Shown: positions 1 to 64,000 of the stretch, in pieces | How positions within the stretch are numbered: the first letter of the stretch is position 1 | Layout of the letters: every line of letters begins with the position of its first letter | NCBI GenBank assembly: GCA_006384855.1 | Contig: VCJN01001883.1 | Span: 62,001-126,000 of the forward strand | Length of the DNA: 64,000 bases | Source of the DNA: Tetraselmis striata | Lineage: Eukaryota > Chlorophyta > Chlorodendrophyceae > Chlorodendrales > Chlorodendraceae | Reading direction: 5' to 3' | The notes under the pieces: generated by a model | What the model was told of the DNA's origin: nothing | What the model saw: only the letters and a program-made list of their open reading frames with translations | Database searches by the model: none | Position numbers and translations under genes: made by a program

Positions 1-321
1 GCCCTGCATCCTGGACGGGTACCCTAGCAGCAAAGCAGGATTCCTTCATCATTTTTTCGATGATTACCGCCCGCCCCCCCCCCCCCCCCCCCCCACCCCC
101 CAACCCCCAACGGCGGGACACCCAGCCGCCCCGCCCCGGGTCAGACGATGAAGCAGCGAGCTCCGGTGCTGCTTCATGCAAAGCGCAGCCACATGCTGAG
201 CTTATTTTGACAGCCAAAGTGAACCTACCGCCAATCTTCCCGTCGACGCAACCGATACCAGCGTGCAAGAGAGATTGCTTGCAATAGGTACGCGAACAGG
301 GTAGCGGGCGCGTTCGGGGCG
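1..321. other. 5' flank of the first gene, with a poly-C tract
   Basis: This stretch holds a C homopolymer of about 30 bases (roughly 74-105, one A inside) followed by GC-rich sequence up to the ATG at 322. It is probably promoter or 5' untranslated sequence of the gene that begins there. I see no other coding signal, and the short proline-rich reading frame over the tract is only the homopolymer translated. Confidence 0.4.
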
Positions 322-627
322 ATGGCATCCAGCAAGCCACCCACCGATATGTCAAAGGCCAGCCATGCAGAACTAGACTCCATGATCGAGGCGCAGCAGA
401 AGCTGCTGGACAACATCGACCGCTTGGAGAAGCAGTCGCCAAAAAATCAGTCTTCCTGGGCGCGCTTGAATCGCGCGGTCACCAGCAACCGATCCGGCGC
501 AAGCGTGATTGTGATGCTGGCCGCCTGCACCGCAATGTCCCTCAATATGCTGTCCAATAAGCGGGACTATCAGGTGATCCCCCGCGCGGATGGCTGCCGT
601 AGGGACCAGTAGGATGGGAGGGGGAGT

Positions 628-661
<34 letters not shown>

Positions 662-1323
662 CTCTCCGAGAATATGCCGATGCTCACATCAAGAGTGATG
701 TGCCGATGCTCCTCTTGCGGCAGAGCAAGAAGGACGAGCTAGATGAGTCCCTGGCCCTGGCAGAACGGGCACGAGTAAGGTAGACGCCCGCAGTGGATTT
801 GTGAGTGTATCCCAGGGCACTGTGCGAGTTCAGGATCCAGCGTTGCGGGGGAAGGGGGGTGGGGGGTGGGGGGTGGGGCGCTAATTGAACTGTGGCTCGT
901 GTGCGGGTGGCCGCCTCTTAAAAGGGCGGTCAGTGAGGCGCAAGCGTCGGAGGCCAAGCTGCAGCAACTGCAGGGCGCGATCCAGGCTGAGCTACGGGCG
1001 GGGGGCTGGGGCATGGCATCCCGCATCGACAAGCTGGTCTCTTCGGTAAGCTTTCCCCGGAATCCCCGCACACACCGTATCTGCCCCGTGCACACAGCAA
1101 TGCGCCGCACCGCATGCTTGCTCACCTAAGCACTTTCGGACTGCCTCCTGGTTTTTTACCGGGCCCTAAACATTATGCCCTGCCATGCACAGGCTGGTTC
1201 GCTTAGTGCTCAGAGCAGCGCTGCAGATGGAGCAGCGCCGGAGCAGGTGCGATTGCGTCTTTCTATGCCCGCCGTGGCACGATTTCGCGATCTCCCTCCA
1301 GGCCTTAACGTGTCGATGTGGTA
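322..1323 (+). CDS. small coiled-coil protein with one membrane segment (4 exons)
   Basis: I do not recognise the family. Exons read as 322-573, 694-774, 938-1045 and 1193-1323, all joined in phase 0, giving about 190 aa with a TAG stop at 1321-1323. Donors are CAG|GTGATC, CGA|GTAAGG and TCG|GTAAGC. The acceptor of exon 2 is the least certain, because a poly-G run of about 33 bases fills that intron. Residues about 15-40 are heptad-like (ELDSMIEAQQKLLDNIDRLE). Residues about 58-76 form a hydrophobic stretch (VIVMLAACTAMSLNML) that could span a membrane. The second and third exons (LDESLALAERAR, EAKLQQLQGAIQ) again look like coiled coil, and the tail is Ser/Ala-rich. The protein may be a membrane-anchored coiled-coil adaptor; that role is inference from shape only. 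Confidence 0.5.
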
Positions 1324-3522
1324 GTCATAGAACAGGGGCAGGAGAATCTGCTGTGCCTTCCAGAGCTCGAATCCAATATCTATAATGGATACATATTTAA
1401 CGCTGTATCAGATATGCAGAGAATATTCCTATGGTGTGATTGGAACCCCGCTCTGTCTCTGAAGCTGCGCGCGTTGCTCGCAGGTTCAGAAGGTTCAGCC
1501 AAAGATGATATGAGGGGACATGCTGGTAGTTGTCTGTGCTAGCTGTGGAACTAATGGCCACGCGTAGGGGCTCAGGTATGCAGCAGCCAAGGTGGGGCCG
1601 GCGGGGATGTCTGTTAATCACCACGGGCATACACTCTGGGCAACATTCAAACAAACGTTACGTGGTCCCCTCACAATACGATGTGACCTTTGGATGTTCG
1701 TGTGTAGACATGCTGTCCTGTGCACTTTGTCGATGTTGAAACCTGTCACTGGATTGCCGCCTAAACGATTTGTCATTAAAAGGCCATCGCAGAGACGATG
1801 CAACGATTTCACTGTTGCCAGTCCTGTCTCGGGTGCGAAAAATAGCATATTTGTGCTTGAGGTAGCACTCACATGCGGGTGAAATGCTGCGTTCATGCCC
1901 GCGGCGCCAGCCACTGAGACTAGTCACGATTTAGAGCTAAACGGCGGTGCTAGGCGCGCCCTTATGCTACGATGAAGGGATTGTGCAGTTGGGTCTTTTT
2001 GAATGCTGTGCCGCAGCTACTAGTGATTATAGCACGCTCCCTTGATCACTTTCGACCACGCTTACTTTGCACAGCGCCGTCTCAAAGGATGAATCAATTC
2101 CATGCTGATGTATCCGAGGATTATGGTGCGGCATGGCATGATTAAACACGCCATGCCTGGGCGCCTAACAATCGTGAGCTTATGGGCGTCACCCTGTCCC
2201 AGAAGCGCGTACCTGGGTACAGCATTGTGCCAAGATCAATCAATAGCACCCTGTCCTGTCTGCACATATTGATGTGGGCATATATCTTATCATCTGCTTG
2301 GCTGGCGATTGATACACATATGGCACTGGCAGCAACAGACTTATTTGTTGCCACCTTCGCTGCCGTATTTACTCACAAAGTGTGGCCATGGGAATAATGT
2401 CCGTAGTAATTCCAGCCTCCCCAGCGGAATCTACCGCTACTCGCCACAGGTATTATTGGTACGTATGAATATGTCGAATCCCGCAGTGGATGTGGAGAAC
2501 AAAGAGCCTGGGTGCAATTCATCACAATCCCCGCAGATTCAGTCAGTCTGTGCTTTGTTAATGCACAATAGCTGCAGAAAGTCACTTTCCCGTTTCCTTC
2601 GCAGTCTTTTTGCTCAACAGTGAGATAGTATATAATGCAAAACCCACCCGGTATATGGTAATGCATCCCGGTATGGTAGTGTCTTTGCACATGCCGGCTG
2701 TTGCATGCATCTATCTCAGAAAGAGAGACCACCACAAGAGGACGTTCTTGAGCTAGCTGCAATACAATGTTGCAAGACTTCGATTGCCAAGCAACATTTA
2801 TTAATTTCAAAGTAGACCAGGCTTCTGAATGTAAATGATGTATTAGTATTACGATAGCAGAAGTATTGGTAACTAGGATGTGAAAGACTGATATAGGCTG
2901 TCCAATCGAAGAATCATCATCCCTCTAAGACACCATGCACCCCCAACCAACTGTATACCCCCATTACTGTGTACGAAGACACGATACTATGCACTGCATT
3001 TACAACACGTTTTAAATTTTCAGAATTAATGTGCCCGCAGATTGCTTTTTTCATTCCGCATCATGCTCGTATTTTGTAGCTTCCTTCATCTAACTGATTT
3101 TTGCTAACTCCCAGCTGGGCCTAACAGTGAAGTATAAATACTTTACTACTGTTGTGCTGCCTATAATTGCGACCTGTGCGTCATGTAATGGAATCTCTCG
3201 CGTCTAACTACGTTCGGAATTTGACAACAGGGCATGTTCTTAGAGCATCCTTTGTTCTTGCATGTGCCTGGTGCTCCTGAGTAAGCGAGCCCTGCTGACT
3301 TCGATTGGTTGGTTCTGTCCATGACGATGCAGTTTTACCACCACGCAGCAGTTGTGCAAAGACCTTTGTCTTCATGTCTCCGAGGCTGGAGACTCAAAAG
3401 CACATACTCAAAAGCACAATGCTTGCCATACGTCATCGCTTGACAGCATTACTACCTGTGCCAAGGTTTTCTAAATGGCGTTTTTACAACGGATGCCTCT
3501 ACTACGGGTAGTTGGCAGCTAT
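1324..3522. other. gene-poor interval between convergent genes
   Basis: This is AT-richer than the flanking exons. Short reading frames on both strands do not look like protein and show no splice-linked continuation. It probably contains the 3' untranslated regions of the flanking genes, which point toward each other. A TGTAA motif on the minus strand (3488-3484), about 35 bases after the stop of the SFI1-like gene, fits a green-algal polyadenylation signal. Confidence 0.4.
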
Positions 3523-6500
3523 CTATGCATCGCCACGCATGTATAGGCGATTTCGCCTCATGTAGTTCCGTCTGGAGATATGTTTCCCTGGTGAGCAGAT
3601 TCCGTGCAAACTGGGGCTGTCGCAGGGTCGCTCATCCCCGGAGGACCACTCACCGCTGTCGGAGCTCAGCTCATCCAACAACTCGTTATTTATCCAGTCT
3701 GGAGGGAGATCTGGCAGGCTCGAGTCACTTATTGTGATCCCTACTTTCTGTGTAAATATACGGCTTGCCGTGTCTCCCCCAAAGTCCAGATGATTTTCTC
3801 CGATCTGGTATGAAGCAATATAATCTGCCTTTGCCGGGGAAGACGGCCAGCACAAGTTGGAAGATGAGGAAGGGGACGAATCGCCGTTGGGGGAGTGTTG
3901 GAGACTCCCCCGTATGCTGCTTTCCTGATTGTCGCCGCCCTCTATGAACACGGGATTGTCTTGGTAGAGATCGAGACGTGTAGCCGACGCTACTGGCATC
4001 TCGACGCCACTCGCAAGACGATAGCCCGGCTCGATTGGCGTATCTGGTGGTGCGGCGGTTTCGACCGTGAACACCGGATTTGTCTGCACCCGACTGCCGC
4101 GGAGGTCGACGACCGCAGCCTTGACAGTCTGAGATGGTTTCGGCGTCGACGCGGATACTCTGCGAAGCGATGGGTTCATACACTCGGCTGTGTCGAGGAA
4201 CACATGGACGGGGACGCTCAAAGTGTCCTCCAAATGATCCAGCGATTGCTGATTTTTCCTAGATGCTGGTCGGAGCAGCTCGCCGCTCAGGCCATCACTG
4301 TCGTGCTGTTCCGGCGAGGTCCTTCGTAATATGGGCTGAGTGGCCGTACGCCGGGCCGCCGCGGAGGTTGGCTCATTGTCAAAGCTTGACTTCACCCCGT
4401 CGCCGGCGACGGAGCTGTTTGTCAGAACAGCGATCCGGTTTTGCAATTCTGATCGATCGGGCAAGAGATCAGAACACTTCAATTAGTCGCGGAAACGCGG
4501 CTGCATTGATGGCGAGACTTGCCGCCAGCCTCGCATCACTATTACTTGGCCTGTGATGTTGATCCCCTTCGCTGGCAATGACTACAATGATATTATTTGG
4601 CGACAATTTGCCATTGCGATATTTAATTCAGAGCAGTGTTACACAGTTACGATAGCGACTAGTCGTCGAACAAACTCAATCCGAATATGTTATGTCGACT
4701 GCAGTCGCAGGGTGAGCTTTGCTCGCGTATGCTGTGCGGCATGCAAGTAACGCGCAAGAAATGCAAGTGTATAGTTCAGCCGCTCGCACAATGAACACGG
4801 GTGCGGGGTGCAGGTCACCTGACAGTCGGGCTTGCGAGTGGCGTAACCGACGCATGCTCCGAACCTCCGCCTGCCAGCCGCGCAGGGTCTCGCGACCGAA
4901 GCGCAGGCAGAAATGCAGTTGTGCTTCATTCACCGGCTGAGCCACTGCCGCTCGCCACGCCTGGATGCAACGGCGCTGGGCGGAGCGGCGCGCGGCCGCC
5001 GCTGCCAGGCGCTCTGTACCGACCACCACGACGAGCTCGTCTTGCATGGTCTGCTTGAGTTGGTGCTGTAGATACAGCGTTTTCGCAGCGTCCAACATGT
5101 GGCTGCACCACGCGTAAAATGCAGCGCTGGCAGCCTTCCAAAGGCGTTCGTCCCGCCGCACAGTAGCCGATCGACGCGCATCGCCCAACCTCCGGGCCAC
5201 CGACCACCAGGCGTCGAGCGCATCGCGGCAGAAGGCCCCCTCCGAGGAGTTGCGGAACCACCCGCCTGCTCGATCTGCCGCTGCGAAGGCTGCAGTGAGC
5301 ATGTCAGCCAGGACGCCTCGTCCTGCGTCGCGTCGCTCGGCTGCATTTGCCTTCCAGAGGCGGAGCGCCTGAGCCGAGCGCCGTTGCGAAGACATTACTA
5401 CCGCTGCCTCTGCCCGGGCACGCTCCTCTTCGACTCGCAGTCCTCGGGCTTTTCGGAGCGCGTCGAAGACAGCCTGCAACTTGCGCTCGTATGCCAGCGT
5501 GAGCGCAACGACGAGGCGATGCGACAAATCGGCCTCCCGCGCAGCCTGCGCTGCCCAGCCGCAAAAGGTGGCCTTCATCAGCGCTGTGTGCTCGCGGCGG
5601 GAATCACGGGCGGCGGCGAGCCAGGCGCGCAGAGCGGCAACCCCTGTCGCGACCAGCCGAAGCAGCAGCGCTTCCTGCAGACGGCTAGACAGTCTCGCTT
5701 GTTGCTTCCACACGCCCAGCGCACGGAGGGCCCGGGTTTCATCGGCGCGGTGTTCTGCGACCGCCCGCAGACGCGACAGCCGAAGGGCAGCCGACCAGCC
5801 AAGGAGCGCACGCCGAAGGAGCACGGCGGCGCGAATTTGACGAGCCGCGCGTTTGGAGGTAGCCCAGTTTACTTGGCGGGTCCACCCATCGAGCGCAGTC
5901 CGCAGGGCGGCTCTCGATAGTCGGACGCGCAACTCAGAGCCCAGGGCAGCCCTGCGCGCCCGCCAGCGCGCATACAGCGACAATGCAGCTAGGCCCTTGG
6001 CCAGTGCCAGTCGATCTCGGTACGAGTCGGCGAGATGGCGACGGACGGCACGCTGCAGCACCAGCCGACAGCCTGCGCGAAACGCAGCCCACAACTTCGA
6101 GAGGCGATGTTGCCGCGCGGCTGCGAGCGCCCGCGTGCCCTCCTCCCGCCCTCGACCCGCCTCGACTTGCCACCGTGCCAGCGTGCGCGCCACAAGTGCC
6201 GTCGCGCTGTGCCGAAGCATAGCCCGGCAAGCGGCCTCGCGCGCCCAGAGAGCAGTCCACCGCCGAAAGGCCGCGCCCAGCAGCCACGCACGCCGCATCT
6301 GCATGGCCAGTCGGTCAGCCCGGCTTTCCGCCACAGCGAACGCCCACGCTCTCAGCTCCATGCGCGCCCAGGCGGCTGCCAGGGCTGCGACACCACATGA
6401 TCGCGCACCTCCCACCTCCACAGCGATGCTCCGCCAGCCACCCAGCGTGGCTGCGAGCGCACGATGCCGGCTAGAGGCGCGCAAGCTAGCCAGCCGGCGG

Positions 6501-8859
6501 CGCAATTGCGTCCGCGCGGCGGCCAGCGCCATGAAGCGCGTCGCCCAACACTGGAAGGCAGCGGAGGCGACGGCCCTCTTGTAATGATGCCTGGCCATCA
6601 GCGCTCGCACAGCTGTCGCGTCGCACTCCGCTCGCCAGACACGCCACACGCGCCGCCTTGCCAGTCCAGCGGCAGCTGCCAGTGCGGCTGCATCCGATGC
6701 ACGCGACGCCACTAACTCGTTGCGCCAGATGGCCATCCCCCGCCGGATCCGGGATTCCGCTGCCACAGCTGCCAAAAGCTCCGCTGCCGCCAACACTGCG
6801 TCCGCCCACGCACGCAGCACCCCTAGCGCCACCCAGCGTCGGTGCTCCTCCGCCAGTGCAGCCTGCAGCATGCGTGAGCGGCGCGCCAATGCCTGGGCCG
6901 CCCTCGCCCAGCGCTTCAGCGCGCCACCCGCCAGGCCACGCTGCCAGGGGCACCACGCCTCCAGAGGGCGAGCGGCCGACGATGCCGCCGCCTCCAGCCC
7001 GGCGCGCAGCAGGCTGCTAGACACCGCGGCGCTGTGCCAGGCCGCCAGCACCGCCCTCCCCGTGGCGTGAGCCACGGACGCCCCCACCACTGCTGCCGAC
7101 GGCGCCGTGGCCTGGCAGAATGCCGCCACAATGGCGGACTCGTCCAGTGACACCTCTGGTGAAGGTGGCGAACCCTCCACAGCGCACTCAGCATGCAGAG
7201 CCACTCGCCGTGGTTGCGGGGACTGCAGCAAAGCATCCCCTGTCGAATTGTCTCTTCCAGCTGTCTCAGGCAACGCAGTCTCAGCATCGTCACACAGCTC
7301 CTCTGAATCTGCTGGAATTATGGCGCGGCCGTCCAGTAGTGTCAGCAGCTCGGAGGCCGATACATCACTACACAGCCGTAGCCTGCTGCCGCTGGCCTCG
7401 CCCGCGGGCGCCAGCTCCATGTAGCCGCCAATGGAGGAGTCCGTGACGGGGTGCGCCGCGGGCCGCCGCCCGGCGCTCCGCCACCGCTTCTCGGCGTCGC
7501 CATCCCTTGACAGCTCAGCAAACAGGGAGTCGTCCGAGTCGCTGTCGCTGCTCCCGCTAACATCCAGGACCGCCTCCCTTGCCGCGGTTGGGGTTGACAG
7601 CCTCGAAGCCGCCTCAGCCCGCATGGGCTGGCAACTGTCTGCAGTGTTGACGCCCTCCGGGTCCCCGCTCACCACAGCTCCGTGTGGATGCGCCACATGC
7701 GTCACCGGCCGCTGCCCTTCGGCCTGGCTCTGGCGCTGAGCTTGCCGCACATCGGGTCCTCCCGCCGGCAATGACGGCACCCCAAGCGCTGCCGTTTCCG
7801 CCGGGGCAGTGGGGCATCCGCTGCCGCGCGCTGGGCAGGGGGGCATTGCGGCGGGGGTGGCCTCCACCGGCGCCGGAGGATTGTGAGGGCGCGGCACCGC
7901 AGTCGCCTCCCGAACGTCCTCCGGCCGCAGCAGGTCCGCTGCCACGGCGTTGCTGGGAGCAACCGCTGCGTCTGCTGTTAGCGCTTGGGAGGAGACCCTG
8001 GAACAAGAGGGGGGGGGGGGGTATACAGCGTCAACCGCTCAGCTCATGCGCTCGCGGGCTCACAGGTCGAAGGCTCAGTCTGACTTATGCCAATAAAGGC
8101 ATTTATGTGGCACAGCACCAGTATTGGTAAGTATTCCCCCTCTAACGAACCTCCTGCCCCGCCAAATTTTCTCTATGCTCCTCCCCCGGTGGGCCACACT
8201 CCCTCCCGTCCACCCCACCACCGGTTTCCTACATGTGCATCGGTCACTTGCTGCATCTGCTGTGGGGGCAGCATTGGCGTGTGCATCGAAACTTTCGGCA
8301 ATTACACGGTTGGGTGATTTTATGAAGAAGCTCAGGATCGGCTATTAGGCAAAGTATTGGAGAATGACGGGATTTTTATGTTATCACAGCCCATCTCACG
8401 GGTATCGATACTTTAGAGTATTAATCCTAGGAGATGGAACAGCTGACCAGCAAATGGCAAAGAGGTGTGACGCCGGCGCCGGCTTTCTCACCTGTCAGGG
8501 ATTCCTAGAGATGGATGCATCTCTGTAGTGCGGACAGTGCTCGAGGAGGCCAGCGGAGCTTCTGGAAGGGGGCTCCCACTAGAGGTGGTGGCGGCCAGGA
8601 AGGCACGGTATCGCGATGCAGTGGCTGCCGCCTCCCTCATCACGGCGCTGCCTTCCGCGGCACATGCCTCCCGGGCAGCGGGACTCAGCGAGCTGCGGTC
8701 CTCGCGGCCTGGTTGGCTTTGTCCCGCAGCTGGCTTGCTCCCGCCAGCACCACCGGGCCGCTGCTGCTGCTGCGGATTCCGCTGCGCGTGCGCAAGCTGC
8801 TGCTGCAGGCCCTGTAGTCGCCTCAGGCGCTGCCGCTGCTGGTCACCCGCACACGGCAT
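3523..8859 (-). CDS. SFI1: SFI1-like centrin-binding repeat protein (3 exons)
   Basis: SFI1-family proteins form long helices that bind centrins along centrosome, basal-body or spindle-pole fibres. Exons (minus strand) are 8859-8492, 7997-4819 and 4448-3523, joined in phase 2 then phase 1. They encode about 1490 aa from an ATG that follows an in-frame stop to a TAG at 3525-3523. Splice sites are CAG|GTGAGA with a poly-C/T tract and TTCCAG, then CAG|GTGACC with GATCAG. Residues 1-123 are Gln/Arg-rich, and residues about 140-430 are low complexity with an acidic Ser/Asp stretch (SGSSDSDSDDS). Residues about 430-1180 hold roughly 25 repeats of 23-35 aa centred on a Leu/Phe-x-x-Trp core (LRAWADA, MAIWRNEL, FQCWATRF, FRRWTALW), the SFI1 signature. 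The last 300 aa are Ser/Pro-rich with a possible Cdk-type site (RRTSPEQ). The Ala/Arg/Trp-rich repeats give strong shadow frames. The family is fairly sure; exact orthology is not. Confidence 0.72.
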
Positions 8860-9737
8860 GGCAGTTTGCCTGCGCTCTCACTCGAATGCCAACTTGCGCC
8901 ACGCTCAGGTGCTTCCCTTCTGGCGCGTCATCGTGTACGTCGATAGCACCAAGGCGGTGCCCAACCGGCACAATAAAGTGGCGGCAACGCCGCAATGCCC
9001 CAAGACGCCCCAATGCACACCTACCTGACTCATACGCCGGTAATGCCCCGGTGAGACGGCCAGCCTATATACCAGCAGTGGGAAAGGGAAGGAGTAGGCT
9101 CGTCAGTCTGTCGACCTTCCCGCGTATGCATGCATACCGGTATCTCAAGGAGGGGAGAGGGCGGCTAAGGGGGGGGAGGGGGGGGGGGGGAGGTCTGCTG
9201 CAAGCTCCCCCGGTCCCAGACTCCCAGCGAGCTGGGGCGTCCCGGCCGAACGAGCGGGCTAGGAGGGGAGGGGGTCAACGCATATGCACGAGAGGTAGGC
9301 GGGGGCATCGCACCCTCAGAGGGGCGTCTCCACCCCGAAGGCTTCGGCAGGAATGGCGGTGCTGTGGGCGGTGCCGGGAGCCTGCCGATAAGCTGTTCGC
9401 GCGTTCGGCGGTTATTTATTTATTCACAACACGACGCGCGGCTGTCCAGCCTATCCCGCCGAGTCCAGCCGCAGGGAGCGGGACGGTGCGACCCTCTGAC
9501 ACCCGGAGATGGTTTCTTGCTGGATGTTGCCGCCAGTCTGTGCACTACGGCAATCAGCGCTGCAAGGCGCCGCTGTTGACTCCCCTACCTGCCTGGTTGA
9601 TGCTGTTTCAGCAGCAGGTTTAGTCGCTGTTCATGGTGGATGTTCATCTGTTGGTCGTTGCTCGCGTCACTCGGGAGTTCCTCGCTCTCTCGCACCGTCG
9701 TATTCGCACTCCGCGACAGCGACGCGAGTCGCTCTTG
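8860..9737. other. 5' region of the SFI1-like gene; no gene seen
   Basis: This is GC-rich, with a G-run near 9170-9191. A 335-residue plus-strand reading frame covers 8616-9623, but it runs antisense through exon 1 of the SFI1-like gene and is Arg/Ala/Pro-rich without any domain, so I treat it as a shadow. A sequence at about 9586-9625 weakly resembles the 66-bp block that recurs at 10819 and 11228. Confidence 0.35.
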
Positions 9738-9741
9738 TCGT

Positions 9742-11155
9742 TGTTAAGTATTAACTGAGGTTAGAAAACGACAACGGAGTGATGCCCCTAATCCTATAGC
9801 GGTGCCAGCCCTAGTCGGCCGTGTGCAATCGGCGCCACGATGCTCCGGAAATTTCCGGAATCTTCCTGCGCCGATTCGTACGTCGGCCGCCGGCATCCCC
9901 GGCACCGGAGGGTTGGTGGCAGCAGCTCTAGACCCTTCAACAGCACTGGCTATTTAGGCGGGACACGGACTCGGCACAGTCCATCCCTTTTGCTGTTGCT
10001 TGCGCAACAGACAATCGCACGGTGCTCTGCGCCGTGAGGGACCGTGTGCTCGGCATCATCGGTGCACGTTAAACCTCCGCAGCGATGGCGTTCCGCTGCT
10101 AGGTTGTTCATGGGCCGCCCAATCGCGCAGAGCGGGCGTGCCAGCCGCGCCTGCCCGTATGGCGTGGCACGCCGGCGCTTTTCCCATCGCGCGCCGGCCC
10201 CGCGTTGCTCGCCCGCCAGCGTGACGTCCGACACTCCTGTGGTATCAGCCGTCCATGGTGCTTGCAGCCCGGATCCCTCCGACCTCTGCTTGCCTTCGGC
10301 GTGGCGGGAGTCCGTCACCCTTGCGCGAGACGACACCCGAGTTGTTACCCTGCTGACATCCCGGCGCGTCGTGCGCTGATCTGCCGGGTTTTTACTACTG
10401 CTTCCGACGTGTGGCGCCGCCGGAGCTTTCGTCTAAAATTACTGGCCACCTTATCGCGCGCGACGTGTCACTGGAGCGCTACTCGAGCGCCTCGTGGTGG
10501 AAACGTTGGAGAGGGGGCCGAATCGCATCTGCTTGCGCGTGTCGTCGCGACACTACGGTCCCTGCGTGAGCCTGGCGCCCCGCGTTCGCCTGCACGATCG
10601 GCTCCGCGGCGCTTCCGATGCGTCGCGCGAGCCGTGCTCGTTGTTCGGCAAGTGGAGCGTCCGCAGCTTGCGCACAAGCGATGGACGGGGAGCGTGGAGA
10701 CAGCCGCCGCTCGTGTGGCCGGCCCGCGCATCCGTCGGTGTGTTGTTTGTTCTCAAACACCGGCCTAGCGGGCACGTGGGAAGCGCGCGCCGCCAGGCCG
10801 CTGTGGCCTTCGGCTTCCTTGGCAAAACTGGCTGTGCCTCCCTCTGCCCAGTGCCTACCTGCCTGCTCATGGAAGTAGTTTAATCGTTGTTAAGTATTAA
10901 CTGAGGTTAGAAAACGACAACGGAGTGATGCCCCTAATCCTATAGCGGTGCCAGCCCTAGTCGGCCGTGTGCAATCGGCGCCACGATGCTCCGGAAATTT
11001 CCGGAATCTTCCTGCGCCGATTCGTACGTCGGCCGCCGGCATCCCCGGCACCGGAGGGTTGGTGGCAGCAGCTCTAGACCCTTCAACAGCACTGGCTATT
11101 TAGGCGGGACACGGACTCGGCACAGTCCATCCCTTTTGCTGTTGCTTGCGCAACA
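9742..11155. mobile_element. short LTR-type fossil element (TRIM-like), non-coding
   Basis: Two identical 268-bp direct repeats (9742-10009 and 10888-11155) begin TGTTAAG and end GCGCAACA. The TGTT...AACA ends are typical of LTRs. About 878 bp of non-coding sequence lies between them. A 66-bp block at the end of the internal part (10819-10884) recurs outside the second repeat at 11228-11293, suggesting a tandem or partly deleted second copy. I see no reverse transcriptase, no clear primer-binding site and no convincing target-site duplication, so the LTR reading is tentative. Identity of the two repeats means a recent origin, either by insertion or by local duplication. The four extra matching bases before each repeat (from 9738 and 10884) fit local duplication as well. 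Confidence 0.4.
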
Positions 11156-11293
11156 CCCACCCTCCACTCCCATCCTGGTTGTCTTGCCAGGCCTCAGCGC
11201 CGATGTAATTCACCGACACTGGTCCTTTTGGCAAAACTGGCTGTGCCTCCCTCTGCCCAGTGCCTACCTGCCTGCTCATGGAAGTAGTTTAAT
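10884..11293. repeat. second, shorter copy of the 9738-10884 block
   Basis: The 272-bp segment 10884-11155 is identical to 9738-10009, and 11228-11293 is identical to 10819-10884. The material between the two shared blocks differs: 809 bp in the left copy and 72 bp of unrelated sequence in the right copy. This is therefore not a simple internal deletion of one tandem unit. Confidence 0.7.
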
Positions 11294-11843
11294 ATCTGTT
11301 ACGCACTCGTTGCGCATTTCGAAATAAATGTAGATTATCACACGGGATGAGAGCTCGTGCCCCGACGCTGGAATGAGAGCGTCGCCTCCATATCATGTAA
11401 TAAAGTACTGGTACCCGGAGGGCGCTGAGCGTTATTGCTGACGTACTACTTTTACTGGAACTAGCTCATGTAACTGTACTTTTACTGGAACTGCGCGGGG
11501 CAGCCCGGCACGCGCGGGTGCGGGCGCGCGGCAGCTTGCGCATACTATTAGTACGGGTACCCGTACGAGCGCGGGGAATAGCAGCGCAGGCGCGCAGTAT
11601 TAGAGACTAGGTAGCGAACAGCGCAATCGTCAAACCTTTGCTCCCCGCAACCCCCCTTACCGCCCAGCTCGGCGACAGAAGGCGACGACAGAAAGTCAAC
11701 AGGTTCCACTCGCTCGAAATTTTCTGCATCCTGGGGCACTGACAGGCGCGAAAACTGGCAAGGCAGGGTGGTGTGCCCCGCCACCGGTGCGCGAGTTCCG
11801 TCGGGCTCGCCGGAGCTGGAGTAGGGCGGCGCGGGTCGGCGCG
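11294..11843. other. 5' flank of the PDAT-like gene
   Basis: No gene is seen here. It contains a 17-bp near-repeat (ACTTTTACTGGAACT near 11450 and 11480), a small palindrome (GTACGGGTACCCGTAC near 11552), and GC-rich sequence leading to the ATG at 11844. It is probably promoter and 5' untranslated sequence. Confidence 0.35.
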
Positions 11844-12453
11844 ATGAAGGCCGGGCTGGCCAAGCTGCGGGAGACATGGGACCTGGACCGCCTCCAGGGC
11901 GAGGCCAGGGCGACGATCAACGATGTGATGCAGGGGGGTGTGCCGGAGATGTGGCGCGCGCGGCGACGGGCGCACGGCGAGGGCGGCGAGGCGTCCATGC
12001 CACCGTCGCCGGTGGACTTTCCGGTCGGCGCGGCGGCACCCGGTGTGTAACGGCTGTGGCTTGACCCGCCCCACTCCTTCCCCCCCCCCCACACACACAC
12101 ACCACCACCCAACATTAAGCACCATCACCGCCAAAAACCAATTAAACACTACTATCGATCTAGAGGGACCTCTCGCTGCCCATTCCCTTCCAGCACTCCC
12201 GATAGCACAATCAGCTGATGTCGCAGTCGGAAGGAAGTGGCATGCGTGCTATGTGGGCTCTGCTGTGCAACCAAATGCTGAGAGAGGTGGAGCTCCTGCC
12301 AGTATATATCTGAATGCCCAATGATGGGACACGTTGGCGGCACTTGGCCAACGGATGCACACCTTCCTTCCAGGCCCTCTCTCTCTCCCCCCATCTCTTC
12401 CTCCGGCGCGCTTCAACGGCGCTATTTACCCCCCCCCCTCCCCCCCCCGGGTT

Positions 12454-12495
<42 letters not shown>

Positions 12496-15400
12496 GCGCG
12501 CGTGCGCACCACCACCACCACCAGCCTTCGCCTCCTCCCCTCTTGGTCTCCTTATTGTTTTGTCTCATTGCTTTGGCGCCCTCTCTTTGCTTTCGCGCAG
12601 GCGGCAAGCCCGACCAGGTGGCGGCGCAGCTGCGGGCAGCGGGCGCAAGCAACGTGGGGCGGCGCAGCGCGCTGATGGGCTTCGAGCCTGGCATGCCAGT
12701 TCTCATTGTGCCGGGCTTCATGTCCAGCGGCCTGGAGATCCGCGAGAGCGCGTGCCACCCCGAGTGGGTCGGCAAGCGCGTGTGGATGGACCTGTCCACG
12801 CTGGGCTTGGAGGCCGTCAGCCGCTCCCTCGGCACGTCCAGCTCCTATCCCGGCCTGCCACAGGCACCGCCGACGCAGCAGATGCCCGCGCCGGACAGCC
12901 CCGCCGGTGACGACGACGGCGGCGGCAGCAGCGACTCAGACGGTGGCGTCAATCAGGGGGCGGCGGACGCCGCGCGGTCCGCGCTGAAGAACGCGTGGAT
13001 CCGGCACATGCTGCTGGCCCCCGGCGGCTGGGATGACCCGCCCGGCATCCGCGTGCGCCCGGTGGAGGGCAACTACGGGCTGGATGCGGTGGAGTACCTG
13101 GCGAAGGGCATGATGCACCAGATGTCCTGGGTCTTCGCAGGCGTGGTGCAGCAGCTGCGTGCGGTGGGCTACGAGGTGGGTGCCCCCCTGCCCCACCCCC
13201 TTTCTCCCGGGTTCCAGCCCTCCGTATTGCGCTGAGTGCAAGTGCCTGCACCACCGGCCTGTCACCGAGCAGATGGAAGCGGCATAGGGCGAGCGGGAAA
13301 AGGGGTCGTGGCCGGGGGGGGGGGGGGGGGGGGGGGGGCGCGACTGCAGTTTATGCACACAGACCATGGTGCTGTTGCTGCTACCTTTGGCGCAGGTAAC
13401 GAGGCAAGTTAAGATGTGAGGGCAGGTTGGGGGGAGGGGGGCTTCACGCGCGCTTTGGACAGGAGGCCATGAGGTGTAGGTGGTTGGGGGGCATGGATGT
13501 GGTAGGTAAAAGGTAATGTGGCACCATGGGGCGCATCAGGCGGTGAGAAGAGGCGGGCAGCGGGCGTGGTCACGGGCGTGCATGCTCTACAAAGAGGTAC
13601 ACAATGCAAAAAGGGAAGGGAGGCGTGGCTTTGGGTCTACTAGGGGATATGCTCGCAAGACCTGGTGCTCTTGACAGTACATGAACACGGTGAAGGGAAG
13701 TGTGTGCGTGTGTGTGGGGGGGGTTGGGGGGGGGGGGGGGGGGTGGGTTGGGGGGGGCTGCACACAAGCATGGCGGGACAAAGGTGTGGAGGGGCATGGA
13801 GCGGCAGAGCGAGCCTGGCGATAGGCAATACGGTACAATGGGGCACATCAGTGGCAAAGGGGGGCAGGGCAGGGCCGACCCAGGCGGCCATGCTGGCCCT
13901 GTTGCTCCAGAGAAAGGTGCGCCGATCGTGCAGTCAGATGCGGAGGCGTAGAAGGTGCCGGATCAGCTGTGGCACCAGGGGTGGAGTGGGGGGGGGGGGG
14001 GGTAAACCGGGGCACGGGAGGCGATGTGGATCCTGACCTGGAATAGGCTCGCTTTCCCTCATATACATGCGATCAGCGGTGGAGCGCCGCGCTGCAGGCG
14101 CCGTAGTGGGCGATGCAGTCCTCTTGCCTGCCGTTGCCACGCTGCATGTGGGCTCTCGTTCCCTCGTCCCCTTGCGCTCTTCGGCCCAAAGCATGTGCTG
14201 CACAGCAGGGATGAGGGGGGCGGCGGGGGCCTTCTTATCGTCCGCGGCTGTGGAGTTTCCCTACCGCACCGACTGGCTGACAGCTGCCCCCCCCCCCCCC
14301 CCCCCCTCCACCATCTCCCACCCCTCCTGCCGCGGGTATGGTAGGCTGGCAAGACACTGCGCGCGGCGCCGTACGACTGGCGGCTGCCGCCCTCGCGGCT
14401 TGAGGCGCGCGACCGCTACTTTTCGCGCCTCCGCGCGTCAATCGAGGAGCTGTCCGCGTCGAGCGGCGGCCGCGGCGTGGCCCTGCTGTCACACTCCATG
14501 GGCTGCAAGATTGTGCACTACTTCATGCAGTGGCTGCAGCACGTGGCGATGACGCCGGAGGCCGCACGCGCTTGGCTGGCGGCCCACGTGGGGCTGTGGA
14601 TCCCGGTGGGGGCGCCCTTCCTGGGCGCGCCCGTCACCGTGCGCGGCTGCGTCAGCGGCGACTACATGGGCCTGGAGGCCTTCCTCAACCTCCAGGAGGC
14701 GCTCGTCTTTGGCCGCGCCCTCGGCAGCTGCCCCTTCCTCTTCCCCTACGCCTGCCTCACCACCACCACCACGCTCCCCGCGACCTTCTATACACGAGAG
14801 GACGGGCTGCTCTTCGTGCGCCCCCCTCCCCCACCACCACCACTACTACAACGGAACCTCCCTTGTATTCAACGCCTGAACGACAACGCAGCTGTCAGCC
14901 TGGCCGGCAGCCTGACCCTGATCCGCAAAGCAAATGTTCCCAACTTGCCACATCGTCACGACAACGGGCTACACATCCGCGGCTTTTCAATTCGTCTTTC
15001 TCAACGGTCACCCTGTACTGCCTATGTGCTACCCCGAGTTTGGGATAAAGGCCTGTGGTTTCATGTTTGATGATTGCATGTTTACATGTATCATAATATC
15101 AATGTAGGAATGCGCAAGTAAAGCGTGCACGATCTTGCATGAACGCATGTGTCTCTATCGTTCTCCAAAATGTTCATTTCTGAAACGGTCATCCGTTTTC
15201 AGTCCCTGGAAAGCCCTGATGTCAACCTGACAACATCTGGCGGTACGTGCATGTGATAAATGCAGACCCGGTAGTAATTTGCATCGGCGGTCAATGCTGG
15301 TTGCCGCGAGATTCCAAAGGTTCGCGCGATCCCTTGATGGCCTGTTTCGGCCATCCATCTGAGTGCTGCTCGTCCCTGCGCAGATCGACCTGAACACCAC

Positions 15401-17397
15401 CTCCAGCAGCCTTGGGCAGCCCGACCAGCCCGGCGTCCTCTTCTACGCGGCGCTGCATCTGGACAAGACGAAACTGCGCAGCCGCAAGACCCATGGCCCC
15501 ATGCCCCCCTGGCGCGACCGCTTCCTGTTTGTGCTCAGCAACCCCGCCAAGGTGCCTTCCTCGCCGTCCCCTCCCCCCCCCCCCCCCCCTTTCACACCTG
15601 ATCATCATTTAGCCGCACCCCGTAGCAGCACCATCATCAGCTCGTGGCAGCTCTGACGTCTGCCTTACTGTGTGCGCCGGACGGTGGGCACAGATCAGCG
15701 GCACTTTGAAGTACTCCGTGCGAGTTGGGCGCGCTGGCGTCCCCAAGGGAATGTACGAGCTGCTCTACAAGAAGCATAGCCTGGACCTCGCGTCGCTCGG
15801 CCTGCAGCCCAACGTGGAAACGGAGGTGCCGCTGCCGCTGGGCACTGCGCCCGGCGCGGCGTCACTGCTGACCACGATGACGTGGGTGCCTGCCAGCAGC
15901 CTGCGCCGCGCGGAGCTGCAAGGCCGCCTGGCCCAGATGGCTGCTCGGCGCAACGCCACGGTGAGCGCCCCCCCCCCCCCCCCCGGCGCCCCTCTCCTCC
16001 TCATGCCTCCCCTCTCTCTCATGTCTGCCTACTACGTACATCGCGACCCGCTGCGGATCGCAGGAGTGCCTGTCACGCTGTCTTGCTGCTTATACGTGTG
16101 TGTGTTTTAGGGGGGGGGGGGGGGGGTCAGACGGACACGGGTTGGTGCATACCCCGTATTGTTGCAGAGGGTTCGCAGGTCCCCAAAATAAGGAATTGTT
16201 TTGCGGCATCAAGTCGGGGACTATTTCACAGAGCTCGCAGTCTATTCAAATGACTCGCAAGAGGAAGATAGCATTTCCTTATTCGGAAGGGGTTGAAACG
16301 ATATTGTGTAGCCAACCCAAAGCGTAGTCACCGTGTGTATAGGCCTGTGGACAAAGCCTTCGCTGATCACTCACGTTGTGGATCCTCACAGAGGGGGGGG
16401 GGGGGGGTCGATCTGTTGGCTGTCCCTCATAATAATGATGCATAATGACTTTCGTGATACAACTTGGCAAGATCGTGTTCTTGGCAGAAGTCATGAAGGC
16501 GCTGGAGTTGGGGGGGTTGTCTATTTGGTAAACAAACATGTGTGCCTTTCACCCGCTAAGGACGCCAGCGCGGCAACAAGGGTTTTCTTTTGTACGAATC
16601 GTCTGCCTTTTGCAGCCGATATCAATGAATGGATCAGAGTGTTGAGGTGGAATCTGGGAAGACATGCCTGGCGACGCTCCCGAGTCTGTGGAGAACGCGT
16701 TCTTGCTTCCGCCCCGGCACCAGTGGCAGGCCGGGGAGCTGACAGTTGGTGTGCGTGCTGATGCGGCTGCTGTCTCCCGCAAATGCAGGGCGCGGATGTC
16801 TTAGCTGGCAGGCCCTTTGCGATCCAAGGCGGCCCCGGGCTGGGCTCGGAAAGCGAGGCGCCGCACTGGAATGGCAAGCCGCCGGTCGAGCTGCTGTATG
16901 GGCGCACGCTGCTGAACCGCGGCAAGGCGGACCACACGTACATGCGCCGCGCGCCCGAGGAGCTCATGGCCCTGGACGGCATGGAGATGGCGTACCGCAA
17001 CTGGAAGGACAACTACCTCGGCGACCCTGCCTACGGTGCGCGCTGCCGTGCCTCTCCCCGCTTGCCTTGGCGACGGCGGTGCCTCGCCCTGGCAGGCAAC
17101 CGCGAGAGGGGTGGCGACACACCACTGCATCGCACTCCACACTCTGAGACACGCCACGCCATGGTGGAAGTGCTCCATGGCACAGTACCGCAGTACCGCA
17201 GTCCCGGTAGTGTTTCCCCCAACACAAGTCTAGGTGTCAGCTGTCCAAAAAGCAGCGTACGAGTTATTGTCTCTGCTCTTTGCATGCGCAAGTGTTGCTT
17301 CACTCTGTGGTGGTAGTTTTGGTATGGTCACTGGGAGCTGTCGTGCAGAAATGTGCGTCGGCTTATAACACTGCCATCGTGCACACACATACACACA

Positions 17398-17430
<33 letters not shown>

Positions 17431-19714
17431 GGACAGACGCAAGTGGAACTGTGAGCAAGTGCTCCAGGGACATGTTCAACGGGAGACACGTGAAATTGAT
17501 ACCACCTGAATGACTGTAGTGTATGATGTTTCCCTCTGTATGCAAATGAGTGCTCCAAGAGTTTAAAGCGTGTACTCGGTGGCAATGCCGGCAACTTGTA
17601 TGTCCGGGTGCATACCTCGGTAATTGAGCCCCGCTGAGTCATCCCTCTCCCTTGTGCCCGTCCTGCCCCGCCCGGTCTGGTCCCATGGTCGTAGGGGTGG
17701 GTGGTCGGGCGATGGCGCCGCCGCCTGTGCGCCGCGTCTTCCACATCTACGGCGTGAAGTGCGACACCGAGGTCGGCACCGTGTACAAGTACCGCAACTG
17801 CCGCTTCAAGCAGGACACGCTGACGTCGGTCTTCGAGATGGACGGCTCGGCGCGCCTGGCCAAGGGCGGTGGCGAGGGCGGCTACGACCTGCACCGCGGC
17901 ATTCTGAAGGAGACCGCCGCGACGCAGCAGGTCGTGGCGGACACGGGCGAGGTGAAGGCCGTCTCGGGCGACGGCACGGTGCCGTACGCCTCGCTGCGGT
18001 ACTGCATGGCGTGGAGGCGGCACGGCGTGGACGTGGAGTGAGTGCCCCGCGCCGAGCGCAGCCTGATCGCTCTCCCCCCCCCCCCTCCCCCCCCCAATGA
18101 ATGGAACTCACCAGTCTATTAGGATGTAAGTGAGGCATTTGGAATAGAATAAGAAAATGTCTTGATACTTTGTCTTTTCTTGACAAAAAACTGACAGATA
18201 CATCCTAGTCGTATTGCGAATGGATTTCGGACGGCACTAAGTACATTGTTTGAGTTAGTATTGGCCTTTTATTCAGGAAAACTTCACGTGCGTTGTTTCA
18301 AATTAGAGAGCGATACAGGAAGGCGTGCCAATGCACAACAATAATAAGATTGCGTTTTTCATAATGACAACGGTTACTACGCTTAATTATTAATTTGCAA
18401 TCTTTGAGCTTCCACGTGGGATGGTATGATATTCTGCTTGCAGAATCCGTATTATACGGTGTCCAAACAGTATATCCTGGAATGAGTAATAAGTGTTGTA
18501 CTAAGGATTATTGCAATGAACTCCGTGATATGTACCCGTGCCGGTCAGTAATACTCAGCAGTATGGGTAGTCATCAGCAAGTATAGGCATTAATTGCCAC
18601 ATAATCCTCAGTTAGTACCGCGTCTAAACTGTCAGTTACGATGAAACTTCGGCAATGACAACAACAGGAGAATATAGTACAGGTACTAGCAGCGCATAAT
18701 TGGACAGCGCTAGAAGGGTGGCAAAACACGGCTAGGCAACGCTGTTCAAAAAGTTTGCCCCATACTTGCTAGTTAAAGAACACTCCCCCAATCTCCCCCC
18801 CCCCCCCCCCCCCCACCACCACCTCCAGCCAAGCAGCCTCGGCGCCAATGCTCTGCCCGAGTTGAGCTCTGCCCGCCATGACCGGCACCAGAGGGATAGC
18901 ATCGCATGCCCACCCCCAAGCCCCCTCCGCTCCACCCCTTTCTCCCTGTGTTGCGTGCTCTTACTGTCACATGTGTCCAACAGCGTGGCGGAGCTTCCTG
19001 GAGCACTGCACAGGGACATCTTGAACGAGCCCAACATGCACGAGGTGGCCCCTCCTCCCCTGCCCCCTGCCCCCTCTGCGCCCACCACCACCACCACCAC
19101 CACCGCCCTCCCACCCAGTGCCACCAGCAGCCACTCCATGCAGGTAAGATGCGGCCCTGGCGCCGGTTTGAATTCCCCGGACGCATCGGTGCAGCTGCTG
19201 CTGGGAGCGGTCTGCCGGATGCCGTACCTGCGCATCACGCTCGACATCGTGGGCATCAGCACCAGCCCTGTCCTGCCGGAGAACCTGCAGGTGCGAGCCC
19301 CTCAACCCCCTCCCCCCCTCACTCAACCGTGACCACCGCCATCACCATGACATGCACCACCGGCGCAATGCGGCCCTCCCCTCTTTTCTATGTGTCAACC
19401 GGCAGCCGTAACACCCCCACTTCTGCTGTCTCGCAGGGAATGTACTATCCTGCGCCCGGGGGACTGCCAAACTCCACCAGCAACACCCAGGTCTACGTGG
19501 AGGTGAACCTCTCCCCCCCCCCCCCCCCCCTCTGACTCGGACCTCAATAGCGACATTGACTTTCAAGCGGCTCCATCACTACCATCACCAAACGCCAATC
19601 GTTCCCCCCTTTGTCTGCGGTGTCTATCTGGTGGGAGGGAGGCATCCTAGCGGTCGACCGGCTGGCCTCCTTGGTGCCCTTAAGCTACGACAATTCAGCA
19701 ATCGCGGTGCTGTA

Positions 19715-19745
<31 letters not shown>

Positions 19746-20752
19746 CATCTAGGGTTGGGGTGCTGCATGTAAGTGCTCCGTGAGCAAGTGTGCGGCATGG
19801 TAACGGGGGGGGGGGGGGGGGGGGGGTGGGGACCAACCCCAGCCGAGCGAAGCGGCGACAGACCAACCGGCGGCGACACCAGCAGACGTCCTGGCACTCG
19901 CTAGAGTGCGAGCAGCTAAAGAGCATCATTATACGCTAATTTGGTGACCGCTTTGCCAGCCACGCTCCGCGGCCGGTCACCTGCGCTGACGCTCGCCTGC
20001 CGCCGCTCCCTTCTGCGCCCGGCAGCTGGACTACCACGGGCGCACCTTTCACACGGACAGCATCCCGTACGTCCCTTCGCCCCTGTGGGCGTTCGACAAC
20101 AGCCGCTTTGTGTTTGGCATGTCCAAGGTGATCCATCGCCCCCTCCCCTCCCCGGCCTACCCGCCCTCCCTCTTGTGGTCGCCATGCGCTCTAGCGTGCC
20201 ATCGCGCGATGCCGCGCTGACGGCCGCCCCGCCTGCGTCCATGTGCCTTACCCGCAGAAGCAATTCGAGGAGGAGGACAGCAAAATCACCGTCCGGGCGT
20301 ACAACGGCAAGTCCTTCCACGTCCGGCCAAAGAACCCCATTGTCGCGGCCGCAGCGGCATTTGCGGCCATCGGGGAGGGCTACACCGGCGCCGGCTTACT
20401 TGGCACCACCACGCTACACCCCACCTCGGTGCTGTCTACCGCCATGGCCAACCCCTTTTCCTGGTTTGCCAGCGAAGGCGGCCGCTTCTACCACCACCAG
20501 CGCTACTCCCACGGCCTGCATGCCTCAGAGTCCGGCGCGCCGCATGCGCCACCCGCGTTGTACTTACACGTGGACGTCACAGTGCAGTCGTGGCCCTCGG
20601 ATGAGCCGTTCAGCCCCGCGGTGGGCGCCACGGTGTCGAGGACCCCTGGCGGCAGCTGCAACCTCGGCATCCCCTCCTTTGAGCAGCCGCCCACGCCGCA
20701 ACAGGGCAGCCGCCCCTCCAGCTTGGCCTTTCAAGAGAGCCACCAAGTGTAG
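11844..20752 (+). CDS. PDAT: PDAT/LCAT-family acyltransferase with two C2-like domains (12 exons)
   Basis: PDAT-type enzymes move an acyl group from a phospholipid to diacylglycerol, making triacylglycerol at ER or plastid membranes. Exons: 11844-12042, 12601-13175, 14345-14815, 15384-15551, 15694-15960, 16789-17035, 17695-18037, 18984-19143, 19195-19290, 19437-19502, 20026-20127, 20258-20752. The phases agree throughout and give about 1062 aa. Family marks are IVPGFMSSGLE, DPPGIRVRP, PYDWRL (about 267-272), the nucleophile elbow SHSMG (Ser309), GAPFLGAP, FHIYGV, SGDGTVP (Asp735) and PGALHRDIL (His766), so the triad is complete. Between GAPFLGAP and the C-terminal half lies a C2-like beta-sandwich (about 405-545; LLFIDLNTT, FYAALHLDK, WRDRFLF, GTLKYSVRV). 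A second C2-like domain follows the triad (about 811-925; YLRITLDIVG, VYVELDYHG, SPLWAFDN, KITVRAYN). Either could bind lipid or calcium. PSAT or LCAT-like phospholipase activity cannot be excluded. Confidence 0.8.
12455..12503. repeat. (CA)n/(CG)n microsatellite in intron 1 of the PDAT-like gene
   Basis: About 19 CA units are followed by a short CG run. A poly-C tract precedes it at about 12429-12448. All of this lies inside the first intron, whose acceptor is at 12600. Confidence 0.9.
13315..13338. repeat. poly-G tract in intron 2 of the PDAT-like gene
   Basis: This is a run of about 24 G. Further G-runs follow at about 13724-13742 and 13991-14001, and a C-run lies at 14287-14306 just before the exon 3 acceptor at 14344. 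The intron is over 1.1 kb long and contains no coding signal. Confidence 0.85.
17398..17430. repeat. (CT)n-(CA)n microsatellite in intron 6 of the PDAT-like gene
   Basis: About ten CT units run directly into CA units. It lies within the intron between the exons ending at 17035 and starting at 17695. A similar CT run is found at about 19716-19742 in intron 10. Confidence 0.85.
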
Positions 20753-21592
20753 GAAGCGGTGGTGGCCTCGCTCGACTCTTGAAGAACGAGATATACTTGG
20801 CCTTCAAAGGACGACATGCAACGAGCTCAGTAGCCAACTCTATGCGGGTTTTGTACGGTCAGGCCATGAGCCCGTGAGACAACTAACCCGCAACGCTGCC
20901 CAGGACAAAGTTACAACAATTTTTCGTATGACATCTTGTCTTGGATCACCGTCAATAATCATCTAAATTGTAATATTACACAACAATGTTGAGTTGTCCG
21001 CGATAGGATGACTGCCATCAAATCCCCCGTTGCTGCCGGCCCATTGACTGCGCAGGTTTATTAATCCGCCCCTTTGGTATCACACTTGAAGCGCATCTGA
21101 ATACAACATCCCCTCCGTGGACAGTAACCCTCGTTTTCGGTGATCCAAGTACCAAAAACTATTTCTGGTATGCTGACCGTCTGCCTTTCGCCACCCGAGC
21201 GGACGAGGGGTCGTCCCCGCCCAGCGATCCGCCGCCCCGTGGTAGTAAATGCTCATCAGCTTGTACAGCATCCCACGAAAGTGTGTGCGTGTTCTTTATG
21301 GATGCGATTCAATTCGATCGTTTATTCTAGTCGATTAATGCACTTATTTGCGCATAATATATACCTTTTGCCTTTGCAGCCATGGAGAGGGAACTCGTGA
21401 TGATAAATAAGGATGCACATTGATGTGAGCGCGCCATGGGCAATGCGACGTTAATTTGGCGCGTGCATTGGGCACCGTCTGCATTCCTGCAGTTACATGT
21501 CTGTGGTTGAGTTAAAAGTGGGGCATGTCCGTACTTGGGCGTGCGATGGTGAAAGACGAGGGCGTTCTTCTCCGTCTACTTCCCGATATATA

Positions 21593-21635
<43 letters not shown>

Positions 21636-24600
21636 ATATATGTGACTTGAGAGACATCGCTTTGCTGCTCGGCACGTGGTGTGGGTTCTCTGGTCCGGTG
21701 GGGTCTGACTCGGGTCTCTGCTGCCACTATATACACGGAGTTGCATGTGACGTGCCGGTGCGCGATAGGCTATCTCCTTGTTTGCCACTCTGTCCTACAA
21801 AAAGTGCCTGGAATATCAGCATAACGCTGTGCCATACCTGTGTGCGCGTCATTTTATCAGCCATATATTGGACGGCTTATTGGACGACCGTTCTTGACTC
21901 CTTGAGTGGTTACAACGCCCGCAAGCAGGGCTCGAGCACTATAGTAGGATATGCTTTGCCGCCTTGGAACTAGGGAAAGTGATGCAGGAATACACCTACT
22001 TGCAGATCAGTGTGCTTCTCCAGTAGGCATTCCCGACTAGGAACACCCTGCTGGGTATTGAATGGGAATGGGAGCCATCCCCGCCGGGAAGAGGGGGGTG
22101 GGGGGGGGGGGGGGGGGGGAGGGCGCATTATGGGGCATGATAGACTAGCACTTTGCGCGCGTGCTTGAGTTATTGCCTGGGTGTTTATTCTGAATGCCCA
22201 AAACCCGGTTGAGGCATCACAGCAGGACCAGAAGTAGCACAAAATGATACAAACGCGCAAAGGTACCCCGTTTTTAGTGCCTCGATTACAGGCCACCTCC
22301 TTAAGTCCTGATGCATGCTTATAGGTGGCTGCATATTAATAAGGGGCCATTGCATGCGATAGCCCACTTCACGCATGCCTGCAGCAGATCCAAATACTTT
22401 TGGATATGGGGCTCCACCTCATGGCAACTACGATCTATTGACCACTTTGGCTTTGCTTTCATTTGTTTGCTCATTAGGTCATAGGCGTCATGTCGCCATT
22501 TTCCACAATACTACAGTCTAAACGAAGGACATTTATTATGTATTGGTTTCGGAGCTTTTGGCGAGGCGTGCGGAACAAGCCAATGCTTAGCCCACGGTGC
22601 GAGGTATATGCTGCACCAAGCATGGAACCGAAAGCACTTCATTTGTGTAACTGCCGCGTCACAGAGCGGCAGTGTGGCACGACATATAGGGAACAACGCG
22701 CGTCTCGCACCTTGAAAAAATGTTGGGTACATGCAGACCAGCACACAACGTCTGCAGCACCGCTCGCATGACCCAAGATAGGAACCCCATACATGTGTTG
22801 CAACAGCGCGCCATCATTGCTTGGGCGCTAAGCAAAAACTCACGCGGGCGCCTTGCAGTCCTTGCATAATACGTGCCGAGCACCCACCAATGGGGACGCT
22901 CGTGCATAGGCAACGGACGCGGTCAGTGGTTGCACCGCCAACAACTTGCTCCCTCAGATATGCAGGTTGCCCGTTTTTTTGGAGATAGCCGCTCCAGAAT
23001 TATGTTGCTGAAGCGTATTGTCGCAAGCGCTGGTACCAGAATGTAAGAAACGGCCGCCCCGGCGTGGGATGTTCGGGAAACTGTATATTACAAGCCCCGT
23101 CCATGGGCTCAAAATGACAGTCATTGATTGGGCGCCAACGCGAGGATACACTACGAAAATTTCAATGTTGTACATTTTTTTCTGTGGGCCATTGTATCGC
23201 GCGCCTCTCACTCCACAGATCTGCGCCTTGCCCATATATGCTACTCACGACGGCAAACCTGCCGTGTATAGCAAGCAACACACCGATGTTACATGCCCGT
23301 TTCTTCAAGAGCGACGAGACCGTGAGGGTATCTAGCGCCGAATTGGTAGTCTTGTTTCCTCGGTGCTTTGGATTTGTGACATACATCTACTTTGGGAGCG
23401 GGCGGTAAAGGAGTTCGGGGGGCAGTTGTTTGCCGATGTTTGCCCTCAAGCTTGCAGAGGATGAAGCCATCCACATATGTAATCGCCAACATCGGACGCG
23501 TGACAAGCAGGGTGCAGGACACCAGAGCAACATGTAGCAGATAGCAGTGGGGGCTTGCATGGAGCCAAGGCCCGGTCACAAGTTGGCACTGCAATGGACC
23601 TGACACGGAACCCATGCCTGGCCAACACCTGGCAGACTGGCGGATGCTAGAACCACCATGTTAGCGGCGTCACTTGTGGGAACGCATCGACTTTCCTTCG
23701 AAGAGGGCTTTCCTGTACACACGGAATCGGGGTACGAGGATGCCATAACTGTCATCAGGTACTGCACATACAGCACAAAAGTCTTTACATGTTTGTTTCG
23801 GTGTGATTTCGCTTGGGTCGCTTGGTATCGATAAACCCACGCAAATTCTATGTTGTTGCGGCCATTGCGGGAAAAACTCATACAAGGGCATTCACATTGT
23901 GTGCTATGGCCAATGCGACGGTGTGCGGTACGCGCGCGGCACCTGTCACGAGGCAATATCAATCGAACATGTGTTGGAAACCGGGGTTGTGGCCGGTTTT
24001 AGCGCACAGCACGACGGATTTGGACATAAAGAACCTTATTTTCACCCGTCGTCTTTTGATATACCTGTGCTCGCCATTTCCGCCATGCTGCTCGGCGCCT
24101 GGTTTAGAGTCTTTAGGCAGCTGGCGAGCTCCATGCGACATTCGCATACTGGCCGTTGGCCCTGCAAAGAGCAGTAGCAATCCTGCAATCACGCGGAAAT
24201 TCCGAAGAACTTTTCGCCATTTTTTATCCCAGTTTAGATCGGAATAGCGGGTTGGAAATGCCGTGAGCAGTAGCGCTTTCGAAATCATTCGATGGGGGCT
24301 CATGAATCCGATAAGACGGCGAAATCCTATTGCGGCTTGTCAAAGATAGGCCGCCCATACTCTGGTCTGCCATCCAGCCAGCACATTGTGGGTTGGCGCG
24401 CGCGAGGGGGGCATGAAATGTGCCACTCCATGCAAGCTTCCAGGCGCGAGGACTTGTCGGCTGGGTCTCCACGTCGCGCCGACCTCGTCGTCATTTCGGC
24501 TCCTCCCCTTTGATCATGGGTGACATGTGCTACAATAACATGCGCGCAGACCTGTGCACTAGTCGCGAAAGTGTTGTTGAGGGGGCGAGCCCGCGCTGCG

Positions 24601-25624
24601 GGTGGTACAAGTATGCCCTTGTGGAATCGAATGCACTTTATGTGTATTACTTTATCCCAGTGAGATGCAGTAGATAACGGCACTAGTCTTGCAGCTTGCA
24701 AAATTGCTGTGGGGAATTGAAGGCATAGTTGGCACACCATCATGGAACCTATGCATTGCAACTGTAGCATGCATTGATCGGACTCGAGCTTCCGCGTTAA
24801 ACAGCCATACATATGTCCACCCACCACCGGGAGCGCGCCTGTATATGCGACGGACGGTAGCTACACTGCCAACATCTTCCTCCCCTGTGTGTCGCCCGTT
24901 CTTCGCTTTTTCACGGTGGTTCTAGCCTAGAGTCAGACAAGGCCATTGCCAAAAAACAATGTCACAAGTGCGATATCTGGACGAAACAGTTGTCTCCTTG
25001 GCGTAGGAGATTAACATAGTCTGAAACGCGAGGCTGCATGGCCATGTAGCCCTCTAGCCCCATCGCTTTGGCACCAAGGCGAGGATACGCGCGGATTTTT
25101 ATGTGCAGACAATACACATGTGGACTGGTGTATAACCCCATGTAGCGTGTCTGTTTCTCCTGGGGGGAGGGGGCGAAAGGCGTGCAATAGCCCGTGCATG
25201 TCGGACTAGAGTCAAAGGCCAAAAGGCATAAACAAGTGAGGGCATCCCCTCACAACTCTGATCACAAATCCTACGCTAATCCGGGGCCCCAGCCAGTGCC
25301 AGCAGCACGCTAGTCTAGTAATTTAGGCGGTAATCTAGCACGCGCACAGCAGCCACCGCTGCGGCGACACCCTGAGGATGGCCTGTGCGGCACTGGGCTG
25401 TGCCTGCATATCCATTCTTGGGATCTTGGCCGTGAGGAGAGGCGCCGCGGCAACGGACATGAATACCACCACCTCCTCATCCGCAGGCTCCGACCCGCTG
25501 TCGTTGTGGATGTCATCGCCGGTGATGTCACTGCGACCCCGCACAAGATGGGGAGAAGCTGGGTAGGCAGGAGCGACGACCATCTGCGGCCTCCCGTGGT
25601 CCGGCGCGCACGGAGCTTGGCGCG
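20753..25624. other. long interval without a recognisable gene
   Basis: The left end is the 3' untranslated region of the PDAT-like gene (TGTAA at about 20969). The rest is of intermediate GC content, with many short frames on both strands and no splice-linked chain of protein-like segments. It holds a (TG)18 microsatellite at 21597-21632 and a poly-G run near 22095-22120. The right end, from about 25300, is 3' untranslated sequence of the dehydrogenase. A genuinely small or fast-evolving gene could be hidden here. Confidence 0.45.
21597..21632. repeat. (TG)18 microsatellite
   Basis: This is a perfect dinucleotide run flanked by short TATA-rich sequence, in an interval with no recognised gene. 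Confidence 0.95.
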
Positions 25625-28600
25625 CTAAAAGGTGATCTGCTCCCGCTCGCCAAACATGAGGCCGGTGGGGCCGGTGGAGGGCAGCAGCGCCAGCCAGACG
25701 GGCGTGTCGGCGCCCTGGCGCGCGGTCTTGGGGCCGCGCCAGGAGCTCATGTCCGTCTGGCACCAGCCGGGGCAGCACACGTTGACCATGATGCCCGCGG
25801 ACGACAGCTCCGTGGCCAGCAGCCGCGTGTACATGCCCTCCAGAAGCTTGGACACGCCTGCCGCGCGGGGAGAGCGTCAGCCACATGTCGCCGGTGATCG
25901 CCCCTTTACTACAGAACTTCTTTCACACGATGAGCACAATGACTGCTTGTCAGTCCGCCCTTGCGCCCACTGCGCGATGCTGAACGCGATTACGAAGGAT
26001 GGCCCGTGCAATTACTAATCCACATTCCCACAAAACTTCACGCTATGCGGGGAAGGGGCGCGTCGTTCGTCATACGCAGTCCCATACTTCATATCAGGAG
26101 CACGTGATTCCATTGACTACACCGTTGTCACATACAAAGGCGCGCCGTCGCGTAGCTGCCCGGCTATCTTGACCACATAATCGTGTGCAATTGGGCAAGA
26201 CGGAACATCAGCGCCAGCTGCTTCGTTGTTGCTGCTGGCGGCAGTGCTCGCAGCACACGGTCTACACGCGCCATCACTTGCCACGAGTACCCGCAAGCCA
26301 GCGTTCATTCCTTCCGCCCCCATCACCCGACTCTCATGAAGGAGTGGTAGTCAGTGATCGCCACTGGTTGTTATGTCTTGTAAGGCGGGGATCGGGAAGG
26401 GGAAAGATGGCGCGGAGTGGGCAGAGCAGGGGTACTGCAGTAGGGCGAGGGCAGCCGGCGATGATGGATGGGCGGTGTCAGTCGAGGATGGCGCCGGATC
26501 CCCCCGTTGCCCTAAACCTGCTCAAAGGCTCAAGGCGCCGCGGACCGTACACGGAGCCGCTGCCGTGCCGCTGCCATCCTGGACGGAGCGGCTGCCCTGC
26601 TGCCGGTTGGATCGCCAGCAGGCGAGAGGCCACCGCCCGCATGCCAGCAGCAGTGCCGCCCCTTCTCGATACGCCTGAGGCGCGCCGACGCCTTACGGAG
26701 CGGGCCAGGGGTTTGAGCAGACGCTGCGGGACGGCCTCCTCACCGTACATGCTGTTGGGCCAGCCGTGCTGCGCGTGCGTGCCGTTCGCGACGGTGCGCT
26801 CAAACTGCGTGGCCAGCGCCTCCAGCTCCGCGTTGCTGCCGGCATCCTCAAACGCCTTGCGCAGCTGTGCGTCCTTCATGGTCCTCAGCGGGCCGGCCCT
26901 GATCACGCGCAACCCGTCAGCGCATGTAGCCACCCACCTTTGGGAGGGGTATACCGAGGCTTAGCACGCTAGACTACGAGTGCGTGTAGTAGGGTAGGAG
27001 GCCCAAAGGCCTAAGGTACTTGTGGGGTACGTGCTGCACTAGCTTGGGAGAAACGCACCGCGTACGATCACCGACGAGGCGTTGGGGCCAAAAATAACTA
27101 AAGAAACACCGCAACATTTAATTGGGTTTGAGTGTTCATTGGATGCTTTCTGGACAGCACCAAGTCTTAGCATCCATATGGTGTTCGTGGCGTTTTCTGA
27201 TATATTACAAGAGAAATATAGTTGCCTCCTAGGGGTACAGCCAGGCACCCAATGGGGGTCGGGCGGTGCCCTTTGGCGACTCCCAGGCCTCCGGGGTGGG
27301 TGCGTGTAGCTGTACCATACCAAATAGTTTGCCTCTCTTCACACGCCGGGCGGGAGGGGAGGGGCAAAGGGGAGGGGGTCAAAAAAGGACAGCATGACGC
27401 GAACTCAGAGCGTGGGTACGGGTACGTGATTTGTGTACGCGTAGATTGTAGTTAATCAGCCGTGCTGCGGATGTGTAAACGTGGGCGCAGGTAATGTGGA
27501 TGTGTAAAGTGGATGCTTCATTGGCAAAGTCGATGTTCCACGTCAAGCTGACGCAGAAGCTGGTAGTGATTCCTGGCTGCTCATCATGCTACTTGTGAGG
27601 CAAGCCTTAGCTCAGGGATGCGGGAAAGGAGGGAGACCGGGGGGGGGGGGGGGGGGGGGGGGGGGTCATCCACCTGCTGCCCATGTTGACGATCCGGCCG
27701 CCCGGGTGGATCAGCTTCTTCAGACGCTCGCACACTGCGACTGTGCCGCGGTAGTTGGTGTCTAGCGTGACCTTGAGCTCCGCCGCGCCAAAGGTAGATC
27801 CCTTGTACGCCACTCCTGCTCACGCCACCAAGGGGAGAGGGGAGAGGGGGGGGGGGGGGGTAATTGGTGATGGGGAGGGGGGGGGGGGGGGGGGGGGCTA
27901 CTGGTAGCTCCTGCTGGGCTTCCACATCTGTCGCTGTTCTATGGAGACGCTGCTCACTACACCATGCTGCTGCTGTGTCGTTGGCGTGAGGTGAGGTGAG
28001 GTGGGCCAGCAGGCATGGGAGGGCAGACCGGCATTGTTGACCAGGATGCTGAGCCCGCCATAGGTGGCCTCCAGCCACTGCGCAAACGCGTCAATGGATG
28101 CTGCATCCGCGATGTCCAGCTGGTGGAAAGACACCTGCCGGCCGCTGGATTTCGCAATACGCGCCGCTGCCTCCCTCCCAAGCTCCGCTGCGATCAGGGC
28201 AGCAGGTGGTTAGTCGGCAGGCCGAGAGGAGGACGAGAGAGGGCCGAGGAAGGGGGACTTCCGGGTGGGAGGAGAACGCACCATTCCGGGCGGCAACCAC
28301 GGTGACGATGCCCTTCTCCGCCAGCATCGACGCAATCTCAAAGCCAATGCCCTTGTTCGCTGCGGATTGTCAAGGGGCAGAGGGCCACCGGATAAGATTA
28401 TCGTACTTTCGAGCATTCGAGAGCGCTTTTACAGCGGACGGCAGGCTACAACCGCCATGGCTGCACAGCCCCAACCCTGCGCCATGGTGCACGCACAGAT
28501 CTCCCTCCCCCACACACCCACCCTCGGGTGCATGTGCCGATATTATGGTGTGGGCTGCACGCCGGGTAGTCCAGGCCAGCGGTCGGGCAGGCCTAATCAC

Positions 28601-28876
28601 TGTGAGGCTGCGCATCCGTGGGCCGTGAGCGCTATGCCAGCTAAGCGATGCCGCGCGGCACCTCTCGCCGCAGTTTATATCCGTGAAGTTGGCCCCGGTT
28701 GATGCTGCAAAGGGATATAGAGGGAGATGAGAGCACCAGTAGGGGTGATGGGGAAGGCGAAGGGGGGGGGACGGGGTGGGGTAAAGGGGGGGAGGAGTGG
28801 GGGGGGGGGGGGGGGGGGAGGCACCGCCGGTCACGACGGCAACGGTGTTGTCGTCCCACCACCGAGGGGTGTCCAT
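25625..28876 (-). CDS. carbonyl-reductase-type short-chain dehydrogenase (6 exons)
   Basis: This is an NAD(P)H-dependent classical SDR, probably a cytosolic reductase of carbonyl compounds. Exons (minus strand) are 28876-28825, 28359-28282, 28187-28029, 27815-27674, 26898-26744 and 25857-25625. The phases match (1,1,1,2,1), giving 272 aa, close to the roughly 277 aa of animal carbonyl reductases. It starts MDTPRWWDD. The cofactor motif TGANKGIG is at 16-23, NNAG at 94-97, the catalytic Ser143 in IVNMGSR, and YGVSK (Tyr195, Lys199). The segment before the Tyr (KDAQLRKAFED to HGWPNSMYG) is the extra helix found in the CBR1 subfamily, and CCPGWCQTDM with GADTPVWLALLP is its C-terminal signature. 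The catalytic loop has Gly-Ser in place of the usual Ser-Ser. C-runs on the sense strand follow the exon 4 donor and precede exon 4. The substrate is unknown. Confidence 0.85.
27641..27666. repeat. poly-G (sense poly-C) tract just inside an SDR intron
   Basis: This is a run of about 26 G on the plus strand, lying a few bases downstream of the exon 4 donor of the dehydrogenase. Further runs at about 27849-27860, 27880-27897 and 28799-28818 sit in other introns of the same gene. Confidence 0.85.
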
Positions 28877-29730
28877 CTCGCCGGAACGAGCTGTGAGCTG
28901 CCGCCAGGCGGCGCGCAGAGAGCCGGCGAGGGAGGTCGTCTGCGAGGGGCGGGGCTCACGAGCTTGGGAGCTGTCGCGACACGGCCGGAGCAGTCCGAGT
29001 CAGGTGGAAGTGGTGCGAGCGGGGGGGGACGGGCGCGACGACGGCGCTCTGCGAGTATGCGGCCCGCGTGCCATCCAGCCGGCCAGCAACGATGGGCGAT
29101 GTTGTCGGCAAGTAGGTGAGGGGAGGGAGGAGGGGGGGCTCCCTCGGCACCCACATGCTGCTCCCGCTGACGGCGGCCGCGCCGGGGAAGGGAACGCTGT
29201 GAGGGCGCGGTAGGCCCAACGGTCGAGCACGATTGACGTTGCGCCCAGCTGGCAGGAGCGCGCCAACGGCGCGCATGTGGCGAGCTTTCGCCGTTTAGCG
29301 GAGCAACCTCGCGGTGAGAGTGTGCTGAGACTGCCACTGCTGCGGGCGGCGCTACTTCCCCGTCGTCGCGGGGGTGCGGTGGGGTGCAACGTGAAAGCGA
29401 TGGGTTGTGATGACACGGGGTCGTAGAGGGCGGTGAGGGTAGTCGTAGGTATCAGTACTGGACTACTGGTAGTCTGTGCGTGCCGGGCGGGGCGAAAAAA
29501 GAACGGTGTGCGTCGCGGAGTTTATATGCCCAGTAGTAGCGCCTTGAATCAAACAACAGATAAGGGTTATGCCCGGAGCATGAGCATTTCATCTACTGAA
29601 CACCGGGAGGATAAGGTGGAAGCGGCCAGCTCCCCTGTATGCTGCGCTAGCGTGGCGAGTGCTTGCTCCGCGGGATTCATTTTTAGCCGCCGGAGCAGGG
29701 CTGGCAAAAACCCTAAAACAAAACCCGAAA
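28877..29730. other. 5' flank of the dehydrogenase; no firm gene
   Basis: This is GC-rich, with Arg/Pro-rich shadow frames only. A minus-strand frame of 65 codons (29764-29567) has a hydrophobic start but opens with TTG directly after a stop codon. Part of it is simply the translated telomere-like motif at about 29704-29728, so I do not call it. Confidence 0.35.
29704..29728. repeat. short interstitial telomere-like motif
   Basis: The sequence AAAAACCCTAAAACAAAACC carries one exact and one degenerate copy of CCCTAAAA, the complement of the Chlamydomonas-type telomere repeat TTTTAGGG. It stands next to the left edge of the 5S array. Two units are too few to exclude chance. Confidence 0.25.
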
Positions 29731-29750
29731 CAACTGGCAATAGTAAAACG

Positions 29751-30335
29751 CTTGCGGGATCCAATCAGACCCCGCCGGGAACTGAAGCTGACTTGAGCTG
29801 GATTGTGGCATTATTACATCATGCCTTTAACAAATGCACACTACAATCAAAACTAACAACAACTATGAAAGGTTGCGGCAAAAGCGAGACATAAGCATGA
29901 AACGAAGGTCGAGCAGGAGGTAGGCTAGGGAGCAAAGAACCAAGGAGGAGCCAAGGGAACCACGAAGTCGCCAAGCTGTTAGGAACCAAAGGGACCACCG
30001 CCCCATGGTAGGCTATCAGCCGCGGCGAGGACGCTTGCAACCAATGACCCGGGTCATAGCAACACATGCCGACGAGCGACGCGACGCAGGCGCAGGAGCA
30101 CCATCACGTACCGCGCGCGCGGCCGCGACCCCGCCAAGAACGTTGTCTGCATGTGCCATGTTGATGAGCATAGAGAAACGGCGGCGTCACACAGACAAAA
30201 GCTAGCCGATTTTTGGCCAGTGTGGGTGTCGCTAGCTGTCGCGAGCTCCACCAAGAAGGCCTCAGCGTGCTCTTTACTTGAGCTGGATTAGTACTGGATT
30301 CAGGAATGATCTGGGAATCCCCAGTGACGTAGTGT
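29751..30335 (+). pseudogene. 5S rRNA pseudogene at the array edge, split by an insertion
   Basis: Bases 29757-29804 match the middle of the intact 5S genes (ATCAGACCC, GGGAACTGAAGCTGACTTG). Bases 30290-30335 match the 3' end (AGTACTGGATTCAGG to GACGTAGTGT) and are followed by the T-run terminator. The first roughly 28 bases expected of the gene are not recognisable. The two halves are separated by 471 bp plus a repeated 14-bp target (see next entry). It marks the left limit of the tandem array and should not yield a functional 5S RNA. Confidence 0.7.
29805..30275. mobile_element. 471-bp insertion with a 14-bp target-site duplication
   Basis: The 14-mer ACTTGAGCTGGATT occurs at 29791-29804 and again at 30276-30289, bracketing the insert. 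Both copies carry an A where every intact 5S gene in the array has G, so the site was duplicated from this already mutated 5S copy. A 14-bp duplication is of the size made by LINE/SINE-type retroposition, but I see no poly-A tail or tRNA-like head. Many DNA transposons make shorter duplications. The insert has no coding potential, and its family is unknown. Confidence 0.6.
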
Positions 30336-33300
30336 TTTCCTTTTCCTACAAGCGTCTGGATATACGTCTTCATCCCACAGTCATTTCCTGCAGCACGCCG
30401 CCGTCGATGAGCAATATGTATAATTTTCCCGCCTTTCCATCCTTCCTTAACACTTGCTTCGCGTTCATGCGCGCCGGTCGTACCTCATACTACGCTTGCG
30501 TGCAATAATGAATTCTTGTTGCATCGCCACGCGCAGTCGTGCTGATTGGACGGGCCCGCGCCATATCTACACCGCGCGCGACGCACTACGACTGCTTGCG
30601 CGCTGGGTGACATGACATCGCCTTCATGCCGATCTCGCATGACGAGCGAGGGCGCCCGGCATCATACCGATAACCTACTCGTGACCGCGACAACCGCCGA
30701 GCGACTCCTCGTCCTACTACCTCGGTACCGCGCCTACCGCCGCCCGCCGGCGCGCGGCGCAGCCGTTGCCGGATACTTATACGACTACGCACGGACGAGC
30801 AGTTATATTCCCCACATTTCGATGCGCCGCCGCCCCCAATCGACGATTCCCGCCAATTGATGATAGTAGCGGCAGCGCCATGCTATCGCATATTCTCGGA
30901 TATGTTCTCGTCGGCGGGGACGAGGTAGATCGGCCGGGGCGTGATGCATGCATGCCATGCGCTGCACGGACGCGTCGCGAGCGTGCGGTAGGTTGCTGCG
31001 CCGTCGTCGCCATCGCCTCGCGCGCGCGCAAGCACGGATCATTTTGTGGTTAGGTGCACGTATACTCCGGCCCCGCGGTGCTTGTGTTATTCGTCATCGT
31101 CGTCGTCATCACCGTATCGTATCGGGCGTCCGCAAGTTTTTCGTTCATTTCATTTGCTTCAATTCGCTCAGTTGCGAGAGTTAGGTGCAAAGGGTAATAG
31201 TAAGAAACCATCTAGTAAGCCCAAAAGGAAAGCCCACGAATGGAATTGCTGCGCATTAGATTACTATTATTTTCATCATCATCATCATCATCAATATTAT
31301 TATTATCGATATGTTGAGTTGTTCGCCACAATTACTTAGACGATTACAAATATATGTGCTACGCCGACTAATGCATATATATTGCGCGGCGCGGAGCAGC
31401 AGCACTAAAGACGTGTCACAACTAATAACGCAGCACTACTACCGTCGTATATATATGGAATGACAGACGATGTAGCTTAATTGATGACGATCGGCGGTTT
31501 ACTACAGTATGCACGTAGCAAATCGACATGGAAAAATATATAATATAGATATAATAATGTTGGCAGAAATATACACCCCCCACAAAAGTCATTGCCCCCC
31601 CCCCCCCCCCGCCCCTAATCACACGACACGCATGAATCCACTGCCGCGCAAGTATTTGACAATACTATTGAAAATGCCATGCTACCAACCGTACGTACAC
31701 TCCATAGCCACTGGGTGCATCGTCTTCACTTGGGAAACGTCGGTCATTTTGGGCTTTTGGCGCGGAGAAGTGGGTGATAAAGTGGTACAACAGTTGCAAC
31801 AATGCCCCATTTTAGCATTGTTTGCGGGTTCGGAGCACATGCACCACGTTTTCTGGCAAGTGTAGGTGCAATTTCTTCCAAGTTCGCCGACATTATAGTG
31901 GTGTAATACGACGACTCCGTGTTTTTTTATTGAGTAAGAATGAGTATTTGCGCGAGAGGGCACATGACTATGAGCGCCGTTGGTGTTGGGACCAAATTGC
32001 CGCAATTGCAGTTTTGGGAGGTGTGCCAAGAGGCATATCTTCGCGAAACGGTTTCCGATTGAGGCGTACGAGGTCGCGGTGGAAAGCGCATGGCAACAGC
32101 GTTTTCATGGGACTTTGTACTGCCCGGACCTTCACGTAGTTCGGAATCGCCATCCACTTGCCAACGCTATTTAAGGGGTCTACGAGCCCAAAAACGTGTT
32201 CCCAAACTATGTAGCCCAGTGTTACGTCCCGGAATGGGCACCAAGGTGCAACGCATAGTGCCTCAGACTGGAACCCACTATGGTCTGAAGTAGGCTAAAA
32301 ACTATGCATTACAACGTTTCCCCAAATCTGCGCATTTTTGGCTCGCGCTGCGTGGAAATTTCTGGGCACAATGCCTATCTTTCCTCCCACATCTCCCGCG
32401 CTGCGCCGTGGCGGTACGTAGTGCATCGGGAGGACTTTGATATGGGCTAACTCCATGGTGAAGCTTGGGCCATATAGCGCGTCGCGTGCTATGCTACAAA
32501 TGGACTGCGACTTTATGCCCTTTTGTCGAGCATTGACAAAACTGTAGGGGTGGTGGCGCGTGCACGGCTGCGACGCCACGTCATCCCCAAAATGGGACGA
32601 CATTCCCACAATTTATTCGTTTACTATCACATTATCCGTGCGTAAAAGCGTGGGAGCATGCGCACCCCGCCCGCGTTGAAGATGAAACGCGTGCAATCGC
32701 AATACGCAATTTTCTGTTGAAAAGCGGCATTTTTCACCATGCATGAGCGGAAAAAGAGCAATGTAGAAAATGACGCATCAGCGCGACGTTTCGGAGGGTG
32801 CGCTGCAACCAAGATCATGGAAGCTAAGCTTCGGTACAAGGATATAAGACTATACGCGGTTTGGGCTATATGCTATAGTGCGCATGTAGCGATGCGCCCG
32901 CAGGCAGATTTGTGTAGGGCTAAGCTTTAGTGGGAGGGTGTATATACATGCGATGATAATGCATCGCCAACAAGAAGATTGCTGATGTCGTGAACTTACT
33001 GCGCGGCGCGCTGAACGAGTGCACGCGGCGGGGTGCGTAGGTGATTGGGTGGTGCCAATAGGCGTGGAGGGCGTCGATATCGGCGGTGGCTCGTCGGCGG
33101 GCGCACGCGCAACAATGTGCGCGCGGCGTGTCGGTGAAAAAGCCCGCCGATATGCGTGGCGGCGTGTTGGCATAATGGGCCTCCGCATGCATACCGCAAC
33201 TACTACTCAGCGGCCGCGGCGCATGTATATATGCCGCGGGGCACCGCCGACGGTCATGGTGCTAAATTCTTACCGCCGTCGCTGGCGTAGTAGGACGGCA

Positions 33301-33512
33301 CTTAGCAAGGCACTCGCATATGCTTGAGGGCGGCGGCGGCACGGAAGCGGCGGCGGCGGGGCAGGCAATAGCAGGCGCGCCCGGCGGCGGCAGGCGTAGT
33401 GCTGACGCATGTATCATGCATACCGGTACAGGGTGGTGGTATTCGTACGGACATGGTGGTGGCGGCGAAGGTGCTTTGGTGCGTGTTCGTTTTGGCTGCG
33501 TGATATGACATC

Positions 33513-33541
33513 TATATTCAGGAAATCCGGGAGAGCCCGGC
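33513..33541 (+). promoter_or_regulatory. TATA-like upstream element of the 5S genes (representative)
   Basis: TATATT sits 29-24 bases before the 5S start, with a C at -1. The element recurs in front of copies 3, 4, 6 and 7. Copy 5 has TATAAT instead. In land plants a TATA-like box near -28 and C at -1 are needed for Pol III 5S transcription in addition to the internal boxes; the parallel here is by position. Confidence 0.6.
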
Positions 33542-33661
33542 ATGCTACGTTCATACCAGTCAGAATACAGCCCGTCCCATCAGACCCGGGAACTTAAGCT
33601 GACTTGGGCTGGATTAGTACTGGATTCAGGAATGATCTGGGAATCCCCAGTGACGTAGTGT
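33542..33661 (+). rRNA. 5S rRNA: 5S ribosomal RNA, copy 2 (first intact)
   Basis: This is a 120-nt gene starting ATGCTACGTTCATACCAG and ending GACGTAGTGT. It has the green-algal 5S core: CCCATCAGACCC, a box A-like AACTTAAGCTGACTTGGG from position 51, and an IE/box C region around GATTAGTACTGGATTCAGG. The ends pair (ATGCTACG with GTAGTGT). A TATATT lies at -29 to -24 and C at -1, as in plant 5S promoters, and TTTT follows at 33661-33664 as Pol III terminator. 5S RNA is a component of the large ribosomal subunit. Confidence 0.93.
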
Positions 33662-33670
33662 TTTCCTTTT
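33661..33670 (+). terminator. Pol III T-run terminator of the 5S genes (representative)
   Basis: TTTTCCTTTT follows directly after the 5S 3' end, and the same double T-run occurs after every copy in the array. Confidence 0.75.
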
Positions 33671-36600
33671 CTCGTCCTACAAGCGTCTGGATATACGTCT
33701 TCATCCCACAGTCATTTCCTGCAGCACGCCGCCGTCGATGAGCAATATGTATACTTTTTGCCCGCCTTTCCATCCTTCCTTAACACTTGCTTCGCGTTCA
33801 TGCGCGCCGGTCGTACCTCATACTACGCTTGCGTGCAATAATGAATTCTTGCTGCATCGCCACGCGCAGTCGTGATTGGACGGGCCCGCGCCATATCTAC
33901 ACCGCGCGCGACGCACTACGACCGCTTGCGCGCTGGGTGACATGACACCGCCTTCATGCCGATCTCGCGTGACGAGCGAGGGCGCCCGGCATCATACCGA
34001 TAACCTACTCGTGACCGCGACAACCGCCGAGCGACTCCTCGTCCTACTACCTCGGTACCGCGCCTACCGCCGCCCGCCGGCGCGCGGCGTAGCCGTTGCC
34101 GGATACTTATACGACTACGCACGGACGAGCAGTTATATTCCCCACATTTCGATGCGCCGCCGCCCCCAATCGACGATTCCCGCCAATTGATGATAGTAGC
34201 GGCAGCGCCATGCTATCGCATATTCTCGGATATGTTCTCGTCGGCGGGGACGAGGTAGATCGGCCGGGGCGTGATGCATGCATGCCATGCGCTGCACGGA
34301 CGCGTCGCGAGCGTGCGGTAGGTTGCTGCGCCGTCGTCGCCCTCGCCTCGCCCACGCGCAAGCACGGATCATTTTGTGGTTAGGTGCACGTATACTCCGG
34401 CCCCGCGGTGCTTGTGTTACTCGTCATCGTCGTCGTCATCACCGTATCGTATCGGGCGTCCGCAAGTTTTTCGTTCATTTCATTTGCTTCAATTCGCTCA
34501 GTTGCGAGAGTTAGGTGCAAAGGGTAATAGTAAGAAACCATCTAGTAAGCCCAAAAGGAAAGCCCACGAATGGAATTGCTGCGCATTAGATTACTATTAT
34601 TTTCATCATCATCATCATCATCATCAATATTATTATTATCGATATGTTGAATTGTTCGCCACAATTACTTAGACGATTACAAAGATATGTGCTACGCCGA
34701 CTAATGCATATATATTGCGCGGCGCGGAGCAGCAGCACTAAAGACGTGTCACAACTAATAACGCAGCACTACTACCGTCGTATATATATGGAATGACAGA
34801 CGATGTAGCTTAATTGATGACGATCGGCGGTTTACTATAGTATGCACGTAGCAAAACGACATGGAAAAATATATAATATAGATATAATGTTGGCAGAAAT
34901 ATACACCCCCCACAAAAGTCTTTGCCCCCCCCCCCCCCCCGCCCCTAATCACACGACACGCACGAATCCACTGCCGCGCAAGTATTTGACAATACTATTG
35001 AAAATGCCATGCTACCAACCGTACGTACACTCCATAGCCACTGGGTGCATCGTCTTCACTTGGGAAACGTCGGTCATTTTGGGCTTTTGGCGCGGAGAAG
35101 TGGGTGATAAAGTGGTACAACAGTTGCAACAATGCCCCATTTTTAGCACTGTTTGCGGGTTCGGAGCACATGCACCACGTTTTCTGGCAAGTGTAGGTGC
35201 AATTTCTTCCAAGTTCGCCGACATTATAGTGGTGTAATACGACGACTCCGTGTTTTTTTATTGAGTAAGAATGAGTATTTGCGCGAGAGGGCACATGACT
35301 ATGAGCGTCGTTGGTGTTGGGACCAAATTGCCGCAATTGCAGTTTTGGGAGGTGTGCCAAGAGGCATATCTTCGCGAAACGGTTTCCGATTGAGGCGTAC
35401 GAGGTCGCGGTGGAAAGCGCATGGCAACAGCGTTTTCATGGGACTTTGTACTGCCCGGACCTTCACGTAGTTCGGAATCGCCATGCATCCACTTGCCAAC
35501 GTTATTTAAGGGGTCTACGAGCCCAAAAACGTGTTCCCAAACTATGGAGCCCAGTGTTACGTCCCGGAATGGGCACCAAGGTGCAACGCATAGTGCCTCA
35601 GACTGGAACCCACTATGGTCTGAAGTAGACTAAAAACTCTGCATTACAGCGTTTCCCCAAATCTGCGCATTTTTGGCTCGCGCTGCGTGGAAATTTCTGG
35701 GCACAATGCCTATCTTTCCTCCCACATCTCCCGCGCTGCGCCGTGGCGGTACGTAGTGCATCGGGAGGACTTTGATATGGGCTAACTCCATGGTGAAGCT
35801 TGGGCCATATAGCGCGTCGCGTGCTATGCTACAAATGGACTGCGACTTTATGCCCTTTTGTCGAGCATTGACAAAACTGTAGGGGTGGTGGCGCGTGCAC
35901 GGCTGCGACGCCACGTCATCCCCAAAATGGGACGACATTCCCACAATTTATTCGTTTACTATCACATTATCCGTGCGTAAAAGCGTGGGAGCATGCGCAC
36001 CCCGCCCGCGTCGAAGATGAAACGCGTGCAATCGCAATACGCAATTTTCTGTTGAAAAGCGGCATTTTTCACCATGCATGAGCGGAAAAAGAGCAATGTA
36101 GAAAATGACGCATCAGCGCGACGTTTCGGAGGGTGCGCTGCAACCAAGATCATGGAAGCTAAGCTTCGGTACAAGGATATAAGACTATACGCGGTTTGGG
36201 CTATATGCTATAGTGCGCATGTAGCGATGCGCCCGCAGGCAGATTTGTGTAGGGCTAAGCTTTAGTGGGAGGGTGTATATACATGCGATGATAATGCATC
36301 GCCAACAAGAAGATTGCTGATGTCGTGAACTTACTGCGCGGCGCGCTGAACGAGTGCACCCGGCGGGGTGCGTAGGTGATTGGGTGGTGCCAATAGGCGT
36401 GCATGGAGGGCGTCGATATCGGCGGTGGCTCGTCGGCGGGCGCACGCGCAACAATGTGCGCGCGGCGTGTCGGTGAAAAAGCCCGCCGATATGCGTGGCG
36501 GCGTGTTGGCATAATGGGCCTCCGCATGCATACCGCAACTACTACTCAGCGGCCGCGGCGCATGTATATATGCCGCGGGGCACCGCCGACGGTCATGGTG

Positions 36601-36880
36601 CTAAATTCTTACCGCCGTCGCTGGCGTAGTAGGACGGCACTTAGCAAGGCACTCGCATATGCTTGAGGGCGGCGGCGGCACGGAAGCGGCGGCGGCGGGG
36701 CAGGCAATAGCAGGCGCGCCCGGCGGCGGCAGGCGTAGTGCTGACGCATGTATCATGCATACCGGTACAGGGTGGTGGTATTCGTACGGACATGGTGGTG
36801 GCGGCGAAGGTGCTTTGGTGCGTGTTCGTTTTGGCTGCGTGATATGACATCTATATTCAGGAAATCCGGGAGAGCCCGGC

Positions 36881-37000
36881 ATGCTACGTTCATACCAGTC
36901 AGAATACAGCCCGTCCCATCAAACCCGGGAACTTAAGCTGACTTGGGCTGGATTAGTACTGGATTCAGGAATGATCTGGGAATCCCCAGTGACGTAGTGT
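36881..37000 (+). rRNA. 5S rRNA: 5S ribosomal RNA, copy 3
   Basis: This matches copy 2 except for G to A at gene position 42 (36922), which it shares with copy 4. The same TATATT-type upstream element and T-run terminator are present. Confidence 0.93.
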
Positions 37001-40000
37001 TTTCCTTTTCTCGTCCTACAAGCGTCTGGATATACGTCTTCATCCCACAGTCATTTCCTGCAGCACGCCGCCGTCGATGAGCAATATGTATACTTTTGCC
37101 GCCTTTCCATCCTTCCTTAACACTTGCTTCGCGTTCATGCGCGCCGGTCGTACCTCATACTACGCTTGCGTGCAATAATGAATTCTTGCTGCATCGCCAC
37201 GCGCAGTCGTGATTGGACGGGCCCGCGCCATATCTACACCGCGCGCGACGCACTACGACCGCTTGCGCGCTGGGTGACATGACACCGCCTTCATGCCGAT
37301 CTCGCGTGACGAGCGAGGGCGCCCGGCATCATACCGATAACCTACTCGTGACCGCGACAACCGCCGAGCGACTCCTCGTCCTACTACCTCGGTACCGCGC
37401 CTACCGCCGCCCGCCGGCGCGCGGCGCAGCCGTTGCCGGATACTTATACGACTACGCACGGACGAGCAGTTATATTCCCCACATTTCGATGCGCCGCCGC
37501 CCCCAATCGACGATTCCCGCCAATTGATGATAGTAGCGGCAGCGCCATGCTATCGCATATTCTCGGATATGTTCTCGTCGGCGGGGACGAGGTAGATCGG
37601 CCGGGGCGTGATGCATGCATGCCATGCGCTGCACGGACGCGTCGCGAGCGTGCGGTAGGTTGCTGCGCCGTCGTCGCCCTCGCCTCGCCCACGCGCAAGC
37701 ACGGATCATTTTGTGGTTAGGTGCACGTATACTCCGGCCCCGCGGTGCTTGTGTTACTCGTCATCGTCGTCGTCATCACCGTATCGTATCGGGCGTCCGC
37801 AAGTTTTTCGTTCATTTCATTTGCTTCAATTCGCTCAGTTGCGAGAGTTAGGTGCAAAGGGTAATAGTAAGAAACCATCTAGTAAGCCCAAAAGGAAAGC
37901 CCACGAATGGAATTGCTGCGCATTAGATTACTATTATTTTCATCATCATCATCATCATCATCAATATTATTATTATCGATATGTTGAATTGTTCGCCACA
38001 ATTACTTAGACGATTACAAAGATATGTGCTACGCCGACTAATGCATATATATTGCGCGGCGCGGAGCAGCAGCACTAAAGACGTGTCACAACTAATAACG
38101 CAGCACTACTACCGTCGTATATATATGGAATGACAGACGATGTAGCTTAATTGATGACGATCGGCGGTTTACTATAGTATGCACGTAGCAAAACGACATG
38201 GAAAAATATATAATATAGATATAATGTTGGCAGAAATATACACCCCCCACAAAAGTCTTTGCCCCCCCCCCCCCCCGCCCCTAATCACACGACACGCACG
38301 AATCCACTGCCGCGCAAGTATTTGACAATACTATTGAAAATGCCATGCTACCAACCGTACGTACACTCCATAGCCACTGGGTGCATCGTCTTCACTTGGG
38401 AAACGTCGGTCATTTTGGGCTTTTGGCGCGGAGAAGTGGGTGATAAAGTGGTACAACAGTTGCAACAATGCCCCATTTTTAGCACTGTTTGCGGGTTCGG
38501 AGCACATGCACCACGTTTTCTGGCAAGTGTAGGTGCAATTTCTTCCAAGTTCGCCGACATTATAGTGGTGTAATACGACGACTCCGTGTTTTTTTATTGA
38601 GTAAGAATGAGTATTTGCGCGAGAGGGCACATGACTATGAGCGTCGTTGGTGTTGGGACCAAATTGCCGCAATTGCAGTTTTGGGAGGTGTGCCAAGAGG
38701 CATATCTTCGCGAAACGGTTTCCGATTGAGGCGTACGAGGTCGCGGTGGAAAGCGCATGGCAACAGCGTTTTCATGGGACTTTGTACTGCCCGGACCTTC
38801 ACGTAGTTCGGAATCGCCATGCATCCACTTGCCAACGTTATTTAAGGGGTCTACGAGCCCAAAAACGTGTTCCCAAACTATGGAGCCCAGTGTTACGTCC
38901 CGGAATGGGCACCAAGGTGCAACGCATAGTGCCTCAGACTGGAACCCACTATGGTCTGAAGTAGACTAAAAACTCTGCATTACAGCGTTTCCCCAAATCT
39001 GCGCATTTTTGGCTCGCGCTGCGTGGAAATTTCTGGGCACAATGCCTATCTTTCCTCCCACATCTCCCGCGCTGCGCCGTGGCGGTACGTAGTGCATCGG
39101 GAGGACTTTGATATGGGCTAACTCCATGGTGAAGCTTGGGCCATATAGCGCGTCGCGTGCTATGCTACAAATGGACTGCGACTTTATGCCCTTTTGTCGA
39201 GCATTGACAAAACTGTAGGGGTGGTGGCGCGTGCACGGCTGCGACGCCACGTCATCCCCAAAATGGGACGACATTCCCACAATTTATTCGTTTACTATCA
39301 CATTATCCGTGCGTAAAAGCGTGGGAGCATGCGCACCCCGCCCGCGTCGAAGATGAAACGCGTGCAATCGCAATACGCAATTTTCTGTTGAAAAGCGGCA
39401 TTTTTCACCATGCATGAGCGGAAAAAGAGCAATGTAGAAAATGACGCATCAGCGCGACGTTTCGGAGGGTGCGCTGCAACCAAGATCATGGAAGCTAAGC
39501 TTCGGTACAAGGATATAAGACTATACGCGGTTTGGGCTATATGCTATAGTGCGCATGTAGCGATGCGCCCGCAGGCAGATTTGTGTAGGGCTAAGCTTTA
39601 GTGGGAGGGTGTATATACATGCGATGATAATGCATCGCCAACGAGAAGATTGCTGATGTCGTGAACTTACTGCGCGGCGCGCTGAACGAGTGCACCCGGC
39701 GGGGTGCGTAGGTGATTGGGTGGTGCCAATAGGCGTGCATGGAGGGCGTCGATATCGGCGGTGGCTCGTCGGCGGGCGCACGCGCAACAATGTGCGCGCG
39801 GCGTGTCGGTGAAAAAGCCCGCCGATATGCGTGGCGGCGTGTTGGCATAATGGGCCTCCGCATGCATACCGCAACTACTACTCAGCGGCCGCGGCGCATG
39901 TATATATGCCGCGGGGCACCGCCGACGGTCATGGTGCTAAATTCTTACCGCCGTCGCTGGCGTAGTAGGACGGCACTTAGCAAGGCACTCGCATATGCTT

Positions 40001-40216
40001 GAGGGCGGCGGCGGCACGGAAGCGGCGGCGGCGGGGCAGGCAATAGCAGGCGCGCCCGGCGGCGGCAGGCGTAGTGCTGACGCATGTATCATGCATACCG
40101 GTACAGGGTGGTGGTATTCGTACGGACATGGTGGTGGCGGCGAAGGTGCTTTGGTGCGTGTTCGTTTTGGCTGCGTGATATGACATCTATATTCAGGAAA
40201 TCCGGGAGAGCCCGGC

Positions 40217-40336
40217 ATGCTACGTTCATACCAGTCAGAATACAGCCCGTCCCATCAAACCCGGGAACTTAAGCTGACTTGGGCTGGATTAGTACTGGAT
40301 TCAGGAATGATCTGGGAATCCCCAGTGACGTAGTGT
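40217..40336 (+). rRNA. 5S rRNA: 5S ribosomal RNA, copy 4
   Basis: This is identical to copy 3, including A at position 42. The upstream TATATT element and the downstream T-run are unchanged. Confidence 0.93.
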
Positions 40337-41596
40337 TTTCCTTTTCTCGTCCTACAAGCGTCTGGATATACGTCTTCATCCCACAGTCATTTCCTGCAGC
40401 ACGCCGCCGTCGATGAGCAATATGTATACTTTTGCCGCCTTTCCATCCTTCCTTAACACTTGCTTCGCGTTCATGCGCGCCGGTCGTACCTCATACTACG
40501 CTTGCGTGCAATAATGAATTCTTGCTGCATCGCCACGCGCAGTCGTGATTGGACGGGCCCGCGCCATATCTACACCGCGCGCGACGCACTACGACCGCTT
40601 GCGCGCTGGGTGACATGACACCGCCTTCATGCCGATCTCGCGTGACGAGCGAGGGCGCCCGGCATCATACCGATAACCTACTCGTGACCGCGACAACCGC
40701 CGAGCGACTCCTCGTCCTACTACCTCGGTACCGCGCCTACCGCCGCCCGCCGGCGCGCGGCGCAGCCGTTGCCGGATACTTATACGACTACGCACGGACG
40801 AGCAGTTATATTCCCCACATTTCGATGCGCCGCCGCCCCCAATCGACGATTCCCGCCAATTGATGATAGTAGCGGCAGCGCCATGCTATCGCATATTCTC
40901 GGATATGTTCTCGTCGGCGGGGACGAGGTAGATCGGCCGGGGCGTGATGCATGCATGCCATGCGCTGCACGGACGCGTCGCGAGCGTGCGGTAGGTTGCT
41001 GCGCCGTCGTCGCCCTCGCCTCGCCCACGCGCAAGCACGGATCATTTTGTGGTTAGGTGCACGTATACTCCGGCCCCGCGGTGCTTGTGTTACTCGTCAT
41101 CGTCGTCGTCATCACCGTATCGTATCGGGCGTCCGCAAGTTTTTCGTTCATTTCATTTGCTTCAATTCGCTCAGTTGCGAGAGTTAGGTGCAAAGGGTAA
41201 TAGTAAGAAACCATCTAGTAAGCCCAAAAGGAAAGCCCACGAATGGAATTGCTGCGCATTAGATTACTATTATTTTCATCATCATCATCATCATCATCAA
41301 TATTATTATTATCGATATGTTGAATTGTTCGCCACAATTACTTAGACGATTACAAAGATATGTGCTACGCCGACTAATGCATATATATTGCGCGGCGCGG
41401 AGCAGCAGCACTAAAGACGTGTCACAACTAATAACGCAGCACTACTACCGTCGTATATATATGGAATGACAGACGATGTAGCTTAATTGATGACGATCGG
41501 CGGTTTACTATAGTATGCACGTAGCAAAACGACATGGAAAAATATATAATATAGATATAATGTTGGCAGAAATATACACCCCCCACAAAAGTCTTT

Positions 41597-41616
41597 GCCC
41601 CCCCCCCCCCCCCCCG
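41597..41616. repeat. spacer poly-C tract (unit 4; one per unit)
   Basis: A C homopolymer of about 15-21 bases occurs in each spacer (near 31595, 34925, 38263, 41598, 44931 and 48275), and its length varies from unit to unit. The switch between the two unit subtypes in unit 4 falls in the roughly 110-bp interval that holds this tract. Confidence 0.85.
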
Positions 41617-43546
41617 CCCCTAATCACACGACACGCATGAATCCACTGCCGCGCAAGTATTTGACAATACTATTGAAAATGCCATGCTACCAACCGTACG
41701 TACACTCCATAGCCACTGGGTGCATCGTCTTCACTTGGGAAACGTCGGTCATTTTGGGCTTTTGGCGCGGAGAAGTGGGTGATAAAGTGGTACAACAGTT
41801 GCAACAATGCCCCATTTTAGCACTGTTTGCGGGTTCGGAGCACATGCACCACGTTTTCTGGCAAGTGTAGGTGCAATTTCTTCCAAGTTCGCCGACATTA
41901 TAGTGGTGTAATACGACGACTCCGTGTTTTTTTATTGAGTAAGAATGAGTATTTGCGCGAGAGGGCACATGACTATGAGCGCCGTTGGTGTTGGGACCAA
42001 ATTGCCGCAATTGCAGTTTTGGGAGGTGTGCCAAGAGGCATATCTTCGCGAAACGGTTTCCGATTGAGGCGTACGAGGTCGCGGTGGAAAGCGCATGGCA
42101 ACAGCGTTTTCATGGGACTTTGTACTGCCCGGACCTTCACGTAGTTCGGAATCGCCATCCACTTGCCAACGTTATTTAAGGGGTCTACGAGCCCAAAAAC
42201 GTGTTCCCAAACTATGGAGCCCAGTGTTACGTCCCGGAATGGGCACCAAGGTGCAACGCATAGTGCCTCAGACTGGAACCCACTATGGTCTGAAGTAGAC
42301 TAAAAACTCTGCATTACAGCGTTTCCCCAAATCTGCGCATTTTTGGCTCGCGCTGCGTGGAAATTTCTGGGCACAATGCCTATCTTTCCTCCCACATCTC
42401 CCGCGCTGCGCCGTGGCGGTACGTAGTGCATCGGGAGGACTTTGATATGGGCTAACTCCATGGTGAAGCTTGGGCCATATAGCGCGTCGCGTGCTATGCT
42501 ACAAATGGACTGCGACTTTATGCCCTTTTGTCGAGCATTGACAAAACTGTAGGGGTGGTGGCGCGTGCACGGCTGCGACGCCACGTCATCCCCAAAATGG
42601 GACGACATTCCCACAATTTATTCGTTTACTATCACATTATCCGTGCGTAAAAGCGTGGGAGCATGCGCACCCCGCCCGCGTTGAAGATGAAACGCGTGCA
42701 ATCGCAATACGCAATTTTCTGTTGAAAAGCGGCATTTTTCACCATGCATGAGCGGAAAAAGAGCACTGTAGAAAATGACGCATCAGCGCGACGTTTCGGA
42801 GGGTGCGCTGCAACCAAGATCATGGAAGCTAAGCTTCGGTACAAGGATATAAGACTATACGCGGTTTGGGCTATATGCTATAGTGCGCATGTAGCGATGC
42901 GCCCGCAGGCAGATTTGTGTAGGGCTAAGCTTTAGTGGGAGGGTGTATATACATGCGATGATAATGCATCGCCAACAAGAAGATTGCTGATGTCGTGAAC
43001 TTACTGCGCGGCGCGCTGAACGAGTGCACGCGGCGGGGTGCGTAGGTGATTGGGTGGTGCCAATAGGCGTGGAGGGCGTCGATATCGGCGGTGGCTCGTC
43101 GGCGGGCGCACGCGCAACAATGTGCGCGCGGCGTGTCGGTGAAAAAGCCCACCGATATGCGTGGCGGCGTGTTGGCATAATGGGCCTCCGCATGCATACC
43201 GCAACTACTACTCAGCGGCCGCGGCGCATGTATATATGCCGCGGGGCACCGCCGACGGTCATGGTGCTAAATTCTTACCGCCGTCGCTGGCGTAGTAGGA
43301 CGGCACTTAGCAAGGCACTCGCATATGCTTGAGGGCGGCGGCGGCACGGAAGCGGCGGCGGCGGGGCAGGCAATAGCAGGCGCGCCCGGCGGCGGCAGGC
43401 GTAGTGCTGACGCATGTATCATGCATACCGGTACAGGGTGGTGGTATTCGTACGGACATGGTGGTGGCGGCGAAGGTGCTTTGGTGCGTGTTCGTTTTGG
43501 CTGCGTGATATGACATCTATAATTGGGAAATCCGGGAAGATCTGGC

Positions 43547-43666
43547 ATGCTACGTTCATACCAGTCAGAATACAGCCCGTCCCATCAGACCCGGGAACTT
43601 AAGCTGGCTTGGGCTGGATTAGTACTGGATTCAGGAATGATCTGGGAATCCCCAGTGACGTAGTGT
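43547..43666 (+). rRNA. 5S rRNA: 5S ribosomal RNA, copy 5 (variant promoter)
   Basis: The gene has A to G at position 61 (43607), within the box A region. Its immediate upstream sequence differs from all other copies: CTATAATTGGG in place of CTATATTCAGG, and AAGATCTGGC in place of GAGCCCGGC just before the start. C at -1 and the TTTT terminator are kept. It may be transcribed at a different level; that is inference. Confidence 0.9.
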
Positions 43667-46600
43667 TTTCCTTTTCTCGTCCTACAAGCGTCTGGATATA
43701 CGTCTTCATCCCACAGTCATTTCCTGCAGCACGCCGCCGTCGATGAGCAATATGTATAATTTTCCCGCCTTTCCATCCTTCCTTAACACTTGCTTCGCGT
43801 TCATGCGCGCCGGTCGTACCTCATACTACGCTTGCGTGCAATAATGAATTCTTGTTGCATCGCCACGCGCAGTCGTGCTGATTGGACGGGCCCGCGCCAT
43901 ATCTACACCGCGCGCGACGCACTACGACTGCTTGCGCGCTGGGTGACATGACATCGCCTTCATGCCGATCTCGCATGACGAGCGAGGGCGCCCGGCATCA
44001 TACCGATAACCTACTCGTGACCGCGACAACCGCCGAGCGACTCCTCGTCCTACTACCTCGGTACCGCGCCTACCGCCGCCCGTCGGCGCGCGGCGCAGCC
44101 GTTGCCGGATACTTATACGACTACGCACGGACGAGCAGTTATATTCCCCACATTTCGATGCGCCGCCGCCCCCAATCGACGATTCCCGCCAATTGATGAT
44201 AGTAGCGGCAGCGCCATGCTATCGCATATTCTCGGATATGTTCTCGTCGGCGGGGACGAGGTAGATCGGCCGGGGCGTGATGCATGCATGCCATGCGCTG
44301 CACGGACGCGTCGCGAGCGTGCGGTAGGTTGCTGCGCCGTCGTCGCCATCGCCTCGCGCGCGCGCAAGCACGGATCATTTTGTGGTTAGGTGCACGTATA
44401 CTCCGGCCCCGCGGCGCTTGTGTTATTCGTCATCGTCGTCGTCATCACCGTATCGTATCGGGCGTCCGCAAGTTTTTCGTTCATTTCATTTGCTTCAATT
44501 CGCTCAGTTGCGAGAGTTAGGTGCAAAGGGTAATAGTAAGAAACCATCTAGTAAGCCCAAAAGGAAAGCCCACGAATGGAATTGCTGCGCATTAGATTAC
44601 TATTATTTTCATCATCATCATCATCATCATCAATATTATTATTATCGATATGTTGAGTTGTTCGCCACAATTACTTAGACGATTACAAATATATGTGCTA
44701 CGCCGACTAATGCATATATATTGCGCGGCGCGGAGCAGCAGCACTAAAGACGTGTCACAACTAATAACACAGCACTACTACCGTCGTATATATATGGAAT
44801 GACAGACGATGTAGCTTAATTGATGACGATCGGCGGTTTACTATAGTATGCACGTAGCAAATCGACATGGAAAAATATATAATATAGATATAATGTTGGC
44901 AGAAATATACACCCCCCACAAAAGTCTTTGCCCCCCCCCCCCCCCCCCCCGCCCCTAATCACACGACACGCATGAATCCACTGCCGCGCAAGTATTTGAC
45001 AATACTATTGAAAATGCCATGCTACCAACCGTACGTACACTCCATAGCCACTGGGTGCATCGTCTTCACTTGGGAAACGTCGGTCATTTTGGGCTTTTGG
45101 CGCGGAGAAGTGGGTGATAAAGTGGTACAACAGTTGCAACAATGCCCCATTTTTAGCACTGTTTGCGGGTTCGGAGCACATGCACCACGTTTTCTGGCAA
45201 GTGTAGGTGCAATTTCTTCCAAGTTCGCCGACATTATAGTGGTGTAATACGACGACTCCGTGTTTTTTTATTGAGTAAGAATGAGTATTTGCGCGAGAGG
45301 GCACATGACTATGAGCGTCGTTGGTGTTGGGACCAAATTGCCGCAATTGCAGTTTTGGGAGGTGTGCCAAGAGGCATATCTTCGCGAAACGGTTTCCGAT
45401 TGAGGCGTACGAGGTCGCGGTGGAAAGCGCATGGCAACAGCGTTTTCATGGGACTTTGTACTGCCCGGACCTTCACGTAGTTCGGAATCGCCATGCATCC
45501 ACTTGCCAACGTTATTTAAGGGGTCTACGAGCCCAAAAACGTGTTCCCAAACTATGGAGCCCAGTGTTACGTCCCGGAATGGGCACCAAGGTGCAACGCA
45601 TAGTGCCTCAGACTGGAACCCACTATGGTCTGAAGTAGACTAAAAACTCTGCATTACAGCGTTTCCCCAAATCTGCGCATTTTTGGCTCGCGCTGCGTGG
45701 AAATTTCTGGGCACAATGCCTATCTTTCCTCCCACATCTCCCGCGCTGCGCCGTGGCGGTACGTAGTGCATCGGGAGGACTTTGATATGGGCTAACTCCA
45801 TGGTGAAGCTTGGGCCATATAGCGCGTCGCGTGCTATGCTACAAATGGACTGCGACTTTATGCCCTTTTGTCGAGCATTGACAAAACTGTAGGGGTGGTG
45901 GCGCGTGCACGGCTGCGACGCCACGTCATCCCCAAAATGGGACGACATTCCCACAATTTATTCGTTTACTATCACATTATCCGTGCGTAAAAGCGTGGGA
46001 GCATGCGCACCCCGCCCGCGTCGAAGATGAAACGCGTGCAATCGCAATACGCAATTTTCTGTTGAAAAGCGGCATTTTTCACCATGCATGAGCGGAAAAA
46101 GAGCAATGTAGAAAATGACGCATCAGCGCGACGTTTCGGAGGGTGCGCTGCAACCAAGATCATGGAAGCTAAGCTTCGGTACAAGGATATAAGACTATAC
46201 GCGGTTTGGGCTATATGCTATAGTGCGCATGTAGCGATGCGCCCGCAGGCAGATTTGTGTAGGGCTAAGCTTTAGTGGGAGGGTGTATATACATGCGATG
46301 ATAATGCATCGCCAACAAGAAGATTGCTGATGTCGTGAACTTACTGCGCGGCGCGCTGAACGAGTGCACCCGGCGGGGTGCGTAGGTGATTGGGTGGTGC
46401 CAATAGGCGTGCATGGAGGGCGTCGATATCGGCGGTGGCTCGTCGGCGGGCGCACGCGCAACAATGTGCGCGCGGCGTGTCGGTGAAAAAGCCCGCCGAT
46501 ATGCGTGGCGGCGTGTTGGCATAATGGGCCTCCGCATGCATACCGCAACTACTACTCAGCGGCCGCGGCGCATGTATATATGCCGCGGGGCACCGCCGAC

Positions 46601-46890
46601 GGTCATGGTGCTAAATTCTTACCGCCGTCGCTGGCGTAGTAGGACGGCACTTAGCAAGGCACTCGCATATGCTTGAGGGCGGCGGCGGCACGGAAGCGGC
46701 GGCGGCGGGGCAGGCAATAGCAGGCGCGCCCGGCGGCGGCAGGCGTAGTGCTGACGCATGTATCATGCATACCGGTACAGGGTGGTGGTATTCGTACGGA
46801 CATGGTGGTGGCGGCGAAGGTGCTTTGGTGCGTGTTCGTTTTGGCTGCGTGATATGACATCTATATTCAGGAAATCCGGGAGAGCCCGGC

Positions 46891-47010
46891 ATGCTACGTT
46901 CATACCAGTCAGAATACAGCCCGTCCCATCAGACCCGGGAACTTAAGCTGACTTGGGCTGGATTAGTGCTGGATTCAGGAATGATCTGGGAATCCCCAGT
47001 GACGTAGTGT
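46891..47010 (+). rRNA. 5S rRNA: 5S ribosomal RNA, copy 6
   Basis: This is a standard copy with A to G at position 77 (46967), between the expected IE and box C elements. It has the normal upstream TATATT element and T-run terminator. Confidence 0.92.
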
Positions 47011-50000
47011 TTTCCTTTTCTCGTCCTACAAGCGTCTGGATATACGTCTTCATCCCACAGTCATTTCCTGCAGCACGCCGCCGTCGATGAGCAATATGTA
47101 TACTTTTGCCGCCTTTCCATCCTTCCTTAACACTTGCTTCGCGTTCATGCGCGCCGGTCGTACCTCATACTACGCTTGCGTGCAATAATGAATTCTTGCT
47201 GCATCGCCACGCGCAGTCGTGATTGGACGGGCCCGCGCCATATCTACACCGCGCGCGACGCACTACGACCGCTTGCGCGCTGGGTGACATGACACCGCCT
47301 TCATGCCGATCTCGCGTGACGAGCGAGGGCGCCCGGCATCATACCGATAACCTACTCGTGACCGCGACAACCGCCGAGCGACTCCTCGTCCTACTACCTC
47401 GGTACCGCGCCTACCGCCGCCCGCCGGCGCGCGGCGGAGCCGTTGCCGGATACTTATACGACTACGCACGGACGAGCAGTTATATTCCCCACATTTCGAT
47501 GCGCCGCCGCCCCCAATCGACGATTCCCGCCAATTGATGATAGTAGCGGCAGCGCCATGCTATCGCATATTCTCGGATATGTTCTCGTCGGCGGGGACGA
47601 GGTAGATCGGCCGGGGCGTGATGCATGCATGCCATGCGCTGCACGGACGCGTCGCGAGCGTGCGGTAGGTTGCTGCGCCGTCGTCGCCCTCACCTCGCCC
47701 ACGCGCAAGCACGGATCATTTTGTGGTTAGGTGCACGTATACTCCGGCCCCGCGGTGCTTGTGTTACTCGTCATCGTCGTCGTCATCACCGTATCGTATC
47801 GGGCGTCCGCAAGTTTTTCGTTCATTTCATTTGCTTCAATTCGCTCAGTTGCGAGAGTTAGGTGCAAAGGGTAATAGTAAGAAACCATCTAGTAAGCCCA
47901 AAAGGAAAGCCCACGAATGGAATTGCTGCGCATTAGATTACTATTATTTTCATCATCATCATCATCATCATCATCAATATTATTATTATCGATATGTTGA
48001 ATTGTTCGCCACAATTACTTAGACGATTACAAAGATATGTGCTACGCCGACTAATGCATATATATTGCGCGGCGCGGAGCAGCAGCACTAAAGACGTGTC
48101 ACAACTAATAACGCAGCACTACTACCGTCGTATATATATGGAATGACAGACGATGTAGCTTAATTGATGACGATCGGCGGTTTACTATAGTATGCACGTA
48201 GCAAAACGACATGGAAAAATATATAATATAGATATAATGTTGGCAGAAATATACACCCCCCACAAAAGTCTTTGCCCCCCCCCCCCCCCCCCGCCCCTAA
48301 TCACACGACACGCACGAATCCACTGCCGCGCAAGTATTTGACAATACTATTGAAAATGCCATGCTACCAACCGTACGTACACTCCATAGCCACTGGGTGC
48401 ATCGTCTTCACTTGGGAAACGTCGGTCATTTTGGGCTTTTGGCGCGGAGAAGTGGGTGATAAAGTGGTACAACAGTTGCAACAATGCCCCATTTTTAGCA
48501 CTGTTTGCGGGTTCGGAGCACATGCACCACGTTTTCTGGCAAGTGTAGGTGCAATTTCTTCCAAGTTCGCCGACATTATAGTGGTGTAATACGACGACTC
48601 CGTGTTTTTTATTGAGTAAGAATGAGTATTTGCGCGAGAGGGCACATGACTATGAGCGTCGTTGGTGTTGGGACCAAATTGCCGCAATTGCAGTTTTGGG
48701 AGGTGTGCCAAGAGGCATATCTTCGCGAAACGGTTTCCGATTGAGGCGTACGAGGTCGCGGTGGAAAGCGCATGGCAACAGCGTTTTCATGGGACTTTGT
48801 ACTGCCCGGACCTTCACGTAGTTCGGAATCGCCATGCATCCACTTGCCAACGTTATTTAAGGGGTCTACGAGCCCAAAAACGTGTTCCCAAACTATGGAG
48901 CCCAGTGTTACGTCCCGGAATGGGCACCAAGGTGCAACGCATAGTGCCTCAGACTGGAACCCACTATGGTCTGAAGTAGACTAAAAACTCTGCATTACAG
49001 CGTTTCCCCAAATCTGCGCATTTTTGGCTCGCGCTGCGTGGAAATTTCTGGGCACAATGCCTATCTTTCCTCCCACATCTCCCGCGCTGCGCCGTGGCGG
49101 TACGTAGTGCATCGGGAGGACTTTGATATGGGCTAACTCCATGGTGAAGCTTGGGCCATATAGCGCGTCGCGTGCTATGCTACAAATGGACTGCGACTTT
49201 ATGCCCTTTTGTCGAGCATTGACAAAACTGTAGGGGTGGTGGCGCGTGCACGGCTGCGACGCCACGTCATCCCCAAAATGGGACGACATTCCCACAATTT
49301 ATTCGTTTACTATCACATTATCCGTGCGTAAAAGCGTGGGAGCATGCGCACCCCGCCCGTGTCGAAGATGAAACGCGTGCAATCGCAATACGCAATTTTC
49401 TGTTGAAAAGCGGCATTTTTCACCATGCATGAGCGGAAAAAGAGCAATGTAGAAAATGACGCATCAGCGCGACGTTTCGGAGGGTGCGCTGCAACCAAGA
49501 TCATGGAAGCTAAGCTTCGGTACAAGGATATAAGACTATACGCGGTTTGGGCTATATGCTATAGTGCGCATGTAGCGATGCGCCCGCAGGCAGATTTGTG
49601 TAGGGCTAAGCTTTAGTGGGAGGGTGTATATACATGCGATGATAATGCATCGCCAACAAGAAGATTGCTGATGTCGTGAACTTACTGCGCGGCGCGCTGA
49701 ACGAGTGCACCCGGCGGGGTGCGTAGGTGATTGGGTGGTGCCAATAGGCGTGCATGGAGGGCGTCGATATCGGCGGTGGCTCGTCGGCGGGCGCACGCGC
49801 AACAATGTGCGCGCGGCGTGTCGGTGAAAAAGCCCGCCGATATGCGTGGCGGCGTGTTGGCATAATGGGCCTCCGCATGCATACCGCAACTACTACTCAG
49901 CGGCCGCGGCGCATGTATATATGCCGCGGGGCACCGCCGACGGTCATGGTGCTAAATTCTTACCGCCGTCGCTGGCGTAGTAGGACGGCACTTAGCAAGG

Positions 50001-50231
50001 CACTCGCATATGCTTGAGGGCGGCGGCGGCACGGAAGCGGCGGCGGCGGGGCAGGCAATAGCAGGCGCGCCCGGCGGCGGCAGGCGTAGTGCTGACGCAT
50101 GTATCATGCATACCGGTACAGGGTGGTGGTATTCGTACGGACATGGTGGTGGCGGCGAAGGTGCTTTGGTGCGTGTTCGTTTTGGCTGCGTGATATGACA
50201 TCTATATTCAGGAAATCCGGGAGAGCCCGGC

Positions 50232-50351
50232 ATGCTACGTTCATACCAGTCAGAATACAGCCCGTCCCATCAGACCCGGGAACTTAAGCTGACTTGGGCT
50301 GGATTAGTACTGGATTCAGGAATGATCTGGGAATCCCCAGTGACGTAGTGT
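50232..50351 (+). rRNA. 5S rRNA: 5S ribosomal RNA, copy 7 (last)
   Basis: The sequence is the same as copy 2, with the standard upstream element and terminator. Only about 520 bp of spacer follow it before the array breaks off at about 50873. Confidence 0.93.
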
Positions 50352-50873
50352 TTTCCTTTTCTCGTCCTACAAGCGTCTGGATATACGTCTTCATCCCACA
50401 GTCATTTCCTGCAGCACGCCGCCGTCGATGAGCAATATGTATACTTTTGCCGCCTTTCCATCCTTCCTTAACACTTGCTTCGCGTTCATGCGCGCCGGTC
50501 GTACCTCATACTACGCTTGCGTGCAATAATGAATTCTTGCTGCATCGCCACGCGCAGTCGTGATTGGACGGGCCCGCGCCATATCTACACCGCGCGCGAC
50601 GCACTACGACCGCTTGCGCGCTGGGTGACATGACACCGCCTTCATGCCGATCTCGCGTGACGAGCGAGGGCGCCCGGCATCATACCGATAACCTACTCGT
50701 GACCGCGACAACCGCCGAGCGACTCCTCGTCCTACTACCTCGGTACCGCGCCTACCGCCGCCCGCCGGCGCGCGGCGCAGCCGTTGCCGGATACTTATAC
50801 GACTACGCACGGACGAGCAGTTATATTCCCCACATTTCGATGCGCCGCCGCCCCCAATCGACGATTCCCGCCA

Positions 50874-51900
50874 ATGATGCATGGCAGTCTCTGTCATTGG
50901 ATGTAATAAGTGCTCCATTGATTGCAGGTTTGCAATGCATCCTCAACTGTCGCAAGCGCAATGCGGCGCTGCCTACATCCCGCTGCCACCGGACTATAAA
51001 GTCCAACCTAGGAAGCGAGGGGGGCAGTCGAGGAAGCGACGGAGGTAGCGAATCAAAGGCGCACGGCGTGGTGAAGGTGCGGCGCTGGCTGGCCACATAG
51101 ATCACCCAGCGCGCATCATGCTTGGCATTTGCATGTTCTCATGTGTCATTGCCACCGCATCCTTCTTCCCCTGAACCGCCACCTTGGGATAAACCTTTGT
51201 GCTTATGGCTGTCCACATGATGCGATGTGTCCTGAAAAACGACACATAGATGGCGAGAACGTACTCATCGCTGACACCCGCAAGCGTATGCTCAACAGGT
51301 TTGTGCGGTGCAGCTACCGCTGCTGCCGCTGAAACTGAAAGTGCCCGGTCGGTGCGATCAGAGCTAGGGTACTTTACAGCTCACTGGCGGCCATAGACAG
51401 TTGTAAATTTGGTCTAGAGATCACGCCGCTGCCGCCTAACCCATGGCTGGTATGACGGGGGGGGGGGGGGGGGGGGGGGGGCTTGCCATGCTCATCCCTC
51501 ATGGCATCCATGGGCTTGCATATTCGAGCCGCGCGGCCCACAGTGAGCATGACCGTAGGCTGTCCAGGGCGCACGCCTTGCCGACCATCTCCAACCTCTG
51601 CTGATACATCAGCCGCTGCGCCGCCGGCGCCGCCGGCGCCAGCAAGACGCGCACCGCCACCGGCGCCCGCATCTACACTTCTATAGCCAGAGATACGACA
51701 GCATTCGCACTGGCCTCGCCAATGGGAGTTGCATCGATCCTCGCGCCGAGGCCGTCCGATAGTCCTGCAGATTGCCGGCCGTTAGGACGCCTAGGGCGTC
51801 TGCCGACCGGTCTCTCCATCTGGCGGGCCTCGGCCTCCTCCTCTGCGTCCCCGGAAACTGATGCCGCGACTAGCCTAGCGAAGGCCAGGAGGCTTGACTT
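50874..51900. other. right flank of the 5S array; no firm gene
   Basis: The array ends inside a spacer at ...CCCGCCAAT, followed by unrelated sequence. A spacer frame that is closed in all other units stays open across this junction to 51100, but it shows no domain. A poly-G run lies at about 51458-51481. A short Pro/Ala-rich frame (51483-51686) has no recognisable family. Confidence 0.4.
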
Positions 51901-51913
51901 TGTTCTCACGCAA

Positions 51914-52129
51914 ATGCTCGTTTGGCTTGGTGCTCTTTCCCGGCTTCTTCCTCGGCATCCGCCAGCTCCGTCGTAGCAATCCCGAACCGCTCCGCCAGCC
52001 GATTGTATTTGCGTTGCTTGGTGCGATATAAAGATTCCGCCACTTGCTGTCATCCGCCTCAACGGTGAGCACGAGCTCCCCGTAATGCGCATGTAACTCC
52101 TTGAGCTTGTTGAGCCGCGCCGCGGTCAT
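51914..52129 (-). CDS. possible charged helical protein fragment, unassigned
   Basis: On the minus strand an ATG at 52129 opens MTAARLNKLKELHAHYGE, and another frame lower down reads RTKQRKYNRLAERFG and DAEEEAGKEHQAK before a TGA near 51914. Both pieces are protein-like and coiled-coil-like, but they lie in different frames and I found no convincing splice pair joining them. It may be a multi-exon gene, or a relic of a mobile-element structural protein. I assign no function. Confidence 0.25.
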
Positions 52130-52153
52130 GCTCTTTTGTTGCGCGAGCGCGGC

Positions 52154-52654
52154 ATGTGGCGATGCGACACTGCCTTTAGCTTTATCACCTCCCGGTTGTC
52201 CTACTGCGGCCCGATGTCGTCGTTATCGCCCTCTTCACAAGTCACCGCGTCTGGCTCTTCGATAGCATCGGCCTCCCCCTCTTCTGTCGCCCCTTCCGTT
52301 CCTTCGGGTGGTTCGGCTCCTGCCTCTGCTGCCGCGTGGGCGTCAGTCGCGGAGCTGTCGAGCGGCTGCTCCGCTTCGCCCGCGCCGGCTCGTCTTGTCT
52401 TCCGCCCACCCACCTTCCGTTTCTCCCGCTCATCTTACACTGCCGATGGCGTGGATAGTCTCGCGGTCTTGGGAATGCTGCACAGCGGTCGTCTCGTCGT
52501 CGAGACCCACCCGACCGCGAGCGTTGTTGGATGGATGGAAGTGGCATTCATGCTAACATTCGCGCGGGAGAACTTTCGTGACGCCGAGTATCTACTGCCA
52601 GTAGGAAGACCGCGTATCACCGGGGCGTTGATCGTTGAGTGCTGCACATGGTAG
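52154..52654 (+). CDS. hypothetical Ser/Ala-rich protein, doubtful
   Basis: This is an open frame of 167 codons from an ATG at 52154. The first two thirds are Ser/Ala/Pro-rich. The last 60 residues (LAVLGMLHSGRLVVETH, VVGWMEVAFMLTFARENF, YLLPVGRPRITGALIVE) look like a folded domain. The opposite strand over 52201-52413 also reads as an acidic protein (EGTEGATEEGEADAIEEPD), and at most one of the two is likely to be real. No family is recognised. Confidence 0.25.
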   Translation: MWRCDTAFSFITSRLSYCGPMSSLSPSSQVTASGSSIASASPSSVAPSVPSGGSAPASAAAWASVAELSSGCSASPAPARLVFRPPTFRFSRSSYTADGVDSLAVLGMLHSGRLVVETHPTASVVGWMEVAFMLTFARENFRDAEYLLPVGRPRITGALIVECCTW

Positions 52655-52877
52655 TCGCATGACCGCGGTCTACGCCGTCAACGTGTATACTACTGCGTAA
52701 AGTACTGAGAATTTATTATCATATGGTTCGTACATTTACAGTCCCCCTCGTAAGTCTTGACATGTACGTATCTGTCCATATCGCCACGTCAGCACCGGCG
52801 GCGCCGACCGCCTAGTGGTTCATTGGCGCATTTTTATGATATAATTAACTTAGAATATTCACCAACGGCTTGAGATG

Positions 52878-52953
52878 TGATAGGTGGCGGAGGGGGGGCC
52901 TGCATGTTACGCTCGTGATTCCGCTCTGCGCAGGTTCGAACCCTGCCGGGGCC
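52878..52953 (+). other. tRNA-like Pol III promoter pair (tRNA relic or SINE head)
   Basis: TGGCGGAGGGG (52885-52895) fits the A box, with one doubtful position. GGTTCGAACCC (52933-52943) is a perfect B box within a complete T-arm, GCAGG-TTCGAAC-CCTGC (52930-52946). The A-to-B spacing of about 48 bases fits a class II (Leu/Ser-like) tRNA or a tRNA-derived SINE. The acceptor stem does not pair with sequence 7 bases before the A box, so a working tRNA is unlikely. Confidence 0.4.
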
Positions 52954-53928
52954 CTCGGTGGACATAAAACCGAGTGGGGTAGGGGCCCGATGCAAATATT
53001 TTTAGGTTCTCCTACAAACCCTAGTACAGTGGCTTATCGCGCGACCCGCATCCCGACGAAAAGGCGGTGTACTCGCCCCGCGCGGGCGGATTTCCCCCGC
53101 TTAGGGGCCCGCTAGACGCAGCCCAATAGCAGAATATGGGAGCGTATTGATGGCCAGCCCTACCACATACCCTGGACGATTCCCTAGCAGGTGACCATAT
53201 GGACCCACCCGCTGACTCGGGGCTGCACCCCTGCACAGTATGGGCTGAAGCCCGACTCTACCAAGGGCGCATTGAATGCGGACACCGACTGTAGGTGGGA
53301 TGGCTTTGGAGCTAGCCTTTATCGCAGTATTTTATTGACCGTTTTGCGGGAACTGCTCACTTACTTGCATGCCGACGGTGGGGAGAGCGCGCCTTTGTGA
53401 ATGTGCTCTACGATGGTAGAGCTAACTCTTGGCGTACATCCGTACAGATAGAACGCATATACGTGCGATATAAAAATTGGTGCCCTCGTGACATTGGGTT
53501 ATCAAACTCATTACTAACCCTGAACAATGACACGCACACGTGTGACTTTTACAACGAGAGCCCAACAAACGCCACTTAGGGCTTCCCCCACGCATGATGT
53601 CGTGTTCGCGTATGACACATGGAAGGGCGCGGCCGGAAACGAAGGCGAGGGCTCATATAATGGGCCAATCTACAATTGATGCTTGACAAGGGGGGCAAGA
53701 CTTTTGTGGGCAGGTGTATAATGCGCTAACACCTCCATTCGGGGGTAGTCACTGAGTGCGCCGTGGACGAGGCAACATCGAGATACATCCCCTGGCCTGC
53801 TGATGCTTTTCTTGAAAGTTATCTCCAGGAAGTAGTCCGAAGTAGTCACCTTAGGTCCCATTCACCGGCATCTGCCGAGAGAGGCGAGCCGCTGGTCGAG
53901 GATACCTCCGGCGACCCTGCTACTTCCG
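52954..53928. other. interval with coding-like frames but no resolved gene
   Basis: Two plus-strand frames that overlap by four bases read as plausible protein: 53191-53400 (THPLTRGCTPAQYGLKP, LLTVLRELLTYLHADGG) and 53397-53579 (NVLYDGRANSWRTSVQIERI, SLLTLNNDTHTCDFYN). They are in different frames, neither has a clear start, and I recognise no family. The remainder is the probable 5' flank of the gene starting at 53929. Confidence 0.3.
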
Positions 53929-54846
53929 ATGAAGCCGGTGGCGCAGGCCGACCTGACGCCCGGCTCGGGCGACGCGTTGCGCGCTTGCGTGGCCAGTATT
54001 CTGGAGCTCTTGGTTCAGGACGTCCCGAATTTCATCACCGACCCGAGGGGCTACCTGCCCGCGCTGCAGGAGTTCCTAACCCAGCGGGGCCTGGCCTTTG
54101 TCAAGATGCCCCTGCGCGGCGGCGCTCTCCCGTTTCCGCTCGCGCTACCTGACGGCTCGGACTGCTTCTGCGTCGTCGCAGGGCCATCACCCAGGTGAGC
54201 GCGCCCACAACGCTCCAGCACAAGAACTTCCCACGGATCATTGCATTCGCCATGTCGGCGTATTTGCTCTGGGGCACTCTGAGCTCAAGCAATGACGGCA
54301 TGGACAGAGAAATTCCGCTTGCGTACACAGTAAAAAAAGAGCCTCCGGGATAAGCATATGATATATATGGGGAAAAAATACACCCCGTCCGTCACTATAG
54401 CTTGCCTTAGTAGGGCAGCAGGACACCGTGCGGATGGAGCTAGAAATATAGATAACTGCAAGGTGCATGTGTGTGGATACGGTACTTAGAAACTAGCGAC
54501 GGGCGCTAATGGATGTTGCAACCAGTGGCACGCAGCCATGCACCATCAATGTCGACTGGCCACCAGCTTTGCGGCCCAGCTGATGCTCAGTTGTTCAAAT
54601 ATAGCGGACGAGCAGCCTCGCATCGGTGGTCTTGCTGTGAGCTTTTCTCTCATCATCGAATGTACCAGCGAGGGATCAAGCCTGCACTTGCGTTCCCTCC
54701 CACTCTGCAGGGGTTCGCACAAGCACTGCGTGGTAGGCAGACTGAGCGGTGCCGCGGCGGAGCCGGAAGCCGTGCATGACCCGCACCCAGACGGCACCAT
54801 GCTTGGCGGTACACCAGAGTGGGCTGGGTTCCTGCTGGCGATATGA
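53929..54846 (+). CDS. 133-aa protein of a bacterial/phage-type family, function unknown (2 exons)
   Basis: Exons are 53929-54194 and 54711-54846, joined in phase 2 through a strong donor (CCCAG|GTGAGC) and acceptor (CTCTGCAG), giving 133 aa and a TGA stop. The layout ACVASILEL, QDVPNF, LQEFLTQRGL, VVAGPSPR, SHKHCVVGRL and VHDPHPDGTML is one I know from short uncharacterised proteins of bacteria and phages, where the start reads GNCxxACVASLLE. By shape those could be papain-like or C39-like cysteine hydrolases, with the GNC Cys, the His before VV and the HDPHP Asp as candidate catalytic residues; that is inference. Here GNC reads GDA, so the candidate nucleophile is missing while the His and Asp remain. 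The intron shows it is adapted to a eukaryotic genome. Confidence 0.6.
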
Positions 54847-55067
54847 CGCGCGGAGGCACCTTTGAGGGGAGCTGCCGCACCGACAGCAACATGCCCCAGC
54901 AGCAGCCACAACCAACTTAATTGTGCTCATGTGTTGTGAAGCAGCAGTTTGCAGCTAATGGTCCACCGGCAAATAGTTTGGTCCGGGAGCCAAGCCCTCT
55001 TATTTCTGTTACAACGCAAGGATGCCATCTGATGGCATCGGAGCGCCCGCCTGCACAGCAGCGCCGC

Positions 55068-57073
55068 TCAGGGGATCAGCAGGGTGGCGCAAGGGCAGAA
55101 CTCTGCGAGCAGGTTGGCGTTGACGCTCTCCTCATGCACGCAGTCCGTCGACAGCAGCACCAGGTCGGCCTTAATGTCATCCGCCACATCACCTACATCG
55201 CCCAGCGCGGACAATGTAACGCAGCCCCCAGTCAGCACTCCGGTATCCGGCACCAACAGCGTTCGTAACCATCAATTGCAATACGCACAGAACCAAGGCT
55301 GTGGATGCGCCGTCCAGCACGTCCTGCCTTCTTTATTCCTCAATCAACACCCCACCCCGCCCTTCCAGCCCCCCAAAAAGTGCACACCAATGAAGAAATT
55401 CAATCATGAAACAAGGATGGGCCATAGCTACGTCTTGGGGATGGCAAAAAAGAGTTTGCACCGTTCTATCATGCGTATTCCTGCCATGTATAGGGACGGA
55501 GACGGAGGGGGTGGCTGGAGGGAATGACCGCAACCTGGGGATTCCGACAGAGACCTTGGTGTATTCTGACTGCTGATCCATGTTGATTAATGGCACCAAT
55601 ATCTGGGACCAGGCAGGGTTTCATTGGGAGCGCAGAGACACCTACCCACGAGCGCAGAGTGGTTCTCTGTAGTGATCTTCTCCATCACGTCAAAGTCTGT
55701 GCAGCCGCGCTCCACGAGCAGCCTGGCGTCGCGGAGCAGAAAGTAGTGATCCCAGAAGGGAGGAAACTCGGCGTCAATCACAAGACCCCCTCCGAGCCGC
55801 CTAGCGCAGCGCCAGGGGAGACAGGGGGTTGGGGCCTGCTAGCCACTCACTCTTTGATGGCCGTCAGCTTGACAGCAGTCTGCTCATCCACCGCCTGCCC
55901 TTCGTCGTCCACAACGACCACGGTGATCTTGCTTGCGTTCCTGTGGCAAAACCCGGGCGGTGGCATGGTATATCGCTGAGTGCGGTGTGCAGGTGGTGCA
56001 GACCCCGTGCACATGGGCCAGGCCGAGGAGATGGCTAGCGAGGATACAGAGGGAGCATCCGCTACAGTCACGACGCCCCTGTTAACAGCATTACCCTCTT
56101 GGCTGCTATGTACAGTGTATATTATGCTATTATGCACTCCACCATCAGTGCAGGGCCGCGCTGGTGTGGCATGGCATCCTGCCTGGACAGGCGCCAAGGG
56201 GGGCAAAGGATAGAGTGGGCTACCGCTGGCCGTGCAGTTGCCTTGACTACTGCAAATGTCCCCCGGGGCCCCTACTTCAGCTTCAGCTCAGCTCAGCTTC
56301 TACAGTGGGGCCAATGTGAATAGCTCTCTGGCTATAGGGACTGGTACGCGCCCCAGAATGGCGTGCCACTGCGCTGGGTGGCAGTGCTTCGGCCACCAGC
56401 CCCATCCCCAATGCCAACGATACAGTCATGCTGTCTGTAACTAGCAGCCGCGATTCCCTGTAACAATGTGAAAAACCTTGTGAGTTGACGAGAAGATACA
56501 AATGTAACACAAAGGGGCCGTCGCGATCAAGAGTTGCGAGTCTAGAGCACATCATGTAGCCTCCCCCCTCCCTCCTTCCCTGTCCGAGAAGTAAGCAGTA
56601 ACGACAAGGGGGTGCAGCGCAACTTACCAGGCGGCAAGTCCAGCAGCTGTCTTCAGGGCCTGGGGGAAGCAGGGCATAGGCAAGAAGGTGGGTGAGAATC
56701 ACAAAACATTCCTGTTGGAGTCTATTGGGCGGGTGTAGTCTGCACGGAGAAGCATGCTATCATGCCAGGGCGGGAGGGTACGCGCAGGGAGGGCTGCTGC
56801 CCACCTGGCGGGAGCCCTCGGCCAGGTAGGGGTTTGAGTCGAAGAGCGTGACCATGAGATGCTGGTAGGACAGGCGCTGCTTGCCCTCCTGCGAATGGGT
56901 AATTGGGGGAGTGGAGGTGGCGGGAGATAGCGGCGTAATAGGGGAGTGGAGGTGGGGGAGCATGGGTAGTCAGTGCCACGCATGGGAGGTGGGTGAGCTG
57001 CTGACAGCTCCATGTGGGTCAGCTAAGCCTGTTGGCGCACCGTGGCAGTGGCTGCACCATCTTCCTGCGCCAT
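55068..57073 (-). CDS. universal-stress-protein-like (adenine nucleotide alpha-hydrolase fold) protein (6 exons)
   Basis: USP-fold proteins are small alpha/beta nucleotide-binding or signalling proteins. Exons (minus strand) are 57073-57041, 56888-56805, 56659-56628, 55940-55851, 55800-55646 and 55237-55068, giving about 187 aa; the first four joins are phase-consistent with good splice sites. The acceptor of the last exon is uncertain. The N-terminus is MAQEDGAATAT. Then come the first beta strand and helix of the fold (HLMVTLFDSNPYLAEGSRQ, ALKTAAGLAAW) and the second strand (SKITVVVVDDEGQ). A variable middle follows (IDAEFPPFWDHYFLLRDARL), and the C-terminal core is KADLVLLSTDCVHEES and LLAEFCPCATLLIP. 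The glycine-rich ATP loop of classical USPs (G-2x-G-9x-G-S/T) is not seen, so ATP binding is doubtful. A TGTAA lies about 55 bases past the stop. Confidence 0.55.
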
Positions 57074-58333
57074 CCGTGGCCTGAGTCCTGGATGCAGGAG
57101 ATGGGGAGCAAGACATCAGATGGTAGGCAACCGGCGGTGGGGTGGGCCATTTGCCGACAAGGAGGTAAAAGGGGGTGAGGTTTGTGGAGAAGGCAGTGTA
57201 CCTCTGGCTGCACGCTGCCTCCTGGGAGCGGCAGCAGCAAGACGTGCATTTGAGTGCCAGGCGCTAGCCCGGCGGCATGGGGTCGTTGCCATCTGAGCCG
57301 GCACGCATGGCCTGGCCATGGTTGCGAGTGTGAGGGCGGGCATGGTGTGCTGTCCCTGCCTTTCTGCTCACTGTTTTTCTGCCACTTCTTGCAGCAATGC
57401 CTTCGCCTGATCACAGCGACGATAAAGGGTCAAGTGGTTGATAGAAGGGTCAAGTGGTCGTGTTGATAGATGGATGGGTGGATGTGGGATCAGCGGATGT
57501 GGAGACTGACGTGGGATGTGGAGAGGGAGGGGCAGGGGCAGGGGGGCTTGTTCTGTGGGGGAATAGATAGAGGGGAGCCCCGCGGCCCGACACGCAGACG
57601 CGCGAGGTCGAGCAGGCAAAGCTGCGGCGAGGGGTGATAGCGATAAGAGGGGATGATGCCGATGCTTGAAGGGACTCGCGCCGAAGTGTCATCGGCGGTG
57701 GCCTTATCGGGGGGGGAAGTCGCACCAGCAGCGCGGCGATTCCGCCCCGTTGGGTGGACGCCAACTCCGCGCCGGCCGGGGGGCGAGAGGGGTAGACGTG
57801 CTGCGCGCTCGCTCCTAACTGTAAACGACGACACCGCTAGAGGCTCCAGGTAATGGAGGGTTGGTTCTGCCCTTGCGGAGGACCGTCCTACCCGGGACCG
57901 CGGAGGAGCGCGTCGAACGATCTGACTTGCTACTAGAGCGCAGAACATAGTCCACGTCAGCAGACGGGCGATAAGGGGCGCGTCGCCGGCTCCGACACGC
58001 CATGGCGGGAACCGGGGAGGCCGCTTGCGTGACAAGCGGCAGCAGCAGAGGGGCGCACCAAAATCCTGGCTGGTCGGGTACGTTGTTCGAGAGGGGGCTT
58101 CTTGGTCGGTACTTGTCCGTCGGGGTTGGTGGCGTGCCGTGTGCTGGACCGCTGGTGGTGCCTGTCGTCGTTTTGATGTCGACGAATAAGGCGCGATGGC
58201 GCGGGCGCGAGCGGGTGTCATCGGTCGCGCCGCGAGCAGGTCGCGGCTGATCCGCTGATAAATGATGATGACGACATGCTGCCGAGCGACGCGCTGTACG
58301 GCAGCGAATAACCCTGTACCCTGTAGTCGATTC
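57074..58333. other. 5' flank of the USP-like gene; no firm gene
   Basis: This is GC-rich sequence with a short direct-repeat stretch (GTCAAGTGG near 57430-57460). A minus-strand frame of 282 codons (57490-58338) is Arg/Pro/Ser-rich, has no domain, and matches what GC-rich non-coding DNA gives, so I do not call it. Confidence 0.35.
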
Positions 58334-58360
58334 AACATGCAATCGAGTCTGGTTTTGCCA
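58334..58360 (+). repeat. short direct repeat, left copy
   Basis: The 27-mer beginning AACATGCAATCGAGTCTGG recurs at 58724-58750 with one difference (C to G at the eleventh base). Weaker similarity extends about 15 bases upstream. The roughly 390 bp between include a poly-G run (58430-58458). Confidence 0.7.
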
Positions 58361-58429
58361 ATAAGGGTGCGGAGGTTGTTTTACACGGAAAAGCGCCATT
58401 TTATGGCTAGGAAGGTTCAGCGAAAGGGG

Positions 58430-58458
58430 TGGGGGGGGGGGGGGGGGGGGGGGGGGGG
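58430..58458. repeat. poly-G tract
   Basis: This is a run of about 29 G with no overlapping gene, the longest homopolymer in the right end of the window. Confidence 0.9.
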
Positions 58459-58723
58459 CGGTCGGGGGAGGAGCCCGCAGGGCGGAGGCGGAGGGCGCTG
58501 CCGAAGGCAGCGAGCTAGAAGCTGGCAGACGAGCTGCTGGTGGCTGTTCTAAGTATCTCCCCGGCCGGGAGCGCATGGCTCGCGGGCGATGGGGCAGCCC
58601 GTACTGAAACCCGATGGTACCGGTAACCTAACCGGTTAAAACCACCAACAGACCGGACGGATCCCACTAGGACAGTCAGCAGAATGTTGAGAAACCCCAT
58701 CATAAACACGTTTAGATCATTTT

Positions 58724-58750
58724 AACATGCAATGGAGTCTGGTTTTGCCA
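58724..58750 (+). repeat. short direct repeat, right copy
   Basis: See the left copy at 58334. Both copies are followed by unrelated sequence, so they could be the ends of a small element or a family of dispersed motifs. Confidence 0.7.
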
Positions 58751-60321
58751 GTTCGCGGTTCGCTCACGACTGCGAGCGTGGGCAGTCGGCAGGCATGCCG
58801 ACCAGACGAAGGCGGAAGATGTCGGGTCTCGAGCCGAGAGGTTAGGAACCTCGATCGAGGCGCGGGGAGACGCGGGAGATGTTGACGGCGCGATCGCTAG
58901 CGCGACATAGGCCGGACGTGTAGCGGAATTAAGGCGCAGTCTCCCGACGGCGCCCTACATCATTCACGAGCCAAAATTGCATGCCAAAAGGAGCGGCCAA
59001 GTTGGCGACGAGTGCCCATCACAACAGCGGCACATGCACCAGTATGATGAGTACAGCTGCGCGCACGGGCACGCGTGCGCGCGGCGGACAGCCAGGTCAT
59101 CGCTTATACTGGTACTTGATAGACGCGATGGTAATAGCACATGTACGATGCACATTACGAGGGGTGGACATGCAACCCCGCGCGATGACATCGGTGTGAG
59201 GCCCCTGCCATCACCAGAGGCGGTCGTCTAGCCGCCTCGCTTGAAGGGCGGCGCGTGAAACGCACAACGCTTTGGGGCGCGGGACATGCTAACGTGGGAC
59301 CCAGTGTGGTCGTACCATACCAGCTCTTAGGTATGTCGGGGTCGGTTGTCGGCGACGTCGCAGAAGACCCGCCGACTCGGTAAGTTGTCGTCGCATGTAT
59401 CGCTTCGCAGAGTGCGGTGAGGCTGCCGCCGCTGCTACACCAGCGACGGTTGCCGACCACCTCACAAGTCGTATGCCTATGATGACGCCACGAAATGCAG
59501 AAGTCGCGATTGGTGGCGGAGCTGTCCCCCGGCGGGCATCTTGTCTTGTCAGATATGAGATGTCGTGACGTCGGGAGCGGGCTGGCCGGCGTTGAGGCCC
59601 TTGTAGCCTATGCCAGCCCGTAACGATGCCACTGATGTCGCGGCGAGGGTGAAGACGAGGCGGCCGCCGATGCTGCACCAGTGACGGTCGCCGAGGTTCC
59701 GAACCCGGAGTCGGGCAGGGGTAGTTACGGCCACCACGAGACGTCAAGCACGCCAGGTGGTAGAGATGCCCCGCGGGGAGCAGCTGCAGGTTGTCGTGGT
59801 CCTTAGGACTATGACGACGTTGTAGTAGGAGGCGTTGGAGACGCGCCGGGACGAGCCTCGCAAACGCCTCCCACTGCGACCACAGCAAACGTTGTTGCGA
59901 CACGATTATGGCGAGGGCAACGAGCCCTCTCAAAACACCGGCGAATGAGCGGCGCCACCCCCGTAACGGACCCAATTACGCGGGTGCTTACGGAAAACCA
60001 CAACGTGTAACGACCGTTGATGCCACTACGACGCACTGCTGCGAGGACACGCGGACCAAGTAAAAGTGTCTTGCGGGACAGCATACCCGAGTGGCCGCCC
60101 CGACAACACGGACGTGCTCCGTCCGCGCCGATTTGTTGCGGTAGGCGTAGTTGTCGTTGTTGACAACCGTGACGAGCAGCGGCCATGGTGCTCAGCGCGT
60201 CCACCTCACCTAACATCAAGAGTTGACTACTACGAGAGGGTGCACCACTGCGGGAGCCCACGAAAGCGTGTACCGCGACTCGGCTTCGGGTGTTGAGGTC
60301 AAACCCCCCCAACAGGAACCC
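58751..60321. other. GC-rich repeat-bearing interval without a firm gene
   Basis: A 228-codon minus frame (59289-59975) is Arg-rich and without a domain. Two related segments, CTACACCAGCGACGGTTGCC (near 59436) and CTGCACCAGTGACGGTCGCC (near 59672), show an internal duplication. No splice-linked coding chain was found. Confidence 0.35.
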
Positions 60322-60461
60322 GCCGGGCTCGAGCTGCGGGGACTGTGGACAGGAAGAGAGTGAAAGCAGAGCGCCCGGCGGGCCGGGAGACAGGCACGCG
60401 CGCGCAAAGGCGCGCGGGACATGTGCCCGGCCGGTGCTAGGGTATCGGGCAGATTCCAACA
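60322..60461 (+). repeat. dispersed direct repeat of about 140 bp, copy 1
   Basis: It runs from GCCGGGCTCGAGCTGCGGGG to TCGGGCAGATTCCAACA and recurs at 62180-62337 with few substitutions. It may be the end of a dispersed element; no coding signal is evident. Confidence 0.75.
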
Positions 60462-61078
60462 GCCCCCCTCAATTGTACACGGGGGTCATCTCCGTTTGAC
60501 CGCTGTGTGCAATTGGGACAATATTCGGAATATGGCGCTAATACAGGATTGAATAGCAGCAGTAATTAATCGCGACTACTCTAGATATTCTTGCATCATG
60601 ATAGCTTCCGGGCGACGCGCTTCCGCGTGCACTGCACTCCATGTTGTACCGTCGCCCTGCTGTGGAGCTGTTGAGTCGGAGCTGGCTGGTGATGAGGCCG
60701 CGAGGGCGTCCTCCTCGTGCCCTGGGGGATGCCGGGCAGTGCGATGCGTAAGATGTTTCTGGCATCCTCTCCGCGAGCGGCGGGGCTGCTGAGCACGAGC
60801 TGCTGGTAGCCAACGCATGCGGGGGAGCACAGGGCGGGCTGCCCGTAGCTGAGCTGCCGGCGCCCAGTAGTAGCGCTGCCTCGTCGACGGTAGCCCCATC
60901 GCGCGCGCACGACTCCATGCCGAAGGTCAGATAGCCAACGCAGTCAGGGGGAGCCCAGGCTACTCATACACAGGCTGCTCGTAGCTGGGCTGCCCGCATT
61001 CGGGCTGCGGATCCGGATGATGCACTCGCCCTCCTCGCGATCGCCACTGCGCTCGCCGATGATGCAGCGGCAGTAGGG

Positions 61079-61115
61079 CCAACTTCCGCGCCGTCGGGCG
61101 CGGCGCGGAAGTTGG
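61079..61115. repeat. perfect 15-bp inverted repeat with 7-base loop
   Basis: CCAACTTCCGCGCCG, the loop TCGGGCG, and then the exact reverse complement CGGCGCGGAAGTTGG. This would make a very stable hairpin. No T-run or A-run follows, so it does not look like a terminator. Confidence 0.85.
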
Positions 61116-61805
61116 TGGTCTCGTACGCCCGGCCGCCGCATTGGCGGCACTTGTCGCCGTCGCCGTCGGTGCATCGGGTTGGCCGCCATGAAGATCTGCG
61201 CAGTAGGAGCAAGGGTCGTCGCAGCGACCGCCCATAGGATCCACGAGCACGGTGCCGTAGATGCGCGTTCTGCTGCGGAGAAGTCGCTCTGTGGCGATCT
61301 GTTGCCGCTGTATGAAGCACGAAGCAGTGCACGAAACACTAAGTATTGCACGACGAAGTGAATGCCCGCTACGCGGCACTGCGTCGGCGGCAAGAGCACC
61401 ATGTTGTCGCTTCCGTTAAGTGGGACCGGTGTGCGGGATGAGATAGGCGGGACCTGGGTAGGTACGTAGGCGCCTGGGCGGTTTGCGTGTTGTTCTCGCT
61501 GCGACGATCTTGGATGGCTGGTAAACGACGCGCTCCGCTGAAAAGCTCCACAGTGTCATTGTTGTCATGGGTCCAAGGCGGGTCCGCACAGCAGCTCCGC
61601 GACGGTCGTCCGGCGGTCCTTCCAGTAAGCAAAAGCCACCAGCGGGCTCGCCGGTCGTTTCGCCGTATGCCTCCGGTATTGCTAGTGGAACCACGACGTG
61701 TGACGGCCTGGCTCGACGCAAGGTGTGTTTTCGAATTCTATTTTTGAGGTTTGAATCTAAAAGCTAAGTACAACAGTGGTTCGACAAAATCCCGGGGACT
61801 TGCTT

Positions 61806-61926
61806 GTTGAGCGCAGGCCCCGGAGGCTGGCTCTCTCGGGCCGGTAGGCGGAACCCCGATACGGTATGTTGAGCGCAGCCTCGGAGGCTGGCTCTCTCGG
61901 GCCGGTAGGCGGAACCCCGATACGGT
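61806..61926 (+). repeat. 60-bp tandem duplication
   Basis: The segment GTTGAGCGCAGGCCCCGGAG...CCGATACGGT (61806-61865) is repeated at 61868-61926 with one gap and one or two changes. It lies just left of the second dispersed repeat. Confidence 0.85.
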
Positions 61927-62179
61927 GTCGGGAGGGTTGTGTATTGGCCCCGGAGGCTCAGCGTGCATCCCTCGCCCCTTGTGGGCTAGTTTTCGGCGCC
62001 CTTGTGGCAGCCGCCTCGGCCGTTTCTCGAACGACTCCGGACGTGCGCCGAACGCACGGACTTCTCCCTGTACACCACTCGCGCCCACGTGACGTGTGAG
62101 GGCCCATAACCTAAACGGCTCAACCGCGGAGGTGATGGTGAGTGGAAGTGCTCGGAGCATCTTACAGTGGGAGCATCGA

Positions 62180-62337
62180 GCCGGGCTCGAGCTGCGGGGA
62201 CTGTGGACATGAAGAGAGTGAAAGCAGAGCGCCCGGCTGGCCGGGAGACAGGCACGCGCGCGCAAAGGCGCGCGGGACATGTGCCCGGCCGGTGCTAGGG
62301 TATCGGCGGGGGCTAGGGTATCGGGCAGATTCCAACA
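62180..62337 (+). repeat. dispersed direct repeat of about 140 bp, copy 2
   Basis: This is the partner of 60322-60461. It carries an extra internal duplication of GCTAGGGTATCGG (near 62293 and 62311), making it about 18 bp longer. Confidence 0.75.
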
Positions 62338-62339
62338 CA

Positions 62340-62985
62340 ACCGGGCTGCTCCTCCCAGCCCCAAGAACGCAGTTGGTCGGCGCCAACCGGCCACCATTGT
62401 ATTCAACTTCCGGGCACCCGCACTGGTCGGCGCCATCAAGCCGCCTCTACACCATGTGCCCCCCGGTTGCCTCTGCAACATGGACACGCAGATGGCCGGC
62501 GCCAACGTGCCGCATCTGCACGATTGTGCCTCGATCGCCTTCGCCGCCCCGGACACGCAGTTGGTCGGCGCCATCAGGCCGCCACTGCACCCTGTGCCCC
62601 GGCCGCTTTCGTGGCATGCCCACGCAGCTGTTCGGCTCAAAGATGCCGTCTCTGCACCGTGTGCCCTGGGCGCTTCCGCGTGCCTAGGCGCGCTGGCGGT
62701 CGGCACCGTCAAACCGTCCATGCACAATGCGCAACCGGCCGCCTCCGCGGCCTTCGCACGCAGCTGATCGGCGCCAGCGGGCCGTCACTGTACCATGCGC
62801 CCCGCGGTCGCCTCCGGGACCTGCGCACGCACCTGGTCGGCGCATCTGGTCGGCACAAGCGGGCATCCACTGCACCATGTGCACTGGTCGCTTCCGCGGC
62901 TCGGGCACGCAGCTGGTCGGCGCCGTCAGGCCATCCCTGCACCGTGCGCCCCGGTCGACTCCGCGGCCTGCGCATCCAATTTTTG
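62340..62985. repeat. degenerate minisatellite, period about 70-75 bp
   Basis: About nine diverged copies share the core GCTGGTCGGCGCCATCAGGC, then CACTGCACCATGTGCCCC, then GCCTCCGCGGCC. On the minus strand the copies fall into open frames with a recurring GLMAPTNCV-like motif, spread over more than one frame. I therefore read it as non-coding. Confidence 0.7.
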
Positions 62986-64000
62986 AAGACTCCAACGGGC
63001 CAACGGGCCGGTTCATGGTTTTAGGGTTTTTTGGCCGACACTCTTCTGGAGCCTTCCAATGCGGCGGGCCTAGAGGGCGTCGAGCTGTCGAGTCACTGGA
63101 CCTAGAAGAGATGATCCTTACTACGCAACGCGGCGAGCACATCGCGGGACTACTACCGACAACATCGACAACCGGCCCCGGACGCGGAGGTCCGCATGCC
63201 CGCGGCAGCCCTTCTAGACCTGCTGGACGTCAAGCATATTTAGAAAACTCGACCGCGCGCTACGTCTGCCCGGGGGGAGCTTGTCTCCGCATAGGCGGCC
63301 TAGGCACTGGCAGCTTACCTAGAGGACGCCAAGCTCTGCATTCCCCGCCACATGGGCGGGAGAGATTAGCGCATCAAGGGCCGCCGGCCTGGCGCGGAGG
63401 CCGGCGGCCACAACACAATAGAGGAGAGTGCCGGCAGTCACTTTTTCCGGTATGTTTTAGAATGCCGCCTCCCGATTTCCGGCCTCGATCGCCGGCTCGT
63501 CCCCCCGTCAGGAGGAGGAGCTTGCAAGGGTTGTGGCGGGGGCTCTCGATTGCCTGTTCGACCGAGGCCACACGTGTCATACGCGCATCGCGGCTTTCCA
63601 TTAGTTCATCATCGACGCAGACCTAGACCCCGAGGCCCACCCTTGCTCGTTCGACCTCCGGCCCTCGGGGCCCGGCGGCGAGATAACAATTGTGGTGGAG
63701 GCAGATACCGCCACGATTAGGGACCCGCGCATATCAGTGGTGGCATTTGAGTAGCCTATATCGCTGTCATTTTACTATTTTAGCGGTGTTAACACGCCAC
63801 ATCCGGATCCACTTGGAGCATGATCCGAACAACCCGGACAGCTTGCTCGTGCGGAGGCTGCCGGCGATCGAGCCCGAGGAAATCGCGCCGCGCGCCGGTT
63901 CACCTCGCATGCAAATTACATCGGTCGGGCGCGCGAGTACTCGTAAGCACCGCTCGGAGTTGCTGCGCGCCCCGATTGCCGGCGCGCAGTAGGGGGTTAT
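62986..64000. other. right end: coding-like fragments, no resolved gene
   Basis: TTTTAGGGTTTTTT at about 63018 resembles an isolated telomere motif. Further right, plus-strand frames read as plausible protein pieces: QEEELARVVAGALDCLFDRG near 63510, DLDPEAHPCSFDLRPSG and GEITIVVEADTATIRDPR near 63622-63720, and a frame ending at 63992 (RIHLEHDPNNPDSLLVRRLP). They lie in more than one frame, the window ends at 64000, and I recognise no family. Confidence 0.3.

Follow-up and report, generated by a model that had tools for sequence, protein, structure and literature searches.

The repeated region in this stretch of Tetraselmis striata DNA is best read as a small, complete-looking and ordinary nuclear 5S array (rough probability 0.9), in which each unit would consist of a Pol III 5S gene and a long non-coding spacer kept uniform by homogenization. 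The observed basis for this reading is the presence of six intact genes, their even spacing, the near identity of the units and the shuffling of variants among them. Throughout, ‘the window’ refers to the whole 64-kb stretch of DNA that was analysed.

The 5S genes

Scanned with Rfam at gathering thresholds, the whole window gave six matches, each to RF00001, all on the + strand and all full length (119 nt), with scores of 84.6–90.7 bits against a threshold of 38 and with model positions 1–120 of 120 covered. The original prediction had claimed six intact 5S genes and had staked itself beforehand on RF00001 matches at six positions; all six are present at gathering level, each one base after the predicted start. 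The genes begin at 33543, 36882, 40218, 43548, 46892 and 50233:

33543–33661, + strand: 5S rRNA gene 1 (RF00001, 90.7 bits)
36882–37000, + strand: 5S rRNA gene 2, G41A (RF00001, 84.6 bits)
40218–40336, + strand: 5S rRNA gene 3, G41A (RF00001, 84.6 bits)
43548–43666, + strand: 5S rRNA gene 4, A60G (RF00001, 89.3 bits)
46892–47010, + strand: 5S rRNA gene 5, A77G (RF00001, 86.2 bits)
50233–50351, + strand: 5S rRNA gene 6, identical in sequence to gene 1 (RF00001, 90.7 bits)

Variation among the six intact copies is confined to 3 of 119 positions (41, 60 and 77). When the four distinct gene sequences were folded individually, the z-scores were −1.65 to −2.33 and the canonical 5S arms were reproduced incompletely, whereas alignment to the RF00001 covariance model does reproduce them; 5S identity is thus better evidenced by the covariance model than by folding of single sequences.

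Five of the six copies have the hexamer TATATT at −30 to −25 and the remaining one has TATAAT; at the 3′ end, all six genes have a run of four Ts (TTTT). Plant 5S genes carry a TATA-like element near −28, with which the −30 to −25 element of this array agrees. Transcription by RNA polymerase III is predicted, the TATA-like element and the T run being its only visible signs; it would proceed from the internal control region, helped by the element at −30 to −25, and would stop at the T run at the 3′ end of the gene.

Unit spacing and array limits

Successive genes are spaced by 3339, 3336, 3330, 3344 and 3341 bp, head to tail and all on the + strand. Regular units with five spacings of 3330–3344 bp characterize a tandem 5S rDNA array of the S-type, and the array is likewise separate from 18S-5.8S-25S genes, with no other rRNA family reaching a gathering score in the Rfam scan of the 64-kb window. 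The predicted head-to-tail arrangement of ~3.33-kb units is therefore upheld by both the RF00001 matches and the spacings. No tRNA genes were found in the window by an ARAGORN scan.

Both ends of the array lie inside the window. Recognizable array sequence extends from 29760, where the first 5S fragment begins, to ~50876, the last clearly shared bases; by blastn self-comparison the repeat spans 30276 to 50879. The limits originally proposed (29751–50873) were close. In the flanks (29501–30275 and 50880–51800) blastn detected no further homology to the unit except for the 5S fragment and homopolymer-type matches. As assembled, the locus has six intact 5S genes, a broken copy at its left edge and a truncated spacer at its right edge. 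Edges of arrays of this kind commonly carry split pseudogenes or truncated spacers. The spacers referred to below are:

30336–33542, + strand: spacer of the first unit (U0)
33662–36881, + strand: spacer of unit 1 (U1), 3220 bp, no recognized gene (Rfam, Pfam, open-frame test)
50352–50876, + strand: last spacer, truncated, forming the right array edge; homology to the other units stops here

Uniformity and probable homogenization of the units

Pairwise alignments of the five complete units (U1–U5) revealed 4–31 substitutions over 3327–3338 aligned bases (~99.1–99.9 % identity) and 3–14 gap columns. Across U1–U5, the set used for this count to the exclusion of U0 and the partial last unit, the gene has 3 variable substitution columns out of 119 and the spacer 34 out of 3207 (Fisher p 0.14); any difference would be towards greater variability of the gene. 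Across U0–U5 there are 42 substitution columns in the 3212 alignment columns past the first 140. The longest invariant run among these units is 371 columns, a length equalled in 23 % of random placements (p 0.23).

The variants are also distributed in a mosaic. The 17 informative columns free of gaps form 136 pairs, of which 40 fail the four-gamete test by showing every one of the four combinations, and U0 shares columns 212–1320 with U4 and sites 1779, 2483 and 2831 with U3. Such a mosaic is readily interpreted as the trace of gene conversion and unequal exchange. Identity of 99.1–99.9 % combined with 40 of 136 four-gamete failures is the pattern of concerted evolution, in which unequal exchange and gene conversion would homogenize the array and the spacer would stay uniform. 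The spacer thus is not specially conserved; its uniformity reads as a signature of homogenization and not of selection on the spacer. No spacer function is needed for the near-invariance, because concerted evolution already accounts for it. The original prediction had presented the near-invariance of the spacer with a hint of surprise. The near-invariance itself stands, while the surprise does not, given that the density of variable sites is not below that of the gene and that the variants are shuffled. The array is a clear example of near identity in a long spacer arising from homogenization alone, and it warns against reading function into the likeness of units in one array.

One unit departs locally from this pattern:

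43522–43543, + strand: variant tract upstream of gene 4, in which 8 of 22 bases (−26 to −5) are substituted

These eight terminal substitutions of U3 fall within alignment columns 3327–3348, which are uniform in U0, U1, U2, U4 and U5. In comparison with U1, U2, U4 and U5, 13 columns are private to U3, and gene 4 (43548) carries a private change at position 60 as well. Because the patch is so dense within an otherwise 99 % identical unit, it suggests that conversion took place, with a diverged 5S copy elsewhere as the putative donor.

Search for a second gene in the spacer

Searches of the spacer used unit 1, and for Rfam also U0; the remaining units are 99 % alike. No Rfam family besides 5S scored above its gathering threshold in 29700–37100 (both strands, E up to 5). 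Three sub-threshold matches, to two bacterial sRNA models, had E values of 0.52–3.9 and scores of 20.8–22.2 bits against gathering scores of 40–50; the partial 5S at the left edge scored 22.8 bits (E 0.35) in the same scan. No Pfam domain was above cut-off in any of the six frames of unit 1 with stops masked as X, the lone match having an E value of 0.21. No stop-free frame of the spacer exceeds 146 codons; 200 simulations with a first-order Markov model average 158, and 113 of them reach at least 146. In the unit searched, Rfam and Pfam therefore bear out the claim that the spacer carries no recognizable second RNA or protein gene. Internal repeats of the unit are limited to short or weak direct and inverted ones, and thus there is no sign of a spacer grown from a satellite or of an intact transposon with long terminal repeats. 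Relatives of the unit were absent from a plasmid collection, and 5S-derived patterns gave no matches in collections of genome contigs and viral contigs; eukaryotic nuclear genomes are few or absent in all of these, and the negative results therefore carry little weight.

The length and uniformity of the spacer could also be due to a non-coding RNA specific to the lineage, or to some other functional element within it, by analogy with SL1 RNA, which lies in the 5S unit of Caenorhabditis. A spacer of 3220 bp has room for a gene, each C. elegans 5S unit is described as carrying SL1 (PMC8961926), and the nonamer TCCCACATC, which is similar to an element of plant snRNA genes, occurs once in every spacer. 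However, the full 11-base plant snRNA upstream element is absent, and no TATA box was seen at the expected distance past TCCCACATC on reading the sequence. Nor is there a long block depleted in variable sites (p 0.23), an Rfam family other than 5S that exceeds its gathering score in 29700–37100 (both strands) or an above-cut-off Pfam match in unit 1. A functional spacer is accordingly very unlikely, and the preferred reading is that of an ordinary 5S array in which the spacer would have no purposeful transcription.

The split gene at the left edge

The broken copy at the left edge is arranged as follows:

29760–29804, + strand: 5S pseudogene fragment (5S positions 33–73), degenerate (blastn 84 % over 45 aligned positions, E 3e-7)
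29791–29804, + strand: 14-bp direct repeat, copy 1, putative target-site duplication
29805–30275, − strand: 471-bp insert between the two copies of the 14-bp repeat, interrupting the edge 5S gene; class tentative
30276–30335, + strand: 3′ half of the split 5S gene (positions 60–119; blastn 98.3 % over 60 bases)
30276–30289, + strand: 14-bp direct repeat, copy 2, the start of the 3′ half

This copy appears to be a split pseudogene, broken by a small inserted element. The 14-mer of the edge repeat is present in the window at 29791 and 30276 alone. Five of the six intact genes have a G in place of the A of the edge repeat at one position of this stretch, and the gene at 43548 has the same G plus another change at the first base. 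A private change in both copies around the insert is what would be expected from insertion into an edge gene that had already diverged.

The minus strand of the insert terminates in TGTAATAATGCCA, and TGTAA is the usual polyadenylation signal in chlamydomonad algae; on these grounds one may guess at a 5′-truncated retroposon in minus orientation. Pfam scans of both strands of 20300–30275 found neither a reverse transcriptase nor any other domain in the insert (29805–30275), and the only matches in that interval are short-chain dehydrogenase exons outside it. The insert thus shows no recognizable reverse transcriptase frame as expected of a 5S-targeting non-LTR retrotransposon, a frame that a truncated copy would lack anyway. 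Dada DNA transposons are described as producing 6–7 bp target-site duplications (PMC3706591), and with its 14-bp duplication the insert is disfavoured as a member of that group.

As far as they are described in PMC11202950 and PMC3706591, the 5S-targeting non-LTR retrotransposons Mutsu of zebrafish and a Jockey-like element of Tribolium freemani 5S arrays are likewise inserted in a 5S gene or array. In contrast, the present insert consists of one 471-bp piece with no recognizable reverse transcriptase, and the likeness noted is one of insertion site. A joint proposal, that the insert may be the 5′-truncated tail of a green-algal non-LTR retrotransposon with a preference for 5S, a counterpart of Mutsu, and that the gene at 43548 may independently record exchange with a second, diverged 5S class elsewhere, is a long shot.

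An assembly artefact, in which one unit was duplicated or unrelated units were joined, is a very improbable explanation of the locus, since although tandem repeats are prone to such errors, the units differ in length, carry private variants and share common variants in mosaic blocks, unique sequence lies beyond both edges, and a split edge copy is the expectation for a real locus.

Genomic neighbourhood

The DNA around the array is nuclear, rich in introns and from a eukaryote of high G+C content; features of the 5S sequence, together with the G+C content and the exon structure, would fit a green alga. Flanking sequence was scanned with Pfam over 20300–30275 and 50800–60790 on both strands and over 10301–20300 on the + strand only. 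The short-chain dehydrogenase exons are located on the minus strand at ~28021–28185 and 25742–25867. Exons of a lecithin:cholesterol acyltransferase-like protein (LCAT-like, possibly PDAT) are on the + strand at ~12978–13181 and 14345–14752. No Pfam matches were found on either strand of 50800–60790.

Further to the left, the minus strand carries an open frame of 1120 aa (P0001, 4676–8038) that is rich in tryptophans at regular spacing, a pattern reminiscent of SFI1-type repeats; no relatives were found in the PDB at E≤0.01. Two other repeats are present in the window: a 272-bp direct repeat whose copies are 100 % identical (9738–10009 and 10884–11155), and a 61-bp unit in two tandem copies with 96 % matches (61805–61926). 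The sequence CCCTAAAA, which is the telomere unit of chlamydomonads, has a single occurrence at 29711, just left of the array. Its position there is probably due to chance, because the reverse form occurs elsewhere (16105 and 63019).

Comparison with known 5S arrays

Plant 5S units are typically a few hundred bases in length, and the 3.33-kb unit is longer. The literature searched, with partial coverage, yielded no printed 5S unit length for any green alga. With respect to that literature, a well-resolved array with both edges in one sequence adds to a scant printed record on algal 5S loci, and the array may be of practical use for annotation and as a chromosome marker. The unit was originally called unusually long; long it is, though not outside the known kind of 5S array, and ‘unusual’ reflects general knowledge. 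Human units are given as 2.2 kb (PMC3225859).

The human array is described as likewise consisting of tandem 5S genes with long spacers, in 35–175 copies per haploid genome (PMC3225859). In comparison, six intact copies are assembled here and the unit is longer (3.33 versus 2.2 kb). Caenorhabditis 5S-SL1 units, by the account in PMC8961926, are likewise tandem and have few variants in the gene; a second RNA gene is found there, whereas none is recognized here. Likened by description, a further close case is that of the 5S genes of Chlamydomonas reinhardtii, which are reported in two main arrays on the arms of chromosomes 1 and 8, the larger being composed of highly identical units (PMC10030371); the present locus shares with them a green-algal tandem 5S organization of highly identical units.
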